Below, in pieces: positions 1-64,000 of a stretch of 64,000 nt of DNA. The notes beneath the pieces were generated by a model that was given only the letters and a program-made list of their open reading frames with translations, did no database searches and was not told the DNA's origin. The translations under genes were made by a program, and so were the position numbers. This DNA comes from Clostridiales bacterium. GTDB lineage: Bacteria > Bacillota > Clostridia > Lachnospirales > WQUN01. The stretch spans positions 1-64,000 of the forward strand of contig JAISWZ010000132.1 in the NCBI GenBank assembly GCA_031270945.1, written 5' to 3'. Each line of letters opens with the position of its first letter. The first letter of the stretch is position 1.

Positions 1-17
1 TTTACGCGATAAGCGTC

Positions 18-345
18 ACGAGGCGCGTCTTCCCATTAGCCCCTCGGATTCAAACCCGCGATCCAAGCTGGTAGCAAGCCGCATGAGCCATCGGATGCTT
101 TCGGCTGCGGTCCCAGCCACGGCAAGGGCGGGCTAAAAGCGAAAAGCATCACGAGGCGCGTCTTCCCATTAGCCCCTCGGATTCAAACCCGCGATCCAAG
201 CTGGTAGCAAGCCGCATGAGCCATCGGATGCTTTCGCTGCGGTCCCAGCCACGGCAAGGGCGGCTAAAAGCGAAAAGCATCACGAGGCGCGTCTTCCCAT
301 TAGCCCCTCGGATTCAAACCCGCGATCCAAGCTGGTAGCAAGCCA
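18..345. repeat. 133-bp tandem repeat, about 2.5 copies
   Basis: Copies begin at 18, 151 and 282 (periods 133 and 131). The third breaks off near 345. Copies are nearly identical apart from single-base losses. Each holds, on the minus strand, a GGGTTTGAATCC stretch like a tRNA T-arm, preceded by a D-arm-like TAGC/GCTA or GGCTCAT segment. No complete cloverleaf can be drawn, so I call a repeat, not a tRNA. The array probably extends left of the window. Confidence 0.85.
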
Positions 346-406
346 CATGAGCTATTTTGCACGTGAGACATTTTGTACGTGAGACATTTTGTACGTGACA
401 TTTTGG
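345..406. repeat. 16-bp tandem repeat, about 4 copies
   Basis: The unit acgtgagacattttgt occurs at 361-376 and 377-392. A copy with a 2-base loss follows at 393-406, and a divergent copy precedes at 345-360, fused to the end of the 133-bp array. From 407 to about 628 I see only AT-rich sequence without a gene. Confidence 0.8.
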
Positions 407-628
407 GCGCTGAAGCAAGTTAAGCCATTGCAAAGCTAATTTTCACGAAAAAATTTGTACTAAAAATTTGCTAATTTCCAGTATTTGGTTTGTCTAAAAT
501 TACTATAATTACCAAACTGCAGATGCAAATGTGAGTAAAGTTTTTTTGCTTCAAAATCCACGCGAAAAAGCATGTAATTATGCGTGTCTACCATATAGGG
601 CGCACCCCATCCTCTCGCAATAAACGCA

Positions 629-661
629 AAAGAGCCCTCAGGAATGAGGGCTCTTTTGCTG
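629..661 (-). terminator. Hairpin terminator downstream of the 720-1244 gene
   Basis: Stem AGAGCCCTCA / TGAGGGCTCT with a short loop, flanked by A-runs on one side and T-runs on the other, so it could act in both directions. It sits just past the stop of the minus-strand gene at 720. Confidence 0.75.
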
Positions 662-719
662 CGCCTAAAGTTTCACGATATCCATTTTTTGAGCATGGAA
701 AAGTCCGGCATAAAAGCAT

Positions 720-1244
720 TTAAAGCTCAAAGGCATTTTTTTTGCCCCTAAATATATCGCTAAGCAGTTTCATAGCGACCGTGATAAACTCTATATCGTT
801 TGTCTTTTGCGCATTTCTGAACACATAGTCCAAATCTTCTATCTTGCACCTGTTCAAGTAATTTATCATGTTCTTCCTGTTAGTTTCGGACAGCCCTTTG
901 GAATGGCTTATCCTGTACAAGCGGCCCAGAATCGCATTCTCTTTCACCTGCAGGTATTTCAAGCTTTTGTCATAAACCTCAAGCAAAAAGCTCTCTTCGC
1001 CTTCAATCAAGAACTCGTTGATTTCCTGGTAGCGTCCCTTGTCTTTAAAGATCATTACGTTAAAAGCTTCAAACCCATTTGACATTCCATGAAGGCAGAA
1101 CCATGATGTCTCTGACCACAAGCGGTCTGTCAATCGCATTAACCTCCCGCAGCCGTCCTTGAACAAACTTTCCTCAGAGAAAATGTGGCAATACTCGATG
1201 TTACTGTTATACAGTGCGGCATTGAACCCAATGCTGTTTTGCAT
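720..1244 (-). CDS. BspA-like repeat protein fragment (C-terminal part)
   Basis: About 174 residues matching only the C-terminal half of the two BspA-like proteins upstream (1329-2276 and 2345-3088). It shares the segments ending in LYDKSL-like and LS..N...I and the tail DIFRGKK, but has no leucine-rich N-terminal repeats. I chose the ATG at 1244 because GAGGGG lies 6 bases before it; the longest frame would start at 1295, inside a terminator hairpin. The gene is likely a truncated paralogue that may still be translated. Function is unknown; the family is usually linked to surface or interaction roles, but no signal peptide is visible here. Confidence 0.55.
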   Translation of the reverse strand: MQNSIGFNAALYNSNIEYCHIFSEESLFKDGCGRLMRLTDRLWSETSWFCLHGMSNGFEAFNVMIFKDKGRYQEINEFLIEGEESFLLEVYDKSLKYLQVKENAILGRLYRISHSKGLSETNRKNMINYLNRCKIEDLDYVFRNAQKTNDIEFITVAMKLLSDIFRGKKNAFEL

Positions 1245-1293
1245 GGCCATCCCCTCTCGCCAAAAGCAAGGATCCAAGAAAAGCGAACCTTGC

Positions 1294-1323
1294 AAAATAG
1301 CCCTCAGTATGAGGGCTATTTTG
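1294..1323 (-). terminator. Hairpin terminator after the 1329-2276 gene
   Basis: AAATAGCCCTCA / TGAGGGCTATTT stem, a near copy of the hairpin at 629-661. It lies directly after the stop of the minus-strand gene ending at 1329. Confidence 0.75.
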
Positions 1324-1328
1324 CGTTG

Positions 1329-2276
1329 CTAAAGTTTCAGCGACTTCGCGGTTGCTCCATATTGTGTCTTTATCAGTTCCAGATAGAAGGCGATTGCCTC
1401 AGCATTGTCAGCGTCTTGGGCAACTTTTAGAAGCTTTGTAGCATTGCCCTTGGACAGAAGGCCAGCAATTGCGAATTGCTTGATTTGGTCAAAACTAAAA
1501 TTTCTGTCTGTAATCTGCTGAAGTATGTTCCGGCTGATATAATCCTTGAAATTTTTCTTGTGGTATTCGGACAAGTTGCGAGGTTTCAGGCACCTTGCCA
1601 CGCTTGCATCAAACCTCAGCTCTTTGTCTGGAGTATGCCTTATGCCCCTGTCGTAGTTGTCAAAGTCAAATCCGTAAGATGACTCAAAAAATCCTTCTTT
1701 TATCAAAGTTTTGTGAAGCTCGTTGCCGCTTGAGTAAATTGGCAGCTCGACCACTTCCACGCCGTCAACCATGCCGTGAAGCGTAAACTCAAGCCCGAAA
1801 AATCGGGAACTTACGCTTTCAAAAAGAGAGTTGATCATGTTGCTGCCGGAACAGAATGACGTCAGCTCCGCGTATACATGGTCTGATTTTTTAACTTCAA
1901 AGGCATTGTCCCCTATGTACTTTAATGACTTGGGAAATCTGATCGCATTCTTCTTCTTCAGCAAAAGTCGCACCGCTCCAAACTTGCCTATGCTCTCCAC
2001 CGTGTCAGGCAAGACAGTGCCTATAAGTCCGTCACTAAACGCGTAATCCCCTATTTCGGTAAAGTTCTCGCATCTGCTGAAGTCAACCCAGGTCACTCTC
2101 GCGCCATCAAACGCGCGGTCTTTTATCTTCTCAAGAGTCGAAGGCATCAAGACCTTGCCTCCGTTAACGCCCCGAAATGCATATGGCCCAATAGCTGCGA
2201 CTTTTTCCGGAACCTCCAAATCCAATTGAAATTCAGTGGTTCCAACTGACACCAGCGTTCCTCTGTCAATTATCAA
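1329..2276 (-). CDS. BspA-like leucine-rich repeat protein
   Basis: 315 residues. The N-terminal 150 residues hold LRR_5-type repeats of the pattern IG.YAF...... V.LP.TLE.I...AF, typical of BspA-like proteins. The C-terminal half is a private domain shared with both neighbours. The start is TTG at 2276 with GAGGAGG six bases upstream. There is no signal peptide or anchor, so a cytoplasmic location is likely. It is the only full-length member of this three-gene minus-strand series. LRR_5 repeats usually mediate protein binding; no enzyme motif is visible. Confidence 0.75.
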   Translation of the reverse strand: MIIDRGTLVSVGTTEFQLDLEVPEKVAAIGPYAFRGVNGGKVLMPSTLEKIKDRAFDGARVTWVDFSRCENFTEIGDYAFSDGLIGTVLPDTVESIGKFGAVRLLLKKKNAIRFPKSLKYIGDNAFEVKKSDHVYAELTSFCSGSNMINSLFESVSSRFFGLEFTLHGMVDGVEVVELPIYSSGNELHKTLIKEGFFESSYGFDFDNYDRGIRHTPDKELRFDASVARCLKPRNLSEYHKKNFKDYISRNILQQITDRNFSFDQIKQFAIAGLLSKGNATKLLKVAQDADNAEAIAFYLELIKTQYGATAKSLKL

Positions 2277-2344
2277 GCCAATCCTCCTCTAACCTTTTTA
2301 GCTTAAAGCATCTTTTTTGCCTCTCGGATATGTCTGCAACGCTT

Positions 2345-3088
2345 TTACACAATATCCTGGATTATCTCTTGGTTTAGCGCAGAGAGCCTCTGAGGGTTTT
2401 TCAGCCTATAGTTGACAGCTTCTATTCTTGGCAGATACTCATTGATGCATCTCAGGCTCTTGTCATAGAGCTCCAGTTGAAATCCCTTTTCTCCCTCAAT
2501 AAAGTCCTTCATTATCGCTTGGTGCAGGTGATTGCCGCTTGTGCAGATCAGAACCGAGTAAGCCTCAACCCCGCCTTCAAGCACATGCAGATAAAACTCC
2601 AAGCCGTATACCGGTGATGCAATGCTTGCAATGATGGATCTGACCGTGTTTGAGCCATTTGCCAAAGAGCTGTTTTCCGCGTAGACATGCGCGTTCTTCT
2701 TGACGGCAAACGCTTCATTTCCTATATGCTTCAAAGAGCGAGGCAGCTTCAGGACGTCTCCATCCATCAGCTTGAGCCCATTAACCCCTTTTTCCCCAAT
2801 GATTGCCACACAGTCCGGAAGCTTGGCTTTCGCGTTGCATCCATAAAACGCTCTTTTGCCAATTTCCTCCAGTTTGCTGCAGCTTTTGAAATCAATCTGA
2901 TTAACGCAGGCATCTTCGAATGCGCTTTTCATTATTAACTTAAGGGTAGACGGCAACCTAACCACACGGCACTTGATGCCTTTAAGCGCTTCCGTTCCAA
3001 TTGTGTCAACATTCTCGGGCACTTCCATCAAATACTCGCTCATTGGCCCCTCGATAGAAACCAATACGCCCTTCCTGACGTTAAACAC
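2345..3088 (-). CDS. BspA-like leucine-rich repeat protein, C-terminally broken
   Basis: 247 residues, GTG start with GGAGGG five bases upstream. It has the same LRR_5 repeats and middle domain as the 1329-2276 protein, but ends abruptly after LSALNQEIIQDIV. Reading the next frame across the stop gives a tail, VADISERQK..FKL, that resembles the tail LSDIFRGKKNAFEL of the 720-1244 protein. So a deletion of about 30 residues plus a frameshift has removed the normal C-terminus. It may be translated as a shorter protein or be decaying. Confidence 0.65.
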   Translation of the reverse strand: MFNVRKGVLVSIEGPMSEYLMEVPENVDTIGTEALKGIKCRVVRLPSTLKLIMKSAFEDACVNQIDFKSCSKLEEIGKRAFYGCNAKAKLPDCVAIIGEKGVNGLKLMDGDVLKLPRSLKHIGNEAFAVKKNAHVYAENSSLANGSNTVRSIIASIASPVYGLEFYLHVLEGGVEAYSVLICTSGNHLHQAIMKDFIEGEKGFQLELYDKSLRCINEYLPRIEAVNYRLKNPQRLSALNQEIIQDIV

Positions 3089-3613
3089 GCCGACCCTCCG
3101 TCCTTCTCAGGCGCAAATTCAATCTCTATGTCATCGCTATTCTTGCCATGTCTTTCACTCACTCTCGCTCACGAGCAAGAGATATCCTCAAATTCATTCA
3201 TGCCACAGGAAAAATTAGGCATGTTCGCCCCTTGAACTTAATTTCATTTTGAGACACGCTCTTTAATTATACAACATGTTTTATCAAAAGACACCCCCTG
3301 GCTTTCGCCCGCTTTCGGCTTGTGACGCTTTGCTATAGGTGTTTTCCGGGCAAACCAAGCTTGTTTGAGCTTTATTCACAGCATTTCCCACATAGCATTA
3401 TTTGGTTGCGCCAGTCTGCGAAACTCGCGCTTGCGAGCACATGGCTTTTCTTAAGCAGTTTCGTCATTAAAGCCGACATCATATTCAGAACGTAAATTAT
3501 GATTCGGCCCCTGCCTGGAATCATCCCTATTATTTTCTAGACAAGCCACAAGCGTAAAGAGTGAAAATAATTATGTTTTTAGCGTTGCTCTCAACAGCAA
3601 AAAAAGTATATAA

Positions 3614-3725
3614 TAAGCGCATATCCCAAATTTAATTTTTGCACCCAGAGCAGCGCTTTGCGATTGCCCTTGAACGTTGGGGAAGCGCCATTGGGCGCTA
3701 TTGCATTTTGGGATATGCCCTTAAG
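3614..3725. repeat. MITE-like palindromic element, divergent copy
   Basis: The ends GCGCATATCCCAAA and TTTTGGGATATGCCCTTAA form the terminal inverted repeat of the dispersed family. The inside has diverged. Confidence 0.65.
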
Positions 3726-4092
3726 CGCTTGGGAAATCCAGAGGTTATGCGCGTAAAGGCTGGGCAAAAATAGGACAAAACGCCCTTATAAACAAACGAG
3801 CGATTGTTCATTACCTGCATTCAGTTCAATAATCGCTCAACCAACTAAATTTTAGTGCATTTTTGGCCTTTAAGAACAAATGTTCGCGTATTATGTATAC
3901 TCTACAGGATATGCTTTAAGTATGTGGGATACGCGCTAAAGCTCAAGCCAGCCCCCGCCATGACAGCAAGCAGAGTTTTGATGTTCTTGGGCTCAGGCTC
4001 TTGCTTGCCGGGCTTTAAACACGCTCTTAGGCTTGAGCGCCAAGCGCCCCGCAATCCCTTTGCATGCCCAGCGCCTTATTGCATGTCCCAAA

Positions 4093-4194
4093 AGATTTGG
4101 CTTTGGCAAATCATAAGATTTGGCTTTGGCAGATCATAAGATATGCCTTTGGCAAATCCTAAGATATGCCTTTGGCTAATCCTAAGATATGCCT
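4093..4194. repeat. 23-bp tandem repeat, 4.4 copies
   Basis: Units start at 4093, 4116, 4139 and 4162, with a partial unit from 4185. The unit reads AGAT(T/A)TGSCTTTGGC followed by an AATC-type end, with the two outer pairs forming two sequence types. Confidence 0.85.
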
Positions 4195-4201
4195 ATGTTT
4201 T

Positions 4202-4240
4202 GCTTGTGAGCGAAAATCGCGTTTCTTTTCGCTCACAAGC
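4202..4240 (-). terminator. Long hairpin past the 4267-4680 gene
   Basis: Perfect 15-bp arms GCTTGTGAGCGAAAA / TTTTCGCTCACAAGC. It is placed as a terminator for the minus-strand gene ending at 4267. The same GCTTG-GAGCGAAA motif recurs in the hairpin at 55138-55170, so it may be a repeated element. Confidence 0.6.
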
Positions 4241-4266
4241 ATCGAGCCCGGCTTTCCTCCGCAGAT

Positions 4267-4680
4267 CTATTCTTTAGCGGCAACGTCTGCCTGTCCGGGT
4301 TTTAGCGAGCAAATGTATTCATTTGTCTCCTTCAAGCTCAAATTGGCGCCAAAGGCGCTTGAGAGCCTTTCCGCAAGGCGCTTGATTCCAGGAGCGTCAG
4401 CCCGCTTCGAATCAGGGTTCAAATAGCTTGCGGTCGTGCAAACGGTTTTGCCGCTTGCGTCCACTACCTTATAGGTCTTGAGGGTTACAGGGCCTCCGAT
4501 GGAAATAATAGAAGCCATGCCGCTGTCAAGGTAGACTCTTCCGCCTTCTGTTTCAAGCGCTTTCTTCGTTGCCCACGCAAGCGCTTCCTGCTGGTACGCC
4601 TTGGCAAGCGATGTCTTAAGAGCCCTCAGGTTGCCTTGGTCTTGGGGAGACCAGTAGTCTTGCTCAGTTTCCGCTGTCAT
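4267..4680 (-). CDS. Hypothetical protein, 137 aa
   Basis: I do not recognise the family. It is soluble, with no signal peptide or membrane segment. The N-terminal half is helical and Lys/Ala-rich (ALKTSLAKAYQQEALAWATKKAL); the middle looks like a beta-meander (GGRVYLDSG...GGPVTLKTY). An AAGGAGG box sits six bases before the ATG. The gene is monocistronic, with a likely promoter at 4851-4878 and a terminator hairpin at 4202-4240. A MITE-like element lies in its leader. Confidence 0.65.
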   Translation of the reverse strand: MTAETEQDYWSPQDQGNLRALKTSLAKAYQQEALAWATKKALETEGGRVYLDSGMASIISIGGPVTLKTYKVVDASGKTVCTTASYLNPDSKRADAPGIKRLAERLSSAFGANLSLKETNEYICSLKPGQADVAAKE

Positions 4681-4730
4681 TGTTAGCCTCCTTGCTTAGA
4701 GCGTGTTGCGCCTAGCGCATATCGCTGGCT

Positions 4731-4849
4731 AAGAGCATATCCCAAAATTATATCCGGGCCGGATGTTTGCTCGCAGAAGCCCGAGCAAACTAGTTGAAGC
4801 GTTCGCCAGGATTTTTCCGTTGCCATTTGGAATTTTGGGATATGCACTA
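4731..4849. repeat. MITE-like palindromic element with inner hairpin module
   Basis: Ends AAGAGCATATCCCAAAATT and AATTTTGGGATATGCACTAA. The inside carries an extra palindrome, GTTTGCTCGCAGAAGC and its complement-like partner, also present in the copy at 59777-59910. It lies between the gene at 4680 and its likely promoter. Confidence 0.85.
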
Positions 4850-4850
4850 A

Positions 4851-4878
4851 ATTATAGATCAAATCCAGAAAAAAGCAA
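4851..4878 (-). promoter_or_regulatory. Likely sigma-A promoter for the 4267-4680 gene
   Basis: Reading the minus strand: TTGCTT, 16 bases, TATAAT. The -10 box abuts the MITE end, so the transcript would begin inside the element and carry its hairpin in the 5' leader. Confidence 0.55.
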
Positions 4879-5160
4879 GCATAAGCTCAAGCCGTGGTGT
4901 GCTGCAAAGATAAGCCAACTTTGAATAACCAAAACATCGAATCATAAGTTAATATATACGCAATGTGTATATTCGCTGTTAATATAAGGTCACTCCGGCG
5001 CTGCTCGTGGCATGGTTTCCGTATATTTACAGACATATATCGCTTGACAAACGTTAATTGGTCTGATATTATAATTATTGATTCGATAAACAATTCGAAT
5101 CTTCCGCCACTTGTAAGTCAACAATGCAACATACTAGCGTTCGGCAAAATTTATTATGTT

Positions 5161-5217
5161 AAGAGCAGGTCCCAAAATTATTAGCGGCACTATTGCGGAA
5201 TTTTGGGATACGCGCTA
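5161..5217. repeat. Short MITE-like element (57 bp)
   Basis: Ends AAGAGCAGGTCCCAAAATTA and GAATTTTGGGATACGCGCTAA with almost no core: an internally deleted member of the family. Confidence 0.75.
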
Positions 5218-5435
5218 ATTCACGCTCATGAAAAGCCATCTTCATCCAAGGCACAGGCTTTTAAAATCCGAATGTTCTGCGAGGGCACAGCCGGCCCTTG
5301 AGCGCTTGGATTTCGCTTCCGAAGCCGCCCGCTAGCCAAGGGGATCGCTTTTACGAAAAGGCATAAGGCAGAGCCCTTTTTGCCCAACACAAACGGCCTG
5401 TGCGTGATCGCGGCAGGCCAAGAAGAGGATATGCT

Positions 5436-6476
5436 ATGATCTCAGAATACCTTGCTGGCAATTCAGTAATGCCATTCTTTATTTGCGGCGACGCAATCGA
5501 GCTGTTGAAGCGCTTCCCAGCCGAGTCAATAGACATGGCCATAACAAGCCCGCCCTACTGGGGCAAGAGGGCTCACGGGAGAAGCGCCATAGAGCGCGAG
5601 GAAGACTTCGTCCGCTACACGGACACCCTAATGTCCGCATTCTCTGAAGTCTTGAGAGTCCTCAAGCCTACGGGGAGCTTCTGGCTAAACATCGGAGACT
5701 CTTACTCGAGCAAGAGACTAATGGGCGTTCCCTGGCGCATAGCCTTGAAGATGTGCGATGAGCAGGACTGGCTGCTGAGAAACAGCGTAGTCTGGAACAA
5801 GCTCAGAGGCAATCCTGACAACTCCAAGGACAAGCTCAGGGGAACCCATGAGATGCTCTTCCACTTTGTCAAGCAGAAGAAGTACTATTATGACATCTCC
5901 ATGGCCAGAAAAGACCCCCTAAAAGCCAGGAGCCAAGACGGCTCTGTCATCTCCGCTTCAGGAGTCAACGGCTCCAGGTACAAGAAGCAGATTGAGATGT
6001 CGCCTTGCCTAACCAAGGATCAAAAGCGCCGCGCTCGCTCCGAGCTTGACGTCATGCTAAAAAAGATAGAAAACGGCGAGCTTGCCGATTTCCGCATGAT
6101 CATCAAGGGGCAGCAAAAGGCGACCCACTCAGGCTCAGTCAAGCTTTCAGGAAGAGCCCGCGAGCTGGAGTCCAAAGGCTACTATTTCCTCAAGTACCAC
6201 CCGGATGGCGCAAAGCTGGGCGACGTATGGGACATAACAGCAGAAGCTTCCCGTGGCGAAAGGCTTGGATTTGCCCCGTTCCCTGAAGAGCTCTGCAGAA
6301 CTCCCATTCTTGCCACCTGCCCGCCTGACGGGATAGTGCTTGACCCGTTCTGCGGCACCGGCACCGCCATGTCTGTCGCCTTCGAGCACGGAAGGAAATC
6401 CATTGGCATCGACATCTCCCAAGACTGCATAGACAGCTCCAGGAAGAGAATCATAAGGCTTTCAACCAACGCCTAG
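5436..6476 (+). CDS. DNA methyltransferase, N4-cytosine type, solitary
   Basis: A DNA (cytosine-N4 or adenine-N6) methyltransferase of the N6_N4_Mtase family. Motif IV TSPPYWG (residues 37-43) comes before motif I DPFCGTG (303-309), the beta-class order. SPPY rather than DPPY favours N4-cytosine as target. The region between (about 130-270) would be target recognition. About 346 residues. I start at the ATG at 5436, with AGAGGA six bases upstream; an in-frame GTG at 5400 has no such site. No endonuclease gene is adjacent, so it appears to be an orphan methylase. It methylates a specific DNA sequence using S-adenosylmethionine; the site cannot be read from the protein. Confidence 0.88.
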   Translation: MISEYLAGNSVMPFFICGDAIELLKRFPAESIDMAITSPPYWGKRAHGRSAIEREEDFVRYTDTLMSAFSEVLRVLKPTGSFWLNIGDSYSSKRLMGVPWRIALKMCDEQDWLLRNSVVWNKLRGNPDNSKDKLRGTHEMLFHFVKQKKYYYDISMARKDPLKARSQDGSVISASGVNGSRYKKQIEMSPCLTKDQKRRARSELDVMLKKIENGELADFRMIIKGQQKATHSGSVKLSGRARELESKGYYFLKYHPDGAKLGDVWDITAEASRGERLGFAPFPEELCRTPILATCPPDGIVLDPFCGTGTAMSVAFEHGRKSIGIDISQDCIDSSRKRIIRLSTNA

Positions 6477-6723
6477 GCAGTTCGCGCGAAGAGCAACCTT
6501 AGGCCAAGCGTTTTATGCCGCTTAAATCCAGCCAATCTGGCCTGCAAGGTTCTGTGTCTGCGGCGCAACGTCATAACCGGATGATGCGTTGCCAGCAAAA
6601 TATGAAATTCGACATCCTATAAAACGATAAAACAGCAGTTTTCCTTGCAGGCGTTGCAAACACATATAGCAAAGAATCAATCAGCTCGCAAAAAGAGATC
6701 TCGTGACTTTTTTGAGCCATTGC

Positions 6724-6753
6724 AAGGGATGCCGCACTTTGGCATCCCTTTTG
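6724..6753 (+). terminator. Hairpin terminator
   Basis: AAGGGATGCC / GGCATCCCTT with a 7-base loop and a T-run, 250 bases past the methyltransferase stop. Confidence 0.65.
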
Positions 6754-7131
6754 GCTTGCCCCTATTTACTTAATCGCAGCGTGGTACATTTTATTAGTCT
6801 TATGCTCACGTTGCTTTATCCTCCAGTGCCCCCAAATCAAGCCAAAGCCCTATTTCAGCCATTTCCCCTCGCCTAAGCCGTCCCACCCCAGGCCGCGAGT
6901 TACTCTCAGTTACTTAACCCTGCGAAAAATTCTGATTTAGCTAAATCTTACGATAAAGAGCCACCGAAACGATTTTTTCATTATGCACATTCCACAAATT
7001 TTAGTCAGTTTAGCTAGCCAAGCTGCCATTTATGCGATTGAGCGCCCCCTATCCCTATTTTTATTTGACAAATCCGATATGAAGATATAAAATAATTACG
7101 AGCGCGAAGCCTTTATACATTTAACTAAATA

Positions 7132-7257
7132 CATGCGCCAAAATTAAGTCATGGCCCGTAAAGTCCGGAATTTAAGCCTTCTCAGACTTTTGCGGCTTGC
7201 CCTTGATCGTTGGGCCAATCGCTATCCACGGCCTTAAATGAAATTTAGGGCGCATGC
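7132..7257. repeat. Divergent MITE-like element
   Basis: Ends CATGCGCCAAAATT and AAATTTAGGGCGCATG. The core has GTAAAGTCC and GACTTTTGCGGC, recalling the core of the copy at 18219. Ends differ from the main family, so membership is tentative. Confidence 0.4.
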
Positions 7258-7690
7258 GCCAAGGGCGTAATGCTTGCGAGCGAAAACATCAGGAAATCGT
7301 TTTCATTGTTTTCCCTTGTGAGCATGCTCTTATTCGAGTGAAATGTCAGATTTTTTCACTCGCTGGCATCCTTTGTCCCTAGGGATCGAAAAGAGTTGCT
7401 CTTCCCGCTCCCTCACAAAGTTGCTCTCGGCTCCGAGTGGCAACCAACCGGCCCTAAGCCAAAGGGCCATGTCCCCGCCTCACAGGCGCATCGAATTCTA
7501 ATATTCCAGGAGCGGTGAATTCCAGCAAGCCTCCTGAGGCGCTGCGCACGGGACAGATTGTTTCTACATACCAAAGAGCTAGCCAACTATTTGTACATCA
7601 TGGGTTTAAGGTTTTTATGCCTAAACTTTTCCATGGCAGAGGCGGCTAGAATTAGAGAATTGCTAAATTTTTAGCAGTTAGGAGCGCGAT

Positions 7691-10600
7691 ATGAAAAAAC
7701 CATTCAACAACGCAACCAAGCGCATTTTGAGCCTTCTCGCAATTTGCGCCATGCTCGTCGGATTGCTTCCGCTCAACATCATGGCGGATGAAGCAGACGA
7801 CGCGCCATCAAACCCATTGGAAGGACCAACCGCCATGACGTCCGTAGCCGCTTTGACCATAAACGCGATTCAATCGCCTAACGGAACAGACATCCTTCCA
7901 TCCGGCAGCGGGCTTGATGTTGTCTTGGATGACTCCTTTGGCGAGCCTCTGAGCAAAGTCGACCTGTCCATTGGCGAAGCGCAAGGCTGGCAAGGCATCC
8001 AGTTCAAGTTGCCTGACGAGGGCGAATCAGATTGGAACAAGGTCAGCTTTGACATCTACTACAAATGGCGCCAGGAAACGCAAGCCAGCTGGAACATTGA
8101 CATGGGGCCTTTCGGCATTTGGCCTATGCCTTTGGAAGGCGGATTCTTCAACATTACGATGATGGCGGGCTACGCAGGCCAAACGGCTGAAGAGTATCTA
8201 GCGGCAATGGAAAAGAGCATTGACTCCCCTGACATTCCAGCAGCCACCGGATACGGCAGCCAGTTCTCCGCTGAGCTCTATGGCGACGATATAGTCGACC
8301 AATACAGCCTTGGCGCTTCTGAGGATCTGGGATACGCAGATGAAGACGCATTGGGTTTCTACGGGAAAAAGACAGTAGAATTGTACGTTCCGGAAGGATC
8401 GTCAAATTCAGATCTTAGCGTAAACCTCTTTGCAACATACAATGCGGCCTACTCAGGCGGCGTTTGGATAGGAAACTTCGTGTTTGAGTCAGGAGCGGAG
8501 ATTCCTGCTGAAATCCTTAAGAAGCCCGAAGCCAAGACAGTCGCAAGCGTAGAGCCATCCCTTGTGGAAACGGCTGATCCTGCGGCAAATGAAGACGCCA
8601 AAAAGCTGCTCTCCTACCTCAAGGGCGTAGCCGAAAGCGATTACATCCTGTACGGCGTTCAGAACTATCCTTATGAAAAGGGCGGCGCGTCATTCAGAAC
8701 TTCCACCAGAGAGACCAGCGACGCTTTTGACATAACTGGAGACGATCCAGCCGTGCTTGGAATAGACACCCTTTCTCTTATAGGCCATGAAGGCGCCTGG
8801 AGAAACAAAGTCGATCTGCACAATCCCGCTCAAGTGAACGATCCAGCCAACATCCCTGACTTTATACACGGCTCCGCTATTACATCGATAGAGGCATGGG
8901 AAAAGGGCTCCATTACCACAGTGTCATTCCACATGTCCGATCCTGGCCAGGTTTGGGACGATTACGTGGCTGGCAACGAAAACTCTTCAACCCGCCTTCC
9001 CATTTACACCGAAGGCAATGAATATCCCTGGAACTTCTATGGGTATGAATACGGCAACAGCACCCGCACTCCCGTGGATCCCGATGACGGGCGCGAGCGC
9101 TCATCCCATGAGCCAATGCTCCATATTTACAATGCCATCAACGGAAGCGAAGACGAAAACGACGTTGGAGTTCTTTCTGTATTTGACGCCTATCTGCAGA
9201 TAGTCGCCGACTACTGCCTTGAGCTTCAAGAAGCTGGAGTCCCAGTCCTGCTCCGCCCATTCCACGAGAGCTCAGGAGACTGGTTCTGGTGGGGCCCGTC
9301 AGGATGCGAGACAGACATCTCAACCCATGAGTATGATCCTGACATCTTCATAAAGAACTGGCAGTACATCGTAGAGTACTTTGAATCCAAGGGTGTCCAT
9401 AACGCCCTCTATGTATACTCGCCAAACGGCGCCAATTTTGACGGGGAAAACGCGCTTGACGGATCCTTCCGCCCATATGCAACCACATATCCGGGAGACC
9501 GCTACGTAGACGTAACCGCGTTTGACGACTATACCACTTCCCCTGAGACCATGGTCTCTGACGTGAAATTTGTGGACGCGTTCGCGAAAGCCCACGGCAA
9601 AGTCGCGGCGGCTTCTGAAGTATCCGGCAGCCCTACAGACCCGAACATGATCAAGTTTTTGTTTGAGAACATCTTTGGCTTGACTTCTGACTACGAAGGG
9701 CTTGATGTCAGCCTTGCCTACTTCCTGCAGTGGACTCCTCCCTCATACGCTCCGTTCCTCACTAGCGCGACCAGGGCAAACTCCGCCGCCGGCAACGCCT
9801 ACATCGATTTCTTCAGTGATCCAAGAGTGGTCTTCGCTGGAGGCACCGATGTAAAGAACACCAGCTATACCGAACCTGAGACCGAGACCGAGCCTGAGCC
9901 CGAGCCTGAGCCTGAGCCCGAGCCCGAGCCCGAGCCTGAGCCTGAGACTGAGACTCCTGTGGACAATGGCCCAAGCTATAGCGGCGGATCAAGCTCCTAT
10001 ACTCCGTCTGCACCTGTCACCACTGTCCCGGAAAACCAGTCCTCAAAGATAATAGCCAGCGCTCTCGAAGCAGGCAAGGCCGCAAATATCAACCTTGTTG
10101 GCGCTGTCGATACAGTCTACTTCTCGGGCAAGGATCTAGTTTCTGCCGTTTCCAAGAACAATGCCGTAAATATCGTCAAAGGCCGCTTCAGCTGGGCGTT
10201 CCAGCCCCAGTTGATTACTGAGTGGGCTCTGCAAGACAAGAGCGACGTCGCAGTGTCGCTTAAGACAGTCACAGCAGCCATTGACAAAGAGCTCTCAGCA
10301 AAGGCCATTGAGGTTGACGCGATTAACGAGACACTGATCAAGCAGGTCTACGCTCTCAATGTCCGCTCCAACAACACAAGCATTGCCAGCACAGTCGCTC
10401 CGATAAAAGTGACAATCGATCTCTCCGACTGGAAACTCAATGATTCCCAGATAGCCAAACTTACAGGCGTAGCCTATGATGCCAGCCTCAAGTCCTACAG
10501 GCAGCTTGGCGGCGAAGTCTCCGCTGACGGGAAGACCTTTGTTTTCTACACCTTCCAGACAGGAAACCACGGCGTCATCATCTCCAATACCCTGATAAAG

Positions 10601-10945
10601 AGCCGCCTTGTCATCGGCAGCCATGATTTCTTGAAAAATGGCGTGAAGAGCGCAATTGACGTCGCTCCTTACATCTCGGCAGATGACCGCACCATGCTCC
10701 CGCTTCGCGTCATATCCGAATCCCTTGGCGCGACAGTTAGCTGGTCAGACGCTACCAGAACCGTTACAGTGCAAAATGGTTCCATATCCTTTACTCTTGT
10801 TATCGGAGAACCCCTGCCTAACGGCCTGGGAACAGCCGTTATCCAAGGCGACCGCACATTCGTGCCAGTCAGGTACGTCGCCCAGAAGCTTGAAGCCAAT
10901 GTGGTGTGGCACGAGGAAACACAGTCTGTGGACATTTACCAGTAA
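7691..10945 (+). CDS. Secreted GH26 beta-mannanase with CuAO_N surface module
   Basis: An endo-beta-1,4-mannanase that cuts mannan backbones outside the cell. Residues 1-32 are a signal peptide. About 50-270 is a beta-rich region that could bind carbohydrate. About 300-720 is the GH26 barrel, with the hallmark RPFHESSGDWFWWG: acid/base Glu525 in RPFHE and the likely nucleophile Glu643 in SEVS. A Pro-Glu linker (about 730-757) follows, then an unassigned domain and a C-terminal copper-amine-oxidase-N-like pair of repeats (about 972-1084, PLRVISESLGA and VPVRYVAQKL), common on clostridial surface proteins. At 1084 residues it is long for the family because of the added modules. AGGAG stands before the ATG. 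It feeds mannooligosaccharides to the convergent operon at 11193-14293. Confidence 0.9.
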   Translation: MKKPFNNATKRILSLLAICAMLVGLLPLNIMADEADDAPSNPLEGPTAMTSVAALTINAIQSPNGTDILPSGSGLDVVLDDSFGEPLSKVDLSIGEAQGWQGIQFKLPDEGESDWNKVSFDIYYKWRQETQASWNIDMGPFGIWPMPLEGGFFNITMMAGYAGQTAEEYLAAMEKSIDSPDIPAATGYGSQFSAELYGDDIVDQYSLGASEDLGYADEDALGFYGKKTVELYVPEGSSNSDLSVNLFATYNAAYSGGVWIGNFVFESGAEIPAEILKKPEAKTVASVEPSLVETADPAANEDAKKLLSYLKGVAESDYILYGVQNYPYEKGGASFRTSTRETSDAFDITGDDPAVLGIDTLSLIGHEGAWRNKVDLHNPAQVNDPANIPDFIHGSAITSIEAWEKGSITTVSFHMSDPGQVWDDYVAGNENSSTRLPIYTEGNEYPWNFYGYEYGNSTRTPVDPDDGRERSSHEPMLHIYNAINGSEDENDVGVLSVFDAYLQIVADYCLELQEAGVPVLLRPFHESSGDWFWWGPSGCETDISTHEYDPDIFIKNWQYIVEYFESKGVHNALYVYSPNGANFDGENALDGSFRPYATTYPGDRYVDVTAFDDYTTSPETMVSDVKFVDAFAKAHGKVAAASEVSGSPTDPNMIKFLFENIFGLTSDYEGLDVSLAYFLQWTPPSYAPFLTSATRANSAAGNAYIDFFSDPRVVFAGGTDVKNTSYTEPETETEPEPEPEPEPEPEPEPEPETETPVDNGPSYSGGSSSYTPSAPVTTVPENQSSKIIASALEAGKAANINLVGAVDTVYFSGKDLVSAVSKNNAVNIVKGRFSWAFQPQLITEWALQDKSDVAVSLKTVTAAIDKELSAKAIEVDAINETLIKQVYALNVRSNNTSIASTVAPIKVTIDLSDWKLNDSQIAKLTGVAYDASLKSYRQLGGEVSADGKTFVFYTFQTGNHGVIISNTLIKSRLVIGSHDFLKNGVKSAIDVAPYISADDRTMLPLRVISESLGATVSWSDATRTVTVQNGSISFTLVIGEPLPNGLGTAVIQGDRTFVPVRYVAQKLEANVVWHEETQSVDIYQ

Positions 10946-10959
10946 AACGCTCGTTGCGA

Positions 10960-10993
10960 AAAGCGCTGAATCTTAGGATTCAGCGCTTTTTTA
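10960..10993 (+). terminator. Terminator of the mannanase gene
   Basis: AGCGCTGAATC / GATTCAGCGCT stem with a 3-base loop and six T, 15 bases past the stop. Confidence 0.9.
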
Positions 10994-11131
10994 TGCTATG
11001 GCTCATAGGAATAGATCCAAGTTTTCGGACATGCAAGCTGATCCGCGCAAAGAATTAGGGCATTAATTAATTCCATGGCAAAACATGAAAAAAAAGCAAT
11101 GGCAGTTTGTGCAAGCCTTATAGGCCAAAAC

Positions 11132-11161
11132 AAAAAGCCGCAGATTGCATCTGCGGCTTTT
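11132..11161 (-). terminator. Terminator of the phosphorylase operon
   Basis: AAAAGCCGCAGAT / ATCTGCGGCTTTT stem, 31 bases past the stop of the minus-strand operon. It faces the mannanase terminator across about 140 bases. Confidence 0.9.
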
Positions 11162-11192
11162 AGACATGCGCTTTCTTGGAAGTCCAGCGTTC

Positions 11193-12347
11193 CTATTTGT
11201 TCCTCAAGAACTCCAGGTTCTTTGCAATAAGCTCTGACCTTTGCTTCACGCACAGCGGGCTTCTGCCGGCATCTGGAGGAGTGTTGAAGACATAGTCAAC
11301 AAGCCTTTCCAATGGGGCGCTTGCCACATGCAGCCTGGTGTCTGAGGAAGCGTAGTAGACATAGACCGTTCCGTCGCTATCAACGATGGCGCCATTTGTG
11401 AAGAGGACATTTGACACGTCTCCAGTCCGCTCTCCGCTAAGCGGGGCGAGCAGGTACCCTCCTGGCTCAGCGATCACTTCCCAGGGTTTTTCCAGGGAAG
11501 TCGCGAAGGCATAGATCACGTACCTAAGGCCTGCGGCAGTGTTTCTCACTCCATGAGCAATATGGATCCAGCCTTTGGATGACTTAATTGGAACGGCGCC
11601 AGCTCCGTTTTTCGCCTCTGCTATCTGGTGGTACTTTCTCTTGCTGGTCATGATCTCATCGCCCAGGACTGGGTTTTCGATGTCATCGCAAAGCGCGAAG
11701 CCTATTCCGCCTCCGGATCCAGCGCTGATGAAGCCATCCATGGGGCGGGTGAAAAAGGCATGCTTGCCTTCCACAAACTCTGGGTGAAGGAGGACATTCC
11801 TCTGCTGACCTGAGCTAGACTTGATGTTGGGGAGCCTCTCCCAGCTTTTTAGATCCTTGGTTCTAGCCAGGCCGGCTGCGGCAACTGCCGCTGACAGGTC
11901 TGGGTCATCAGGATCTTTGGACTCGGAACAGAACACTCCGTAGATCCAGCCGTCTTCATGCTGGGTAACCCTCATGTCATAGAGGTTCGTTTCTCCAAGG
12001 ATGTCGCCCACGTCTATGGGATAGTCCCAAAACCTGAAGCCTTCAGTTGGCTTCGAGCTTTCGGCGACAGCGAAGAAGGATTTTCTGTCTATTCCCTCAA
12101 CTCTTGGAACCAGGACATACTTGTCGCCAAGCTTGATCGCCCCTGAGTTGAAGACTGCGTTAACCCCCAGCCTTTCGATCATGAAGGGGTTTGTGGCTGG
12201 ATCCAGATCGTATTTCCAAAACGGAGGGACGTGAGCCCTGGTCAAAACCGGGTTCCTCCATCTGTCCAAGGCTGCTCCAGCTTTGTTCTCGGGCTCATTT
12301 GGGAGCCTGAGTATCTCTTCGTACTCCGCGAATATCCGTTCAGTCAT
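11193..12347 (-). CDS. 4-O-beta-D-mannosyl-D-glucose phosphorylase (GH130)
   Basis: Phosphorolyses Man-beta-1,4-Glc to alpha-mannose 1-phosphate and glucose in the cytoplasm. The 384-residue protein follows GH130 subfamily 1 throughout: [20 protein letters not shown] near the start, [41 protein letters not shown] and [13 protein letters not shown] start at the ATG at 12347, with GAGGAGG seven bases upstream; the upstream TTG is worse. It overlaps the end of the 2-epimerase gene by eight bases (ATGACTGA), so the two are translationally coupled. This pairing is the known mannobiose route: epimerase makes Man-Glc from mannobiose, then this enzyme splits it. Confidence 0.93.
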
Positions 12348-13518
12348 CAGCAAGCCTCCTCAGCGCTTCAAGGCACATTCTGCCGTTGTGGTACGGGCAC
12401 TTCCATTCGTTGGCTATGGGGTTGCGGCTTGGGATCCCGTCAGCCCCGACGCTCCAGAACCATTCAGATCCTGGCCTTTTGTCTGTTATCTTTTCTTCGA
12501 TATAGGTCATGACGCTCTCTGCGGCCGCCATGTACTTGGAATTTCCGGTTCTTTTGAAGGCGTGGATGAATCCCACGACTGATTCAGCCTGGACCCACCA
12601 GATGCGCGAAAGGTCGTTGACGCCATTCTCCCTTTCGTTTATGAGAGATCCTTCTTTGAAAGCCCTTTCGTAGACGCTCTCGACCAAGACCAGGGAAGCT
12701 CTTCCGACCTTCTCTTTTAGATCCTCGTTGTCCACAAAGCTCGCGCACCAATCCAGGAGCCAGGAAGCTTCTATGTCGTGCCCGTAGGACTGCAAATCTA
12801 TAAGGCTGTTCATGCTGGAGTCAAAGAAGACCTCGCTTCTCCTGTTCTCCTCGCTATAGACCTTATCCATGTACAGCTCCAGCATTTTCTCGAGGCTCTT
12901 CTCGATCTCGGGGTCTGGCCTTGCCTGGAGGCAGCCAGCGTAGCCTTCGGCCAGGTGCAAAAGCGTGTTCATAGTTTTTTCAGCCATGATTCCGTTCTCT
13001 GAGAGCTTGCCGTTGCCGGCGGGGCTGAAGTCTCGGGAAAAAGCTTCCTTGTATCCGATGAGCCCATTTTCGCCCCAGTCAGCGCACCGATCTTCGATCA
13101 GCCGATAGAGTTCCTTTATCAAGCCAATAGCTTCTTCGTCTCCGCTTGCCCTAAGGTAGGAAGAAAGGGCATACATGCCGAAAGCCTGGTTGTAGGCGTG
13201 CTTGGTCGTGTCGCTGGGCTTTCCGTCATGGGTGACAGACCAGAACAAGCCTCCGTGCTCCTTGTCGATAAAGCTGTCCTTTAAAAGAGCGTAAGCGCTT
13301 GACGCATGCGCCAGAAGCGTTTGGTCTCTCAAAAGGAGGTATGCGTTAGAAAAGAACCAGAGTATCCTGCTGTTCAGTATACACCCTTTGTCAGCGTCTT
13401 TGTGGATCGTCAGATCGAAATCCACCTGGCCATAAAACCCTCCAAACTCAGTGTCGCGCAATCCGCTCCAAAAGCTTGTGACGCTTTCAAGCACTGCGCG
13501 AGCTCTTTCCCTCATCAT
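12340..13518 (-). CDS. Cellobiose (mannobiose) 2-epimerase
   Basis: Converts beta-1,4-mannobiose to mannosylglucose by epimerising C2 of the reducing sugar, an (alpha/alpha)6-barrel enzyme of the N-acylglucosamine 2-epimerase family. Family blocks seen: [63 protein letters not shown] and [16 protein letters not shown], which contain the expected conserved His and Arg residues. About 392 residues, the usual size. I start at the ATG at 13518 because GTGAGG lies six bases before it; a GTG at 13530 lacks a site. Second gene of the deoC operon; its stop overlaps the phosphorylase start. Confidence 0.93.
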
Positions 13519-13597
13519 GGCGAACCTCACTTTTTGCGCAAGCGCAATTTTTCTGGTTCTGACGCAAAATCAAATTCGGCGACGCGACAGAGCCATT

Positions 13598-14293
13598 TTA
13601 TATCCCAATCACCACAGGGGTTGACTTGTAGCCTATGCCAGCCCTGTCTATTCCCAGATCTATGAGCTCAAAAAACCTTTCTCTTGTCCTTATCCCGCCG
13701 GAGGCCTTTATCTTGCACCTATGGTTCGCGGCTTGAAGCATTGCCTGTATCACTTCTGGCGTTGCCCCCAGGCTTGGGCCTCCTGTGTAGAAGCCGGTTG
13801 ATGTCTTTGCGTAGTCCGCTTCGGCGTCGCAGATCACTTGGGTGCCTTTGATAGTTTCTTCGAGGGTCAGCGCGTCTGTCTCAAGGATAACTTTAAGGAT
13901 CGCCCCTTTGCTGTGGCAAGCGTCAGCGACAGCCTTGAGCTCCGCCTTGACATTGTCCCACAGCCCGCTCTTGATGTGGCCGTAGTTTGCAACCACGTCC
14001 ACCTCGTCAACCCCGCCTTGCGACAGGATATGCGCTGCCTGGGCAACCTTTGAGGCGCTGTCGCTAAGCCCGAAGGGGAAGTCTGAGACAACGCAGATCA
14101 GTGTTTTGGAATTTGCGCACAGTATCTTAGCTAGCGGGAGAGACGCCGGATTTATGCACACTGTCTTGCACCCGTAATCGATTCCCTCTTGTATGTACCT
14201 TTTTATCTCAGCTTGCGTGAACTCTGGCTTTAGAACCGATTGGTCGATGTATGAGGCCAACTCCAACCGGGTCATGTCTGCCGCTTTCTTCAT
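13598..14293 (-). CDS. deoC: Deoxyribose-phosphate aldolase
   Basis: Cleaves 2-deoxyribose 5-phosphate to glyceraldehyde 3-phosphate and acetaldehyde. 231 residues, normal length. Visible blocks: KTVCINP, the GVDEVDVVANYG segment, KVILET, the Schiff-base region ADYAKTSTGF with its lysine, and KIKASGGIRT. Start ATG at 14293 with a G-rich site. It is the first gene of a minus-strand operon with the 2-epimerase (80-base gap) and the phosphorylase, read from the promoter at 14465-14493. Its link to mannan use is unclear; it may be co-regulated sugar or nucleoside catabolism. Confidence 0.93.
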   Translation of the reverse strand: MKKAADMTRLELASYIDQSVLKPEFTQAEIKRYIQEGIDYGCKTVCINPASLPLAKILCANSKTLICVVSDFPFGLSDSASKVAQAAHILSQGGVDEVDVVANYGHIKSGLWDNVKAELKAVADACHSKGAILKVILETDALTLEETIKGTQVICDAEADYAKTSTGFYTGGPSLGATPEVIQAMLQAANHRCKIKASGGIRTRERFFELIDLGIDRAGIGYKSTPVVIGI

Positions 14294-14410
14294 GGGCTTC
14301 CCCCATTTCTCGTTGCCTGGGAGCGAAAGCGCGGCTTTCGGCTCCTGAAGAGTTGCTGATGGCTTGAAAAAGTCCCTGCATTTTGCGATAAAGCCTTTTA
14401 ACTTTATCCG

Positions 14411-14438
14411 CTAAGCTAAATTCGCAGATTTTTAGCTT
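14411..14438. promoter_or_regulatory. Candidate operator in the deoC leader
   Basis: Inverted repeat TAAGCTAAA ... TTTAGCTTA, inside the transcribed leader of the deoC operon. It shares the half-site TTAGC/GCTAA with the palindrome at 14637-14649 next to the LacI gene promoter. Binding by the neighbouring LacI protein is my inference. Confidence 0.4.
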
Positions 14439-14464
14439 ATAGCGTTTAGTTTTCTGACTCTATT

Positions 14465-14493
14465 ATTATAATACAGCCAGCCGAATTTTTCAA
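14465..14493 (-). promoter_or_regulatory. Sigma-A promoter of the deoC-epimerase-phosphorylase operon
   Basis: Minus strand TTGAAA, 17 bases, TATAAT; leader of about 165 bases before the deoC start. Confidence 0.8.
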
Positions 14494-14581
14494 GCAAAAC
14501 TAGCAAAAAAAGCCGACAGCCAGGAGTTTTTTTTAAAATCCCGCATCGAGCTTGCGACAGCGTTTTCTTGGCGCGAGAAAA

Positions 14582-14603
14582 CCCGCCTGGCTTCAAAGGC
14601 GGG
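14582..14603. other. Short hairpin between the divergent promoters
   Basis: CCCGCC / GGCGGG with a 10-base loop and no T-run. Role unknown; it separates the deoC and LacI promoters. Confidence 0.4.
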
Positions 14604-14636
14604 CAATGTTTCGCAAGAGGCATATTTGAAAGTTCA

Positions 14637-14649
14637 TTAGCATAGCTAA
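14637..14649. promoter_or_regulatory. Candidate LacI-family operator
   Basis: Palindrome TTAGC-ATA-GCTAA, six bases upstream of the -35 box of the LacI gene promoter. See the related inverted repeat at 14411-14438. Confidence 0.4.
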
Positions 14650-14654
14650 ATTTC

Positions 14655-14683
14655 TTGCATTTACTTATTTAAGTAATTATAAT
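14655..14683 (+). promoter_or_regulatory. Sigma-A promoter of the LacI-family gene
   Basis: TTGCAT, 17 bases, TATAAT. A MITE-like element then lies in the 178-base leader. Confidence 0.75.
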
Positions 14684-14719
14684 GATGGTATGCTTAAGAA
14701 AAAGAGAGTCATTGCCTAA

Positions 14720-14822
14720 TTAAGTGCATATCCCAAAATTCCGAGGCGCAGCGAAAGTCAAAGCACTGCTTTAACGCGTGACTTTCGCAAGCCCTAAAAT
14801 AAATTTTGGGATATGCTCTAAT
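14720..14822. repeat. MITE-like palindromic element
   Basis: Ends TTAAGTGCATATCCCAAAATT and AATTTTGGGATATGCTCTAA with a palindromic core (CGAAAGTCA / TGACTTTCG). It is in the leader of the LacI gene. Confidence 0.85.
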
Positions 14823-14860
14823 TTCTAGATATGCACCTAATGCGGAAAGAGGCGAGATAG

Positions 14861-15889
14861 ATGGGAATCGTTAGAATGCAAGACATCGGCAATGCCCTTG
14901 GCGTGAGCACTGTGACAGTTTCAAAGGCCTTGGCTGGCAAGGAGGGGGTTAGTGAGTCTCTCAGGCTCAAAATCAAGTGCAAGGCGGACGAGATGGGGTA
15001 CGTCCTTCCTGAAAAATCCGCTAAGACCGTGAGCACAAATGACATTGGTGTGCTTATAGCCAGCGGGTTTGTCGACAGCAAGGACGCATTTTACTGGGAT
15101 ATGTGCGAGAAAGTGATTTCCCGGCTTCAGGCGGCCAACTATTATGCCATTCTTGAGATAGTCAAGAAAAGCGATGAAGAGCAACTAACTCTTCCGCGTT
15201 TTGCCAACAGGGTTTGCGGCTTGATAGCCATGGGCAGGCTAAGCGCGCCTTACTTGCGAAACCTCAAGGAAAACACGAAGCTTCCCGTGCTTCACCTGGA
15301 TGACTACAATTATGAGAATTACAACAGCTCAGTTGTTTCAAACGGATATTACGGCATGTACACAGTGACCAACTACCTCATTTCCATGGGGCACAGAAAC
15401 ATCATGTTTGTTGGCACCATATGGGCTACTTCTAGCATCAGCGACCGCTTCTTCGGGTTCTGGAGATCCATGTCAGAGCACGGGTTGCCTGTCGCCCTGG
15501 AGTCCTGCCTTGCTGACAGGGGAGAAGACGGGATCATCTCTTTTGAGCTTCCTGAAACCCTGCCTACCGCTTTCGCTTGCAACTGCGACCAAACCGCTTT
15601 CAACCTAATCCGGATGCTGTCCGACAGGGGGATCCGCGTTCCAGAAGACGTGTCAGTCACCGGGTTTGACAACTGCGTGATCTCAGACATGTGCATGCCT
15701 AAGATCACGACATACGCCGTAGACACAGACGGGATGGCTTTTGCTTGCGTCAACAACCTTATCAGGCTGCTTGGCGGGCTTAGCACGGATCACATGTCTG
15801 TTGTTGATGGAAGGCTGCTGATCAAGGACAGCGTTGCGAGATGCCAATCCGCGCCTCCTGATGTTCGCGCGAGCGAAAAAATGAGATAA
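14861..15889 (+). CDS. LacI-family transcriptional regulator
   Basis: 342 residues. Residues 6-50 form the LacI helix-turn-helix (MQDIGNALGVSTVTVSKALAG followed by VS..LR..I...ADEMGYV). The rest is a periplasmic-binding-protein-like sensor domain ending in the family block GIRVPEDVSVTGFDN. It is divergent from the deoC-epimerase-phosphorylase operon and has its own promoter. Location suggests it represses, and is released by, a mannan-derived sugar; this is inference. The start ATG follows AAAGAGG by eight bases. Confidence 0.9.
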   Translation: MGIVRMQDIGNALGVSTVTVSKALAGKEGVSESLRLKIKCKADEMGYVLPEKSAKTVSTNDIGVLIASGFVDSKDAFYWDMCEKVISRLQAANYYAILEIVKKSDEEQLTLPRFANRVCGLIAMGRLSAPYLRNLKENTKLPVLHLDDYNYENYNSSVVSNGYYGMYTVTNYLISMGHRNIMFVGTIWATSSISDRFFGFWRSMSEHGLPVALESCLADRGEDGIISFELPETLPTAFACNCDQTAFNLIRMLSDRGIRVPEDVSVTGFDNCVISDMCMPKITTYAVDTDGMAFACVNNLIRLLGGLSTDHMSVVDGRLLIKDSVARCQSAPPDVRASEKMR

Positions 15890-15935
15890 GGCTGCTGCAA
15901 GGCGAGAAGCCCAGAATGCATGGGCACGGCAAAAC

Positions 15936-16001
15936 AATATCCGAAAGTTTTTAGGGAATCCATGTTGATTTTGCGGCCTTTTCTAAAAACTTTCGGATAT
16001 T
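15936..16001. repeat. Long inverted repeat between convergent genes
   Basis: 19-base arms AATATCCGAAAGTTTTTAG and its exact complement, with a 28-base loop. It may be a bidirectional terminator between 14861-15889 and 16091-16993. The motif ATATCCGAAA resembles the dispersed ATATCCCAAA ends, so it could be a diverged element. Confidence 0.65.
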
Positions 16002-16090
16002 TTCACGCGCAGGAGCAGCCCAACTGGCTTTGGAGTGCGTATCGCAAGCCTTGTTTAAGACTTTTAACGCTTGCTACTTCTCGCCAAACC

Positions 16091-16993
16091 TTAGATTTTG
16101 CCGCTCATGTATTCTAGCAAGGCATTTTTCATTTCGGCAACGCTTTGATACCGTTCTTTCTCGTTGTACGCGCAAGCCTTCAAAATGATGTCGGCCAGCT
16201 CTTTGGAGGCGTTTGATGGAGGCGGCAGCTTCTCTCCGCTTAAGCGCCTTTCAATAGCCTCCCTGCGGATAAACGGACTCACGATCTCATTTGCGGGAGG
16301 CATAAATGGCAGGAGTTTGCCGTTTGTGATTTGGTACATAACCAAACCCAATGAGTATAGGTTGAAAAGCACACGGTCCTCGCTTGCAAGCCTATTCGGC
16401 GCTAGATACCTGTCATCTATTGCAAAAGTGCGTCCCTCCCACAATAAACAATCCCCATCCAATTCCAATCTGCCAAGCTTGTAATCACCCTGCTTTGAGA
16501 TCATGATGCTGTCTGGCTCAATAATCAGAGGCTGAGTTTCCTCGATGGCTTCAAGCGCTCCGCAAATATCAAGGCCCAGTTTGACTGCGTCCATCTCGCC
16601 AAGGTCTTTTTCCGCGATAACATCCTCTAGCCTATCGAGCAGCTCCATGCGAAACACTATGACATATCCAATCTCATCTTCCATTTCCAAGGCTCTGCAG
16701 TCCTCGTAGCTGACTATGTTGGCCGCTCCCTTAAGCTTGTCTATGAACTTAAGACTTTGCAGGTAGCCATCCACAATTTTGCCTAAACATTCAGGCATAG
16801 ATTCCCATTTTATACCTTGCAATGAGAAATCTCCGAGAAATGATGACAGGGGCAAAAACAATGCCCTCAATGCAGAAAAGCTCTTAACCCCGTCCACATC
16901 TTTGCTGATCTTGTAAACGGCGCCAAACGAGTCCTTTCTAATCTCTGATTCTATTGTCCACGAACCGTTTTCATACTTGTCCAAAAAGTTCAT
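16091..16993 (-). CDS. Serine/threonine pseudokinase
   Basis: About 300 residues with a bacterial eukaryotic-like kinase fold but no catalytic residues. The glycine-loop region reads RKDSFGAVYK (19-28). The ATP-binding lysine of the ALK block is Arg (ALRAL, Arg43). The catalytic HRDIKPEN is PLIIEPDS (about 155-162), so the Asp is Ile and the Lys is Glu. DFG is RLE (about 175-177). C-terminal lobe blocks are present (NLYSLGLVMYQITNGKLPF-like, ADIILKACAYNEKERYQSVAEMKNAL). It has no membrane anchor. Start ATG 16993 has GGAG six bases upstream; the longer GTG start does not. Likely a signalling scaffold or binding module; partner unknown. Confidence 0.75.
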   Translation of the reverse strand: MNFLDKYENGSWTIESEIRKDSFGAVYKISKDVDGVKSFSALRALFLPLSSFLGDFSLQGIKWESMPECLGKIVDGYLQSLKFIDKLKGAANIVSYEDCRALEMEDEIGYVIVFRMELLDRLEDVIAEKDLGEMDAVKLGLDICGALEAIEETQPLIIEPDSIMISKQGDYKLGRLELDGDCLLWEGRTFAIDDRYLAPNRLASEDRVLFNLYSLGLVMYQITNGKLLPFMPPANEIVSPFIRREAIERRLSGEKLPPPSNASKELADIILKACAYNEKERYQSVAEMKNALLEYMSGKI

Positions 16994-17560
16994 AATACGC
17001 TCCATTCTTTCTCGATACACGCAATTTATCCAGCCCGGTCTTTGAAGCCAGTCGGGCCTCGCCGCTAACTTGAAAATCTCAAAAACAATCTAACATTAGT
17101 ATGTACGGCCTTTAAAACAGTAGGCCCAATCCTTAAGGGCAAATCGGCTTGCATTGCGGCGCTTCGTCGAGTGCCAGCGTACGCCTCCAACCTTATGATA
17201 GCAACCTATCCATAGCGTGTCAATACTTATAGCGAATATTCCGTTCAAGCGCGACCTGGTTGGGCGCGACAAACCCTTTTAAAGCCTCGCATGCCTTTTC
17301 CAGCGCGAATTTGGCTATATGCACTTAAAGCATATCCCAAAAGTGTTTATAGGGCTCGGATAATCCGCGTTGAAGCCTTCGCAGGATTTTTCCAAGCCCT
17401 TTTTGTGGTTTTGGGATATGCGCTTAATGTGCGTACTCAAAATCTTACATCGACGCCCTTAGGGTGGCGAATTGGTAGTGACTGGCGAAGATGAATAGCT
17501 ATTCGCCATCACAAGAGAAAACTGACACTTCGCATAATTAAGAGAATTTTTGGATATGCT
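16994..17560. other. Intergenic region with two MITE-type pieces
   Basis: No gene. Holds the full element at 17325-17426 and a one-ended remnant at 17540-17566 (GAGAATTTTTGGATATGCTC). Confidence 0.6.
17325..17426. repeat. MITE-like palindromic element
   Basis: Ends TTAAAGCATATCCCAAAA and TTTTGGGATATGCGCTTAA; core has the GAAGCCTTCGCAGGATTTTTCC stem half. Confidence 0.8.
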
Positions 17561-17566
17561 CTAAAG
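17540..17566. repeat. Remnant of a MITE-like end
   Basis: GAATTTTTGGATATGCTCTAA matches one terminal repeat only; it touches the stop of the gene at 17561. Confidence 0.5.
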
Positions 17567-18118
17567 ATTTCCGAAAATCATTATAAGCAGCATCCAAGCG
17601 ATTACAATTGAAATTCCTCCAAATATAACCGCTAACGTTATGTCCTTAACATATTTGCCAAATTGTAAATTCATCCAAAATATAGCAATTGACAACGCGG
17701 CCATATAACAAATACATACTGTGTTCTCCACATTAAATGGGCTTTGCGTGTTAGGGGCCAAGAAAACTATAATGTCCATCCAGACAGCCGCAGCTAAAAA
17801 AGGGATGCCCAAAAGTATTGCGCCAGCGGTCCAGACAGACTTGGATATTTGTTTCTTGCTTTCCGCAAGAGAGAGGTTGGTTTGATTCCTGTGCATGTAT
17901 CTAGATATGCAGATCGCTAAAATTATGGCAGTAACTTCATTTATACACCCCAGCTTAAAATAATATTCAAACACGTTAATTGTAGATGCTTGAAGAGGCG
18001 TAAGAATCTCTGGGAGAATTAGAACCATAAAAACAAATACAAAATTGTACGCAGTAACGTTCCAACAATTGATAATAATTTCTTTTGTCAGTTTAGTTGA
18101 GATGCTGTCCGAATTCAT
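17561..18118 (-). CDS. Small polytopic membrane protein
   Basis: About 185 residues with roughly five hydrophobic segments (starting VTAYNFVFVFMVLILPEIL, then INEVTAIILAICIS, ILLGIPFLAAAVWMDIIVFL, VCICYMAALSIAIFWMNL and the C-terminal VIFGGISIVIAWMLLIMIF). Family not recognised. Start ATG 18118 follows a GGGGG site; a TTG at 18145 has none. A MITE-like element lies just upstream. A plain membrane protein of unknown role. Confidence 0.6.
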   Translation of the reverse strand: MNSDSISTKLTKEIIINCWNVTAYNFVFVFMVLILPEILTPLQASTINVFEYYFKLGCINEVTAIILAICISRYMHRNQTNLSLAESKKQISKSVWTAGAILLGIPFLAAAVWMDIIVFLAPNTQSPFNVENTVCICYMAALSIAIFWMNLQFGKYVKDITLAVIFGGISIVIAWMLLIMIFGNL

Positions 18119-18218
18119 TTTAGCCCCCGATATGCTTGTTCTCAAATTCAGTTCTTGCCCGTATTGGACTGTGCACCGATTTGGTGATAAGGTCGTATAT
18201 GCTGATTATCATTCACAT

Positions 18219-18321
18219 AAGAGCATATCTCAAAACATCCTAAATGGTGCCGTAAAAGTCCTGAGAAGGCTTCAACTCGGACTTTTTCCAAGCCCTAAGA
18301 TTAATTTTGGGATACGCTCTG
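18219..18321. repeat. MITE-like palindromic element
   Basis: Ends ATAAGAGCATATCTCAAAA and TTAATTTTGGGATACGCTCT; core GTAAAAGTCCTGAGAAGGCTT with its inverted partner. Confidence 0.75.
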
Positions 18322-18350
18322 GCGTAAATATCAACTCTTTGCATCTGTAT

Positions 18351-18797
18351 TCAACCCAACCAGTCATGACGGATATAAAACCAATGCGAATCTATTCGTT
18401 CTACTCCATGTACTTCCGCCGAATTTGAGGCAATTAACTTCAACAAATCTTCGCCTCCGTTGCTTGCATAAAAGTAGCTGCGTTGCGTTGTTATGAAAAA
18501 CCTTGGCGCGAAGAACAATACAGCATATATATCGGCTTCCAGATCCATCGCAAGAAAGATTTTAGATCTCTCCCGGTTCACGTTTCCTGAAGAATCAAAT
18601 TTTTGAAATATCAATGTACCATCATCATAATATGACTCTATCGGCTTTTCTTGCTTCACTAATTTATCTACCATCTTTTCCATATCACTTCTATGCAACG
18701 CAAAATATATTGGGCCAGGCGTTGTTGCTTGTACATAAAATAAAATAGCTGCAAATGCCAAAACTAATGCTAACTTTTTTACTTGATCAGTTTTCAT
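18351..18797 (-). CDS. Membrane-anchored hypothetical protein
   Basis: About 148 residues. One N-terminal hydrophobic segment (LALVLAFAAILFYVQ) is followed by a soluble domain, presumably outside the cell. Family not recognised. I start at ATG 18797, which has GAAGGTG upstream; the longer frame begins in unlikely Arg/Lys-rich sequence. The two small genes 17561 and 18351 are on the same strand but separated by a MITE, so they need not be an operon. Confidence 0.55.
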   Translation of the reverse strand: MKTDQVKKLALVLAFAAILFYVQATTPGPIYFALHRSDMEKMVDKLVKQEKPIESYYDDGTLIFQKFDSSGNVNRERSKIFLAMDLEADIYAVLFFAPRFFITTQRSYFYASNGGEDLLKLIASNSAEVHGVERIDSHWFYIRHDWLG

Positions 18798-19234
18798 GCC
18801 TATACACCTTCTTTTGAATTTAGTCAACCGCATTGCGCCAATCCCGCTAGCAAAGGCGCTCGCAATATTTTTTAATTTGTCGCTTCTAAGTTATATCGTC
18901 GGTATTTGCGCTAACCTTCATTAAACATTATAGTTTTACTCAAATATAGTTTTGCTCCAATTCAGCGTCATGGCCGTTTACATTTGACAGTCAAGCTCTG
19001 GCTTGATTACGACTGATAAACGCGAGCATGTGGCTTATCAACCCAGATTTTCGCCAGAGATTCCGAAATCCATATGTTTATTGGCGAATAGGTCGAGTAG
19101 CATAGCGCAAAAAATGTTTCGCAAATCCAGAGCGCTCGGTTTAAATCTATGAACGTGTAAACAAACTATGCTTTTATCGAGCTATCGTATGGTGACTGTA
19201 TAGGCGTTCCACCCTCGCCAAATCCTCTTAAAAC
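18798..19234. other. Intergenic region, nothing recognised
   Basis: No gene, repeat or clear promoter; AT-rich. Confidence 0.5.
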
Positions 19235-19263
19235 CAAAAAAGCCCACCGCAATCGCGACGGGC
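19235..19263 (-). terminator. Terminator of the acylation operon
   Basis: Minus strand GCCCGTCGC / GCGGTGGGC (9 bp, two G-T pairs), 4-base loop, then six T. It lies 12 bases past the last gene of the operon. Confidence 0.85.
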
Positions 19264-19274
19264 AGGAAAGGCTA

Positions 19275-19730
19275 TTATTTGAAACTATCATACACTTCCT
19301 CGATCTCTTCCACTTTCTCTGAGACAATCAGCGATACTGTCAATCCATCTCGCCTGACGAGCCCCTTCTTGATTACGGGCAGGTACTCGGTCAAGTAGTT
19401 TTCAGCTGACTTTTCCTTGTAGGCAAGGCGCTTATCAAGCTTTTCCTTAATGGCGCCAGCGGTTTGGCTGTCTTTGGCTTTTATTATCACAATCTCGTCA
19501 GGCGCCAACCCTGCAGATAGGATGTAGTGCACAGCGCTAGAATACTCAGCTTCTTCAACCCCTGTGGACTCATTCAAGTACTCGCCCGACACCTCGTCCA
19601 TCTCAGGCAGCTCCACCTTTGCTTTGACGCTTTCAAAGAGCTCAGCGGGCTCTGGAAGATTAAGCTCCTTTGAGGCGCATGAAGGCAATAAAAGCATTGC
19701 TGCCAGAATGGCAAGCCAGAAGGCTTTCAT
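19275..19730 (-). CDS. DUF4358 lipoprotein
   Basis: About 151 residues. Lipoprotein signal peptide with lipobox LPSC, then a DUF4358-like domain (DEIVIIKAKDSQTAGAIKEKLDKRL). DUF4358 proteins are often encoded beside SGNH, DHHW and MBOAT genes, as here. I start at ATG 19730, nine bases after GAGG; the ATG at 19739 touches that site. Last gene of the four-gene operon, six bases after the SGNH stop. Likely an extracellular accessory of surface-polymer modification; exact role unknown. Confidence 0.78.
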   Translation of the reverse strand: MKAFWLAILAAMLLLPSCASKELNLPEPAELFESVKAKVELPEMDEVSGEYLNESTGVEEAEYSSAVHYILSAGLAPDEIVIIKAKDSQTAGAIKEKLDKRLAYKEKSAENYLTEYLPVIKKGLVRRDGLTVSLIVSEKVEEIEEVYDSFK

Positions 19731-19735
19731 TTGGA

Positions 19736-20656
19736 TCATCCTCTACTTGCGTAATCGTATAGCATGTCAACAACAATTTTTGCCCCTGCGTCATTTAGGT
19801 GAACGAAGTCATCGCGGCTATACTCTGCTGGCAACGCTCCGCTTTCATCCATTAGGACGCTGTGTATATCGATATAGCCTATCCCCTCTGACTGGCACAT
19901 GGCGGCAAGCCCGTCGACAAAGCTAGAAATCAGCTCATTGTCAAACCCGTTGTTCAGCACATAGGGCGGAAGCCAATTAGAGACTGTTTTCGGGGTGCTG
20001 GCCAGCACTATTATCTCTGCGCCTTGAGAAGCTTCCCTTATCATAGCTATCATCCGCATGTACCTGTCAATGACGTCAGGGACAGACGGTTTCAGATCTG
20101 CGCTTAGATCGTTTAGCCCAAAGAGGAGAATGAACCGCTCCGCTCCCATTCCAGACACAATGTCAGAAAGAGGCGCCTCAACGCCCTTGTAGCTAAACAT
20201 CAAGCCTCTATCCCAGTCTCCAACCACGTCCGCTATGGCCAAGCCGTTTGTTGTTGTAACAAACCTGGCTTCGCCTAACATGGCTTCTTCTTTTCGGCTT
20301 CTGGCAACATACTGGCGTATCCCTTCCATAACTGAGTCGCCAATGAAAACGGCAGAGTCAAAGTAGGCGTCGTTTTTGGGGTTTTCAGGCTCAGGTGAAT
20401 TGGTTTCCAGCTCAGGAGGATCAGTTTCTGGCTCAGGATAATCGGTTTCTGGCGCAACATCAGGAGAAGGCTCTTCAGACGGCTCATCTGTTGCTGGAGC
20501 GACGGTCGGCTCTTCTGTGAGAGTTGGAACAGGGCTTGGAGAAGGCGTTGCCTCAGGGCTGGGTGCAGCAATCTGCTCAAGAGAATTGGGTTCCAATGCC
20601 TGGCAAGACGGAAGCAATACCAGGAGCAGCAGCAGCGCGACTATGGTTCTCGCCAT
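19736..20656 (-). CDS. SGNH/GDSL-family lipoprotein hydrolase
   Basis: 306 residues. Lipobox LPSC (Cys18), then a Pro/Glu/Thr/Ser-rich linker (about 30-95), then an SGNH domain: block I FIGDSV with Ser108, block III FGLND and block V DDFVHLN with the catalytic Asp-His. Such enzymes transfer or remove acyl groups on sugars. In this operon it would finish or trim O-acetyl groups handed over by the MBOAT protein. RBS GGAGTG six bases before ATG. Seven bases separate it from the DHHW gene. Confidence 0.85.
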   Translation of the reverse strand: MARTIVALLLLLVLLPSCQALEPNSLEQIAAPSPEATPSPSPVPTLTEEPTVAPATDEPSEEPSPDVAPETDYPEPETDPPELETNSPEPENPKNDAYFDSAVFIGDSVMEGIRQYVARSRKEEAMLGEARFVTTTNGLAIADVVGDWDRGLMFSYKGVEAPLSDIVSGMGAERFILLFGLNDLSADLKPSVPDVIDRYMRMIAMIREASQGAEIIVLASTPKTVSNWLPPYVLNNGFDNELISSFVDGLAAMCQSEGIGYIDIHSVLMDESGALPAEYSRDDFVHLNDAGAKIVVDMLYDYASRG

Positions 20657-20662
20657 TATTTA

Positions 20663-21742
20663 TCACTCCCAGTCCGCAAAACTGTTTAAGAACAAGCTTC
20701 CATAAAGAAACAAAACGTCCGAGCCCGGCTTGAAATCCACAAGCTGAGCTAGCGCATTGGCGCTTAGGTATCTGAGGTCGATGCATACTAAATTCTTGTA
20801 GCTCTGGGCTAAAAGAGGCGCCAGGCTAGACGAGAAGCTGTCACGGAAAAGGTAGAGCGTCCTGTCTTCCAAAGCGTTTGGGTTCTCTATCTGGATTGCC
20901 GGACAGGGGCCTCTCAGGAAGAAGTTGTAGGGATCAACGCTTTCAAATCCCTCTTTGCTGTAGATCTCGCCTTCTTCCCAGCTTCCTGCCTCACTGTAAT
21001 ACAAGGCTGTAGCGCCAGTGATCTCAATGTAGTCCATGGAATCCACGAGAGCTGTAGGCAACGCGAGCTGCCCTTTATACACTCCGTTAAAGCTTCCAAA
21101 GGTTTTAAATGAATCCAACGGCTTTACTGAAAAGGACATGGCTTGTCCCAGAGATTCAACCACTCTGCCAAGCGCTGGCTGCGACCAATGCAGATCTGTC
21201 TTGTAATAGCTGTCTGCAGACAGCGATCCTGACAGGTCAATGGGCATGGCATTTGGGAGAGCGCCTTCAAAAAAGCTTGAAGCCTCATCCATGTCAAAAC
21301 CGGGATAAAAGGTCGAAGCGTATGCCGACTTGTCTGGCACGAAAGCCATGTATATGTTGCAGTCTCCAACAACGCCAACCGCTTCCTCCATTTTTCTCGC
21401 GACCAAGCGAAGGCTGGCGGCATTGATCTTTTCAAACTTTCCGATCCCTGTTGCGCTGTCTACATAGATCCCATCCTTGTCTGACATCCTGAACGCGCCA
21501 AGGGCCACTCCTGCGCGAACCGCTCGAAATCCATCGCGGAATGGGAAAGAGTCAGCGGCATAGCCTTCGAATTCGTCCATGAATTCACCGCTCGCAAGGG
21601 ATTCCAGCGACATGTCCGGAAGGCTGTTGAGGGGTCGCCTCTCAGCGAATGAGAATTCCTGCTGGGGCAGGATCAGCTTCAGAAGAAAGAAGCCTCCCAG
21701 GACAAGAACGAATGCCGCTAGCGTCAAACGGTTTGCATTCAT
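20663..21742 (-). CDS. DHHW-family protein (AlgX/AlgJ-like acetylation partner)
   Basis: 359 residues. One N-terminal signal anchor (LAAFVLVLGGFFLLKLIL), then an extracellular domain with FPFRD, the Asp-X-His-Trp motif in YYKTDLHWS and a late block YLFRDSFSSSLAPLLAQSY with the family's Ser. Such proteins act with an MBOAT transferase to acetylate exopolysaccharide or cell-wall polymer. AGGAGGAG precedes the ATG. It stands between the MBOAT and SGNH genes with short gaps. Confidence 0.85.
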   Translation of the reverse strand: MNANRLTLAAFVLVLGGFFLLKLILPQQEFSFAERRPLNSLPDMSLESLASGEFMDEFEGYAADSFPFRDGFRAVRAGVALGAFRMSDKDGIYVDSATGIGKFEKINAASLRLVARKMEEAVGVVGDCNIYMAFVPDKSAYASTFYPGFDMDEASSFFEGALPNAMPIDLSGSLSADSYYKTDLHWSQPALGRVVESLGQAMSFSVKPLDSFKTFGSFNGVYKGQLALPTALVDSMDYIEITGATALYYSEAGSWEEGEIYSKEGFESVDPYNFFLRGPCPAIQIENPNALEDRTLYLFRDSFSSSLAPLLAQSYKNLVCIDLRYLSANALAQLVDFKPGSDVLFLYGSLFLNSFADWE

Positions 21743-21767
21743 GGACTCCTCCTGTTAAAAAAGCCTG

Positions 21768-23174
21768 TCAAAACCTGAAGTATATGAATGGGTTAAAGCT
21801 TCCATCAACCAGAAACGCAGTGGATGCCAGCAAAAGTATAGCTGTTGCCAATGGCTGCAGAAAAAGGCTTGCGCTCTTTGACTCCAGCTTTGAAGCCAGG
21901 AGCTTGACAGCCGGGGTGGCGCCAACAATGCCCAAGATCAGCGGTACAGCATAACTTTTCAAGTAATAGAGCGGCTCATTTCCAGCAAGCCCGGCAGAGC
22001 CAAATCCAAGCATCCTTGAAATGACACCGCCTGCGGATGATAGAGTTTGAGCGTCAAACAAGGCCCAGCTTAAGCAGACAACAAGCATGACATAAGCGTG
22101 GCGAGCAATTGGCCAGCACTTGTCTAGAAGCTTTCCTATCAAATGCTTTTCAAGTATCAGCACAATCCCAAAAAAGCCTCCCCAAAGGACAAAGTTCCAG
22201 TTGGCGCCATGCCAAAGCCCAGTGAGAAGCCATACAGTGAGGATGTTAGCGATCCTTCGCGCTGGGCTCACACGGCTGCCGCCCATTGGAATGTAGACGT
22301 AATCCCTGAACCAGCTAGAAAGCGATATGTGCCATCTTCTCCAGTATTCAGTAACGCTTTTCGCAACATACGGATAGTTGAAGTTTTCCATGTACCTGAA
22401 TCCAAGCATTCGGCCTATCCCTATCGCCATGTCGGAGTATCCGGAAAAGTCAAAGTATATGTGAAGAGCGTAGGCAACAGCGTACAGCCATGCTCCTAGC
22501 AGACTGTTGTCATTGCTTGCCTTCAATATCCCTGCCAGCTCGCCCAAAGTGTTTGACATCAGAACCTTTTTGCCTATTCCAATGGAGAAGCGCCTTGCGC
22601 CGACGGCGAAATCACCAACCGTATGCTTGCGGGAGGCAAGCTCCGAAGCGACATCGGCATACCTCACAATCGGCCCCGCTATCAGCTGGGGGAACAAGGC
22701 AACATAGGCCGCAAAGTCCAGAATGTTGCGTTCTGGCTCTACATCTCCCCTGTACAAGTCAATGGAGTAACTTAGGAGCTGGAAGGTGTAAAAGCTTATC
22801 CCTATTGGCAACGTTAGGGCTGGAGCAGAAAAGTCCGTTCCGGCCAGCGAGTTGACGCTTGAAAGAATAAATCCTGAATACTTGAAAAGAGCCAGAGGCC
22901 CAATGCTTATGACAGCTGACAGAACCAAAAGCGGCTTTTGCCATGCAGAGCCCCGAAGCCTGTCCATCTGAAGGCCAAGCCACCACATCGCAGCAGTTTC
23001 AACAGCCATAAGAAATATGTTCATTGGCTCTCCCCAGGCATAGAAAGCCAAGCTTGCGATCAATAGCGCGATGTTCCTGAAGCGAGGGGATCCGTTCGGC
23101 ATCGGAATCAAAAAGTACGCTGCCAATGTGGCTGGCAAAAAGTAGTACAAGAAAGTGATGCTTGAGAAAAGCAA
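21768..23174 (-). CDS. MBOAT-family O-acyltransferase (AlgI/DltB-like)
   Basis: Membrane transferase that passes acyl groups across the membrane to an extracellular polymer. About 468 residues with many membrane segments. Family blocks: LLFSSITFLYYFLP at the start, PIGISFYTFQLLSYSID, FPQLIAGPIVRY, FDFSGYSDMAIGIGRMLGF, NFNYPY..KSVTEYWRRWHISLS and LTGLWHGANWNFVLWG with the catalytic His. I start at TTG 23174, five bases after GAGGTG and at the conserved LLFSS; the longer frame adds 13 unlikely residues. First gene of the operon. The acceptor polymer is not known. Confidence 0.92.
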   Translation of the reverse strand: MLFSSITFLYYFLPATLAAYFLIPMPNGSPRFRNIALLIASLAFYAWGEPMNIFLMAVETAAMWWLGLQMDRLRGSAWQKPLLVLSAVISIGPLALFKYSGFILSSVNSLAGTDFSAPALTLPIGISFYTFQLLSYSIDLYRGDVEPERNILDFAAYVALFPQLIAGPIVRYADVASELASRKHTVGDFAVGARRFSIGIGKKVLMSNTLGELAGILKASNDNSLLGAWLYAVAYALHIYFDFSGYSDMAIGIGRMLGFRYMENFNYPYVAKSVTEYWRRWHISLSSWFRDYVYIPMGGSRVSPARRIANILTVWLLTGLWHGANWNFVLWGGFFGIVLILEKHLIGKLLDKCWPIARHAYVMLVVCLSWALFDAQTLSSAGGVISRMLGFGSAGLAGNEPLYYLKSYAVPLILGIVGATPAVKLLASKLESKSASLFLQPLATAILLLASTAFLVDGSFNPFIYFRF

Positions 23175-23608
23175 TCTTTCACCTCGCTTGTTATTGCTAT
23201 GAAGATATGCCACGAAATGTCGGCATGGCGCATTTCTATCTCCTTATCGCACAATATGGATACGCGAATGTTTCAGCACAGTACTAAGATCACTTCAATC
23301 GCAACACATAAATAGTTAAATTTAATCATTCGTTTAAAATCCTGGATATTCACTTATATCTTGTAGCATCCTGCGCTTAATTATATCTCATAGTTTCTGT
23401 CCATGTCAATATAATGATTCTTCAGCAATAACTACATCAGGGCCATTAAGTGCTTATCTCAAAATTTCGTATTGGTGCTGGAAAATTTCTGATAAACCCT
23501 TTAACGCCGGACACTTTTCCAGTGCCTCGGAATTAATTTTGCTCTAAATCAAGACTTTATATAGTTAAATCATTATGTTAAATGCTTAATACTGTAACTT
23601 TCTTGGCA
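23175..23608. other. Upstream region of the MBOAT operon
   Basis: AT-rich; no gene. Holds a degenerate MITE-like element (23447-23548). No convincing promoter pair. Confidence 0.5.
23447..23548. repeat. Degenerate MITE-like element
   Basis: Left end TTAAGTGCTTATCTCAAAATT; right end only GGAATTAATTTTGCTCTAA, the GGGATAT part being lost. Core still has TGGTGCTGGAAAATTTC and a partial inverted partner. Confidence 0.55.
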
Positions 23609-23645
23609 GATAAAAGTCCCCCAGCTATGCTGGGGGACTTTTATC
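23609..23645 (-). terminator. Strong terminator
   Basis: 17-bp perfect arms GATAAAAGTCCCCCAGC / GCTGGGGGACTTTTATC with a 3-base loop, past the stop of the minus gene at 23666. Confidence 0.9.
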
Positions 23646-23665
23646 TGCTCATGAAACTTTTGAAC

Positions 23666-24478
23666 TCAAACGCCAGTCCAGTCTGTAGAATCTGCCGCAG
23701 AAACTTTCAAGCGCATCCTGCACCATGTTTGACGCGAACTGTTATCGATGCCTTGGTTTACGCCTCCTTGCTTATAAGAGACCTTTGTGCAGCTACTGCC
23801 ATCTAAGCTCAATGCGATGGTGCACCCCAAACCATTCATTATCGCTCTCAAATCATAGAATGTAGGCCCATTAATATAAGAGAAGTTTGGACCAAAACAT
23901 GCGGCCAAAACAATTTTGGAATCTGTAGCACCCCTGTATCCTATTGAGGTTCTTGAAGTGGTACCATCGTGGTTCACTTTTATCGATGGATAATAATTCT
24001 TCAGTGCCGTAGTAAAGGTCGATTCACTGTTTATGCTTGTATTCGAGAGAAGCAAGTTGAATCCGCCAATACCCCAAACCATATTCGTAATCCCCAAGTT
24101 GCTTGTTGGCGTCCAAGAAGGAGTCTTCGTCTTTAAGCCGACACTAGACCCAGTATAATAAAGGAAGTCTAATGCAGAATCATCATCTCCAGCTGTTTCT
24201 CTGTTGTTGTAGCCCTCGAGGTTATTCCCGTTTTTATCAACCATGTTTGAATTATTATACACGTGCAAAGCAGTCATGAATCCTGCTTCATCGAAAAACG
24301 AAGCATTTGTCCCATAAACGCCTTGGCTTCCCCATGTGGTTGCGTTGCTTCCGCTGTCAGTGCTATTAGCAATCTTTGTCGGCTCTACAACAAAATCTGA
24401 CGGGTCACCTACAAAGAACTTGGATGGAAAGGTTTTACCGTTAACCGTTATCGATCTCTGATAAAATTTAACAGACAT
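23666..24478 (-). CDS. Phosphodiester-glycosidase (NAGPA)-like protein
   Basis: 270 residues resembling the NAGPA/DUF2233 phosphodiester glycosidase fold. The block GTNASFFD matches the family's NGGFF-type loop. RTSIGYRG....IVLAACFG followed by FYDLRAIMNGLGCTIALSLDGSSCT matches the usual R.AIG...G.. and L...M..LG...A..LDGG.S motifs. No signal peptide is seen, unlike most members, so its place of action is uncertain. RBS AGAGGTG before ATG. Single gene with its own strong terminator. Its substrate would be a sugar phosphodiester; this is family knowledge only. Confidence 0.6.
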   Translation of the reverse strand: MSVKFYQRSITVNGKTFPSKFFVGDPSDFVVEPTKIANSTDSGSNATTWGSQGVYGTNASFFDEAGFMTALHVYNNSNMVDKNGNNLEGYNNRETAGDDDSALDFLYYTGSSVGLKTKTPSWTPTSNLGITNMVWGIGGFNLLLSNTSINSESTFTTALKNYYPSIKVNHDGTTSRTSIGYRGATDSKIVLAACFGPNFSYINGPTFYDLRAIMNGLGCTIALSLDGSSCTKVSYKQGGVNQGIDNSSRQTWCRMRLKVSAADSTDWTGV

Positions 24479-25593
24479 ATATTCACCTCTTTAACCTTCA
24501 TATTATGCACATATCCTAATCTACTAATATAATTCTAATCTTTTTTGTTCCGTGTCACAGCTTGATATTAATAGTTTTTTCAATATTGCGAATGTGATCA
24601 CTGGTATAAATATCACATTCACCTATTTATCTGAGTAATCTCTGGTTATGCTGTAAAATCATATGATTGCCGTAGTCTTAAATAGAAACTGTTTTCTTTG
24701 AGCTACCCCACCATCCTCATGCTCCTAAAAATATGATATTCCCAAGTACAAAAAATGTGCGCCAAAAACTTGAGGGAAAAAATATTTTCTTTCATATCCT
24801 TGTATTAACTGTGTTATTACTGAATTGCTATTCGGTTAATTTATATGTATTTGTATTGAATCAATGCTCTACCAAATTCGGTATAAGGCGAGTTTATGTA
24901 TTAACACTTAATTTATCCCGAAGGCAAAGTTCTAGACCCTAGAGCATAGAGCATAGAAAATAAAGGGCTTTAATCTTCTCACAGCTATTGACAAATCCTT
25001 ATTTCAGGATATACTAAGTATGTAGACTCGTCTCAGCGCCTGACAGTTTTCTCTTGACTGCTAGAAAAGCGATTTTTGAATATCACACGCCAAGTAACTT
25101 CCAAGGGTAACCAAATGACTATAATTATCATATGCTTACATCTATACGATCATGTTAATAATTCGGGCTATCATGACAAACCTAATTCATATATATTCGA
25201 TGCAACTTTTAAAATGATAAGCTCAGGCTATTAACTTTGAGATTTATAACGTTAATTCATTAATGTTACGTTCCAAATTGGTTTTGAATCTGGATGCAAA
25301 ATTATGAGAGCATTCTTCTAGGTTATCAAGAAGCTGGGTTGCGTGTATAGCGGTTTCTAAAGAAATATTACCTACGCTACAAGGATTCCTCATAAAAGTC
25401 ATGCTGGACTTGACCCTAGCCGCAATCTGGGTGTCAAGCTTTGACGGCCTGATTAAATGGAAGAGCCTAGCTGGAACCGCCTGTCCTTTTGTCCTCTTAT
25501 TTTTGCGAAGCTCGACACTGACGTTTTCGGCAATATCAACCCAACTTATGGATCGTTTCCGCTCCGCTGACTCCCCCAGCGTAGCCGGAGGTT
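24479..25593. other. AT-rich intergenic region, no gene seen
   Basis: 1.1 kb with only short frames (for example 24733-24942) that lack ribosome binding sites and family likeness. No repeat or clear terminator found. Confidence 0.5.
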
Positions 25594-25699
25594 TAGAGCA
25601 TATCCCAAAATTTTATCCGAGGCGCCGGAAAAATCCGGCGTTGAAGCATTCGCCAGGATTTTTCCGGCGCCATTTCGGAATTTTGGGATATGCACTTAA
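25594..25699. repeat. MITE-like element, best-preserved copy
   Basis: Ends TTAGAGCATATCCCAAAATT and AATTTTGGGATATGCACTTAA; inner arms GGCGCCGGAAAAATCC / GGATTTTTCCGGCGCC. The whole unit can fold into one long hairpin with a short loop. Confidence 0.9.
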
Positions 25700-25814
25700 T
25701 GTTTCTAATCATTCCTGTACGGCAAGAGGCTGCAAGCGCATCCCACTTGGCGGTTGCGCAATGAGTCCAACTTAACATTTCAAGCGTCGAATCCACCGAA
25801 AGAAGGTGAACTTA

Positions 25815-27476
25815 TTGAATAAGGCAGTAGTTGTCGGAAATGAAGATTTCGAAAAAATAGTCTCTGGAAATGCTTACTATATCGATAAGACTCTTTTAAT
25901 TAAAGACTTGATAGATACTACAAGCGGCGCTAACGTAAACTTATTTGTCAGGCCTCGAAGATTCGGCAAAACCTTGACTTTGAGCACTATCAAGTGCTTT
26001 TTCGAAGACACCTTGGATAGTGAGAAAAACATCTCACGAAAAAACCTCTTCACAAATCTGTCCATATATAAATCCGGAGAGCTGTATACTTCTCAGATGG
26101 CGTCATACCCTGTGATAAACCTTACTTTTAAAGATCATGAACAGCTCACATGGAAAGATGCCGTCTCTCAATTTAGGCTAACAATCAGAAAAATATACAA
26201 GGAGCATGACAACCTTTTCGATAAATTAGATGATGAAGACAAGCAAATGTTCTTAAAATATAAAACAAAAAAAGCCAGTCTCTTTGAGATGCAATCGGCT
26301 TTCAGCTTCTTGGCAGAAAAAATGCATGATGTGATAGGCAAGCCCGCAATAATTCTTTTGGATGAATATGACGTCCCCTTGCAATCAGCCTATTCAAATG
26401 GATATTTCAGCAAGATGATGCCTTTTTTAAAAAACGTGTTTCTATCCTCATTCAAAACAAATGATCACTTATATTTCGCAGCTATTGTTGGATGCTTAAG
26501 GTTGTCAAATGAATCCCTTTTCACTGGCATGAATAACTTGTGTGTCTATAGCGTTTTGTCACCCATGTTTCGAGAAGCCTTTGGCTTCACTGAAGATGAC
26601 GTCAAGGAGCTCCTGAAATATTATAACATTGAAGATAAATTCAGCCTCGTCAAAGAATGGTATAACGGATACTTGATGGCAGGCAAAGAAATATACAATC
26701 CTTGGAGCATTTGCAGCTATATTCGCGATAACCGGATAACAAAAGTGGCTCCAAAAAGCTATTGGGCAAACACTGGCAGCAATAAAATCATCAAAAATCT
26801 AATAAAATCTCACGGATCAGATGTAAGATATAAATTTCAAGATTTGTTGGATGGCAAGGCCATTAAAGCCAAAGTAACCGAAAATTTAACCTACGATAAA
26901 ATGTTTTCTTCAGAAGACATGTGGAGTTTTCTGCTTTTTACTGGTTATTTAAAGTCCGAAGAATTTGAAAATGACGTATGCTATTTATCTATACCAAACC
27001 GTGAAGTTCTTGATGACTTACGAATGATGTGCAAGGAATTGCTAGAAGACGATATTCTGCCAAAATACAAACCAGATCTTCTAAAAGCCTTGAAAAACGA
27101 TGACTGTCAATCGATACAAGACTTAATATCAGGCATATGCGAGGAAACAATCAGTTATTGGGATCCGTCAGCAGAAGGATACTATCATGGTTTTTTAACC
27201 GGCATATTCACTGGCATGGGATTGAGAACATTGAGCAACAGAGAGAAAGGCCTTGGTAGGCCTGATATCATCGTGTTCTTAGGCCAAAAACAAATTTTGT
27301 TTGAACTCAAATCAGAAAAAGACGTTACCGTCGAAACGCAGATAAAACACGCTCTCGATCAAATAAAAGAAAACAGATATATAGAAGGAGCTATGGCAGA
27401 AGGCGCAACAACTGTAGTTGCATACGGCTGTGCCTTTAGGCAAAAGACATGCGCTATTAAAAAGTACGAAATCTAG
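25815..27476 (+). CDS. AAA-ATPase-like / PD-(D/E)XK nuclease family protein
   Basis: About 553 residues of the AAA_ATPase_like plus DUF1703 type. N-terminus: F..I.....YYIDKT.LI..L, then the P-loop RPRRFGKTLTLS; Walker B IILLDEYD. C-terminus: GRPDIIVFL....ILFELK, the PD-(D/E)XK nuclease motif. The family is abundant in gut and rumen anaerobes; its role is unsettled and possibly defensive. I start at TTG 25815, eight bases after AGAAGG; a GTG at 25806 touches that site. Base composition is more AT-rich than its neighbours, which hints at transfer. A MITE lies just upstream. Confidence 0.88.
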   Translation: MNKAVVVGNEDFEKIVSGNAYYIDKTLLIKDLIDTTSGANVNLFVRPRRFGKTLTLSTIKCFFEDTLDSEKNISRKNLFTNLSIYKSGELYTSQMASYPVINLTFKDHEQLTWKDAVSQFRLTIRKIYKEHDNLFDKLDDEDKQMFLKYKTKKASLFEMQSAFSFLAEKMHDVIGKPAIILLDEYDVPLQSAYSNGYFSKMMPFLKNVFLSSFKTNDHLYFAAIVGCLRLSNESLFTGMNNLCVYSVLSPMFREAFGFTEDDVKELLKYYNIEDKFSLVKEWYNGYLMAGKEIYNPWSICSYIRDNRITKVAPKSYWANTGSNKIIKNLIKSHGSDVRYKFQDLLDGKAIKAKVTENLTYDKMFSSEDMWSFLLFTGYLKSEEFENDVCYLSIPNREVLDDLRMMCKELLEDDILPKYKPDLLKALKNDDCQSIQDLISGICEETISYWDPSAEGYYHGFLTGIFTGMGLRTLSNREKGLGRPDIIVFLGQKQILFELKSEKDVTVETQIKHALDQIKENRYIEGAMAEGATTVVAYGCAFRQKTCAIKKYEI

Positions 27477-27525
27477 CCTAATACCGCGAGTCAAGCGTAA
27501 CGTTCATTTGACTTATCAATAGATA

Positions 27526-27563
27526 CGCAAAACAGGTCGGCATAATAGCCAGCCTGTTTTGCG
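27526..27563 (+). terminator. Terminator after the AAA-ATPase gene
   Basis: GCAAAACAGG..GGC / GCC..CCTGTTTTGC stem, 50 bases past the stop. From here to 27830 nothing else is seen. Confidence 0.8.
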
Positions 27564-27830
27564 TAAATGTCCATTAAGTCATATATTATCCTTAAGTATT
27601 TAGTTTTTTCAAGCATTATTATCCGCGACAAATGGCCAGGCTAAAGCGTGCAACATATAATCAAGACTCTAGTTAAAAATCATTGATTGCACTTCGTTAA
27701 CGGCTCTCCATGTTTGACATATAAAAATCTATTGTCCTTTGATAATTTCCTATTATTACATTAAACTCCGTTAATTATAATTATTCATATCAGCTCAATT
27801 TTAAGACTACCAAGACCGTAATGCCAATCA

Positions 27831-29192
27831 TCATTCGCTAAAAGAACCCTCCAGCAAAGTCTTTAAAGCATCCTCACCGCTTTTCTTCTTATTAAAAACA
27901 TCTGCCAGAGCTTCGCTAACCAATCGATATGCCAGCCCTCTCTTTTCCGAATCTTGCACTGGGTATGTAACTGCGCCTCTGTCAGCGTTGTAGATCAAAG
28001 AGGCATCAAATTTTCCGTCATACATTTCGTTAAGCCGTTTAATTGTTTCGTCATCAAAATAAGCCGGAAAGAAAGGAATTCCAGCTCCCAAATTGCTATA
28101 CTCATACCTGTGCTCGATCATTTTCATTGCATAGTCCTTGCTGAGGATAAAATTGAGGATACGCAGCGATTCAGCCTTGCGTTTGCTCGCTTTGCTAATC
28201 GCCATAGAGCTAAGCCTTATGTTTAGCATCCCCTCATCTCCAGCGCTAACAGGCAATGGGGATACGCTTAACTCGAAATCAAGATTTACTTTTGCTGGCA
28301 ATACGTCATTCAACTTCATATTGTCTTTCGTGTATAGCTCCAGCTGGTAATTTCCTCCTAGAGATGCCACGTAATTGCCATTTGAAAAGTGGGTGTTAAA
28401 GATAAATCTTTGATCAATTTCGCTGTAATTGCTCCCGTATTTTGATATCATTTCGCTAAATCTTAAAAAATAGTCGCTCCATTTAGAATGCCCTAAAAGC
28501 TTATTGTTGTACACCAACGGGGAATCCAGGCCATATCCAAACATAAAGAAATCATCTTCCGCAAAGACCGCTTCCTCGCCCTCATTCTGAACGACCATTG
28601 CCAAAGGTTTAACTTCGCTGTTTCCTAATATTTGCAATTTCGATTCTATCTTTCCTAGCCTGGCAAAAAAATCATCCCATGTAATGAAGCCGTTTACTGG
28701 TGCCATGTCTAGCTCACGCAATAGATCTTTGTTTTCAAACAGATAATAGCATTCTGTAATCACTGGTGATATAAAATACAATTTTCCGTTTCCAATTTTC
28801 AGCGCCACGTCTACCACGCTTTTCTGAATGTTGCCTAACTCTAAGATGTCATCCGTAATGTCAGCAAAAACATCTGCATTTATGATTTGCTGAATATGCA
28901 CGTTTGGAACCCCCAACACCATATCCAGTTCCGATTGTTTGATCGTTTGCATCAAATGCTCGGCGGGATTCGCATTTTCATCCAAGGGCGTCAATTCAAC
29001 AAATTCTGTTTCCAGCCCCAACCGTTCCTTTATGTCATAGCTTAATCCAGCATAGTTCCTTGACTCATTCCCAATGTCATATGCTCCAATTCTCAAAGGC
29101 TTTGGAAACAAGTCTTTTGAATTTAGAATTAAAAACACTGCTATACTAGCAAAAGCTAAAATGGCAAAGCTAATGAAAAGGCTTTTGCGCAT
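27831..29192 (-). CDS. Extracellular solute-binding protein, membrane-anchored
   Basis: About 453 residues. An N-terminal hydrophobic segment (SLFISFAILAFASIAVFLIL) lacks a lipobox Cys, so it is anchored or secreted rather than lipidated. The rest resembles family 1 ABC solute-binding proteins: LDMVLGVPNVH, then GNGKLYFISPVITECYYLFENKDLL, TWDDFFA and the late block SKRKAESLRILNFILSKDYA. No permease or ATPase gene is adjacent, so it must serve a distant transporter or act as a sensor. Start ATG 29192 follows GGGGG by five bases. Confidence 0.75.
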   Translation of the reverse strand: MRKSLFISFAILAFASIAVFLILNSKDLFPKPLRIGAYDIGNESRNYAGLSYDIKERLGLETEFVELTPLDENANPAEHLMQTIKQSELDMVLGVPNVHIQQIINADVFADITDDILELGNIQKSVVDVALKIGNGKLYFISPVITECYYLFENKDLLRELDMAPVNGFITWDDFFARLGKIESKLQILGNSEVKPLAMVVQNEGEEAVFAEDDFFMFGYGLDSPLVYNNKLLGHSKWSDYFLRFSEMISKYGSNYSEIDQRFIFNTHFSNGNYVASLGGNYQLELYTKDNMKLNDVLPAKVNLDFELSVSPLPVSAGDEGMLNIRLSSMAISKASKRKAESLRILNFILSKDYAMKMIEHRYEYSNLGAGIPFFPAYFDDETIKRLNEMYDGKFDASLIYNADRGAVTYPVQDSEKRGLAYRLVSEALADVFNKKKSGEDALKTLLEGSFSE

Positions 29193-29642
29193 ATATTCCC
29201 CCAATCTCGCAAGACTTTTCCTGCGTTTATTTTCTGTATTATATTAACCAGCATATTAATTAATAACATGTATTGGCATCTCTCCGCATCACGTCCTATC
29301 CAGCGAAAAGCAACCATCGATATTGCATTATCTCATCCCCCAAATTAATTGTCAATAGCGTAAATCTAAAATCACTCATTAGTCAAATAAACTTAACTAT
29401 CTGAGCAATCCTCTCCAATTTACAGGAAATCTCTTTACAGCCAAGGCTAAATGGTGTATAATGCCAAAAGCTTTATGATCATATCCGGAAAAGTCCTGGC
29501 GAATGCTTCAACTATGTTTGCTCAGGCTTCTGCGAGCAAGCACTTAGACTTTTCTGGCACCTCGGCTATGTTTTTGGGATATGCCCTTATGCGATGAAGA
29601 CATATGTCTTTCCTGTTTGCCAAACAAGATAGGAGATGAAAA
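29193..29642. other. Divergent intergenic region with a degenerate element
   Basis: No gene; contains the MITE-like remnant at 29480-29589. Promoters for both flanking genes must be here, but no clean pair was found. Confidence 0.5.
29480..29589. repeat. Degenerate MITE-like element, core inverted
   Basis: Core AAAAGTCCTGGCGAATGCTTC ... GTTTGCTC..GCTTCTGCGAGCAAGC is the reverse complement of the core of the copy at 59777. One end keeps TTTTTGGGATATGC; the other is lost. Confidence 0.6.
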
Positions 29643-30683
29643 ATGAAACCTGTAAATCTGCGCGAGCTTTCCGACAGCTTTCAATGCCTTGGATGCGAAG
29701 AAGACTCTCGTTTCTTTGTGGACAAGCGTGACGGCCAGATCCACTCTTTTTACAAAGGCCACTTGGCGCTAGCTGGCTTCTTCCTGGATGGAGACGATTA
29801 CGAAGCTCATCCAAGCGAGGCGGCTGAAATTGAAAGAGCCAAAAAATTTGTAGACAACTATGACAGAGATCAAGTCGTAGACTTCCCTGACAAATATGAA
29901 TTCAGCACCTATTCCATAATGGAGGACTACGTCTCTTCCCAGGAGAACCCTAAAGTTCAAGACAAATTGTACTATGCAATGAAGGGGTCCAGAGCGTTTA
30001 GCCGGTTCAGGGATGCGGTTACGGATCTTGGGTTGCTTGATGATTGGTACGCCTACAAAGATCATCAGTTCCTTGAGCAAACCAAGTTATGGTGCAGGGT
30101 TTACGGCGTTGACTTTGAGCCCAAAATCTCAGAGATTGACGACTTTTTGATCCGCCCTGCTGACATTGGCGAATTGGCAACGCTAAACCGCATCTATAAA
30201 AGCGCCCGCCAGTACATGGCTAATAACGGCAATCCTCTGCAGTGGAGCGGCGGCTATCCGGCCAAGGAACTGCTCATTTCAGACATTAAGAGCCATCAGC
30301 TTTACGCAGTTGTTTCAAACGGCAAAATTTGCGGGGCATTCGCCTTTATTATAGGCCCAGACCCCACCTATGCAGACATCGAGGGCGGCGCTTGGCTAAA
30401 TGACAAGCCGTACGGCACCATTCACCGTATTGCCAGCGACGGCTCAAAACCCGGCATCTTCAAAGCCTGCCTTGATTTTTGCTTAGAATTCACGAAAAAC
30501 GTCAGGATAGACACGCACAAGGACAACCAGATAATGCAGTCGCTCCTTCAAGCCAACCACTTCGCCAAGTGCGGCACCATTTACGTCCAAGACGGCGAAA
30601 GCGACCACAGTCCGCGAATTGCGTACCACTACGACGCAAACGATCCAAAAGGCACATTGATTGTTAAGCATTCTGTAATATGA
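29643..30683 (+). CDS. UPF0158 domain fused to GNAT acetyltransferase
   Basis: 346 residues. About 1-160 match UPF0158: YEFSTYSIMEDYV, KLYYAMKGSRAFSRFRDAV and LLDDWYAYKD. About 165-346 form a GNAT domain: LIRPADIGELATLNRIYKSARQYM at the start, LYAVVSNGKICGAFAFIIG, GTIHRIASDGSKPGIFKACLDFCLE (acetyl-CoA loop region) and IRIDTHKDNQIMQSLLQANHFAKCGTIYV-like end. It should acetylate a small molecule or protein; the UPF0158 part is of unknown function. RBS AGGAGATG. Single gene, cytoplasmic. Confidence 0.82.
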   Translation: MKPVNLRELSDSFQCLGCEEDSRFFVDKRDGQIHSFYKGHLALAGFFLDGDDYEAHPSEAAEIERAKKFVDNYDRDQVVDFPDKYEFSTYSIMEDYVSSQENPKVQDKLYYAMKGSRAFSRFRDAVTDLGLLDDWYAYKDHQFLEQTKLWCRVYGVDFEPKISEIDDFLIRPADIGELATLNRIYKSARQYMANNGNPLQWSGGYPAKELLISDIKSHQLYAVVSNGKICGAFAFIIGPDPTYADIEGGAWLNDKPYGTIHRIASDGSKPGIFKACLDFCLEFTKNVRIDTHKDNQIMQSLLQANHFAKCGTIYVQDGESDHSPRIAYHYDANDPKGTLIVKHSVI

Positions 30684-30924
30684 CCCAAGAAACGCGCATC
30701 GCCAGCGAATTCAGGCTACATTCCAAATGCTTGCCTCGCGCAAATGACACAGGGCAAAGGCGTTTCTTGCCGCTATTAATGCAAATTTTGCCTTTTACGC
30801 GTCAAATCTTGCGCTTGTTCCTGGTTTGCCGGACAAGCCGATATCGAAGTTCGTGTCACAATATTGCCAAATCCAGAAACGCTCCACTCGCGGCATTCTT
30901 TTGGAAAATAAAATTTTACTCTTT

Positions 30925-30952
30925 AAGAAGGCTTATCTTAGCCTTCTTTTTG
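30925..30952 (+). terminator. Terminator past the UPF0158-GNAT gene
   Basis: AAGAAGGCT / AGCCTTCTT stem with 6-base loop and T-run. Confidence 0.75.
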
Positions 30953-31193
30953 TTTGCTTCAAGCCTCCTCTCTTGCGCCACATATTCGCATCAAATTGCA
31001 TAATGCCTTCGAAAGCCTTAAAAATCGCAGCAATCTCGAGAATCACCCCTTTTCTTCTCCAAAACATCGAATATTATATCCGCATTCATCGAAATTCAGC
31101 GAATAATCAGCAGCTAAAGCGTTATAATGTGTATTCCAGCATAAAATACGCTTTGATAATGAAAAGGAATTCGAGATTTACATCAACATTCAC

Positions 31194-31222
31194 TTGCACA
31201 TCCGACACATTCGTGGTATGAT
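31194..31222 (+). promoter_or_regulatory. Candidate promoter of the chaperone/GTPase operon
   Basis: TTGCAC, 17 bases, TATGAT. It is the best pair upstream of 31559; the leader would be over 300 bases long. Confidence 0.5.
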
Positions 31223-31558
31223 ACACTCTAGCTAGGTTTAAATTTATTGAATTTATGCTAGTCGTCGGAAAGCTTATGTCTTTATCCATACTAGCGGAGG
31301 CGTTGGCGGGTTCGCCCGCAAGGCCGGCGCGATAGATCAAATCATTGAGCGCTCGAATCATATCACTCCCAAGTTTAGCATATGATATGCACTCAATCGG
31401 GTTGCTATTGCGAGAATAAAAAAAGCAGCTTTTGCATGATGACATGCGTTCTCAATCAACAAGCAAATAATCATGGTCATTAATGCGCATAATTTATTGC
31501 TCGCAAGCAAAATAACACTATGCTCTTAGTTCTATAAGGAGGTTTGATTATCACAACC

Positions 31559-33538
31559 ATGAACAAAGCGCTCATATCGTTTGTGTTGGCTTTCGTTCTG
31601 CTGGCCTCTCTGGCGCCTTTCGCATACGCGGGAGAAACCGTTCCAGAGGGCAACTCTTTTGATGTTGTGTTCGTCATAGACAACAGCGGCTCAATGGACA
31701 CAGCCGACCATGAAAAGCTGTCCTTTATGGCGGCGCAGCTGTTTATCGACCTATGCGGAAACTCCAACTCGCGCATGGGGTATGTAGGGTTCTCTGACAA
31801 GATCAAGGTCAAGCGGCCCATTCAAGAGATCTCAGGGAACTCCGAATTCAGGAACGCGTTTTCGGGTTTGGCTGATTACGGCGGGGGAACCAACATAGGG
31901 CTTGGCTTGAGCGAGGCTTACACATTGTTTTCTGACGTCAAGAAAAGCGAGTACGGCAACAAGCAGGTCGTGATTCTCCTTGGAGACGGAAACAACTGGC
32001 CAACATCGACTCAAAATGTCAGCGAGCTAGACGCTGAAACCAAGGAATGGGCTTCCAAGCTTAAAGCCGCCAACATCGAGATCTACGCAATCGGGTTCAA
32101 CTACGACGGGGAACTTAACGTGGACTTCATGAAATCCCTGCCTTCTGACTCAAACAGGTTCTTTGAGGCGAGGTCAGCTTCGGAAATCCCGCTGATCATG
32201 AGCCAGATATACATGAGCCTCTTTAACGGCGGATACAAGCATGTAGCCGATTCCAAGCCTTTAGGCTCTTTGGAGAGCGTATCGGTCACTTTGTCAACAG
32301 ACATGTACGAGGCGGACATAGTTTTTGTGGCAACAGGCGCAAACATCTCAAGCGTTTCCGCCACAAGCCCCGACGGCCAGGCGCATGCGGAAGGCGACTT
32401 GATTTCCGGAAGCAAGTACTCGCTTCTCAGGCTCAACTTTCCTGACAGCGGGGAGTGGCGGATAGACTACATAGCAAGCGGCGACGGCACTGTTGCCATC
32501 GAGCTTATAACCATCTTTGACATTCCCGACTACGCCAGCGTGAACGTCATATTTGAAAGCAACAGCGGCACTGTCATCTACCCTCAAAACGTCAAGCACG
32601 GATCCGTGGTCGCAGCGCCTCCTACCCCTATCAGGACGGACTACATCTTCAGCGGATGGTTTGTTGACGAGGAATGCAAGACGCCTTACGACTTTTCAAT
32701 GCCCGCAGTGAAAGACATGACCCTTTACGCCAAGTGGGCCATGGAGGTGGCGGCGGTTTACCAAGTCACCTTCGACATGAACGGAGGGGCGTTTGTCAAT
32801 CCGGTTCCAGTAGTGGCAAGCGGCTATCTGGATCTGCCGGAGGCGAACAGCTTCAAGCGAACCGGGTATGAATTCGAAGGCTTTTACCTGGACAAGAACG
32901 CTACCATCCCCTTTGATCCTGAGACGGAAATTATAAAGGACACGACGCTTTACGCCAACTGGACAGTCACTGAGGCCAGCGCCTGGCCTGCCCTGGTTTT
33001 GGCTCTAATAACCGTTATATTGCTTCTGTTTTCTATCTTTGTGTTCCCCAGATTGCTTGATCGCTATTACAATGACCGCAACCCGTTTATTCTATCCGCG
33101 TTGGCGGTGCCTTTAGTTATCCTGTTTTGCCTGACAGTCTACCAATGGTTCTTCTCTTTGCTGGTGCCGACGGTCTTTTATTACGAGGTGGGCGCCCGCT
33201 CCCTTTTTGGCTTTGAGTTTGAAAGGTTTTACTCCAACCTGTTCCTGTACACTGGGGTTCTGGTTCCATGCTTGGCAAACCTGGCTCTTGTTTACCTGAT
33301 TCCATGCCTGGCTCACTTTGACAGAAGCCAAAGGAAAACGCAGTACAAAACCAGCCTGATCTTGGTGTGCGCTTTGGGCGTCGTCACTCCTCTTTTGCTG
33401 ACTGTCCCGTTTGGAGCAAGCCTGAAGTGCGTTCTTTTGTATTTGCTTTTGCACATGATCTCTTGGACTGCCAACTTCTTGCTGTCTTCCCTGGCCGTGA
33501 GCGCCTCGGCAATCAAATCGTTTAGTCTGTGGGGATGA
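31559..33538 (+). CDS. Secreted vWA protein with InlB-type repeats and C-terminal membrane segments
   Basis: About 659 residues. Signal peptide (NKALISFVLAFVLLASLAPFAYA). vWA domain about 34-220 with MIDAS DNSGSM (Asp41) and GGGTNIG. A beta region follows, then two InlB-type (Listeria-Bacteroides) repeats, about 327-393 and 400-468, each ending in LYA(K/N)W. After 475 come about five membrane segments. So the vWA and repeats face outside or lie in the membrane space. First gene of a nine-gene run. I start at the ATG of the signal peptide; AAGGAGG is 16 bases upstream, and a TTG at 31544 lies too close to it. Probably a metal-dependent adhesion or sensing part of the system. Confidence 0.8.
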   Translation: MNKALISFVLAFVLLASLAPFAYAGETVPEGNSFDVVFVIDNSGSMDTADHEKLSFMAAQLFIDLCGNSNSRMGYVGFSDKIKVKRPIQEISGNSEFRNAFSGLADYGGGTNIGLGLSEAYTLFSDVKKSEYGNKQVVILLGDGNNWPTSTQNVSELDAETKEWASKLKAANIEIYAIGFNYDGELNVDFMKSLPSDSNRFFEARSASEIPLIMSQIYMSLFNGGYKHVADSKPLGSLESVSVTLSTDMYEADIVFVATGANISSVSATSPDGQAHAEGDLISGSKYSLLRLNFPDSGEWRIDYIASGDGTVAIELITIFDIPDYASVNVIFESNSGTVIYPQNVKHGSVVAAPPTPIRTDYIFSGWFVDEECKTPYDFSMPAVKDMTLYAKWAMEVAAVYQVTFDMNGGAFVNPVPVVASGYLDLPEANSFKRTGYEFEGFYLDKNATIPFDPETEIIKDTTLYANWTVTEASAWPALVLALITVILLLFSIFVFPRLLDRYYNDRNPFILSALAVPLVILFCLTVYQWFFSLLVPTVFYYEVGARSLFGFEFERFYSNLFLYTGVLVPCLANLALVYLIPCLAHFDRSQRKTQYKTSLILVCALGVVTPLLLTVPFGASLKCVLLYLLLHMISWTANFLLSSLAVSASAIKSFSLWG

Positions 33539-33540
33539 TG

Positions 33541-35313
33541 ATGGATACGGTTCTTGAAACTCTGAAAAACTGGCTTGAGCAAGCGTCGGATGTGATAAAA
33601 ACTTCGATTGACTCGTTGGGAGCATTGGCCAAATCAGAAGAAGCCTCGGGCTTTCTGGATTATTGGATCTCATGGCTGAAAGCGCTCTTCCTGGCGATCC
33701 AAAGCTGGGTCATGACCCGTTACGACCCCTTGCCCATTTGGCTTAAAGTCCCAATAATAATCGTTATTGTCTCCGCAGCCGTTGGAGCGACATTCGCTTG
33801 CGTCTTGGCCCACATTCGCTTCAACGTCCTAAACGCAGGGATATGCTACAGAGAAGATGTCGCAAAGGGCGAAACGCTTTTAAGAAACTACTTTTACGGC
33901 CCTGGGCTTCATCACATCTCAAATATCCGGTCTGAGATCAAGAAAATAAACAGCGGGCACCGCAACTGGTTCGGCCTTGCCTTTTTGCAGAAAGCTCTTG
34001 GAGATTTCGAGCCTGAGAGCAAAGCCCTGCTTGTCCCGCTTGCGCCTGTGTTTCTCGCCCTTTGGGCAATGAGCGTTCCCGAGGTGCTCATTCGCGGCTT
34101 GTTCTGGCGGATCCTGCGTTTGGCGCTGACTTTGGCCCACTTTGCCATTATTGTCGTCGGCTCGCCTATAGCCAGGATCTTGGCTTTCATTCTAAAGACT
34201 GAACAATCAATGGAAGTTGCCAATCTGACCTTTGCCTGCCCCAAATGCAAGCGAAGATCCAGCCAGCCCTACTATGTCTGCGAAAAGTGCGTTAATGTCC
34301 ACCAGGTTCTTGAACCCGGCCGGTACGGGCTCTTTGGCGCGCAATGCGGATTTTCGGATTGCGGCAAAAAGCTTCCCGTATACATGCGAGACAAGAAGCA
34401 CCTTCTGAAAAGCTGCCCCTACTGCAGAGAGCTTCTGGACACTGGCAGCTCCCATAACTTCGGGATCCAGCTGGTAGGCGGCTCAAGCTCAGGCAAGACC
34501 GCTTTTCTTGCGGCTTTCTGGCACTTGTACTTCCAAGGCGCTGGCAATCTAAAAACGCAGCTATGGGTTCCCCTCAAAGACAGGTTTGACGAGCTGGAAG
34601 AGAGCTATGAGATCGGCCTCCCAAAGCTTACCCTTGACACCAACTCCATCGCCTACAGCGTTGAGCACCCGGGAAACGTGAACCTTACCCTTTATGACAT
34701 CTCAGGCAGCGCATTCGAATTCGAGAGCTATTCCGTGATCCAAGAGCAGTTCGGGTATTGCGACAGCGCAGTGATAGTGATTGATCCCCTGTCCTCGCCA
34801 AATGCCCGCGATAAGTACAACAGCCCCTATCACGAGGACTTGCAAGGCTTCTCCAACGCCAGCCCAAGCTTTGTGATTTCAGCCTTCATAAACGAGTACA
34901 GGAAGCAGAAGGGCCTTAGAACCGACCAGGCGATCACTATCCCGGTGGCTGTCGCCATAACAAAAACTGACGTTGAAGCTGTCAGGGGCGAGATAGGCAT
35001 CGCCAGCATCCAGGCTTCATACAGCCTGAACTCCAAGCGTTTCAAGTCTTTCGAGGACGCCAGGAACAGCATCTGCAGGGATTACCTAACCTCTATTGAC
35101 ATGGGTGACGTTGTCAACCAGCTGGAGTTCAACTTCAAAAACCTGCGCTATTATCCTGTAAGCGCCATAGGGCATAACGCCGGAAGCGAATTCGAGCCGT
35201 CTGGAGTGGCGGAGGCCATGGAATCGCTGCTAAAACCCCAGTTTGCTAAGATCTTAAAGGAGGGCAGCTATGGGCGAGTTTCAAGAGAAAGAACAAGAGA
35301 AAGAGCAAGATAA
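33541..35313 (+). CDS. Membrane zinc-ribbon P-loop GTPase-like protein
   Basis: About 590 residues. Membrane segment near 70-92 and a long hydrophobic region about 162-220. Zinc-ribbon cysteine pairs follow (CPKC at 233, CEKC, CPYC near 291). Then a GTPase-like domain: P-loop GGSSSGKT (313-320), DISG as the Walker B/DxxG (386) and TKTD as the NKxD-like base motif (474). The layout resembles zinc-ribbon GTPases found with vWA and chaperone genes in bacterial conflict operons. Start is uncertain among three consecutive ATGs; I chose 33541, six bases after GGGG. It begins two bases after the vWA stop, and its 3' end overlaps the GrpE-like gene by 44 bases. Confidence 0.78.
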   Translation: MDTVLETLKNWLEQASDVIKTSIDSLGALAKSEEASGFLDYWISWLKALFLAIQSWVMTRYDPLPIWLKVPIIIVIVSAAVGATFACVLAHIRFNVLNAGICYREDVAKGETLLRNYFYGPGLHHISNIRSEIKKINSGHRNWFGLAFLQKALGDFEPESKALLVPLAPVFLALWAMSVPEVLIRGLFWRILRLALTLAHFAIIVVGSPIARILAFILKTEQSMEVANLTFACPKCKRRSSQPYYVCEKCVNVHQVLEPGRYGLFGAQCGFSDCGKKLPVYMRDKKHLLKSCPYCRELLDTGSSHNFGIQLVGGSSSGKTAFLAAFWHLYFQGAGNLKTQLWVPLKDRFDELEESYEIGLPKLTLDTNSIAYSVEHPGNVNLTLYDISGSAFEFESYSVIQEQFGYCDSAVIVIDPLSSPNARDKYNSPYHEDLQGFSNASPSFVISAFINEYRKQKGLRTDQAITIPVAVAITKTDVEAVRGEIGIASIQASYSLNSKRFKSFEDARNSICRDYLTSIDMGDVVNQLEFNFKNLRYYPVSAIGHNAGSEFEPSGVAEAMESLLKPQFAKILKEGSYGRVSRERTRERAR

Positions 35314-35857
35314 AGAACAAGATAGCGAAGTCAAAGTTCCTCAAGCGCCTGACATCACCCTGCCAGAGTTGAGCGTTGCCCTTTCAGGCATCAGGGACTT
35401 GCAGCTAGCCAACAGCCAGCTTCTGCATGCCATAGACAAGAAAGTCCACAACGAGTTCGCGGGAGTGATTTCCCGCCAGCAGGCTGAGCTCGACATGTTC
35501 CGCGAAGGCCTGGGCAGAAACGCCGTTCTTTTGCTCCTGAAGACATTCTCAGCCATTTATTGCGACTATGCGAAGTGCGCTGAATTCGATGACGCGCAAG
35601 CCTTGAAATCTAACCTGACCGCTCTTCTTGAAGACGTCTTGCAAGCCCTTTTTGAGAGCGGGGTTGAAGAGCGCGTCAGCGTCCCAGGCGAAAAGTATAG
35701 CGCCAGGTACAGCAAGCCAGTGGAAAAAGTAAAAACCGGAGACAAAAGCTTGCACGGGACTGTAATCGAAAGCCTCAGCGCCGGCCTTTTCGCCGACAAA
35801 ACTGTGCTGGTGCCTGAGCGGGTTAAAATTTACGTTTTTGACGCCGATCACGAATAA
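35270..35857 (+). CDS. GrpE-like nucleotide exchange factor
   Basis: 195 residues. A charged N-terminus (EKEQEKEQDKEQD) precedes a long helix, then a small beta domain ending VPERVKIYV; GEKYSARYSKPVEKV and HGTVIESL fit the GrpE C-terminal beta-wing only loosely. GrpE proteins release ADP from Hsp70. Two Hsp70-type genes follow directly, which supports the call. GGAGG stands six bases before the ATG, which lies inside the GTPase gene, so translation is coupled. It is too divergent to be the housekeeping copy, and no dnaJ is present. Confidence 0.6.
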   Translation: MGEFQEKEQEKEQDKEQDSEVKVPQAPDITLPELSVALSGIRDLQLANSQLLHAIDKKVHNEFAGVISRQQAELDMFREGLGRNAVLLLLKTFSAIYCDYAKCAEFDDAQALKSNLTALLEDVLQALFESGVEERVSVPGEKYSARYSKPVEKVKTGDKSLHGTVIESLSAGLFADKTVLVPERVKIYVFDADHE

Positions 35858-35904
35858 AATTTATTTTTTATTTTTTTATTTTAATTCAATTAGGAGGCGA
35901 CTAA

Positions 35905-37608
35905 ATGGCAGTATTCGGAATAGACCTCGGAACAACTTATTCTGTCATAGCCACGCTAGATGAAAACAGCCAGCCGCTTGTGATACAAAACCAGGACGAA
36001 GCCAAAGCCACTTTGGCTTCAGCCGTGTACTTCCCTGAAGACGGAAGCTCCCCCACAGTTGGGACAGAGGCAAAGAACATCGCTGAAACCGCGCCTGACC
36101 GCGTGGCTCAGTTCATAAAGAGGTACATCGGCAAAGCCAACGCTGACGCCATCGCCGAAAGGGATGGCCTGAAGGCCAGCTTTGAGTACGCCGGCCATAT
36201 TGAAAACCCAATAACCGTCTCATCTTACATTCTCAAGCGCCTCATGGAGTACGCGTACCAGCAGGACTATGCCGTTCACGACGTCGTGATCACCTGCCCC
36301 GCCTACTTCACTGACGAAGAGCGCAGAGCGACAAGGCAAGCCGGAGAAAACGCCGGCCTCAACGTGCTGAACATAATAAACGAGCCTACGGCGGCCGCTC
36401 TGAGCTACTGCTACAACGGGTACCAAGAGAGCAGGAAGGTGCTGGTCTATGACTTGGGCGGAGGCACTTTCGACGTAACCATCATAGACATGCAGGTGGA
36501 CAGCAATGGCGGAGTGGTTGTGGACGCCATCCGCACAGGCGGGAACGACAAGCTAGGTGGAGTTGACTGGGATGAGATCCTTTACAACTACATTCTCACC
36601 GAATACTCGGAGTTCATTGGCATTGACCAGCAAGACCTGGATGTCGAGCTTAAGCAGACCATCCGGAGCAGGGTTGAGGCAACAAAGACGGCTCTGTCAA
36701 ACGTCAAGTCCAAAAGGTTTTCGATCCCCTACAACAATGTCCCCGCTTCTGTTGAAGTGACCAGGGAAACCTTTGAGAGCCTGACCAAAGACCTCGTAAG
36801 CCAGACAATGTTCTTTATCGATGACGTGCTTCAAAAGGCTGGCTTTTCGCCAGACGACATGAGCGACGTCCTCCTGGTGGGCGGATCCACCTTGATGCCC
36901 ATGATAATGGACACAGTCAAGGCGAAGTTTCCAAACAGCAAAGTGGTGCGCAACGACCCGCATCTGGCCGTGGCAAAAGGCGCAGCCATTTTCGCTGGCC
37001 TTAACGTCCAGGAGAACTACCTAAAGTATCACGGCGCCAGTCCAAACAGCAAGCAAGAGCAGCCTAGCGGCAAAAAAGAGGTTCCCCCGCCAAACGTGAA
37101 GTCTGGATTCACCGCTATCGACAGGCTCTCCCACTCCTATGGCCCAGCGGTTTACGTCCAGTTCGAGGACGGCTCAAGCCAGTTCATGATAGACAACATA
37201 GCTTTCATTGGCGATCTGGTGCCGGTTGAAAACGTCAATTACTACTCAGCAATGGGCACAGAGCTGTCAGTTGACTTTTACTCTAATGATTCCGAGATCC
37301 GCACTGGCGACAGCAGGTTCGTCACGCCGACAAAAGGCCCCAACGACGAAGAGCAATGGTCGGATCCAGCCCTGAACGTCAGGTACATGGGCACAGCGGC
37401 TCTGGCGAACCCAAACATCAGGCCAGGCGATGACATAACTGTCACAATAACCGTAAACAACAAGGGCTCAGTCGCCAGCGTCCTGCATGAAAAGACAGGC
37501 GCGGTCAAAGAATGCCCCTTCATATCCCAAAGCGGGCAAACAGAGGAAGAGACTGCTATAATACAAGAGCGCTTCAAGACCCTTTCGACCAGAAGCGATG
37601 TTTATTAA
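35905..37608 (+). CDS. Hsp70 (DnaK-like) protein with atypical C-terminus
   Basis: 567 residues. Full actin-like ATPase domain: GIDLGTT (5-11), INEPTAAALSY, YDLGGGTFDVT (near 182-192), GGVDWDE and VGGSTLMP (325-332). After about 375 the canonical peptide-binding domain and lid are missing. Instead a low-complexity linker (SNSKQEQPSGKKE) leads to a beta-rich domain to the end. So it should hydrolyse ATP but bind a client by a different surface. AGGAGG seven bases before ATG. A 47-base AT-rich spacer separates it from the GrpE-like gene. Confidence 0.88.
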   Translation: MAVFGIDLGTTYSVIATLDENSQPLVIQNQDEAKATLASAVYFPEDGSSPTVGTEAKNIAETAPDRVAQFIKRYIGKANADAIAERDGLKASFEYAGHIENPITVSSYILKRLMEYAYQQDYAVHDVVITCPAYFTDEERRATRQAGENAGLNVLNIINEPTAAALSYCYNGYQESRKVLVYDLGGGTFDVTIIDMQVDSNGGVVVDAIRTGGNDKLGGVDWDEILYNYILTEYSEFIGIDQQDLDVELKQTIRSRVEATKTALSNVKSKRFSIPYNNVPASVEVTRETFESLTKDLVSQTMFFIDDVLQKAGFSPDDMSDVLLVGGSTLMPMIMDTVKAKFPNSKVVRNDPHLAVAKGAAIFAGLNVQENYLKYHGASPNSKQEQPSGKKEVPPPNVKSGFTAIDRLSHSYGPAVYVQFEDGSSQFMIDNIAFIGDLVPVENVNYYSAMGTELSVDFYSNDSEIRTGDSRFVTPTKGPNDEEQWSDPALNVRYMGTAALANPNIRPGDDITVTITVNNKGSVASVLHEKTGAVKECPFISQSGQTEEETAIIQERFKTLSTRSDVY

Positions 37609-37748
37609 AATATAAAAAAATAAAAATAAAAATTAAAAAAACAAAAAACAAAAAATGAAAAATACAAAAACAAAAAAACAAAAAAACAAAAAAACCAACC
37701 CAACCCGCTCCCGCTTTGCGGGAGCGGAAATATTCGGAGTGAAAGCGC
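37609..37748. other. A-rich spacer with a GC hairpin before the Hsp70-vWA gene
   Basis: About 95 bases of almost only A, T and C, mostly A-runs, then a perfect 10-bp hairpin CCGCTCCCGC / GCGGGAGCGG with a TTT loop (37705-37727), then the RBS GGAGTG. There is no T-run after the stem, so it is not a plus-strand terminator; it may be an RNA processing or stability element that sets the dose of the two Hsp70 genes. Confidence 0.6.
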
Positions 37749-39908
37749 ATGGGCGTTTCAGTAGGCATAGACTTAGGAACCACGTTTTCAGCTGTCGCAA
37801 TCATTGGCCAGGACGGTCTGCCAAGGATAGTTGAAAATTCTGAATTCGAGAAAACCACGCCTTCTGTCATACAATTCCGCGATGGCGAGATTGTGTTCGG
37901 CTCAGAGGCGAAAGAGGCTTTTTCAGCTGGCGATCCCAATTGCGCGGCTTTCTTCAAGCGGAACATGGGGCTGTATAAACCTTATGGCACCTTTGGAGGG
38001 AGATCCTACACTGCTGAAGAGCTCTCAGGCATGCTTTTAAAGCACATCAAATCAAGCGCAGAAAACACTTTGGGCTCTGCCATTGATGAGGCCGTGATAA
38101 CAGTCCCCGCTTACTTTTATTCAAAAGAGCGGGAGGCCACAATGGAAGCCGCCAGGCTTGCCGGGCTCAAGGTCCGCAAGATCATAAATGAGCCCACCGC
38201 CGCAGTGATCGCTTACGGCTTGAACAACTGGCGGGTGAACGCGAACATTCTTGTATATGACCTTGGCGGAGGCACTTTCGATGTAACGCTTGTCAGAATG
38301 GGAGAGAACCAGGTTCTCCGCACCCTTGCCACTACAGGAAACCGATTTCTTGGAGGCGTGGACTGGGATGAGCGGATCGAGAGCCTGTTAGTCGAGAAGA
38401 TCCTTGAGTCAACAAGGTTTGACGCTTCAGAAAGCGAGCGGTTCAAGCACCTTTTGAAAGGATCTGCCGAAGGCTTGAAAAAGCAGATGTCGCAAAAGTC
38501 AAGCTCAAAGCTTACAATAAGAATTCCAGAATACGGCAAGGTGACAAGCGAGATCTCAAAGGCCGAGTTTGACCAGGCAACTGTTGATCTTTTGGAAATG
38601 ACCGGAATAATGTGCGCAACCGTCTTGAAAAGCGCGGGAGCAAGCTGGAAGGACGTTTCTGACACGCTTTTGGTTGGAGGCTCAACCCGCATGCCCCAGG
38701 TGCGGGAGTATCTGCAGAAGCTTTCAGGCAAGCCCCCAATCGCGCATGTGAACCCTGATGAGGCGGTGGCGCTTGGCGCGGCGGTTCAAACAATTCTTGC
38801 TGACACAGAATGCGTTGACGGGCCTGGGGCGCGCATTGAAAGCCGCCTGATCAAGCCGGTTGGGGCATCAAAAAAAATATCAGCAAAATCAGTTCCCAAC
38901 ATCAAGCTCAATGAGGTCACAACGCACCCCATGGGTGTCATCGCAATAAACCCCGAGGGCACAATGTACATCAACGAGCTGATAATCCCTGCAAACCACC
39001 AGATCCCAACGCGCCAGGCCAGAAGCTTCAAGTACGCAACCTCGGCTTACGGCAGCAACGAGCTTGAGATCTACGTCCTGCAAGGCGACAGAAAGCCTTT
39101 GGATTGCGTAATCCCCTACAAGTACGTGGCAACTGGGATCAAGCATGGCGCAACTCCTGAGACCACTATCCGGATACAGTACAGCTACGACCAGAATGGG
39201 ATAATCCATGTCCAAGCCAGGCAGGGCGATTCCAAGACGGACTTGCCAATCAGGAAAGAGCCAGTGCCAGAAGACATGTCCATGTACGGCAAACCGATAG
39301 AGAAAAGGCCGCCAGCTCCAGAGCCGCTGTCAATAATGCTTGCCATTGACACAAGCGGAAGCATGTACGGAGCGCCAATGCAAGAGGCGAAGATGGCCAT
39401 GGCGTCTTTCGTGAACCAGTTCAAGAGCCGAATGATCGGCGGCACAGCCAGAATCGGCATTCTCGCGTTCACTTACGGCCCCGAGACAGTCTTGCGGCTG
39501 ACCTCCGACCCAGCCCAATGCCTGAGCGCCATAGAGACCATTGAAAGATATGGAAGATCTGGCATTCACCCCTTGGACGGCATAAAGTCCGAGCTTCGGG
39601 AAGCGCCAGGCAGGAAGTGCTCCATCGTCTTGACTGACGGAGAATGGTCTGACGGCGGCACCGCCATTCCCGCCGCAAAGAAGTGCCACGAGGCTGGCAT
39701 AGAGATAGCGGCTATAGGCTTCGGCTACTTTGACCGCGCATTCCTTTCATCCATCTCCTCCTCCGACGCCAACGCGTTTCTGGTCTCCCGGGGCGAGCTG
39801 GAAAGCGCCTTTGGCACCATAGCGCAAAGCCTGGGAACCCAGGCGTCGCCAAAAGCTGGAGAGAAGTCAAGGGATACGCAAAATTCCGAGGTCTGGGATA
39901 TTGATTGA
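37749..39908 (+). CDS. Hsp70-vWA fusion protein
   Basis: 719 residues. ATPase domain about 1-370: GIDLGTTFSAVAI, INEPTAAVIAYG, YDLGGGTFDVT, GGVDWDE and VGGSTRMP. About 390-520 looks like an Hsp70 substrate-binding beta domain (TTHPMGVIAINPEG, LQGDRKPLDC, IRIQYSYDQNGIIHVQA). About 525-700 is a von Willebrand factor A domain with a complete MIDAS (DTSGSM, Asp534; a later TDGEWSDGG). There is no lid. The fusion joins chaperone cycling to metal-dependent binding of a partner. It starts at ATG 37749 after GGAGTG. Cytoplasmic. Confidence 0.9.
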   Translation: MGVSVGIDLGTTFSAVAIIGQDGLPRIVENSEFEKTTPSVIQFRDGEIVFGSEAKEAFSAGDPNCAAFFKRNMGLYKPYGTFGGRSYTAEELSGMLLKHIKSSAENTLGSAIDEAVITVPAYFYSKEREATMEAARLAGLKVRKIINEPTAAVIAYGLNNWRVNANILVYDLGGGTFDVTLVRMGENQVLRTLATTGNRFLGGVDWDERIESLLVEKILESTRFDASESERFKHLLKGSAEGLKKQMSQKSSSKLTIRIPEYGKVTSEISKAEFDQATVDLLEMTGIMCATVLKSAGASWKDVSDTLLVGGSTRMPQVREYLQKLSGKPPIAHVNPDEAVALGAAVQTILADTECVDGPGARIESRLIKPVGASKKISAKSVPNIKLNEVTTHPMGVIAINPEGTMYINELIIPANHQIPTRQARSFKYATSAYGSNELEIYVLQGDRKPLDCVIPYKYVATGIKHGATPETTIRIQYSYDQNGIIHVQARQGDSKTDLPIRKEPVPEDMSMYGKPIEKRPPAPEPLSIMLAIDTSGSMYGAPMQEAKMAMASFVNQFKSRMIGGTARIGILAFTYGPETVLRLTSDPAQCLSAIETIERYGRSGIHPLDGIKSELREAPGRKCSIVLTDGEWSDGGTAIPAAKKCHEAGIEIAAIGFGYFDRAFLSSISSSDANAFLVSRGELESAFGTIAQSLGTQASPKAGEKSRDTQNSEVWDID

Positions 39909-39961
39909 CGGGATATGCCAAAATTTAATTAAAAAAACCATAAAATAAAGCGCAAAGGGCG

Positions 39962-42781
39962 GTGAAGCGCTTGGAACCCCCCAGCTCAAACGAAAGCCTC
40001 CGAATACAGAAGTACGCTGAGCTTCTATACGAAGGGGGCTTGCGCTCTGTCTACGCGAACAAAGCCAGGGAGCAGGCGGGCAAGTCAAAGCTCAGCGAAA
40101 GCGTTGTCAGGGATCTGTTCAAAAAGGCTGGCATAACCGTCCTGGACTCGGACATCAAAACTTGGCTGCCTCTTCTGACTGGCGACACGGACATGAAAAT
40201 CATCAACGACAACATAGGCCTTCTCAAGCTCCAAAAAGACGGGGCTGGAACGGACTTTTCAAAGGTCAACACCCTGTTTGACTTTGTCGCGTACATATTG
40301 GATGACCTGCCAAACGCCAGCACCTACCCGGCAAAGGGGGCAAGCGTTCTCTTGTCCTATGTCCAGCCAAAAGCCTCAATGTACTCAAGCGGCGCGACAG
40401 ACTACGCTCACGCGTGGCAAAGGCTCTGCACAGCCGGAATAACCAAGATCTTCAATTCTGAGGACAATTGCAGGGCTTACAAGAACTCATTGAAGTACGA
40501 AGAGGTAAAGGCTGACTTGGGCGACTCGATGCGGCTTATGAGCAAGGAAGACCTGAAGTCCCCTTTTCTGGCGGAGATCATAAAAGCCAGATTTATCGCC
40601 AAAGGCTTTAGCAACAACGAATCCATAGCCCTTTACAACAAGCTGGCCGTGATGATCGCGGATCCCTACATGCCAGAACAGCCAACTTTTATCATAAAGT
40701 GCGACTCCTGCGGCTTCCAGAACAGGTTTCTAAGCATACAGGACGCTGAGAAGGGGAAATGCAGCTGCGGCAAAGAGCTGTACATAAAGTGTCCCTCATG
40801 CAAAAAGCCAACGCCCAAGTCTTCTGACTATTGCGTCAACTGCAGCTTTCTTGTGGCGGGGATCAAAAACTTTGGCATCTATCGCCAAAAGGCCTTGGAC
40901 GCATTGGCTTTGCTAGACTTTTCTGAAGCCAGGAAGCAACTAAAAAACGCCAAGCTTGCAGACCCCTCAAATCCCAGCGCCATCTCTTTGGAAAAGAAGA
41001 TCAATGACGAAGCTTTTCTCTTTGAGAAGCCGTTAAGGGAGATCGAGGCGCTGAGATCCGAGAAAAAGCTGAAAGCCGCCCTGCGGTCAGCAAAAGAGGC
41101 GGTTCGCCAGTTCCCCCAGCTTAACTTTTCAGACCTTCAGGCTTCTGTTGCCAGGCTTGACAAGATGTTCGCTGATTCCAAGCGGCTAGCGATCACAGAG
41201 CAGGTAGCCGCATGCGAGCGGATACTTGCGGAGTGCGTTGACCATGACGAAGCCCAGCTTTTCTTGAGAAGCAAGCCCCCAAACCCAAGCGGCGGAATAA
41301 GCTTGTATTGCGATGAGCAGCGGGGTTGCGTGAACGTTTCATGGCTGCCGTCACCAGACGCAAATGTCACTTACACATTGGCCAGAAAAGACGGCAGCAT
41401 TCCCGTGAGCCCGGACGAGCGAGGCGTCTCGAAGCTCTTGGTTGACACCTATCAGTCCTCCTATTGCGACACAAAGATCTCTTCAGGCATAGAGTACGGA
41501 TACGCAGTCTTCGCAAAGAGAGCTGACGTTTTCTCTTCAGGGATTTCTGATTTGATCATCCTCTGCCAAGATATAGGAAATCTCAAGCAGCTTGAAGATG
41601 GCGCTGACGGAGTGCTGATCACCTGGGAAACACCTGCCAACTGCTCTAACGTAACCATCTTCAGGAAAGAAAACGGCATTCCAGCCATTGGCGGGCTTGC
41701 GCTAGCTGTGTATGAAGGGCTTGGCGGAAGCTTCCATGACCGGGGGCTGGCAACAGGCCAGCTGTACGGATACCGAATCCAAGCGTCATACGCTACTGCC
41801 AACGGCGAAATGTCCAGCCAAGGATTGACTTTCACGTTCAAGCCAAAAGAGAAACTTATGCCCTTTGATCTGAAAGTTGCCCTTATGGGCACTACCGTCA
41901 AATTTTCCTGCATAGGATTAAGAAAAGAGTGCACTGTTCAAGTCATAAGGCTGAAGAATCCGGTTCCAAAGGACAAAGTTGTAAAGGTTCGTGAACTCCC
42001 CTCTTTGGGCACTTCTTTGGCGACTTTCCCGTTTGTCCCAGGAACGAGTTCGCATACAATCGTTGTCCCGGAAAACAGCTTTTATGACGTTGCCGCTTTC
42101 GCCTACTTTTCTGTTGACGCAATATCCAGCAGCACACAAACAGTCAACACTTACCTGCCTTTGCCATTGGTAAGCAGAAAGGCCAGGCTGGACGGCACGA
42201 ACATCATCTTCCAGCTTCAGGATCCAATACCCGCAAGCGCTAAGTTTGTGCACTACGGGCTCAAAAACGGAGAGTCAATGCTGACTTCCCCGTCAGAGCT
42301 AAGCCTGTCCTGCAAAATCAGCATCGAGAGCTGCAAGAGAAAGCGAAACGAAATTTTTGTCAACAACCCAAGCGGCATGCGTGGCGCATGCTGCCTTACG
42401 CTTTACGCTGAGTACGAGATCGGCGGGCGAAAGGTTCTTTCCGCCCCAGACATGCTGGAAGTGAAAGTTCCAATGTCTATAAGCGTGGAGTTTCGCGCGG
42501 CGGCGAAAAATCTTCGCTCAGCGGTTGAGCTGTCAATCAGGGTCCAAGTCGCCAAAGGGAACGTTGAGTTTATCCCGCCCTTGAACCTGTTTGCCGCAAA
42601 CGAATTGATAGCCACAACCGACGCCATAGCCATACGCAACAACCAGGGAAGCTTCAGCAAAGTGTTCCAGCGCGTCTCATTGCCAAAAGGCCGCGTCCGA
42701 GTCAGGCTGGTTCCAGAAGACAGCAGCTGGCTGGGAGACTTGTCAATGCACTGGATGCCAGGCTTCAATGGCGAAATATAA
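39962..42781 (+). CDS. Zinc-ribbon, helical-repeat and FN3-like scaffold protein
   Basis: 939 residues. About 1-235 are helical. A double zinc ribbon near 247-300 follows (CDSCGF, CSCG, CPSC, CVNC). About 305-430 look like TPR-type helices (ALLDFSEARKQLKNAKLADP, KAALRSAKEAVRQFPQ). Then at least two FN3-like beta domains (about 443-540 and 548-635: VNVSWLPSP..NVTYTLARKDG and VLITWETP.NCSNVTIFRKENG), and a beta-rich end. No enzyme motif. Probably a cytoplasmic scaffold of the operon's complex. The start is uncertain: GTG 39962 is the longest, TTG 39971 has a better-spaced GGCGGTG. Confidence 0.72.
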   Translation: MKRLEPPSSNESLRIQKYAELLYEGGLRSVYANKAREQAGKSKLSESVVRDLFKKAGITVLDSDIKTWLPLLTGDTDMKIINDNIGLLKLQKDGAGTDFSKVNTLFDFVAYILDDLPNASTYPAKGASVLLSYVQPKASMYSSGATDYAHAWQRLCTAGITKIFNSEDNCRAYKNSLKYEEVKADLGDSMRLMSKEDLKSPFLAEIIKARFIAKGFSNNESIALYNKLAVMIADPYMPEQPTFIIKCDSCGFQNRFLSIQDAEKGKCSCGKELYIKCPSCKKPTPKSSDYCVNCSFLVAGIKNFGIYRQKALDALALLDFSEARKQLKNAKLADPSNPSAISLEKKINDEAFLFEKPLREIEALRSEKKLKAALRSAKEAVRQFPQLNFSDLQASVARLDKMFADSKRLAITEQVAACERILAECVDHDEAQLFLRSKPPNPSGGISLYCDEQRGCVNVSWLPSPDANVTYTLARKDGSIPVSPDERGVSKLLVDTYQSSYCDTKISSGIEYGYAVFAKRADVFSSGISDLIILCQDIGNLKQLEDGADGVLITWETPANCSNVTIFRKENGIPAIGGLALAVYEGLGGSFHDRGLATGQLYGYRIQASYATANGEMSSQGLTFTFKPKEKLMPFDLKVALMGTTVKFSCIGLRKECTVQVIRLKNPVPKDKVVKVRELPSLGTSLATFPFVPGTSSHTIVVPENSFYDVAAFAYFSVDAISSSTQTVNTYLPLPLVSRKARLDGTNIIFQLQDPIPASAKFVHYGLKNGESMLTSPSELSLSCKISIESCKRKRNEIFVNNPSGMRGACCLTLYAEYEIGGRKVLSAPDMLEVKVPMSISVEFRAAAKNLRSAVELSIRVQVAKGNVEFIPPLNLFAANELIATTDAIAIRNNQGSFSKVFQRVSLPKGRVRVRLVPEDSSWLGDLSMHWMPGFNGEI

Positions 42782-42866
42782 GCTTCATGCCAGTTTCCCT
42801 GAACCTGGCGCTGCTCAAAACCATAAGATCGCATCCCAATTTTAGAGCTAGGAGGAATTGCCTAAC

Positions 42867-44000
42867 ATGCCAAGCATATTGTGCCCATTCTGCTTCTATG
42901 AGTTTCCTGAAGGCGAACTGCTTTACCACTGCTTGGACTGCGGGGCGGACATTAAAGCCAGCGACTTGAAACGCAGTGAAATAGCGAAAAAAGCGATCGT
43001 CTGCCGCACTCCGGCTTGCCACGCGCGGAATGTCTACATAAAGCACTGCCCTTATTGCAACAATGAATTGCCAGAAGCGCTTTTTGACACCCACAACCTG
43101 TCTTTCAGCCTGATTGGCTCGTCTGGATCCGGCAAGACGAACTACATCACTGTTTTGTTGAACGAGCAGTCAAAAAGGTCGCAAAAGCTGAGAATACACT
43201 TGAACCCCATCACGCATGAGACCAAGGAAACCTTCTCTTCAAACCGGGAGTCCATCTACACAAAGAAGCTTCCGCTGTCGGCAACCTCGCCTGGAAGCGA
43301 GCGCCCAAGCATTTGGATCATCGGCAATGGCAACAGGAACCTCAAATATCTTCTAAACATCTTCGATGGAGCGGGCGAAACCCATAACGACCTGCTTAGC
43401 GAGACCGCGCGAAGAGACTCCCGCTATATCGAACATTCAAAAGCGGTCATATTCGTGATTGATCCCCTCAGGTTCACTGGACTGCGAGAGCTGGCAAACA
43501 ACATAGATCCAGATAAATCCTCCAGATCCTCAGCTTTCGCAACCGAAGAGGAAAACTCCGCCTTCATAATAGGAAACACAGCCAACCTCCTAAGGCGAGG
43601 GCTGAAGATTGACACAAACAAGAAGATTGACATGAACATCGCAATAGTCATCTCTAAAATCGACTTGTTCCTGGAAGCTTGCTTCCAGGGCAAGACTTTG
43701 TTCAATGAGTCCCCGCACGCTAGAAACGGCTGCTTTACCCAGCAGGATTGCGATGAGGTTGACCGTGAGCTAACCGATTGGCTTAGCGACAATGGCGAGG
43801 ATGAGTTCATAAACGCTTTGGAGCAAAACTTCTACTTCAGAAAGAGCGCCTTCAAAAGAAAGAAATGCTACCTGTTTGGGATTTCCGCTTTCGGCGGCGC
43901 CCCTCTGGCAGACGGCACCCTCCCTGAAGTGCATCCCCACAGAGTGATGGATCCACTGCTATGGCTCTTGGCGCAGCAGGATTTCATTGACAGCCGGTAA
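42867..44000 (+). CDS. Soluble zinc-ribbon P-loop GTPase-like protein
   Basis: About 377 residues. Two zinc ribbons at the N-terminus (CPFCFYEF at 6; CLDCG; CRTPAC; CPYC), then a TRAFAC-like domain: P-loop GSSGSGKT (84-91), DGAG (167-170), SKID (263-266). It lacks membrane segments, unlike the related protein at 33541-35313. RBS GGAGG with 11 bases to the ATG at 42867; a TTG at 42858 is too close. It directly precedes the GTPase-associated-like gene, so those two are likely partners. Confidence 0.8.
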   Translation: MPSILCPFCFYEFPEGELLYHCLDCGADIKASDLKRSEIAKKAIVCRTPACHARNVYIKHCPYCNNELPEALFDTHNLSFSLIGSSGSGKTNYITVLLNEQSKRSQKLRIHLNPITHETKETFSSNRESIYTKKLPLSATSPGSERPSIWIIGNGNRNLKYLLNIFDGAGETHNDLLSETARRDSRYIEHSKAVIFVIDPLRFTGLRELANNIDPDKSSRSSAFATEEENSAFIIGNTANLLRRGLKIDTNKKIDMNIAIVISKIDLFLEACFQGKTLFNESPHARNGCFTQQDCDEVDRELTDWLSDNGEDEFINALEQNFYFRKSAFKRKKCYLFGISAFGGAPLADGTLPEVHPHRVMDPLLWLLAQQDFIDSR

Positions 44001-44350
44001 CAGACGCTCTCTGTTATATATGAGCCCACCCAGGACCTTTTCGGTGCCTCACGGAATATTTGGATCTGCGCTTAGCGATTTCCATCTGCGGTTTAAATGG
44101 GTTTCGTGCGCTGGCAAGAAACCTTGATGAAAATAAAACGTATAGTTCGTCAGTAGTAGTACTGAAGACAGCTCCGCTGTCAGGTGGGCGCTGAAATTTG
44201 ACGCGAGCAAAAAGATTGGCATGCAGCTCAAAAAAATAGACTCAGAGCATATCCCAAAATTCATGACCGAAGCTTGCCAGGATCTTGCCGGCGCCTTTAC
44301 GGACTTTTGGGATATGCTCACGCAAGCATTTTGGTTTCGGAGGGCATTCT
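44001..44350. other. Spacer with two MITE-type sequences
   Basis: No gene of its own. A half element at 44033-44080 (CCAGGACCTTTTCGG...GGATCTGCGCTTA) and a full one at 44243-44320 lie between two genes of the same operon. Confidence 0.6.
44243..44320. repeat. MITE-like element inside the operon
   Basis: Ends CAGAGCATATCCCAAAATTC and GGACTTTTGGGATATGCTCA. The open frame of the next gene runs back through it, but the true start is later. Confidence 0.8.
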
Positions 44351-47269
44351 ATGCTGTCACAAGCAATATGGACCCGTTGCGCCAAAGGGCGCGAGCTGTT
44401 GACCGATGGCCGCGCGTCTAGCGGCGGCGGCTTCAAGACATACTCATTCAGCCGTGAAATCACGGATAAGACTTATGGCCCTGTGGATTTGGAGCATCTC
44501 AAGGAAGCGCTGGGGGCGGAAGCGCCCTATGACAAGGTCGCGGCCAAGAAAGACTCTGCGGCGGCGGCTGCTGGGGCCAAAAACGGCGAATTCCTGGAGG
44601 ACGCGTTCTCATACGTTGTGCCGGAGTTCGGGCTTCCGTTTCTCACTGACTTCACAGTGCGCATATTTGTCGCGGGAGTAAATGACCGCCCAGGCAACTT
44701 CATAAGGCAAGCCTTTGTTGGAAAGCTGGATGGACATCCTGCAAGCTACATCAACAGCAGCTCCTTCACTGCCAAGAATTACGATGAGCTGTTCTACTAC
44801 CAGCCAAAAAGTGGCGACACTCCTGATTACCTGCCTTGCGTCGAGAGCTTGGATCCAAACCCTGATCTGGGTTTTGAGCAGGTAGGAGCATTCATCCGCC
44901 AGGGGAACAGGAAGCAAAAGCTTCACGCGGCGGTCTGGTTCTTGCTGAAGCAGCATGAGCTTAGGCCTGAGGAGCGAAAGTACATTATCATAAAGGGCAC
45001 CGCCGCTGAGATCGAAAAGTGGATCGCCGCAATCACCTACGCCCTGTCTCCAGACATGGCCCAGATGGTTCCCTTTGCCACCAGGCTTTCCAAGCCCGCA
45101 ACTGACAACAAGTACAACGTCACTCCAGACGGCAGGCTTTCCAGGAGCCTGAACGCCCCAATAAGGCGCAAGGCCATGCTTGTGGGCGTGGACATAAGGG
45201 ACTCTGGGATCAGGGATGTCAGGCCAACCCCCAACTCCCCTTATGTCGTTTTGGATGAGATCCAGCCAAACACCCAGGTCTCTCATCCTTACTTTGACCT
45301 GATCTCAAGGTTTGACAGCGACCACTACGCGTTCGTCAATGACTTCCTGCGGATCCGCAACGGATCTTTCGGCATGAAGATGATGCTTGACTCCTATGAC
45401 TCCTTCAACATCCTGCGCTCAGGCGCTGTAGGCGCGGATCCACAGCGGCTGCTTTACTCCCTGCGGCTGGTAAAGGAAACCCGCATTCCGAACATCCCAG
45501 GCTGGCAAGCAGCGAAGGATTCCATCGTTGCTGGAGTCGACTCTGGCAACTACACCTTTGAGGCGGCAAAGCTCGCAATAGACATTGACAGGACGAGGGG
45601 CACCCAAGACGAGAGCTTTCTGGCGGCGCTATGCGACTGCATGACCAAAAAGTTCATTGGCATAGCCAGCGGGGCACCCCAAAAAACCCAGCCTACCTAC
45701 TTCAGGAACGCTTACAGCAAGGAAAAAGAGCTTATGAACTGCCTGGATGACGCCAAGACCCTTTTCGCGGAAACGGGGTTTCACAAGACCTTCTGCGCAA
45801 ACGTAGTTGACTTGAGCGCGGAGAAGGTATCCTTCGAGCCAAGCTCCATGCCTCCGCACGAGGCTTCCTCAAGCATAGGCGCATTCTTGGACGCGTACGT
45901 TGGGTGCATGGCCACATGCGGGATTTCTCTCGCCAACAAGAACGCGGAACGCTTTTGCTCCAGGGAGATCACAAAGCTCTTGAACTGCGAGACCAACTCC
46001 AAATCATACCAGAGCATAGCCCTGTCCGCTCTCAACAGGCTTCAAAGCGCGAATCCGTCAAACATAGAGTGCTTGATCAAGTCTTCGCCTCCAGAAAGCA
46101 AGCTCAGGAAATTTTTGAAGCTTAACATGGGGCTTGCGATAGAGCCCATTGGATCACTTCGAGATCTCGCCACCCTTTGCGCAAGCAAGACAAAAGAGGG
46201 GATCACTTCTGACGAGCTGGAATACTTCTTGGCGGAGTACGCCCTTGTAGGCCAGTTCAAGTCAGACGCGCTGGCCAGCTACTGCCTGCCGTCCCTCCTG
46301 CGAACCCCATTGGCGAAAGGGCATCCGCTTCCTAACATGATCGGGTACCACATGTATGAAAAGTGCATCGAGCGCTCTGACGATTCAGCTTACGGCACCA
46401 TCATAGACGAGTTCATGAAGGCGCCGCTTTCTGCTGAAACCAAATGCGCCCTGCTAAACCTGATAGATGGCAAGCTTTACCGATTCCTGCCAAAAGGCGC
46501 CGTCACAGCCTTCGCTTTCTCCAATGAAACCCTGCCAGTCAAGCTTGCAAATAAAGTTATAGACAGTGACTCGTCTCACCTTTACCATAACTCAAGGCTA
46601 ATCGCGCTGTTGAACCTGTCATCCGGGGAGTTCACGCTTAAGCAACTCTTGTCCCCATCTTTCCAGGAGCTTCACTTGCCAAACGCCGAATACGGCAACG
46701 CCCTGATAAGCCTTGCCAAAAACCAGAACCTGTCCTTCGAGGAGCATTTGGCCTATTTGTCCCTGTTTGCCGAGAACTCCGAAATTTACAGAACTTTTCT
46801 CGCGGATTACCTGGCTATGGCCATAGACGAAAAGTCCACCAAGCTTTTCATGGATTTCAGCCGCTTATGCTTGAAAGACCACAACTCCAAGACTGTCAGC
46901 GAGATTTTCGGAGAAGGCGCCAGGCGCAACGCGTTTTCCAGGGCTCTGCCTCAAGCGCTAGCCCATGTTTACAGCCAGAACCTGTCAAAGAGCCAAACTG
47001 CGATAACGTCGATCAAAAAGCTCATAGGCAAGGACGAAAATCTCGCAGCCTTTTGCCAGGACAACTTCGGGTTAAACGACATGCCCGAAAGCAAAGCCAG
47101 CGTCTCGCACCACAATCCTCAGCCAGAAAGGGCGGTTCCAAGCCCCCATTCAGGGTACCAGAATTTCAGGCCCCAGCCGCCGAAACCCGAGCAAAAGAAA
47201 AAGACAGGGTTTTTTGGAAATCTAATTGGAAGCGCGAAAAACGCGCTCAAGAAAGGCGATAACGAATAA
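44351..47269 (+). CDS. Large GTPase-associated protein (GAP1-like)
   Basis: About 972 residues without enzyme or membrane motifs. The N-terminal part (YTFSREITDKTYGPVD-like start, VVPEFGLPFLTDFTVRIFVAGVNDRPGNFIRQAFVG, ELFYYQP) resembles the N-terminal domain of GTPase-associated protein 1. The middle and C-terminal parts are all helical (IIKGTAAEIEKWIAAITYALSPDMAQMVPFATRLS), ending in a Pro-rich tail. I take ATG 44351, six bases after GGAGGG; the frame open from 44285 crosses a MITE. It follows a zinc-ribbon GTPase and precedes the HerA-like ATPase with a 2-base gap. Domain names come from memory of the family; a profile search would settle it. Confidence 0.65.
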   Translation: MLSQAIWTRCAKGRELLTDGRASSGGGFKTYSFSREITDKTYGPVDLEHLKEALGAEAPYDKVAAKKDSAAAAAGAKNGEFLEDAFSYVVPEFGLPFLTDFTVRIFVAGVNDRPGNFIRQAFVGKLDGHPASYINSSSFTAKNYDELFYYQPKSGDTPDYLPCVESLDPNPDLGFEQVGAFIRQGNRKQKLHAAVWFLLKQHELRPEERKYIIIKGTAAEIEKWIAAITYALSPDMAQMVPFATRLSKPATDNKYNVTPDGRLSRSLNAPIRRKAMLVGVDIRDSGIRDVRPTPNSPYVVLDEIQPNTQVSHPYFDLISRFDSDHYAFVNDFLRIRNGSFGMKMMLDSYDSFNILRSGAVGADPQRLLYSLRLVKETRIPNIPGWQAAKDSIVAGVDSGNYTFEAAKLAIDIDRTRGTQDESFLAALCDCMTKKFIGIASGAPQKTQPTYFRNAYSKEKELMNCLDDAKTLFAETGFHKTFCANVVDLSAEKVSFEPSSMPPHEASSSIGAFLDAYVGCMATCGISLANKNAERFCSREITKLLNCETNSKSYQSIALSALNRLQSANPSNIECLIKSSPPESKLRKFLKLNMGLAIEPIGSLRDLATLCASKTKEGITSDELEYFLAEYALVGQFKSDALASYCLPSLLRTPLAKGHPLPNMIGYHMYEKCIERSDDSAYGTIIDEFMKAPLSAETKCALLNLIDGKLYRFLPKGAVTAFAFSNETLPVKLANKVIDSDSSHLYHNSRLIALLNLSSGEFTLKQLLSPSFQELHLPNAEYGNALISLAKNQNLSFEEHLAYLSLFAENSEIYRTFLADYLAMAIDEKSTKLFMDFSRLCLKDHNSKTVSEIFGEGARRNAFSRALPQALAHVYSQNLSKSQTAITSIKKLIGKDENLAAFCQDNFGLNDMPESKASVSHHNPQPERAVPSPHSGYQNFRPQPPKPEQKKKTGFFGNLIGSAKNALKKGDNE

Positions 47270-47271
47270 AA

Positions 47272-50200
47272 ATGCCTGAATACGCGCCCACGCCGCGCAA
47301 CAGACGCAATGACGCCCTTCCCCAGCAGGGCGGGGCGCAGAGCATGCTTGCACCCCGCGAGGGGCTGGAACTTTTAAATCGGACTATCGCGGCGATATAC
47401 ATGGCCTTGAACCAGAAGCATATAGTCGGTCTTCAAAAACTGCCAGTAATCCCTTTCGCTTCAAGCGCCAGCAACGCTGACCTGGAGGATTACACAACCC
47501 TTTACCGGGTTGAGAAGATCTTGTACAACGAAAAGGAAAACAGCCATGAAAAGCTTGTGAGCGTCTTTTCCGCCCTTCATAACTATGTCTCATCAATCGC
47601 CATGGCCATTGCAAGCGACGGCAAGGAGATCTCTTTGTATCTTTGCACCTACGCTACAGAATCCGGAGGGATCGCTGGAAGCTTGCTTGAAAGCAACATC
47701 AGGGGCCAATTCCCGGGAAGCAAGCTGTCAAAGCTTAGCAATTTTGAAAAGTCCTTGTTTTTCAAGTCCCTTGACATAAACGACAGCAAGATTATCAGGA
47801 GCGTTAGCGTCATACCAGGCAAGCGGCAAAAGGAGGAAAGCCAGAACCGGGACTTCACTTCCCAGGGATTCGAAAAGCTCATTGACTCTTTGGAGGGCAA
47901 GAAGTACACCCTTCTGGTTGTCAGCCAAAGCGTTCCCCCAAGCGTGGTTGATGACTGCAAGACAGCTCTGGAAAACCTGGCTACCCTCATCTCTCCCTAC
48001 AAGGATGAGTCTGTGAGCTACGCCTTGAATGAGTCCTCAACAGTGGGCTACAGCTTCTCCAACAACTTTTCAAACGCCGTTAACGAGAGCATTTCAATGT
48101 CCTTTGGCACTTCGCACACTGACGGGATATCCAGCGGAAGCTCTTATTCCAAATCTTACGGCAGCGCCTTCAACTTCAATGGCTGGGGGAGCAACAGCGG
48201 AACCTCTTCCGGAACCTCTTCCGGCTCGAGCGCTTCTGACGCGGTTTCAGAAAACAGGTCAACAGTGTCCGGCACTGTCCTCTCCACAGGAAGCTCCACT
48301 GGAGCAAACACAGGAGAGACAAAGGGGTTTACCCAGACTTACAACGTGACCAGAGAAAACAAGTCTATCTCAGGCCTTCTTGAAACCATAGATGATCACT
48401 TGGAGCGGATAAGCACCAGCAGGATATACGGGATGTGGAACTGCAGCTGCTACCTTTTTACAGAGGATATCGCAACCGCCTCCATATCCTCCAGCACCCT
48501 CCAGTCCCTGCTGACCAGCGACAGCACGATCTCCGCTGAAGTCTACTGCAACCACTGGAGCAAGGAAAAAGATTCTGCGGACGTCAGGAAAGCTTTAACC
48601 CAGTACATCAAGAACTTTCAGCACCCCCAGTTCTCTTGCAGCAGCATAGCGGTTCCAGTCATAGGAGGAACAGCATCTCAGACAGTAACCCCAGGCCTCA
48701 TGGTCAGCGGAAACGAGCTTCCTATTATCATGGGGCTTCCAAAGAAGTCCGTGCCAGGGGTAACTGTCGCGTCAATGGCAGAGTTCGGGCGAAATGTCCC
48801 AACCCAGGTTTCAAGGCCTATCAGGTTTGGCCAGATCCAGCACATGGGAGCTCCAGACATTGGAGAAGCGTTTCTTGACGCAAACGTCTTCTCCTCCCAT
48901 TGCTTCATCACCGGATCTTCTGGATCCGGAAAAAGCAACGCGACTTATGGCATTTTAAAAAACCTGTGCGACAGCGGAGTAAAGTTTCTTGTGATAGAGC
49001 CCACAAAAGGCGAATACAAGAGCGTCTTCGGAAACTGGAGAACCATGTTTCCAAAAAACGCTGCCAACAAAGTGAACATCTTCACAACAAACCCCCGCCA
49101 ATGCCGGATGCTCAGGATCAACCCCTTTGAGTTTCATGCCAGGGTCCATATCCAAGAGCACATCAGCAGGCTGGTGGGCGCCATTAGCGCTTGCTGGCCT
49201 CTGGAAGGTGCGATGCCAGCGTTCTTGAAGAAGGCCTTCGAAGGCGCATACATCAAGAACGGCTGGGACTTGAACCATTCATTGCAGGTCGTAAAAGGCG
49301 ACAAAGAGTTTCCTGACTTCTCGGATTTAGAAGATGTCATGGCCGAGATCATAAAAACCACCGACTATTCAGCCGAGGTCAAAGGCAACTACCAGGGGGC
49401 GCTTCTCACCAGGATAAGCGCCATGACCAACGGCTTCGAAGGGCAGATCTTCTGCTCAAATAGAGGGGTTAGCGACAAGACCCTATTTGACGAGAACTGC
49501 ATAGTCGATCTTTCCAACATCGGATCCCAGGAAACAAGAGCCTTGATCATGGGGCTTCTCATAATCCGCCTAAAGGAATACCGCTACGCGGTCGCCCGTG
49601 AGGCCAACTCTCAAACCAAACATGTCACTGTCCTTGAAGAAGCCCATAACATACTCAAGCGTTGCCCTGAGTCCGGACAGTCCAGCATTCTGACCGCCTC
49701 AGTTGAAATGCTCACCGCCTCTATAGCGGAGATGCGCACATACGGCGAAGGGTTCCTCATAGTGGATCAGTCTCCAAGCGCCGTTGATGCCACAGCCATA
49801 AAGAATACAGCAATAAAGATCGTTCTTCGCCTTCCAGAAGAGCAGGACTGCAAAGAGATCGGAAACGCCCTTGCCCTAACAGAAGATCAGACAAGAGAGC
49901 TCAGCCGCCTTGACATAGGGGTAGCCGCTGTTTTCCACCCGGGCTGGAATGAAACAGTCCTTGCCAAGAGTGACATCTTCAATCCTGTCAACTCAAAAGG
50001 CGAAAAGAAGTATCCGGAAAAATCAGTCCTTGCCGTCAACCATGTCGAGCTGATCCAGATGCGGGGGCTTGCCGTATCCATGCTGTTCAACGCCTTAAAA
50101 GAGCATAAACTCAACCCCGATTTCAAGGATGAGCTTGTTGACCTCATGAGCGAAAAGTGCCTGAAAGACTGCAAAAGCCTCAGCGATGGCAAGCTCGACG

Positions 50201-50562
50201 AGCTAATCGAGATAATCTCCGGCTTTTTCAACACCCTGTCCGATTCCTCCCCAGCTCGCGCAAGGCAGCTCCTCTTCAGCTTTGCAATAGACTTTTTGCA
50301 GATCAAAGATCTTTTTGGCATTCTTCCGTTGCGAAGCAATGAGCCAAAAGAGAAAATGTTCGTCGGCTGGCACAACCAATTCCAAAAAGCTCTGGCCTAT
50401 TACATCCAGCTCCCCGGTGCCAAAGGCCCCGCCATGGATCGCGAGCTCAAGGAGATTTCAAGCGGCATAATAGAAGCTTACTCACTGATGGCAGAGAAGA
50501 AGAACCATAAGGAATTCATGGAATGCTGGACTTATCTCACAAGGCAAGGGTGCTTTAAATAG
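47272..50562 (+). CDS. HerA/FtsK-type ATPase (DUF87-like)
   Basis: 1096 residues. Residues 1-250 are a mixed domain. About 250-345 are a Ser/Gly/Asn-rich low-complexity stretch (repeated SGTSSG). The motor domain follows: P-loop GSSGSGKS (548-555), IEPTKGEYK after strand 2 (as in HerA), LEEAHN as Walker B (788-793) and VDQSP as sensor. C-terminus is helical. Such ATPases form hexamers that pump DNA, or in some systems protein. Here it is last in the nine-gene run and right before the toxin island. Start ATG two bases after the upstream stop, weak RBS, so likely coupled. Confidence 0.88.
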   Translation: MPEYAPTPRNRRNDALPQQGGAQSMLAPREGLELLNRTIAAIYMALNQKHIVGLQKLPVIPFASSASNADLEDYTTLYRVEKILYNEKENSHEKLVSVFSALHNYVSSIAMAIASDGKEISLYLCTYATESGGIAGSLLESNIRGQFPGSKLSKLSNFEKSLFFKSLDINDSKIIRSVSVIPGKRQKEESQNRDFTSQGFEKLIDSLEGKKYTLLVVSQSVPPSVVDDCKTALENLATLISPYKDESVSYALNESSTVGYSFSNNFSNAVNESISMSFGTSHTDGISSGSSYSKSYGSAFNFNGWGSNSGTSSGTSSGSSASDAVSENRSTVSGTVLSTGSSTGANTGETKGFTQTYNVTRENKSISGLLETIDDHLERISTSRIYGMWNCSCYLFTEDIATASISSSTLQSLLTSDSTISAEVYCNHWSKEKDSADVRKALTQYIKNFQHPQFSCSSIAVPVIGGTASQTVTPGLMVSGNELPIIMGLPKKSVPGVTVASMAEFGRNVPTQVSRPIRFGQIQHMGAPDIGEAFLDANVFSSHCFITGSSGSGKSNATYGILKNLCDSGVKFLVIEPTKGEYKSVFGNWRTMFPKNAANKVNIFTTNPRQCRMLRINPFEFHARVHIQEHISRLVGAISACWPLEGAMPAFLKKAFEGAYIKNGWDLNHSLQVVKGDKEFPDFSDLEDVMAEIIKTTDYSAEVKGNYQGALLTRISAMTNGFEGQIFCSNRGVSDKTLFDENCIVDLSNIGSQETRALIMGLLIIRLKEYRYAVAREANSQTKHVTVLEEAHNILKRCPESGQSSILTASVEMLTASIAEMRTYGEGFLIVDQSPSAVDATAIKNTAIKIVLRLPEEQDCKEIGNALALTEDQTRELSRLDIGVAAVFHPGWNETVLAKSDIFNPVNSKGEKKYPEKSVLAVNHVELIQMRGLAVSMLFNALKEHKLNPDFKDELVDLMSEKCLKDCKSLSDGKLDELIEIISGFFNTLSDSSPARARQLLFSFAIDFLQIKDLFGILPLRSNEPKEKMFVGWHNQFQKALAYYIQLPGAKGPAMDRELKEISSGIIEAYSLMAEKKNHKEFMECWTYLTRQGCFK

Positions 50563-50603
50563 GCGTCTGAGCCTTTCTATATTGTAAAAGAACCCGAAGG
50601 TTG

Positions 50604-50637
50604 CCAGGCACGAAAACGATGTTTTTCCTGCCTGGCG
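50604..50637. other. Hairpin before the toxin gene
   Basis: GCCAGGCA / TGCCTGGC with an 18-base loop that contains a T-run on its 3' side. It sits between the HerA-like stop and the toxin RBS and could weaken read-through. Confidence 0.45.
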
Positions 50638-50655
50638 CAACGAGGTGAATAAGCT

Positions 50656-51372
50656 TTGTCGGATCTGACAGAAACTTCGGATGACACAAGCAAGAATGGC
50701 GAAACAAATATTCCTGAAGTCGAAACCGAAACCGAGACAGCCGAGACCAAAGGCGAAACGCAGGCCAAAACCGAGGAAATCGACGTAAAAGCCACCGCAG
50801 AAAAAGAGGGCGTGAAACAGGCCTATCTGGACAAGACCGAAACAAAGGAAAATCCAGACGGGACTGTTGATTCGGACTCAGGCTTCCAGGAGACAGGTCT
50901 AAGCGAGGAAGAAAGAGTTGCTATCAAAGACAGGACGGGTTGGTCAGACACGATCCTGGACAACATCAAATCGCCTGAGGAAGCCGCTATTTACGAGAAA
51001 GCTGGTCTAAAAGAGTCCAAGGTCGGAGGGCGCACCGCTTTGATCGGCGAATTCGACTTGAATCAGCCAGATCCTGACAAAGGAACCAACGCCAAAAGAA
51101 TTGAGAAGTACAATTCTCCCATTGACAAGAACGGAGAGAAGATAGAGCTTCACCATATAGGGCAGCACGTCGACTCCCCTCTCGCTGAGCTCCCGTTCAG
51201 CAGACACCAGCAGGACGGCAATTACACGATACTTCATGACACTTCCAAGGAAACCGAGGTTCACGGAGAAGGCAACCATTGGACAACAGAATGCCGCCAT
51301 TATTGGAAAGCCCGAGCAGAGGAAGCAAAGGCAGAGATGAAAGCGAAGGAAGAAATGGAAGGCAAGGCATAA
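50656..51372 (+). CDS. LHH-type nuclease toxin
   Basis: 238 residues. An acidic, Thr/Glu-rich N-terminus (1-85, ending DSDSGFQET) is followed by a C-terminal LHH nuclease domain of the HNH/ENDO VII superfamily: ELHHIGQH (LHH at 165-167), then LPFSRHQQDG and HWTTECRHYWKAR. The enzyme would cut DNA or RNA with a metal ion. No signal peptide. TTG start with GAGGTG eight bases upstream. A SUKH-like gene follows, the usual immunity partner of such toxins. It lies 93 bases past the HerA-like gene on the same strand. Confidence 0.82.
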   Translation: MSDLTETSDDTSKNGETNIPEVETETETAETKGETQAKTEEIDVKATAEKEGVKQAYLDKTETKENPDGTVDSDSGFQETGLSEEERVAIKDRTGWSDTILDNIKSPEEAAIYEKAGLKESKVGGRTALIGEFDLNQPDPDKGTNAKRIEKYNSPIDKNGEKIELHHIGQHVDSPLAELPFSRHQQDGNYTILHDTSKETEVHGEGNHWTTECRHYWKARAEEAKAEMKAKEEMEGKA

Positions 51373-51477
51373 ATGGAATCGAATACAAAGACGGAATAGA
51401 AGGCAGAAATGGAATCTAAGGCAAAAAATAATAGAAAAATACATCTTTTTACTAAAACGCAGAAAGGCGTGACACTG

Positions 51478-51885
51478 ATGTCTGACATTGTATCATCAAT
51501 AAACTCGCTCCCTGGACTTGATCCCTTAACTCCAGGCACCCCGGAAGCGGTAGCGGAAGCGGAGAACGCCCTTGGCTTGAAGTTCTCCGAAGAGTACAAA
51601 GAAAGCGTTTACGCGGTCGGAGCGGTATACGCGAATGGCATTGAATTCACAGGGATAGCCAAGTCGGAAACCCGCAATGTCGTTACTGTTACAGAAAAAG
51701 AGCGCTTGTACAACCCCCAAGTCCCCATGCACCTCTACGTGGTCGAAAACCCAGGCATGGACAGGATCATCATTTGGCAGGATCAAGCAGGGACGATCTA
51801 CAAGACCTCTCCCTACCGCGATCCTGTAAAGATAGCGTCATCCCTCAACGAGTATGTGCTGGAGCTGAAGAAGCTGCTGTCGTAG
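51478..51885 (+). CDS. SMI1/KNR4 (SUKH)-like immunity protein
   Basis: About 135 residues. The pattern of an early conserved segment LPGLDPLTPGTPEAVAEAE..LGLKFSEEYK, then the VYAVGAVYANG strand and the C-terminal SSLNEYVLELKKLL helix fits the SUKH fold. SUKH proteins bind and block nuclease toxins. I start at ATG 51478 after AAAGG; the upstream 23 codons are Lys-rich and unlikely. It follows the LHH toxin gene by 105 bases, so it is its probable antidote. Confidence 0.75.
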   Translation: MSDIVSSINSLPGLDPLTPGTPEAVAEAENALGLKFSEEYKESVYAVGAVYANGIEFTGIAKSETRNVVTVTEKERLYNPQVPMHLYVVENPGMDRIIIWQDQAGTIYKTSPYRDPVKIASSLNEYVLELKKLLS

Positions 51886-52207
51886 TTGGGGAAGTGTTTG
51901 CGCTTGGGGATTTCTCTCCTTTGGGTGGGTTTTCCAATATTATAGAAGGGGCTTCGCATGCCTCAGGTCTTATAAAAATGATTCTCCAGTAGCAGCTCCA
52001 AAAACGCCTTTAAATCAATGCTTTGTCAAATGGCAGATTTTTATGTTGACCCAAATCGCGCATGGCTTGTACCAGCGAGTGAAAACACTGCACTTTTTTA
52101 CCAATACGAGTGTGTATTCACAAGCAAAGGCAACGAATTAATGTTACTTTTGTTTTAGCTCGCTCGTATAACAGCCATGCGCGCATTTCAAGGAGACGCC
52201 AAGACTC
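51886..52207. other. Intergenic region, nothing recognised
   Basis: No gene or repeat; a weak TATAAC near 52167 might be a promoter for the next gene. Confidence 0.45.
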
Positions 52208-52609
52208 ATGACTATTGAAGAGAAAGAAGAGTATCAAGCAAAGCGCAGAGAGATTTACAACCGGATTACAGCCATGTTGGACCGCTATCTCCCGAGAGGC
52301 TATAAAAAAGCGGTTCTAGGGTTTTTCTACATCTCCCGGTCGTCTGTGCCTGCAATGAAGCTGTATTTTCAGCCTGAAAACGAGTCGCAGTTCAAGGACT
52401 ACATATATGCTGAATATCCGGATCAGCTTTCAGAGATTTCTGATTTGTGCGAAGAGCTTTATTACTTGATGCGAAAAGTTGATGACAAGTGGACGTCTTT
52501 CACTTTTGTCAGAATGTCATCGGGGCTGTTTAATGCCAAGTTTGGTTATGACCCCATTAGAACTGTGGATCATATGTTTCTGCTTAATTGGAGAAGCAAT
52601 TACTTCTAA
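52208..52609 (+). CDS. YezG-family (DUF600-like) immunity protein
   Basis: 133 residues, all cytoplasmic. The end of the protein, KWTSFTFVRMSSGLFNAKFGYDPI, matches the YezG pattern W..... ....G.F...Y.YD; VLGFFYISRSSVPAMKLYFQPENES fits the central strands. YezG proteins protect against partner nuclease toxins. AAGGAGA lies upstream at a slightly long spacing. No intact toxin is beside it; the broken toxin module at 52753 follows, so this may be an orphan antidote kept after its toxin was lost. Confidence 0.72.
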   Translation: MTIEEKEEYQAKRREIYNRITAMLDRYLPRGYKKAVLGFFYISRSSVPAMKLYFQPENESQFKDYIYAEYPDQLSEISDLCEELYYLMRKVDDKWTSFTFVRMSSGLFNAKFGYDPIRTVDHMFLLNWRSNYF

Positions 52610-52752
52610 AAAAGCAAGGGCGGTAAAAGAACAGTTGATTGCATGCCTTTTTTATCAAATCAAGCATCTCTAAAGATCCAAATCAAGCAATAGGGCAATA
52701 TCAAGCATTCCAATTTGCAGCAAACTCTTTTATCTGGATTTCCAGGCAGGAA

Positions 52753-53085
52753 GTGATTAAAACGTCTGAATTATCAGAATTCTTGGATGGCAAAGAAAAA
52801 GATAGCGAAGTTAAGGAAACAGAGAATGAGAGCGAGACGAGCGAATCAAAAGACAAAGAGGGAGACGTGAAAGCGGAGGCTGAGAAAGAGAGCCTGAAAG
52901 AGACTTACAAAGACACGACCGATACAAAAGAGAATTCCGATGGGACTGTTGATGAGGACTCTGGCTTTCAAGAGACTGAGCTGGACCAAGAGACATGGCC
53001 AAACCAGGAGACCGAGCTGGATCAAGAGACATGGCCAAACCAGGAGACCGAGCTGGATCAAAGGGCTGAGAGATACAGGGAGTAA
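52753..53085 (+). pseudogene. Broken toxin N-terminal module
   Basis: About 110 codons homologous to residues 45-82 of the LHH toxin: by eye 28 of 38 positions agree over the block ending TVD.DSGFQET. It then runs into two copies of a 36-bp repeat (ELDQETWPNQET) and stops, with no nuclease domain. Where the intact gene has TTG-TCG-GAT after its RBS, this copy has ACG-TCT-GAA, so the start seems lost; the GTG at 52753 has a poor site. Likely a decayed toxin cassette. Confidence 0.6.
52978..53060 (+). repeat. 36-bp tandem repeat in the broken toxin gene
   Basis: Two near-identical units (52978-53013, 53014-53049) and a short third, coding ELDQETWPNQET. Confidence 0.9.
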
Positions 53086-53145
53086 AGGATCTTAAAGAGT
53101 TAAGCTTTTTTTGTTTTTTTCGGGCATGCAGGGAGGTGGTGCAAA

Positions 53146-54255
53146 ATGGTCATACCAGAAAGCGCAGTTTCTTCACTTGTGAATAGCATGCTAAGGATGG
53201 AAAAAAAGGTCAGCATTCCAGGCAACATTGACATTGACGATCTACTCGAGTTAGCCTTCAAGCGCTGCCCGAAGCTCGACTTCATATACAAGAGCGGATC
53301 TTGCAAAACGACGCATGATACAGCGTTCCTGGGGCTTTTGTCTTACAATCACCAAAACCTGATTGAGCTGGAGTATGAGCTGCCCTATCCTGAGTTCAAG
53401 CTGCCAGACGTTATTGAAGACAATGGAAGCCTTGATATATCAGGGATAATCAAGACATACAAGCAAAAATACAAGCGGTACCCTTCGCATTTGCCGATTT
53501 CCACGCAAGACCCCGCACGGATCCAAGCCACGCTTCAAGGATGCGTCAATCTGTTCCATAGCGAGTTCCCAGGAATTGAAGAGATAACCAGATTAATAAG
53601 CAAGTGCAGCATCATAGTTAACATAGCATACAAAGCGGATCCGGCGCAGATCTACAACATGGAGATGGCGGCTTCAAGCGAGGCTGACAAGGTAATTCAA
53701 ATCCTGTTTGGAAAGAGCTTCATTCCGCCTTTCTTAAAGGTGTTCTTGGTTTTCAGCTATGTGCAGACAAATGTCAAATTTGACTCCATGTATATCGACT
53801 GCCTGAAACGCGGGATGAAGAACCTGGACATAGCGCCAGAGCTGCCCTATTGCGTCTTGGGCTCTTCCGCCAAGCGGGGAATCAGCAAAGGGATAGCGGG
53901 AGCGGTATCGCTGCTGTTGAACAAGGCCGTGGTGGAATGCATAACCGTGCAAGGGCAGGTTCTAATCGAAGGCAGCGAGGATGAATACTACTGGAACATG
54001 GTCAAGCTAAACGGGATCTACTATCACCTGGACGCCACCTGGTTTGTGGACGGCAAAGGCATAAACGTAGCCCGGTACATGTGCGACAGCCACACCTTCT
54101 ACAAAGAGCACAGATGGTACATAGGCACGCCTGAAGCCTTGGGGCGCACCTACAACTATGACTATGTTGAATCGTTTATCGATGAAAACTTTGACAGCCT
54201 CATAGCGGCAGGGGTTCCTGAGAAGTATCTAAGGCCGGAAGAGATTTATGATTAG
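53146..54255 (+). CDS. Transglutaminase-fold protein with lost catalytic residues
   Basis: 369 residues. The last 150 follow the transglutaminase-like core: GISKGIAGAVSLLL (245-258), VECITVQGQV, YYWNMVKLNG (281-290), YYHLDATW (292-299). In active members these are GVC.GYA, ...H(A)WN.V.L and W...D.TW. Here the Cys is Ser247 and the His is Tyr281, while Asp296 stays, so cysteine-protease-like catalysis should be gone. The N-terminus (SGSCKTTHDTAFLGLL, IDDLLELAFKRCPKLDF) is family-specific. No signal peptide. GGAGG before the ATG. It is paired with the membrane protein 15 bases downstream. Confidence 0.75.
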   Translation: MVIPESAVSSLVNSMLRMEKKVSIPGNIDIDDLLELAFKRCPKLDFIYKSGSCKTTHDTAFLGLLSYNHQNLIELEYELPYPEFKLPDVIEDNGSLDISGIIKTYKQKYKRYPSHLPISTQDPARIQATLQGCVNLFHSEFPGIEEITRLISKCSIIVNIAYKADPAQIYNMEMAASSEADKVIQILFGKSFIPPFLKVFLVFSYVQTNVKFDSMYIDCLKRGMKNLDIAPELPYCVLGSSAKRGISKGIAGAVSLLLNKAVVECITVQGQVLIEGSEDEYYWNMVKLNGIYYHLDATWFVDGKGINVARYMCDSHTFYKEHRWYIGTPEALGRTYNYDYVESFIDENFDSLIAAGVPEKYLRPEEIYD

Positions 54256-54270
54256 TTCTGAGGTGCTATT

Positions 54271-55122
54271 ATGGAAGACATTTATTCCGTCCGAGATTTT
54301 GCGAAAAGCCGCTTCACGGTATGTTTCCTGTTGGCAATGCTAGGGCTTTACGGGCTATACTCAACCAGCATTCCCGCAATAAGGTTTAGCGATGAATTGT
54401 ACCTTGCGTTTTTTGGCGACATGGATCTAGTCAAGCTGCTCTCGCTCATATGGCTGATGATGTTCTTGTCGCCCGTGCTTGCTGGAAACAGCCATGTATC
54501 TCATGTTATCGGGGGAGCAGCCATCGCCGCAAGCATTCTTATGTTCTTCTTTTTCAGGGAAACAGCTTTTACAATAAACAACTATCTGCTCTCTGCGCTT
54601 CTTCTTTACTTTGGCTTATACATTCTGGAGAACTCCAACTATTTCGAGCCTGATGATGATTTCAACCCAATAAAGATCGCTGCCTGTTTCATCGTATCCA
54701 GAATGTCCATAGGCTGCCTTATGATTAGTCTAGGCGTAATTGGCATGGTCTACGAGTATCCGTCATTTGAGGATTTATTGTTGATTACCAATAAACTTGA
54801 TGGAGACTTTGTGATTCTCCAAGCATTAATTATTATCGGTTCTTTGACTCTATTTGCCAGCAGAAAACTGATAGGCGTATTGCATGCCATTCCAAGCCTT
54901 TTGATTTTTGCCGCGATAGCGCTTCAAGTTCCGGCCATTGTCCTTTACTTTAAAGACCAGAAAGAATTTATTGGCTTGTACTACTCCGATTTGGCGTCCA
55001 AATGGGTATTTATCGTTGCTATTCTTGCGTATGGAATTGCGGGTTACATAACTTTGAAAAGTTGCGCGCTATGGGATAAATTCTCAGCATGGGTTAAATC
55101 GTCAAGAGACGCAGATTCTTAG
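54271..55122 (+). CDS. Polytopic membrane protein, unknown family
   Basis: 283 residues with about eight hydrophobic segments (starting FTVCFLLAMLGLYGLYS, then LLSLIWLMMFLSPVLA, ASILMFFFF, LLSALLLYFGLYIL, CFIVSRMSIGCLMISLGVIGMV, IIIGSLTLFAS, SLLIFAAIALQVPAIVLYF, VFIVAILAYGIAGYITL). I do not recognise the family. GAGGTG is upstream of ATG. It forms an operon with the transglutaminase-fold gene and ends at a shared hairpin. Confidence 0.65.
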   Translation: MEDIYSVRDFAKSRFTVCFLLAMLGLYGLYSTSIPAIRFSDELYLAFFGDMDLVKLLSLIWLMMFLSPVLAGNSHVSHVIGGAAIAASILMFFFFRETAFTINNYLLSALLLYFGLYILENSNYFEPDDDFNPIKIAACFIVSRMSIGCLMISLGVIGMVYEYPSFEDLLLITNKLDGDFVILQALIIIGSLTLFASRKLIGVLHAIPSLLIFAAIALQVPAIVLYFKDQKEFIGLYYSDLASKWVFIVAILAYGIAGYITLKSCALWDKFSAWVKSSRDADS

Positions 55123-55137
55123 AAAAGAGCAACTGCG

Positions 55138-55170
55138 CTCGCAAGCGAAAACTAAGGTTTCGCTTGCGAG
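55138..55170. terminator. Bidirectional terminator hairpin
   Basis: 14-bp arms CTCGCAAGCGAAAC-type with TAAG loop between convergent genes; the same motif as the hairpin at 4202-4240. Confidence 0.75.
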
Positions 55171-55174
55171 CAGT

Positions 55175-56902
55175 CTACCTAATCAGAGGGATTGGGGTAC
55201 CAAAAATTTCGCTTCCCCTAAATTCCATGGTCGAATTTGCTAATCGTTCCTGCTCCTCCAAAAGCTCAGTGTCATCATCTATCACATCTCTAAAGTCATC
55301 CTCATACTCTGGCTGGATATACTCTCCGCAAGGGCCCAATTGCTCAAAATTTTCGTCTCGCATTCTTTTTAGCGCAACAGGCAACATTGCAATTAAGCAC
55401 AAGGGTATTTCCAGGACATTGCTTCCAGGCGTCCATTCAAATTTGTTAGCCAGTTTCACTAAATACCTGAACTTGCCGCTTTTTAGCCATTTGTCACTCA
55501 AACTAGCGTTCTCAATCGAAGGTGTGATACAAAAAGCGATTCGCACAGACTTCTGAGTGGATATAAAAAAATCGACTTTGCTTTTTTCACCATCAGCTTC
55601 ACAGCAACAGACTCTGCCTAATTGATATTTTTTAACGATATCAGCCAAGGCATTAAATACAAAGTTTTCTGTTGCGAATTCGCGATACTTCTCGAAAAGA
55701 TCGTCCTTTTCAGCTCTATCTTCCCTATCAAAAGCCATCTCCGGATTGTCTGCCAATATAGGCAATATCCTGTCCCCCAGATATTGAAGCAACCCCAAAT
55801 TCCCAAATGCGTATTTCACATGACTGGCCTTAAAATCCAGATCCCAAACCCTTACGGTTCTTATGATCTTGCAAGCTTCCATCCACAAGACAATCGTGCT
55901 GTAGTCATCCCCAAACCTATTTTTCATGCAGCCTTTATCCTGATTCTCAATAACAATCGCTTGCGCTCTGGCTAAAAGGCTTTCTTTGCTTAACCCTTTG
56001 ACAATGCAGTCGACTATCGTCACAACTATCGTTTCCCAAAGCGAATACTCATTCATTTGGTCAAAGAGGTTTGTCTTGCCTCCAACCTCGCTAATGTCTC
56101 CAGTCCTTTTAGCCATTTCCAGAACACATTTAATGGCGTCCAGATCTCTAAATCCTATGCACCGCTTCTCGGAGTCACCTGCCAAAAAGGCCGCCAAGGC
56201 TCTCGGATAGCCTCCAAGCGTTATGTAAGCGCGAAGTTCACCTGAAAGCTCTATTAGTTTTTGGTTTTGATCAACGCCTTCGCCTCTTTCAGGCAGAAAG
56301 CAGTCCAATCCGCCAACCTCTTTACATGCAGGCGAAGCTTTGAGAAATTCCCGGTAAGACACGGGTTCCAAGTCATAAGCGACAATGTCGCCGGCAGAAC
56401 TCCAGCGATCTTTGGAATAGAATATGTCTCCAAAATAGGCGGTGGAGAAAGCGACCTTCACGTTAAGGCCTCTGACTATTTGCCGTCTTCTGATAAAAGT
56501 ATCCGGTGATTCTTGGACTCCATCAATTATTAGCATCCTGTCGGGTTGGTCTATAAAATCAGGGAACATTTCTCGAATCACAGCAAACGCGTACCGCTTG
56601 TCATAATCAGGAATCGAATTGGGGTAACAATGAGAAAACGCCTCTTTCAGCTTTGACTCGAACTCCGCTCTAATGTTGAGATCTTCCAGGTTAAGATAGT
56701 AATAGCCTTTGTAAAAGTCCTTTCCGAACTTGGACAAGAGCGCGGTTTTCCCAGACTGGCTTGCCCCTTGCAGCCAGATGCCCAAATTTAGGCTTGATGG
56801 CCAAGCGGGAGGCATATGCAAAGACTTTAGCTCTTCTACCAAGTCTCGGTCTATCCAAGTGAGTGCGCTAGAATGCGAGCCATCCAGATTGCTTTGATTC
56901 AT
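55175..56902 (-). CDS. ATP-binding protein, AAA_14/DUF4143-like
   Basis: 575 residues. P-loop GASQSGKT (about 46-53), Walker B MLIIDGVQE (usual form LDE(I/V)Q, here the acidic pair is shifted), ISEVGGKTNL and YSLWETIVVTIV blocks as in DUF4143 relatives. C-terminal nuclease-like part VCCCEADGEKSKVDFFIST. Such proteins are common in anaerobes and are thought to be stress- or defence-related ATPases. AGGAGA eight bases before ATG. Single gene with promoter TTGACA-N17-TATTCT. Confidence 0.78.
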   Translation of the reverse strand: MNQSNLDGSHSSALTWIDRDLVEELKSLHMPPAWPSSLNLGIWLQGASQSGKTALLSKFGKDFYKGYYYLNLEDLNIRAEFESKLKEAFSHCYPNSIPDYDKRYAFAVIREMFPDFIDQPDRMLIIDGVQESPDTFIRRRQIVRGLNVKVAFSTAYFGDIFYSKDRWSSAGDIVAYDLEPVSYREFLKASPACKEVGGLDCFLPERGEGVDQNQKLIELSGELRAYITLGGYPRALAAFLAGDSEKRCIGFRDLDAIKCVLEMAKRTGDISEVGGKTNLFDQMNEYSLWETIVVTIVDCIVKGLSKESLLARAQAIVIENQDKGCMKNRFGDDYSTIVLWMEACKIIRTVRVWDLDFKASHVKYAFGNLGLLQYLGDRILPILADNPEMAFDREDRAEKDDLFEKYREFATENFVFNALADIVKKYQLGRVCCCEADGEKSKVDFFISTQKSVRIAFCITPSIENASLSDKWLKSGKFRYLVKLANKFEWTPGSNVLEIPLCLIAMLPVALKRMRDENFEQLGPCGEYIQPEYEDDFRDVIDDDTELLEEQERLANSTMEFRGSEIFGTPIPLIR

Positions 56903-56941
56903 GCTTCATTTCTCCTATGTCAGTTGATTTTTGTCATTTTT

Positions 56942-56970
56942 AGAATACACCTATTCTATAATCCTGTCAA
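56942..56970 (-). promoter_or_regulatory. Sigma-A promoter of the 55175-56902 gene
   Basis: Minus strand TTGACA, 17 bases, TATTCT. Confidence 0.7.
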
Positions 56971-56985
56971 CGCAACTGCGTTCAT

Positions 56986-57060
56986 CAAGAGCCAGGGCGG
57001 ATTGTCTTGGCTCTTTCTTGGCCTTCCAAATCAAAGCCAGAGTTGGGTGCAAGGCAACAT
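56986..57060 (+). repeat. 75-bp dispersed repeat, copy 1
   Basis: Differs only at a few positions from 59962-60036. Begins with an AAGAGCCA / TGGCTCTT hairpin and a T-run, so each copy may act as a plus-strand terminator. Confidence 0.8.
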
Positions 57061-57700
57061 ATAGCCTCGCAGCAACAATCTCTTCAATCCTTTGGCTCTG
57101 TTAAAAGGCAGGGCTATGTGCAGATAGCGGCTTGAAGCTCCCAGCCTGCATCATGAAAGCGCCGCCCAAGGTCAGGGCTACGCCCTGGCGATCTGAAACT
57201 CTTGCCTTCGATTCCGTCCAAGAGCAGGGTTTCGCCCTTGAATGCCAGCAAGATCCGCTCATCCACTCGTGCTACGCAACCAGCGCATCAAGGCACGGGT
57301 GCCCCCACGGCAAAGTAGCTTTTTGGGAAATCTACGCACCGCACTGCATCCTTCGCCCGCCCTGATTGTCGTTCAGTCTGAGCAAGATTTTTGGAGCCTG
57401 AAAGCCATGCTGTCCTACCGGACGGATCAGTGTACCACAGCTCAGTTGCATGGGCTCCGGCAGCGCATTCGGAACCATAGTCCTACAACCGCGCTGAGCT
57501 CTTTACTTTTAGGTCAAAATATGTTATTATAATTGCATACTGATTTCACAGCCAATAAAAAGGTTTCCTCTCAACTTTAAAGTCGAAATGCCACAAGTGT
57601 TATCCAACCAAGCGGCAAGCCATCCTCACTATCGCACCAGAAAAATGAACTTCTCCAGTGCATTGAAGCTTGAAGCCGCTTATCAATCGGAGGTGAAGAT

Positions 57701-59779
57701 TTGTCTGTTTTTCTTGCAAGCAAAATCGCAGCTGTCTTTGTTTTGCTCTCCACAATCTTGGCGCAAGCCCAAGCGCCGAAATCTTGGGAAGAGATTTACA
57801 AGGAGTTCATGTTGAGTGCGCCATCATCACGCGCAATGCTTTATGACATTGACGCAGATGGAACTCCTGAGCTGGTGTCCCGTTCTCCCAAGCTGGCCGT
57901 ACATGCCATCGAGGGCGGAAAGGCAGTCAAAAAGGCCTCCTTTGAAGAGGCTGGGTACTCTTTTGCCTTGCCAGCTGACAGCGCAGAGACCGGGCTGTAT
58001 ATTTTGTCAGCCAACTTGGACAAGCACAACTGCGTGATATCTAAGATAAACTCGGACTTCAAGATCGAGGAAGTCGGGTTGATTGAATGGAATGCCGACT
58101 TCAACTTTTCAACGGGAATACCTTTAGCAGAGACATTCTTCCTAAACGGGAAATCGGTCTCAGAGAACGAGTTCAGGGAGCAATCTCCTGTAGGAGACGC
58201 GCTTTCCATGCCGTTTGTCAAGAGCGCAGACGCAGATGCAACCAGCCACGCCATCGAGGCTCTGATCAACTCGTACCCGAACCAAGGGGGCAACCCTGAG
58301 TTCTACTACAGTTACATGCAAGGCCAAGGAATGACTTATACAGGCATGCACACGGATTACCCCAACCGAAGATTTGACACATTCCCGTTTCCAAATCTGA
58401 ACCCCTTAAGCCTCCCAGAAAACTGCCTCCTTATGATAGACGGCACTCTTGTTCCTGAGGCAGGGCTTCTAACTTCAGGGGGAGAGCGGTATATCCCGAT
58501 TAGCGTGGCTGAAAAGAAGTTGCCTTCATTTAAGGGCAACCTCAAGACAACAAGCATAGCTGGCAAAGATTATGTTGCCGCAAGCAGCCTGACCAGTCTT
58601 GTCTCTGGCTCAGACGTGAGCGACGCTTACGGTTCTCTCAAGATCCTAGCGATAGAATCTAAGAGCTTTAGCAGGAATTACTCAAAAGACTACGCTCTGG
58701 ACATTTTGAGCAAAACCCGCAAAGCTGATATTGAGGCTGAGCAAAAACAGTTTCAAGAGCAAAACGGCCGCATCGATGAAAAACTGGAAAATGCGCGAAC
58801 GCTTGAAATAAAGGCCGGGGCGGATCTAGGAAGGTACTATGTCTTCAGCATTCCTGGGACCTCCGCAACTTACCTCTTCAACTCGATTACAGGAGCGATT
58901 TATGGAGAGTCGCTTTACTGCGTCGCAAGCGCAATCCCTGGATTAGGCGACCTAGGCTTGCGAAGCGTAAGCAAACAAAGCTCTCTTAACCTCGGAGGAA
59001 TGGCGGTCACGCCAAACGCCAAGCCTCTTCAAATCCGCTACGCGAACGGAACTCTTGAACAGTTTTCTGGCGAGTTCATTGGGCTTTTTCTCAATGGCAA
59101 CATAGTTAAAAACGCAAATGTTGTCATTGAAAATGATCGCTGTCTCGTTCCCCTTAGGCTTATATCAGAATCCTTGGGCGCAACTGTGGAGTGGGACGAA
59201 AAAAGCCGTGAGGTGGCCATCAAGGATGGGGATCATGTTATAAGGCTAATAATTGGCAACCTTAGCCCTACTCTTGACGGACAAGAGATAAAGATCGATG
59301 TGGCGCCAAAGATCATAGGCGGTTACACCTATGTACCGTTGCGGTTCATCTCTGAGTCTCTTGGCTGTGACGTGGCTTGGTCAGACGGTTCTGACACCTG
59401 GCCCAGGTATATGCTGGGCATAAGGCACGCAATGATCAGCCGAATCGAGAATCCTTATAACACAACGAAAGAAAACGCCCTGGAAGACGCGAAATACGAG
59501 CTTACTTACGGTTACGGCGCAAAATACGAGATATACTTTCAAGACCTTTTTGAGTTGCCAAGCTCCCCGACCCAGGAAGAGAAAATCCGGCACATGATAA
59601 CCAACCTAAGCTATATTAACGAAAATGACAGATTCTTTGCTTTTGATGTCGGCAACGGACGCCAAGTCTGGATTGACAAGCTCAGAGCAATGGATCCGTT
59701 GATATGGAAAAATGGAGAGGTTCAAACCTTTACCGTATTTTATAAGGGCTCCAAAGAAGCCATGGATATATTTGATTAG
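57701..59779 (+). CDS. Secreted protein with copper-amine-oxidase-N-like domain
   Basis: 692 residues. Signal peptide (SKIAAVFVLLSTILAQAQA). A calcium-loop-like DIDADGTPEL near 48-58. About 460-566 hold two CuAO_N-type repeats (VPLRLISESLGATVEW, VPLRFISESLGCDVAW) that also occur at the end of the mannanase. The C-terminus is unassigned. TTG start at 57701, five bases after GGAGGTG. Likely an extracellular or surface-bound protein of unknown substrate. Its stop codon TAG lies within the end of the MITE-like element that follows. Confidence 0.75.
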   Translation: MSVFLASKIAAVFVLLSTILAQAQAPKSWEEIYKEFMLSAPSSRAMLYDIDADGTPELVSRSPKLAVHAIEGGKAVKKASFEEAGYSFALPADSAETGLYILSANLDKHNCVISKINSDFKIEEVGLIEWNADFNFSTGIPLAETFFLNGKSVSENEFREQSPVGDALSMPFVKSADADATSHAIEALINSYPNQGGNPEFYYSYMQGQGMTYTGMHTDYPNRRFDTFPFPNLNPLSLPENCLLMIDGTLVPEAGLLTSGGERYIPISVAEKKLPSFKGNLKTTSIAGKDYVAASSLTSLVSGSDVSDAYGSLKILAIESKSFSRNYSKDYALDILSKTRKADIEAEQKQFQEQNGRIDEKLENARTLEIKAGADLGRYYVFSIPGTSATYLFNSITGAIYGESLYCVASAIPGLGDLGLRSVSKQSSLNLGGMAVTPNAKPLQIRYANGTLEQFSGEFIGLFLNGNIVKNANVVIENDRCLVPLRLISESLGATVEWDEKSREVAIKDGDHVIRLIIGNLSPTLDGQEIKIDVAPKIIGGYTYVPLRFISESLGCDVAWSDGSDTWPRYMLGIRHAMISRIENPYNTTKENALEDAKYELTYGYGAKYEIYFQDLFELPSSPTQEEKIRHMITNLSYINENDRFFAFDVGNGRQVWIDKLRAMDPLIWKNGEVQTFTVFYKGSKEAMDIFD

Positions 59780-59910
59780 GAGCATATCCCAAAATCATAT
59801 CCGAGGTGCCGTAAAAGTCCGGATGTTTGCTCGCAGAAGCCCAAGCAAACTAGTTGAAGCATTCGCCAGGACTTTTACGGCACCAATACGGAATTTTGGG
59901 ATATGCACTA
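59777..59910. repeat. MITE-like element, long form with inner hairpin module
   Basis: Ends TTAGGAGCATATCCCAAAATC and GAATTTTGGGATATGCACTAG. Inner arms GAGGTGCCGTAAAAGTCC and its partner, plus the GTTTGCTCGCAGAAGC...AAGCAAAC module. The first bases overlap the TAG stop of the 57701 gene. Confidence 0.9.
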
Positions 59911-59961
59911 GGTAAGCAAATATATCAGTAAATAAATAAATAAATAAATAAATAAGAGCGG

Positions 59962-60036
59962 CAAGAGCCAGGGCGGATCGCCTTGGCTCTTTCTTGGCCT
60001 TCCAAATCAAAGCCAGAGTTGGGCGCAAGGCATCAA
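59962..60036 (+). repeat. 75-bp dispersed repeat, copy 2
   Basis: Nearly the same as 56986-57060; hairpin AAGAGCCA / TGGCTCTT followed by T-run. The two copies flank the 57701-59779 gene. Confidence 0.8.
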
Positions 60037-60378
60037 GCGCCCTTGGATCGCCGTATCATATTACATTTTTGTATCTATTCAGTCGCTCGTACGAGCAAGC
60101 ATTCTCATATCGCCCAATCATGTTGATTTTCGGCCCGTTATGGCAATTATTAAATAAATTTCCCCTTTATTATAGCTGTCGGCATGAAACAATAAGCGTT
60201 TCTCCATCGTCTCTTATATAAGCGGACTACGCCCTTGCAGTCCGCCAGGCAAGCGGGCAAAGCCCGGGCAGTTGCGGCCTTTTGCGCTATCCTGAAGCTC
60301 AGCCTTCATGGACAGAATCCCGCAGCTGTGATAAAATTAGAGAAAGTTAAAGCTGGCGAACGCTTTGCTCATAATCCA

Positions 60379-60437
60379 AAAGCATGCGTGACTTTGGCGA
60401 TTTGCCCTTTGCGTTGGGCAAACGCCATCATGCTTTT
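60379..60437 (+). promoter_or_regulatory. Terminator-like hairpin in the leader of the SLH gene
   Basis: Outer arms AAAAGCATG / CATGCTTTTTTT, inner arms GGCGATTTGCCC / GGGCAAACGCC. It lies 57 bases before the start of the next gene and carries the T-run of a terminator, so it may attenuate expression or end an upstream transcript. I found no known riboswitch aptamer next to it. Confidence 0.55.
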
Positions 60438-60493
60438 TTTGATTTTGAGATAGCAAAAAACCGCCAGCAAGACAGGGAAATGGGGAGAATGAA

Positions 60494-63043
60494 ATGAAGA
60501 CAGCTACAACAAAGGTCTGGGCCAGAGTGTTAGGGGCACTCCTGGCCATAGTGTCTGCGCTGGTTGCTTCTGTGACAGTGTCAGCCGGACAAAGCGAACT
60601 GTATCCTCCGCTGGAGCGCGAGTTCCTCAGCTGGTCCGATAAGGTGAGCAGCTACATCTTCGAGGGAGCCAACGGAGAGATATCCTATCTGGATGTCGGA
60701 GACGGGGAATCTCCACAGATCGCAATCCAGACGTTCGACAAAAACGCCGTTCTTGTATCCGAGAAGGTTTTGGCGAGCGAGCTCCCTAGGTTTGGCGGAT
60801 TTTACAGCGGCCAGACCTACAACTACATCTCTTTTGGGCAGAGCAACACAGAAGAGAACGACAGGAAAGAGGTCGTGCGGATTGTCAAGTATGACAAGTC
60901 TTTCAACCGCATTGGCAGCGTCTCGGTAAACGGGCGCATAGGCGATTTTGGCAATGTCAGCTCCACGGAAGACGTCTTTTCCACGATCTACGTGCCCTTC
61001 GACTTCGCGCCAGGTCGGATGAGGGAAAACGGAAACACGCTAATCCTAAGCTTCGGGCGCACCATGTACGACAACGGCGATGATGTTCACCACCAGCGCA
61101 ACTGCTCAATATTTGTAGACACTTCAACCATGGCTCTCGTGAATGAGAACATTCCGTACATGTCTCATTCCCTGGACAACTTTATCACCTTTGACGGCGA
61201 TCTTCCGGTCTTTTTGCAGCTTGGGGACATGTATCCCAGAGGGCTCATGCTTTACAAGGCGAAGCGTTCCGAATACTTCTACAAGCTCCTTCCTGACGGC
61301 AGAGAGTCAAAGGCATGGGTGTCCGACTGGGGCTCCTACTTCGACTTTGACGGAGGCATAGATGACAGCCTGGTTCTTTCAAGGCTTACTTATGATTATG
61401 ACGAGATCTTAGTCCACAGCGTCGGAGACAGCGGAGAGGTGTACCAGAACACAGGGCTTAGCGTAGGCGGCTTTGAGACAACCCAAAACTACTACCTGAC
61501 CGTGGTTGCCGCTGTCAATTACCCAGCTAATATCGACAACAAAAACCAGCGCGAAATCAAAGCGCTTCTAGTCCCCAGGGACTTCACCGCCAATAGCGCG
61601 GTAAAGTCGGTATCCTTGAGGCAATACATCGGAACAAACCTGGCCTCTTCATCGCCAAGGCTGATCCGCCTAAATGATGACCTGTTCGCGGTCATCTGGG
61701 CTGAGTTCCAGCAAGACAGCTATGCTCCAAGAGGCTATATCGTTAAGCGCATCAACGGCAACGGCGACATTGTTGGCGATGCCTCGATCTTTAAAACTGA
61801 GGAAGAAGCTTATGACTCCCTCTATGGCATAACCCCCAAAATTTCTATCGACACGACAGGCGCCAGCTCTTGGGCTGTCTCTTCTTTGAATGAGGCCGCG
61901 AGCAATGGCTTGGCGACCGCTGAATTGATCAAAGCCTTCCAAGAAGCCACCTCACGCGCGGAGTTCTGCCGCGCGGCCATAAACTTCGTGGAAAGGTTCT
62001 ATGGCAAGCCTATAGCGTTTGTTCTTGATGATCGCAACCTGGCAGCCAAGAGCTTCGCTGACACCAATGACCCGGCAATCGGCGCAGCTGCCGCATTAGG
62101 AATCACAAGCGGAACAGACGCGGCCAAAAACTTGTTTAGCCCAAATGAATCCTTGACAAGGGAGCAAGCGGCCGCAATGCTTACAAGAACCCTGACAGCA
62201 GTCAACAAGCCAGCGCAAGCGGCAAGCGTCGCATGGAAGGACGCTGACAGCATTTCAAGCTATGCCACTGAATCGATCAACACTGTTTACGCCGCTAGCG
62301 TCATGACTGGAACAAGCGTAGACCCGCCAGTGTTCAGCCCGAAAACAGCATATACCCATGAGCAGAGCGTATCCACTTTCCAAAGGCTCTGGAATTATGT
62401 TATCGCATCCCCTTCGTTAGGATCTTCTGTCGGAGGGTCTTCTCCCACTCCTGCGCCTACGGCGACTCCTAGCCCTACGGCGACTCCTAGCCCTGCAGCG
62501 ACTCCAAGCATTGCAGTGACGCCTACGGCAACGCCTAGCCCAACGGCAACTCCAGCTCCCGAGGAAACCTCACCTTTGGCTCTTTGGGATTCAACCTCTT
62601 TGCACCGGGTATCCTGGAGTTCAGAAGGATCTGATTTTGCCTGGGAGCGCTCAGACTATCCGAATCTTGTTGACATAAGCGGGCTAAGGTATCTACCTGC
62701 CACCCATTTTGATTCAGCAGCGGAACTTGAAGCCTATATCAGCGAGGGTGACGCTCTCTTTGGCTTCAAGTCAGATCTTGCCAAATATGACTCCGCGTTC
62801 TTCAGCGAAAACAGGCTTGTGCTAATCTACGCGGAAGAATCCAGCGGCTCCGTCACCCATGAGCCGAGTGGCGCCAGCATCAAAGGCGATGGCCGTATGG
62901 ACATCACAATCAACTGGTCTAGGCCCGAAATGGGAACAACCGACATGCTGGCAAGGTTTATAGCGGTTGAGTTCTCGAAGGCCAAGACTGCGGAGGTAAA
63001 AGGGTTTGAGGCCCATACCGAAGGAGTCTTGAATCAAGACTAG
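60494..63043 (+). CDS. Secreted S-layer-homology (SLH) domain protein
   Basis: 849 residues. Signal peptide (VLGALLAIVSALVASVTVSA). About 50-450 form a beta-rich region of unknown type. About 455-640 are SLH modules: SSWAVSSLNEAASNGLA, FADTNDPAIGAAAALGITSG....FSPNESLTREQAAAML and WKDADSISSYATESINTVYAASVMTG, which bind secondary cell-wall polymer. A Thr-Pro-Ser-rich linker (about 650-695) precedes a C-terminal domain of unknown function. GGGGAGAATGAA precedes ATG. It sits on the cell surface; substrate unknown. Confidence 0.8.
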   Translation: MKTATTKVWARVLGALLAIVSALVASVTVSAGQSELYPPLEREFLSWSDKVSSYIFEGANGEISYLDVGDGESPQIAIQTFDKNAVLVSEKVLASELPRFGGFYSGQTYNYISFGQSNTEENDRKEVVRIVKYDKSFNRIGSVSVNGRIGDFGNVSSTEDVFSTIYVPFDFAPGRMRENGNTLILSFGRTMYDNGDDVHHQRNCSIFVDTSTMALVNENIPYMSHSLDNFITFDGDLPVFLQLGDMYPRGLMLYKAKRSEYFYKLLPDGRESKAWVSDWGSYFDFDGGIDDSLVLSRLTYDYDEILVHSVGDSGEVYQNTGLSVGGFETTQNYYLTVVAAVNYPANIDNKNQREIKALLVPRDFTANSAVKSVSLRQYIGTNLASSSPRLIRLNDDLFAVIWAEFQQDSYAPRGYIVKRINGNGDIVGDASIFKTEEEAYDSLYGITPKISIDTTGASSWAVSSLNEAASNGLATAELIKAFQEATSRAEFCRAAINFVERFYGKPIAFVLDDRNLAAKSFADTNDPAIGAAAALGITSGTDAAKNLFSPNESLTREQAAAMLTRTLTAVNKPAQAASVAWKDADSISSYATESINTVYAASVMTGTSVDPPVFSPKTAYTHEQSVSTFQRLWNYVIASPSLGSSVGGSSPTPAPTATPSPTATPSPAATPSIAVTPTATPSPTATPAPEETSPLALWDSTSLHRVSWSSEGSDFAWERSDYPNLVDISGLRYLPATHFDSAAELEAYISEGDALFGFKSDLAKYDSAFFSENRLVLIYAEESSGSVTHEPSGASIKGDGRMDITINWSRPEMGTTDMLARFIAVEFSKAKTAEVKGFEAHTEGVLNQD

Positions 63044-63084
63044 CGCGTGATCAACGAAATGCCAGAACAAGCAATAGTTCTTAT

Positions 63085-63122
63085 ACTGCCCCCAAGCGAG
63101 TTTCGCTTGGGGGCAGTTTTTT
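63085..63122 (+). terminator. Terminator of the SLH gene
   Basis: ACTGCCCCCAAGCG / CGCTTGGGGGCAGT stem and six T, 42 bases past the stop. Confidence 0.9.
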
Positions 63123-63313
63123 ATTTGCGAGGAGCTCAGAACTCAGTTCGTGGTTTTCAAACTTTATTTATAAAGCCATATTATAAGCGTTATCTCGTTT
63201 TCATGCATATAAATTTAGGGTTGTTACAGGTTTCAGCGCATCGCATTCAGAGCATTTTATCCATAAAACGGCTCCCCATCCAAGCAAGTAGTTGTCAAAA
63301 TCCGCTAAATGCA

Positions 63314-63342
63314 TTGACTTTCACGTCGTAATTTGCTACAAT
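63314..63342 (+). promoter_or_regulatory. Sigma-A promoter of the radical SAM gene
   Basis: TTGACT, 17 bases, TACAAT, with a 125-base leader. Confidence 0.7.
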
Positions 63343-63469
63343 GAGACAAGCAAACTATCACCCGAAGTACTAACGAGCAGTCGTACTGAGAATTTACGAA
63401 TTTACTTACGTTTGCCTTGCGAGTGAAAACACGCGCATATTTTTAGCGCAGACATATTGGAGTGATTGC

Positions 63470-64000
63470 GTGGGAATAGGCGATTTCGCGCTTAGAGAGG
63501 GGAGCGTCAAGCTCTCCGACATCATACGGATACGGGATGAAGACTTTGGCGCCCTTGTTTTTAACACCGCTACTGGAGACACGCTTGAGGTGGATAACGC
63601 GGCGCGAGATTTCCTCCTGCGGCTCCGCAATGCTGGAGCGGTTGACACCAGCGTCTTTTCAAGCCGCAAATCCGAGAGGATTATCATATCAGAGCTGCTT
63701 TCTTTGGGGATAGCTGAGTTTTCGACTGACTTGGCACCAAGATCGATAAGCTTTGACGGGCCGCAAGAGCCAATACCTGTTAAATCCGCCATTCGTGTCC
63801 TGTCCGCTCCAGAAACCGTTCACCTGGCGGTGACATGCAAATGCGAGGAAGACTGTCCCGACTGCTACATGAAGCGCCACAGGCGCTATATTGGAGAAGA
63901 GCTCGGCACGTCAAGCATGCTGAAAGTCATTGACGCTATCGCTGACAGTGGTGCCTTCCAGCTAGCCATAGGAGGGGGAGAGCCTTTCCTGAGGCCTGAC
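63470..64000 (+). CDS. Radical SAM protein with N-terminal PqqD/RRE-like domain (partial)
   Basis: The gene begins at GTG 63470, four bases after GGAGTGA, and runs off the window in frame (177 codons seen). Residues about 20-90 look like a PqqD-like RiPP recognition domain (LVFNTATGDTLEVDNAARDFLL, IISELLSLGIAEF). Then comes the [4Fe-4S] motif CEEDCPDC (CX3CX2C), followed by GGGEP. Radical SAM enzymes with such an N-terminus modify ribosomal peptides (sactipeptide or similar). Substrate and the rest of the enzyme lie outside the window. Confidence is high for radical SAM, moderate for the peptide role. Confidence 0.85.
   Translation, partial: MGIGDFALREGSVKLSDIIRIRDEDFGALVFNTATGDTLEVDNAARDFLLRLRNAGAVDTSVFSSRKSERIIISELLSLGIAEFSTDLAPRSISFDGPQEPIPVKSAIRVLSAPETVHLAVTCKCEEDCPDCYMKRHRRYIGEELGTSSMLKVIDAIADSGAFQLAIGGGEPFLRPD

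Follow-up and report, generated by a model that had tools for sequence, protein, structure and literature searches.

An Hsp70 with a vWA domain in the lid position, one of several apparently exchangeable modules, in a predicted GAP1-N2 conflict operon

The window (the whole 64,000-nucleotide stretch analysed here) encodes an Hsp70, referred to below as Hsp70X, that ends in a vWA domain where a helical lid would be expected. Judging from its relatives, a constant chassis of nucleotide-binding domain (NBD) and SBDβ seems to take interchangeable modules at its C-terminal end, at least three in number, of which the vWA is one. This interchange and the membership of the operon in a predicted type of conflict system (PMC7159879) are what most change the reading of the gene. 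We put at roughly one in two the probability that Hsp70X is an ATP switch carrying an exchangeable recognition module in place of its lid, and that it serves as a sensor or threshold switch in a predicted GAP1-N2 system rather than as a housekeeping folding chaperone. The type of system, a predicted GAP1-N2 conflict system, is already known; new here are the exchange of modules at the lid position, the constant tail, the finding that the second Hsp70 has a client domain, and a DNA pump as a likely partner, for which function is proposed from sequence.

Hsp70s are general chaperones, and J-proteins choose their clients. Hsp70X seems to make this choice by itself, through the swap of its lid for a binding module, and no J-domain is recognisable among the operon proteins. 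Should this hold, it would be a testable design for an ATP-gated receptor and would offer a handle on what the predicted GAP1-N2 GTPase systems sense.

The open reading frame of Hsp70X runs without interruption for 719 residues (Table 1) and matches both Pfam HSP70 (3.8e-104) and VWA (5.4e-15). The preliminary description of this DNA had proposed a lid-less Hsp70 fused to a vWA domain carrying DTSGSM, to be checked by a profile search for the vWA fold and by structure prediction. The Pfam matches bear out the fusion, which is far above chance, as the same architecture recurs at 39–55% identity in other genomes. The catalytic motifs are intact: GIDLGTT, FKR (K70), NEPTAA (E148) and YDLGGGTFD. 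In the AlphaFold2 model (15 input sequences, mean pLDDT 84.7, pTM 0.70), the NBD is followed by the SBDβ (about residues 385–505), a low-confidence loop (517–522) and the vWA (527–697); residues 698–708 are disordered, and residues 710–719 are moderately confident (pLDDT 75). The SBDα helical lid is absent from the model, and the vWA comes directly after the SBDβ, starting about 22 residues past it, with no room taken by a lid. Residues 2–507 superpose on ATP-state DnaK 7krt (Z 40.0, rmsd 2.3, 470 residues), and the alignment with DnaK covers only this part, in keeping with the lid loss described before. The Foldseek lists for the model are taken up by DnaK. The DnaK equivalog TIGR02350 gives Hsp70X 331 bits, below its curated cut-off of 822.55.

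Table 1. Hsp70X, its parts and the neighbouring genes in the window
Feature	Position	Strand	Remark
Secreted/membrane vWA protein, two List_Bact repeats	31544..33538	+	25% relative in L089 operon
Second DO-GTPase-like protein, membrane-anchored	33529..35313	+	below Pfam cut-off; relative in L084 above it
GrpE-like nucleotide exchange factor	35270..35857	+	hhalign 95.7%, E 1e-8
Second Hsp70, 567 aa: NBD and divergent SBDβ, without lid	35905..37608	+	
Hsp70X, 719 aa: Hsp70 NBD, SBDβ, vWA and Trp tail	37749..39908	+	
Hsp70X NBD, residues 1–350; GIDLGTT, K70, E148, YDLGGGTFD present	37749..38798	+	
Hsp70X SBDβ, residues 385–505	38901..39263	+	hhalign to DnaK SBDβ 97.2%, E 4e-11
Hsp70X vWA, residues 527–697; D534, S536, S538, D630 present, loop-2 residue lost	39327..39839	+	
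Hsp70X C-terminal tail, residues 698–719, ending NSEVWDID	39840..39905	+	
Zinc-ribbon/FNIII-type component; FNIII assigned via relatives	39962..42781	+	
DO-GTPase2 (zinc ribbons at N-terminus), probable start codon ATG 42867	42858..44000	+	PF19993
GAP1, likely start ATG 44351; N2 type via profile–profile comparison with relatives	44285..47269	+	
HerA/FtsK-type pumping ATPase	47272..50562	+	relatives in L086, L088, L103
LHH (HNH/ENDO VII) nuclease, possible operon member and effector	50656..51372	+	PF14411, 3.1e-18

Hsp70X lies within a same-strand run of genes (31544–50562), which also holds the GrpE-like gene that had been noticed near the fusion. Kaur et al. (2020; PMC7159879) describe an Hsp70/GrpE theme (theme 2) among GAP1-N2 "GTPase-centric" conflict systems, whose immune function is predicted from genome context, and their account and this operon share DO-GTPases (one of them membrane-anchored), GAP1, Hsp70 and GrpE in a single operon, and probably an FNIII-type protein. 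The DO-GTPase2 scores 31.8 bits against PF19993 (cut-off 27). The window GAP1 alone falls below the Pfam cut-offs; its profile aligns with that of its relatives' group (hhalign 99.6%, E 1.7e-24), two members of which, in loci L098 and L101, match PF20013/PF20014. The fn3 match lies likewise in a relative, the L098 protein (1.3e-8), which aligns to the window's zinc-ribbon protein, itself without an fn3 match. By its DO-GTPase and GAP1 matches, and with Hsp70 and GrpE both present, the operon belongs to this Hsp70/GrpE theme, the conflict function itself being predicted. A literature search found no experimental study of any member of these systems, and PADLOC returned no matching system beyond HerA-type matches and one marginal Hsp70 match.

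A DNA-pump-type ATPase seems to be a recurrent part of these operons, with HerA relatives in three related operons (Table 1) and a TrwB/VirD4-like ATPase in two others (L079 and L085); a search of the main text of PMC7159879 turned up no mention of such an ATPase in the Hsp70/GrpE theme. The TrwB/VirD4-like coupling ATPases (L079 643–1941 and L085 3541–4878) precede the GrpE gene, and the window HerA is encoded downstream. The LHH nuclease gene directly follows that of HerA, and its product is possibly an effector or an unrelated toxin. The window's FNIII-type protein lacks the N-terminal ~90 residues (FDPPE motif) of its relatives, and no remnant of them was found in frame upstream. Fusion of the FNIII protein to DnaJ or TPR would be a further trait of GAP1-N2 systems; a DnaJ domain in this N-terminal region of the relatives is not supported (9% in the comparison with DnaJ), and TPR_8 reaches only 0.095.

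When 84,980 species genomes were scanned with the SBDβ profile, 28 loci came up, mostly in Clostridia, with single MAGs of Treponema, Balneolaceae and Paenibacillus; the sampled frequency is about 1–2% of genomes at class and phylum level. The recurring gene order is GrpE–Hsp70–Hsp70X–FNIII–DO-GTPase–GAP1, and in most loci two Hsp70s of different type are paired with a GrpE-like protein. Relatives were found neither in phages nor in viral contigs, and the plasmid set held only matches at 32% identity; an origin from mobile elements was rejected on these grounds. Loci L067 (G000:C666) and L070 (G000:C325), in the same genome as the window, carry a further GrpE–Hsp70–FNIII cluster without Hsp70X and three consecutive Hsp70 genes. 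This genome, with 31 stretches matching Pfam HSP70, looks as if it has a large Hsp70 set.

Among 27 aligned Hsp70X proteins, the lid position holds a vWA in 17, a β-rich domain in nine and a third domain in one. The β-rich module has no match in a PDB sequence search. Its model (mean confidence 57, core about 70–95) matches concanavalin-like folds (alginate lyase PL7, Z 12.3; galectins; CBM66), a fold match from a model of low mean confidence that says nothing of function, the single matched proteins being uninformative beyond the fold. The third module (L081 7949–8797) occurs once; searches of Pfam, NCBIfam and PDB gave no match for it, and it was found in none of 341 genomes. On a tree of NBD plus SBDβ, the module types need at least four changes, two to three of which are forced by well-supported branches, and the vWA proteins of L090 and L092 are nested in the β-sandwich clade. 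Five changes are needed on the NBD-only tree and three on the SBD-only tree, a pattern that looks as if SBDβ and module partly travel together. The window Hsp70X is weakly placed, grouping with a long branch (82/91), so that by this tree its vWA may be either inherited or acquired.

Two tandem genes in L081 have identical DNA from nt 8 to 1237 (the first ~412 codons), past which the SBDβ diverges (55–70% identity) and unrelated modules follow. Such a pair suggests either that the ATPase half has been converted or that the rest was recently replaced; as its source is a metagenome assembly, a misassembly is also possible. We tentatively consider, at clearly worse than even odds, that these proteins form a polymorphic Hsp70 family of diversifying receptors, in which ATPase and docking tail stay constant and modules for client binding and recognition, unrelated in fold (a vWA, a lectin-like domain, others), are exchanged between the two, the ATPase half being identical in at least one tandem pair.

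The tail is the constant element at the other end of the protein. A Trp lies within the last 12 residues in all 23 complete C-termini of the main clade (clade 1), whatever the module type, and in one of eight outside it, Trp making up 0.6% of residues in the Hsp70X proteins. It mostly sits in an acidic stretch (EVWDID, ETWDD, ATWEG, VPTW, ATWLA and others). Because this short motif stays while the preceding domain is replaced, it suggests docking to a constant partner, and constancy alone singles out the FNIII/zinc-ribbon protein and GAP1 as candidates. In the model, docking is no more than hinted at, by residues 710–719 with the confidence given above. Eukaryotic Hsp70s carry EEVD tails that are bound by TPR and J proteins; these are likewise short acidic C-terminal motifs after a variable region, whereas the Hsp70X motif is a different one and contains Trp.

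The second Hsp70 of the operon had been taken to lack the canonical client domain, and a division of labour between the two Hsp70s had been built on that premise. The premise is wrong. Pfam misses the domain, and profile comparison recovers it: the C-terminal part aligns with a DnaK SBDβ profile made from a single DnaK (Neff 1) at hhalign 97.6%, E 2.7e-12, and negative controls (other domains of these operons) stay below 1%. This second Hsp70 thus has a divergent SBDβ, and it is the lid that is absent. A subset of such Hsp70s, the second Hsp70 of the theme, is described in PMC7159879 as having no peptide-binding domain, which our profile comparison contradicts for this clade and which was probably a limit of detection there.

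How the ATPase cycle might be driven is a related matter. No operon protein carries an HPD motif, and wherever the position is readable, neither Hsp70 keeps the Arg of DnaK "KRIINEP", the J-docking Arg167: Hsp70X has Lys/Gln there in clade 1 and, for the most part, Ala/Ser in clade 2, and the second Hsp70 has Asn/Asp/Ala/Glu/Gly. Since both the motif and the docking Arg are missing, a classical J-protein is probably not what drives the cycle. The bacterial NLR bNACHT25, which needs DnaJ (PMC12169576), shows by analogy a precedent for chaperones in phage sensing.

The DTSGSM motif of the vWA was located at residues 534–539 as described. It supplies the DxSxS of MIDAS loop 1 (D534, S536, S538), and loop 3 supplies D630, the four residues being invariant in 15 aligned vWA-type Hsp70X proteins. 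The MIDAS had been called complete, but its loop-2 position falls inside a four-residue deletion found, among the relatives, in the window protein only, and the family has there a nearly invariant Asn instead of Thr. In pairwise alignments the canonical loop-2 Thr faces I606 (against BatB) or S604 (against ANTXR2), and by the latter alignment a Ser may substitute for it. With only two of the three MIDAS elements in place, metal dependence of the vWA is doubtful. The coupling of the ATP cycle to ligand binding by the vWA, the other half of that proposal, fits the anatomy, given the intact NBD residues, the NBD–SBDβ arrangement docked as in ATP-state DnaK and the vWA in place of the lid. From the preliminary description, then, the fusion, the lid loss and DTSGSM stand, and the complete MIDAS and the loss of a client domain in the second Hsp70 fall.

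In the mechanism we favour, that of an ATP switch with an exchangeable recognition module, the module (here the vWA) would capture a ligand or partner, probably via the MIDAS face and with or without metal. ATP hydrolysis would move the SBDβ off the NBD and so change the presentation of the module, possibly with a peptide in the SBDβ cleft. The Trp tail would dock Hsp70X onto a constant partner in the system, either GAP1 or the FNIII/zinc-ribbon protein, and the switch would be reset by the GrpE-like protein. The DO-GTPase/GAP1 pair would then receive the signal and relay it to an effector or to the HerA pump. What the module binds could also be an internal partner and not a foreign ligand.

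In an alternative reading, the two Hsp70s form ATP-regulated multimers as an assembly scaffold, the C-terminal modules being contacts between components and not sensors. Kaur et al. (PMC7159879) propose such a role for Hsp70 and tubulin parts, the presence in most loci of two Hsp70 types paired with a GrpE-like protein would suit it, and the conserved Trp tail suggests a constant internal contact; we give it about half the weight of the sensor reading, since unrelated folds are exchanged at one site while the partners are orthologous, which looks more like changing ligand specificity. A lesser chance is left for a client-specific chaperone that folds or releases one operon protein (e.g. GAP1 or HerA), with the vWA as lid substitute and targeting domain. 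The well-conserved, DnaK-like SBDβ of Hsp70X and the GrpE-like partner speak for it, but there is no J-domain with HPD, the J-docking Arg is lost, and the C-terminal modules vary whereas the operon proteins do not. Most improbable of these is metal-dependent binding via a complete MIDAS, as first proposed: the intact DxSxS and loop-3 Asp favour it, against which stand the deleted loop-2 residue in the window protein and the Asn in its relatives.

Several known systems resemble this one in part. DnaK and other Hsp70 chaperones share with Hsp70X the NBD, the SBDβ, the catalytic residues and, by the model, the ATP-docked arrangement; Hsp70X differs in having the vWA for the SBDα lid, an altered J-docking residue and no HPD co-chaperone in the operon. 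A search of the main text on the GAP1-N2 theme (PMC7159879) turned up no mention of an Hsp70–vWA fusion, of exchange at the lid position or of a Trp tail. The MoxR–vWA ternary systems described there also couple a chaperone-type ATPase to a vWA in a predicted conflict system, but their ATPase is the AAA+ MoxR, whereas here it is an Hsp70 with the vWA fused to it; the Pfam scan of the operon proteins found no MoxR AAA+ ATPase. The Hsp70-like CnuD/CnuCD proteins of CoCoNuT (PMC11090510) likewise place an Hsp70 NBD/SBD inside a defence operon, but the ATP motifs of CnuD are degenerate and the protein is linked to McrBC, whereas the motifs of Hsp70X are intact and no McrB/McrC homologues are among the operon proteins scanned.

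Some further proteins in and around these loci deserve mention. The MIDAS of the window's membrane-type vWA protein (DNSGSM, GGT, GDG) looks complete by eye, unlike that of Hsp70X. For the protein at 25806–27476, relatives lie close to the L088 operon (31%, nearly full length) and to that of L103. Judged by eye, the protein at 53146–54255 resembles a transglutaminase; a weak relative lies close to the L096 operon (14413–15321), and L090 has a Pfam transglutaminase core upstream (2541–3605). Finally, L064 encodes a stand-alone vWA protein (10700–11497) that shares 39% identity with the window vWA; the Hsp70X of that genome has the β-sandwich instead.
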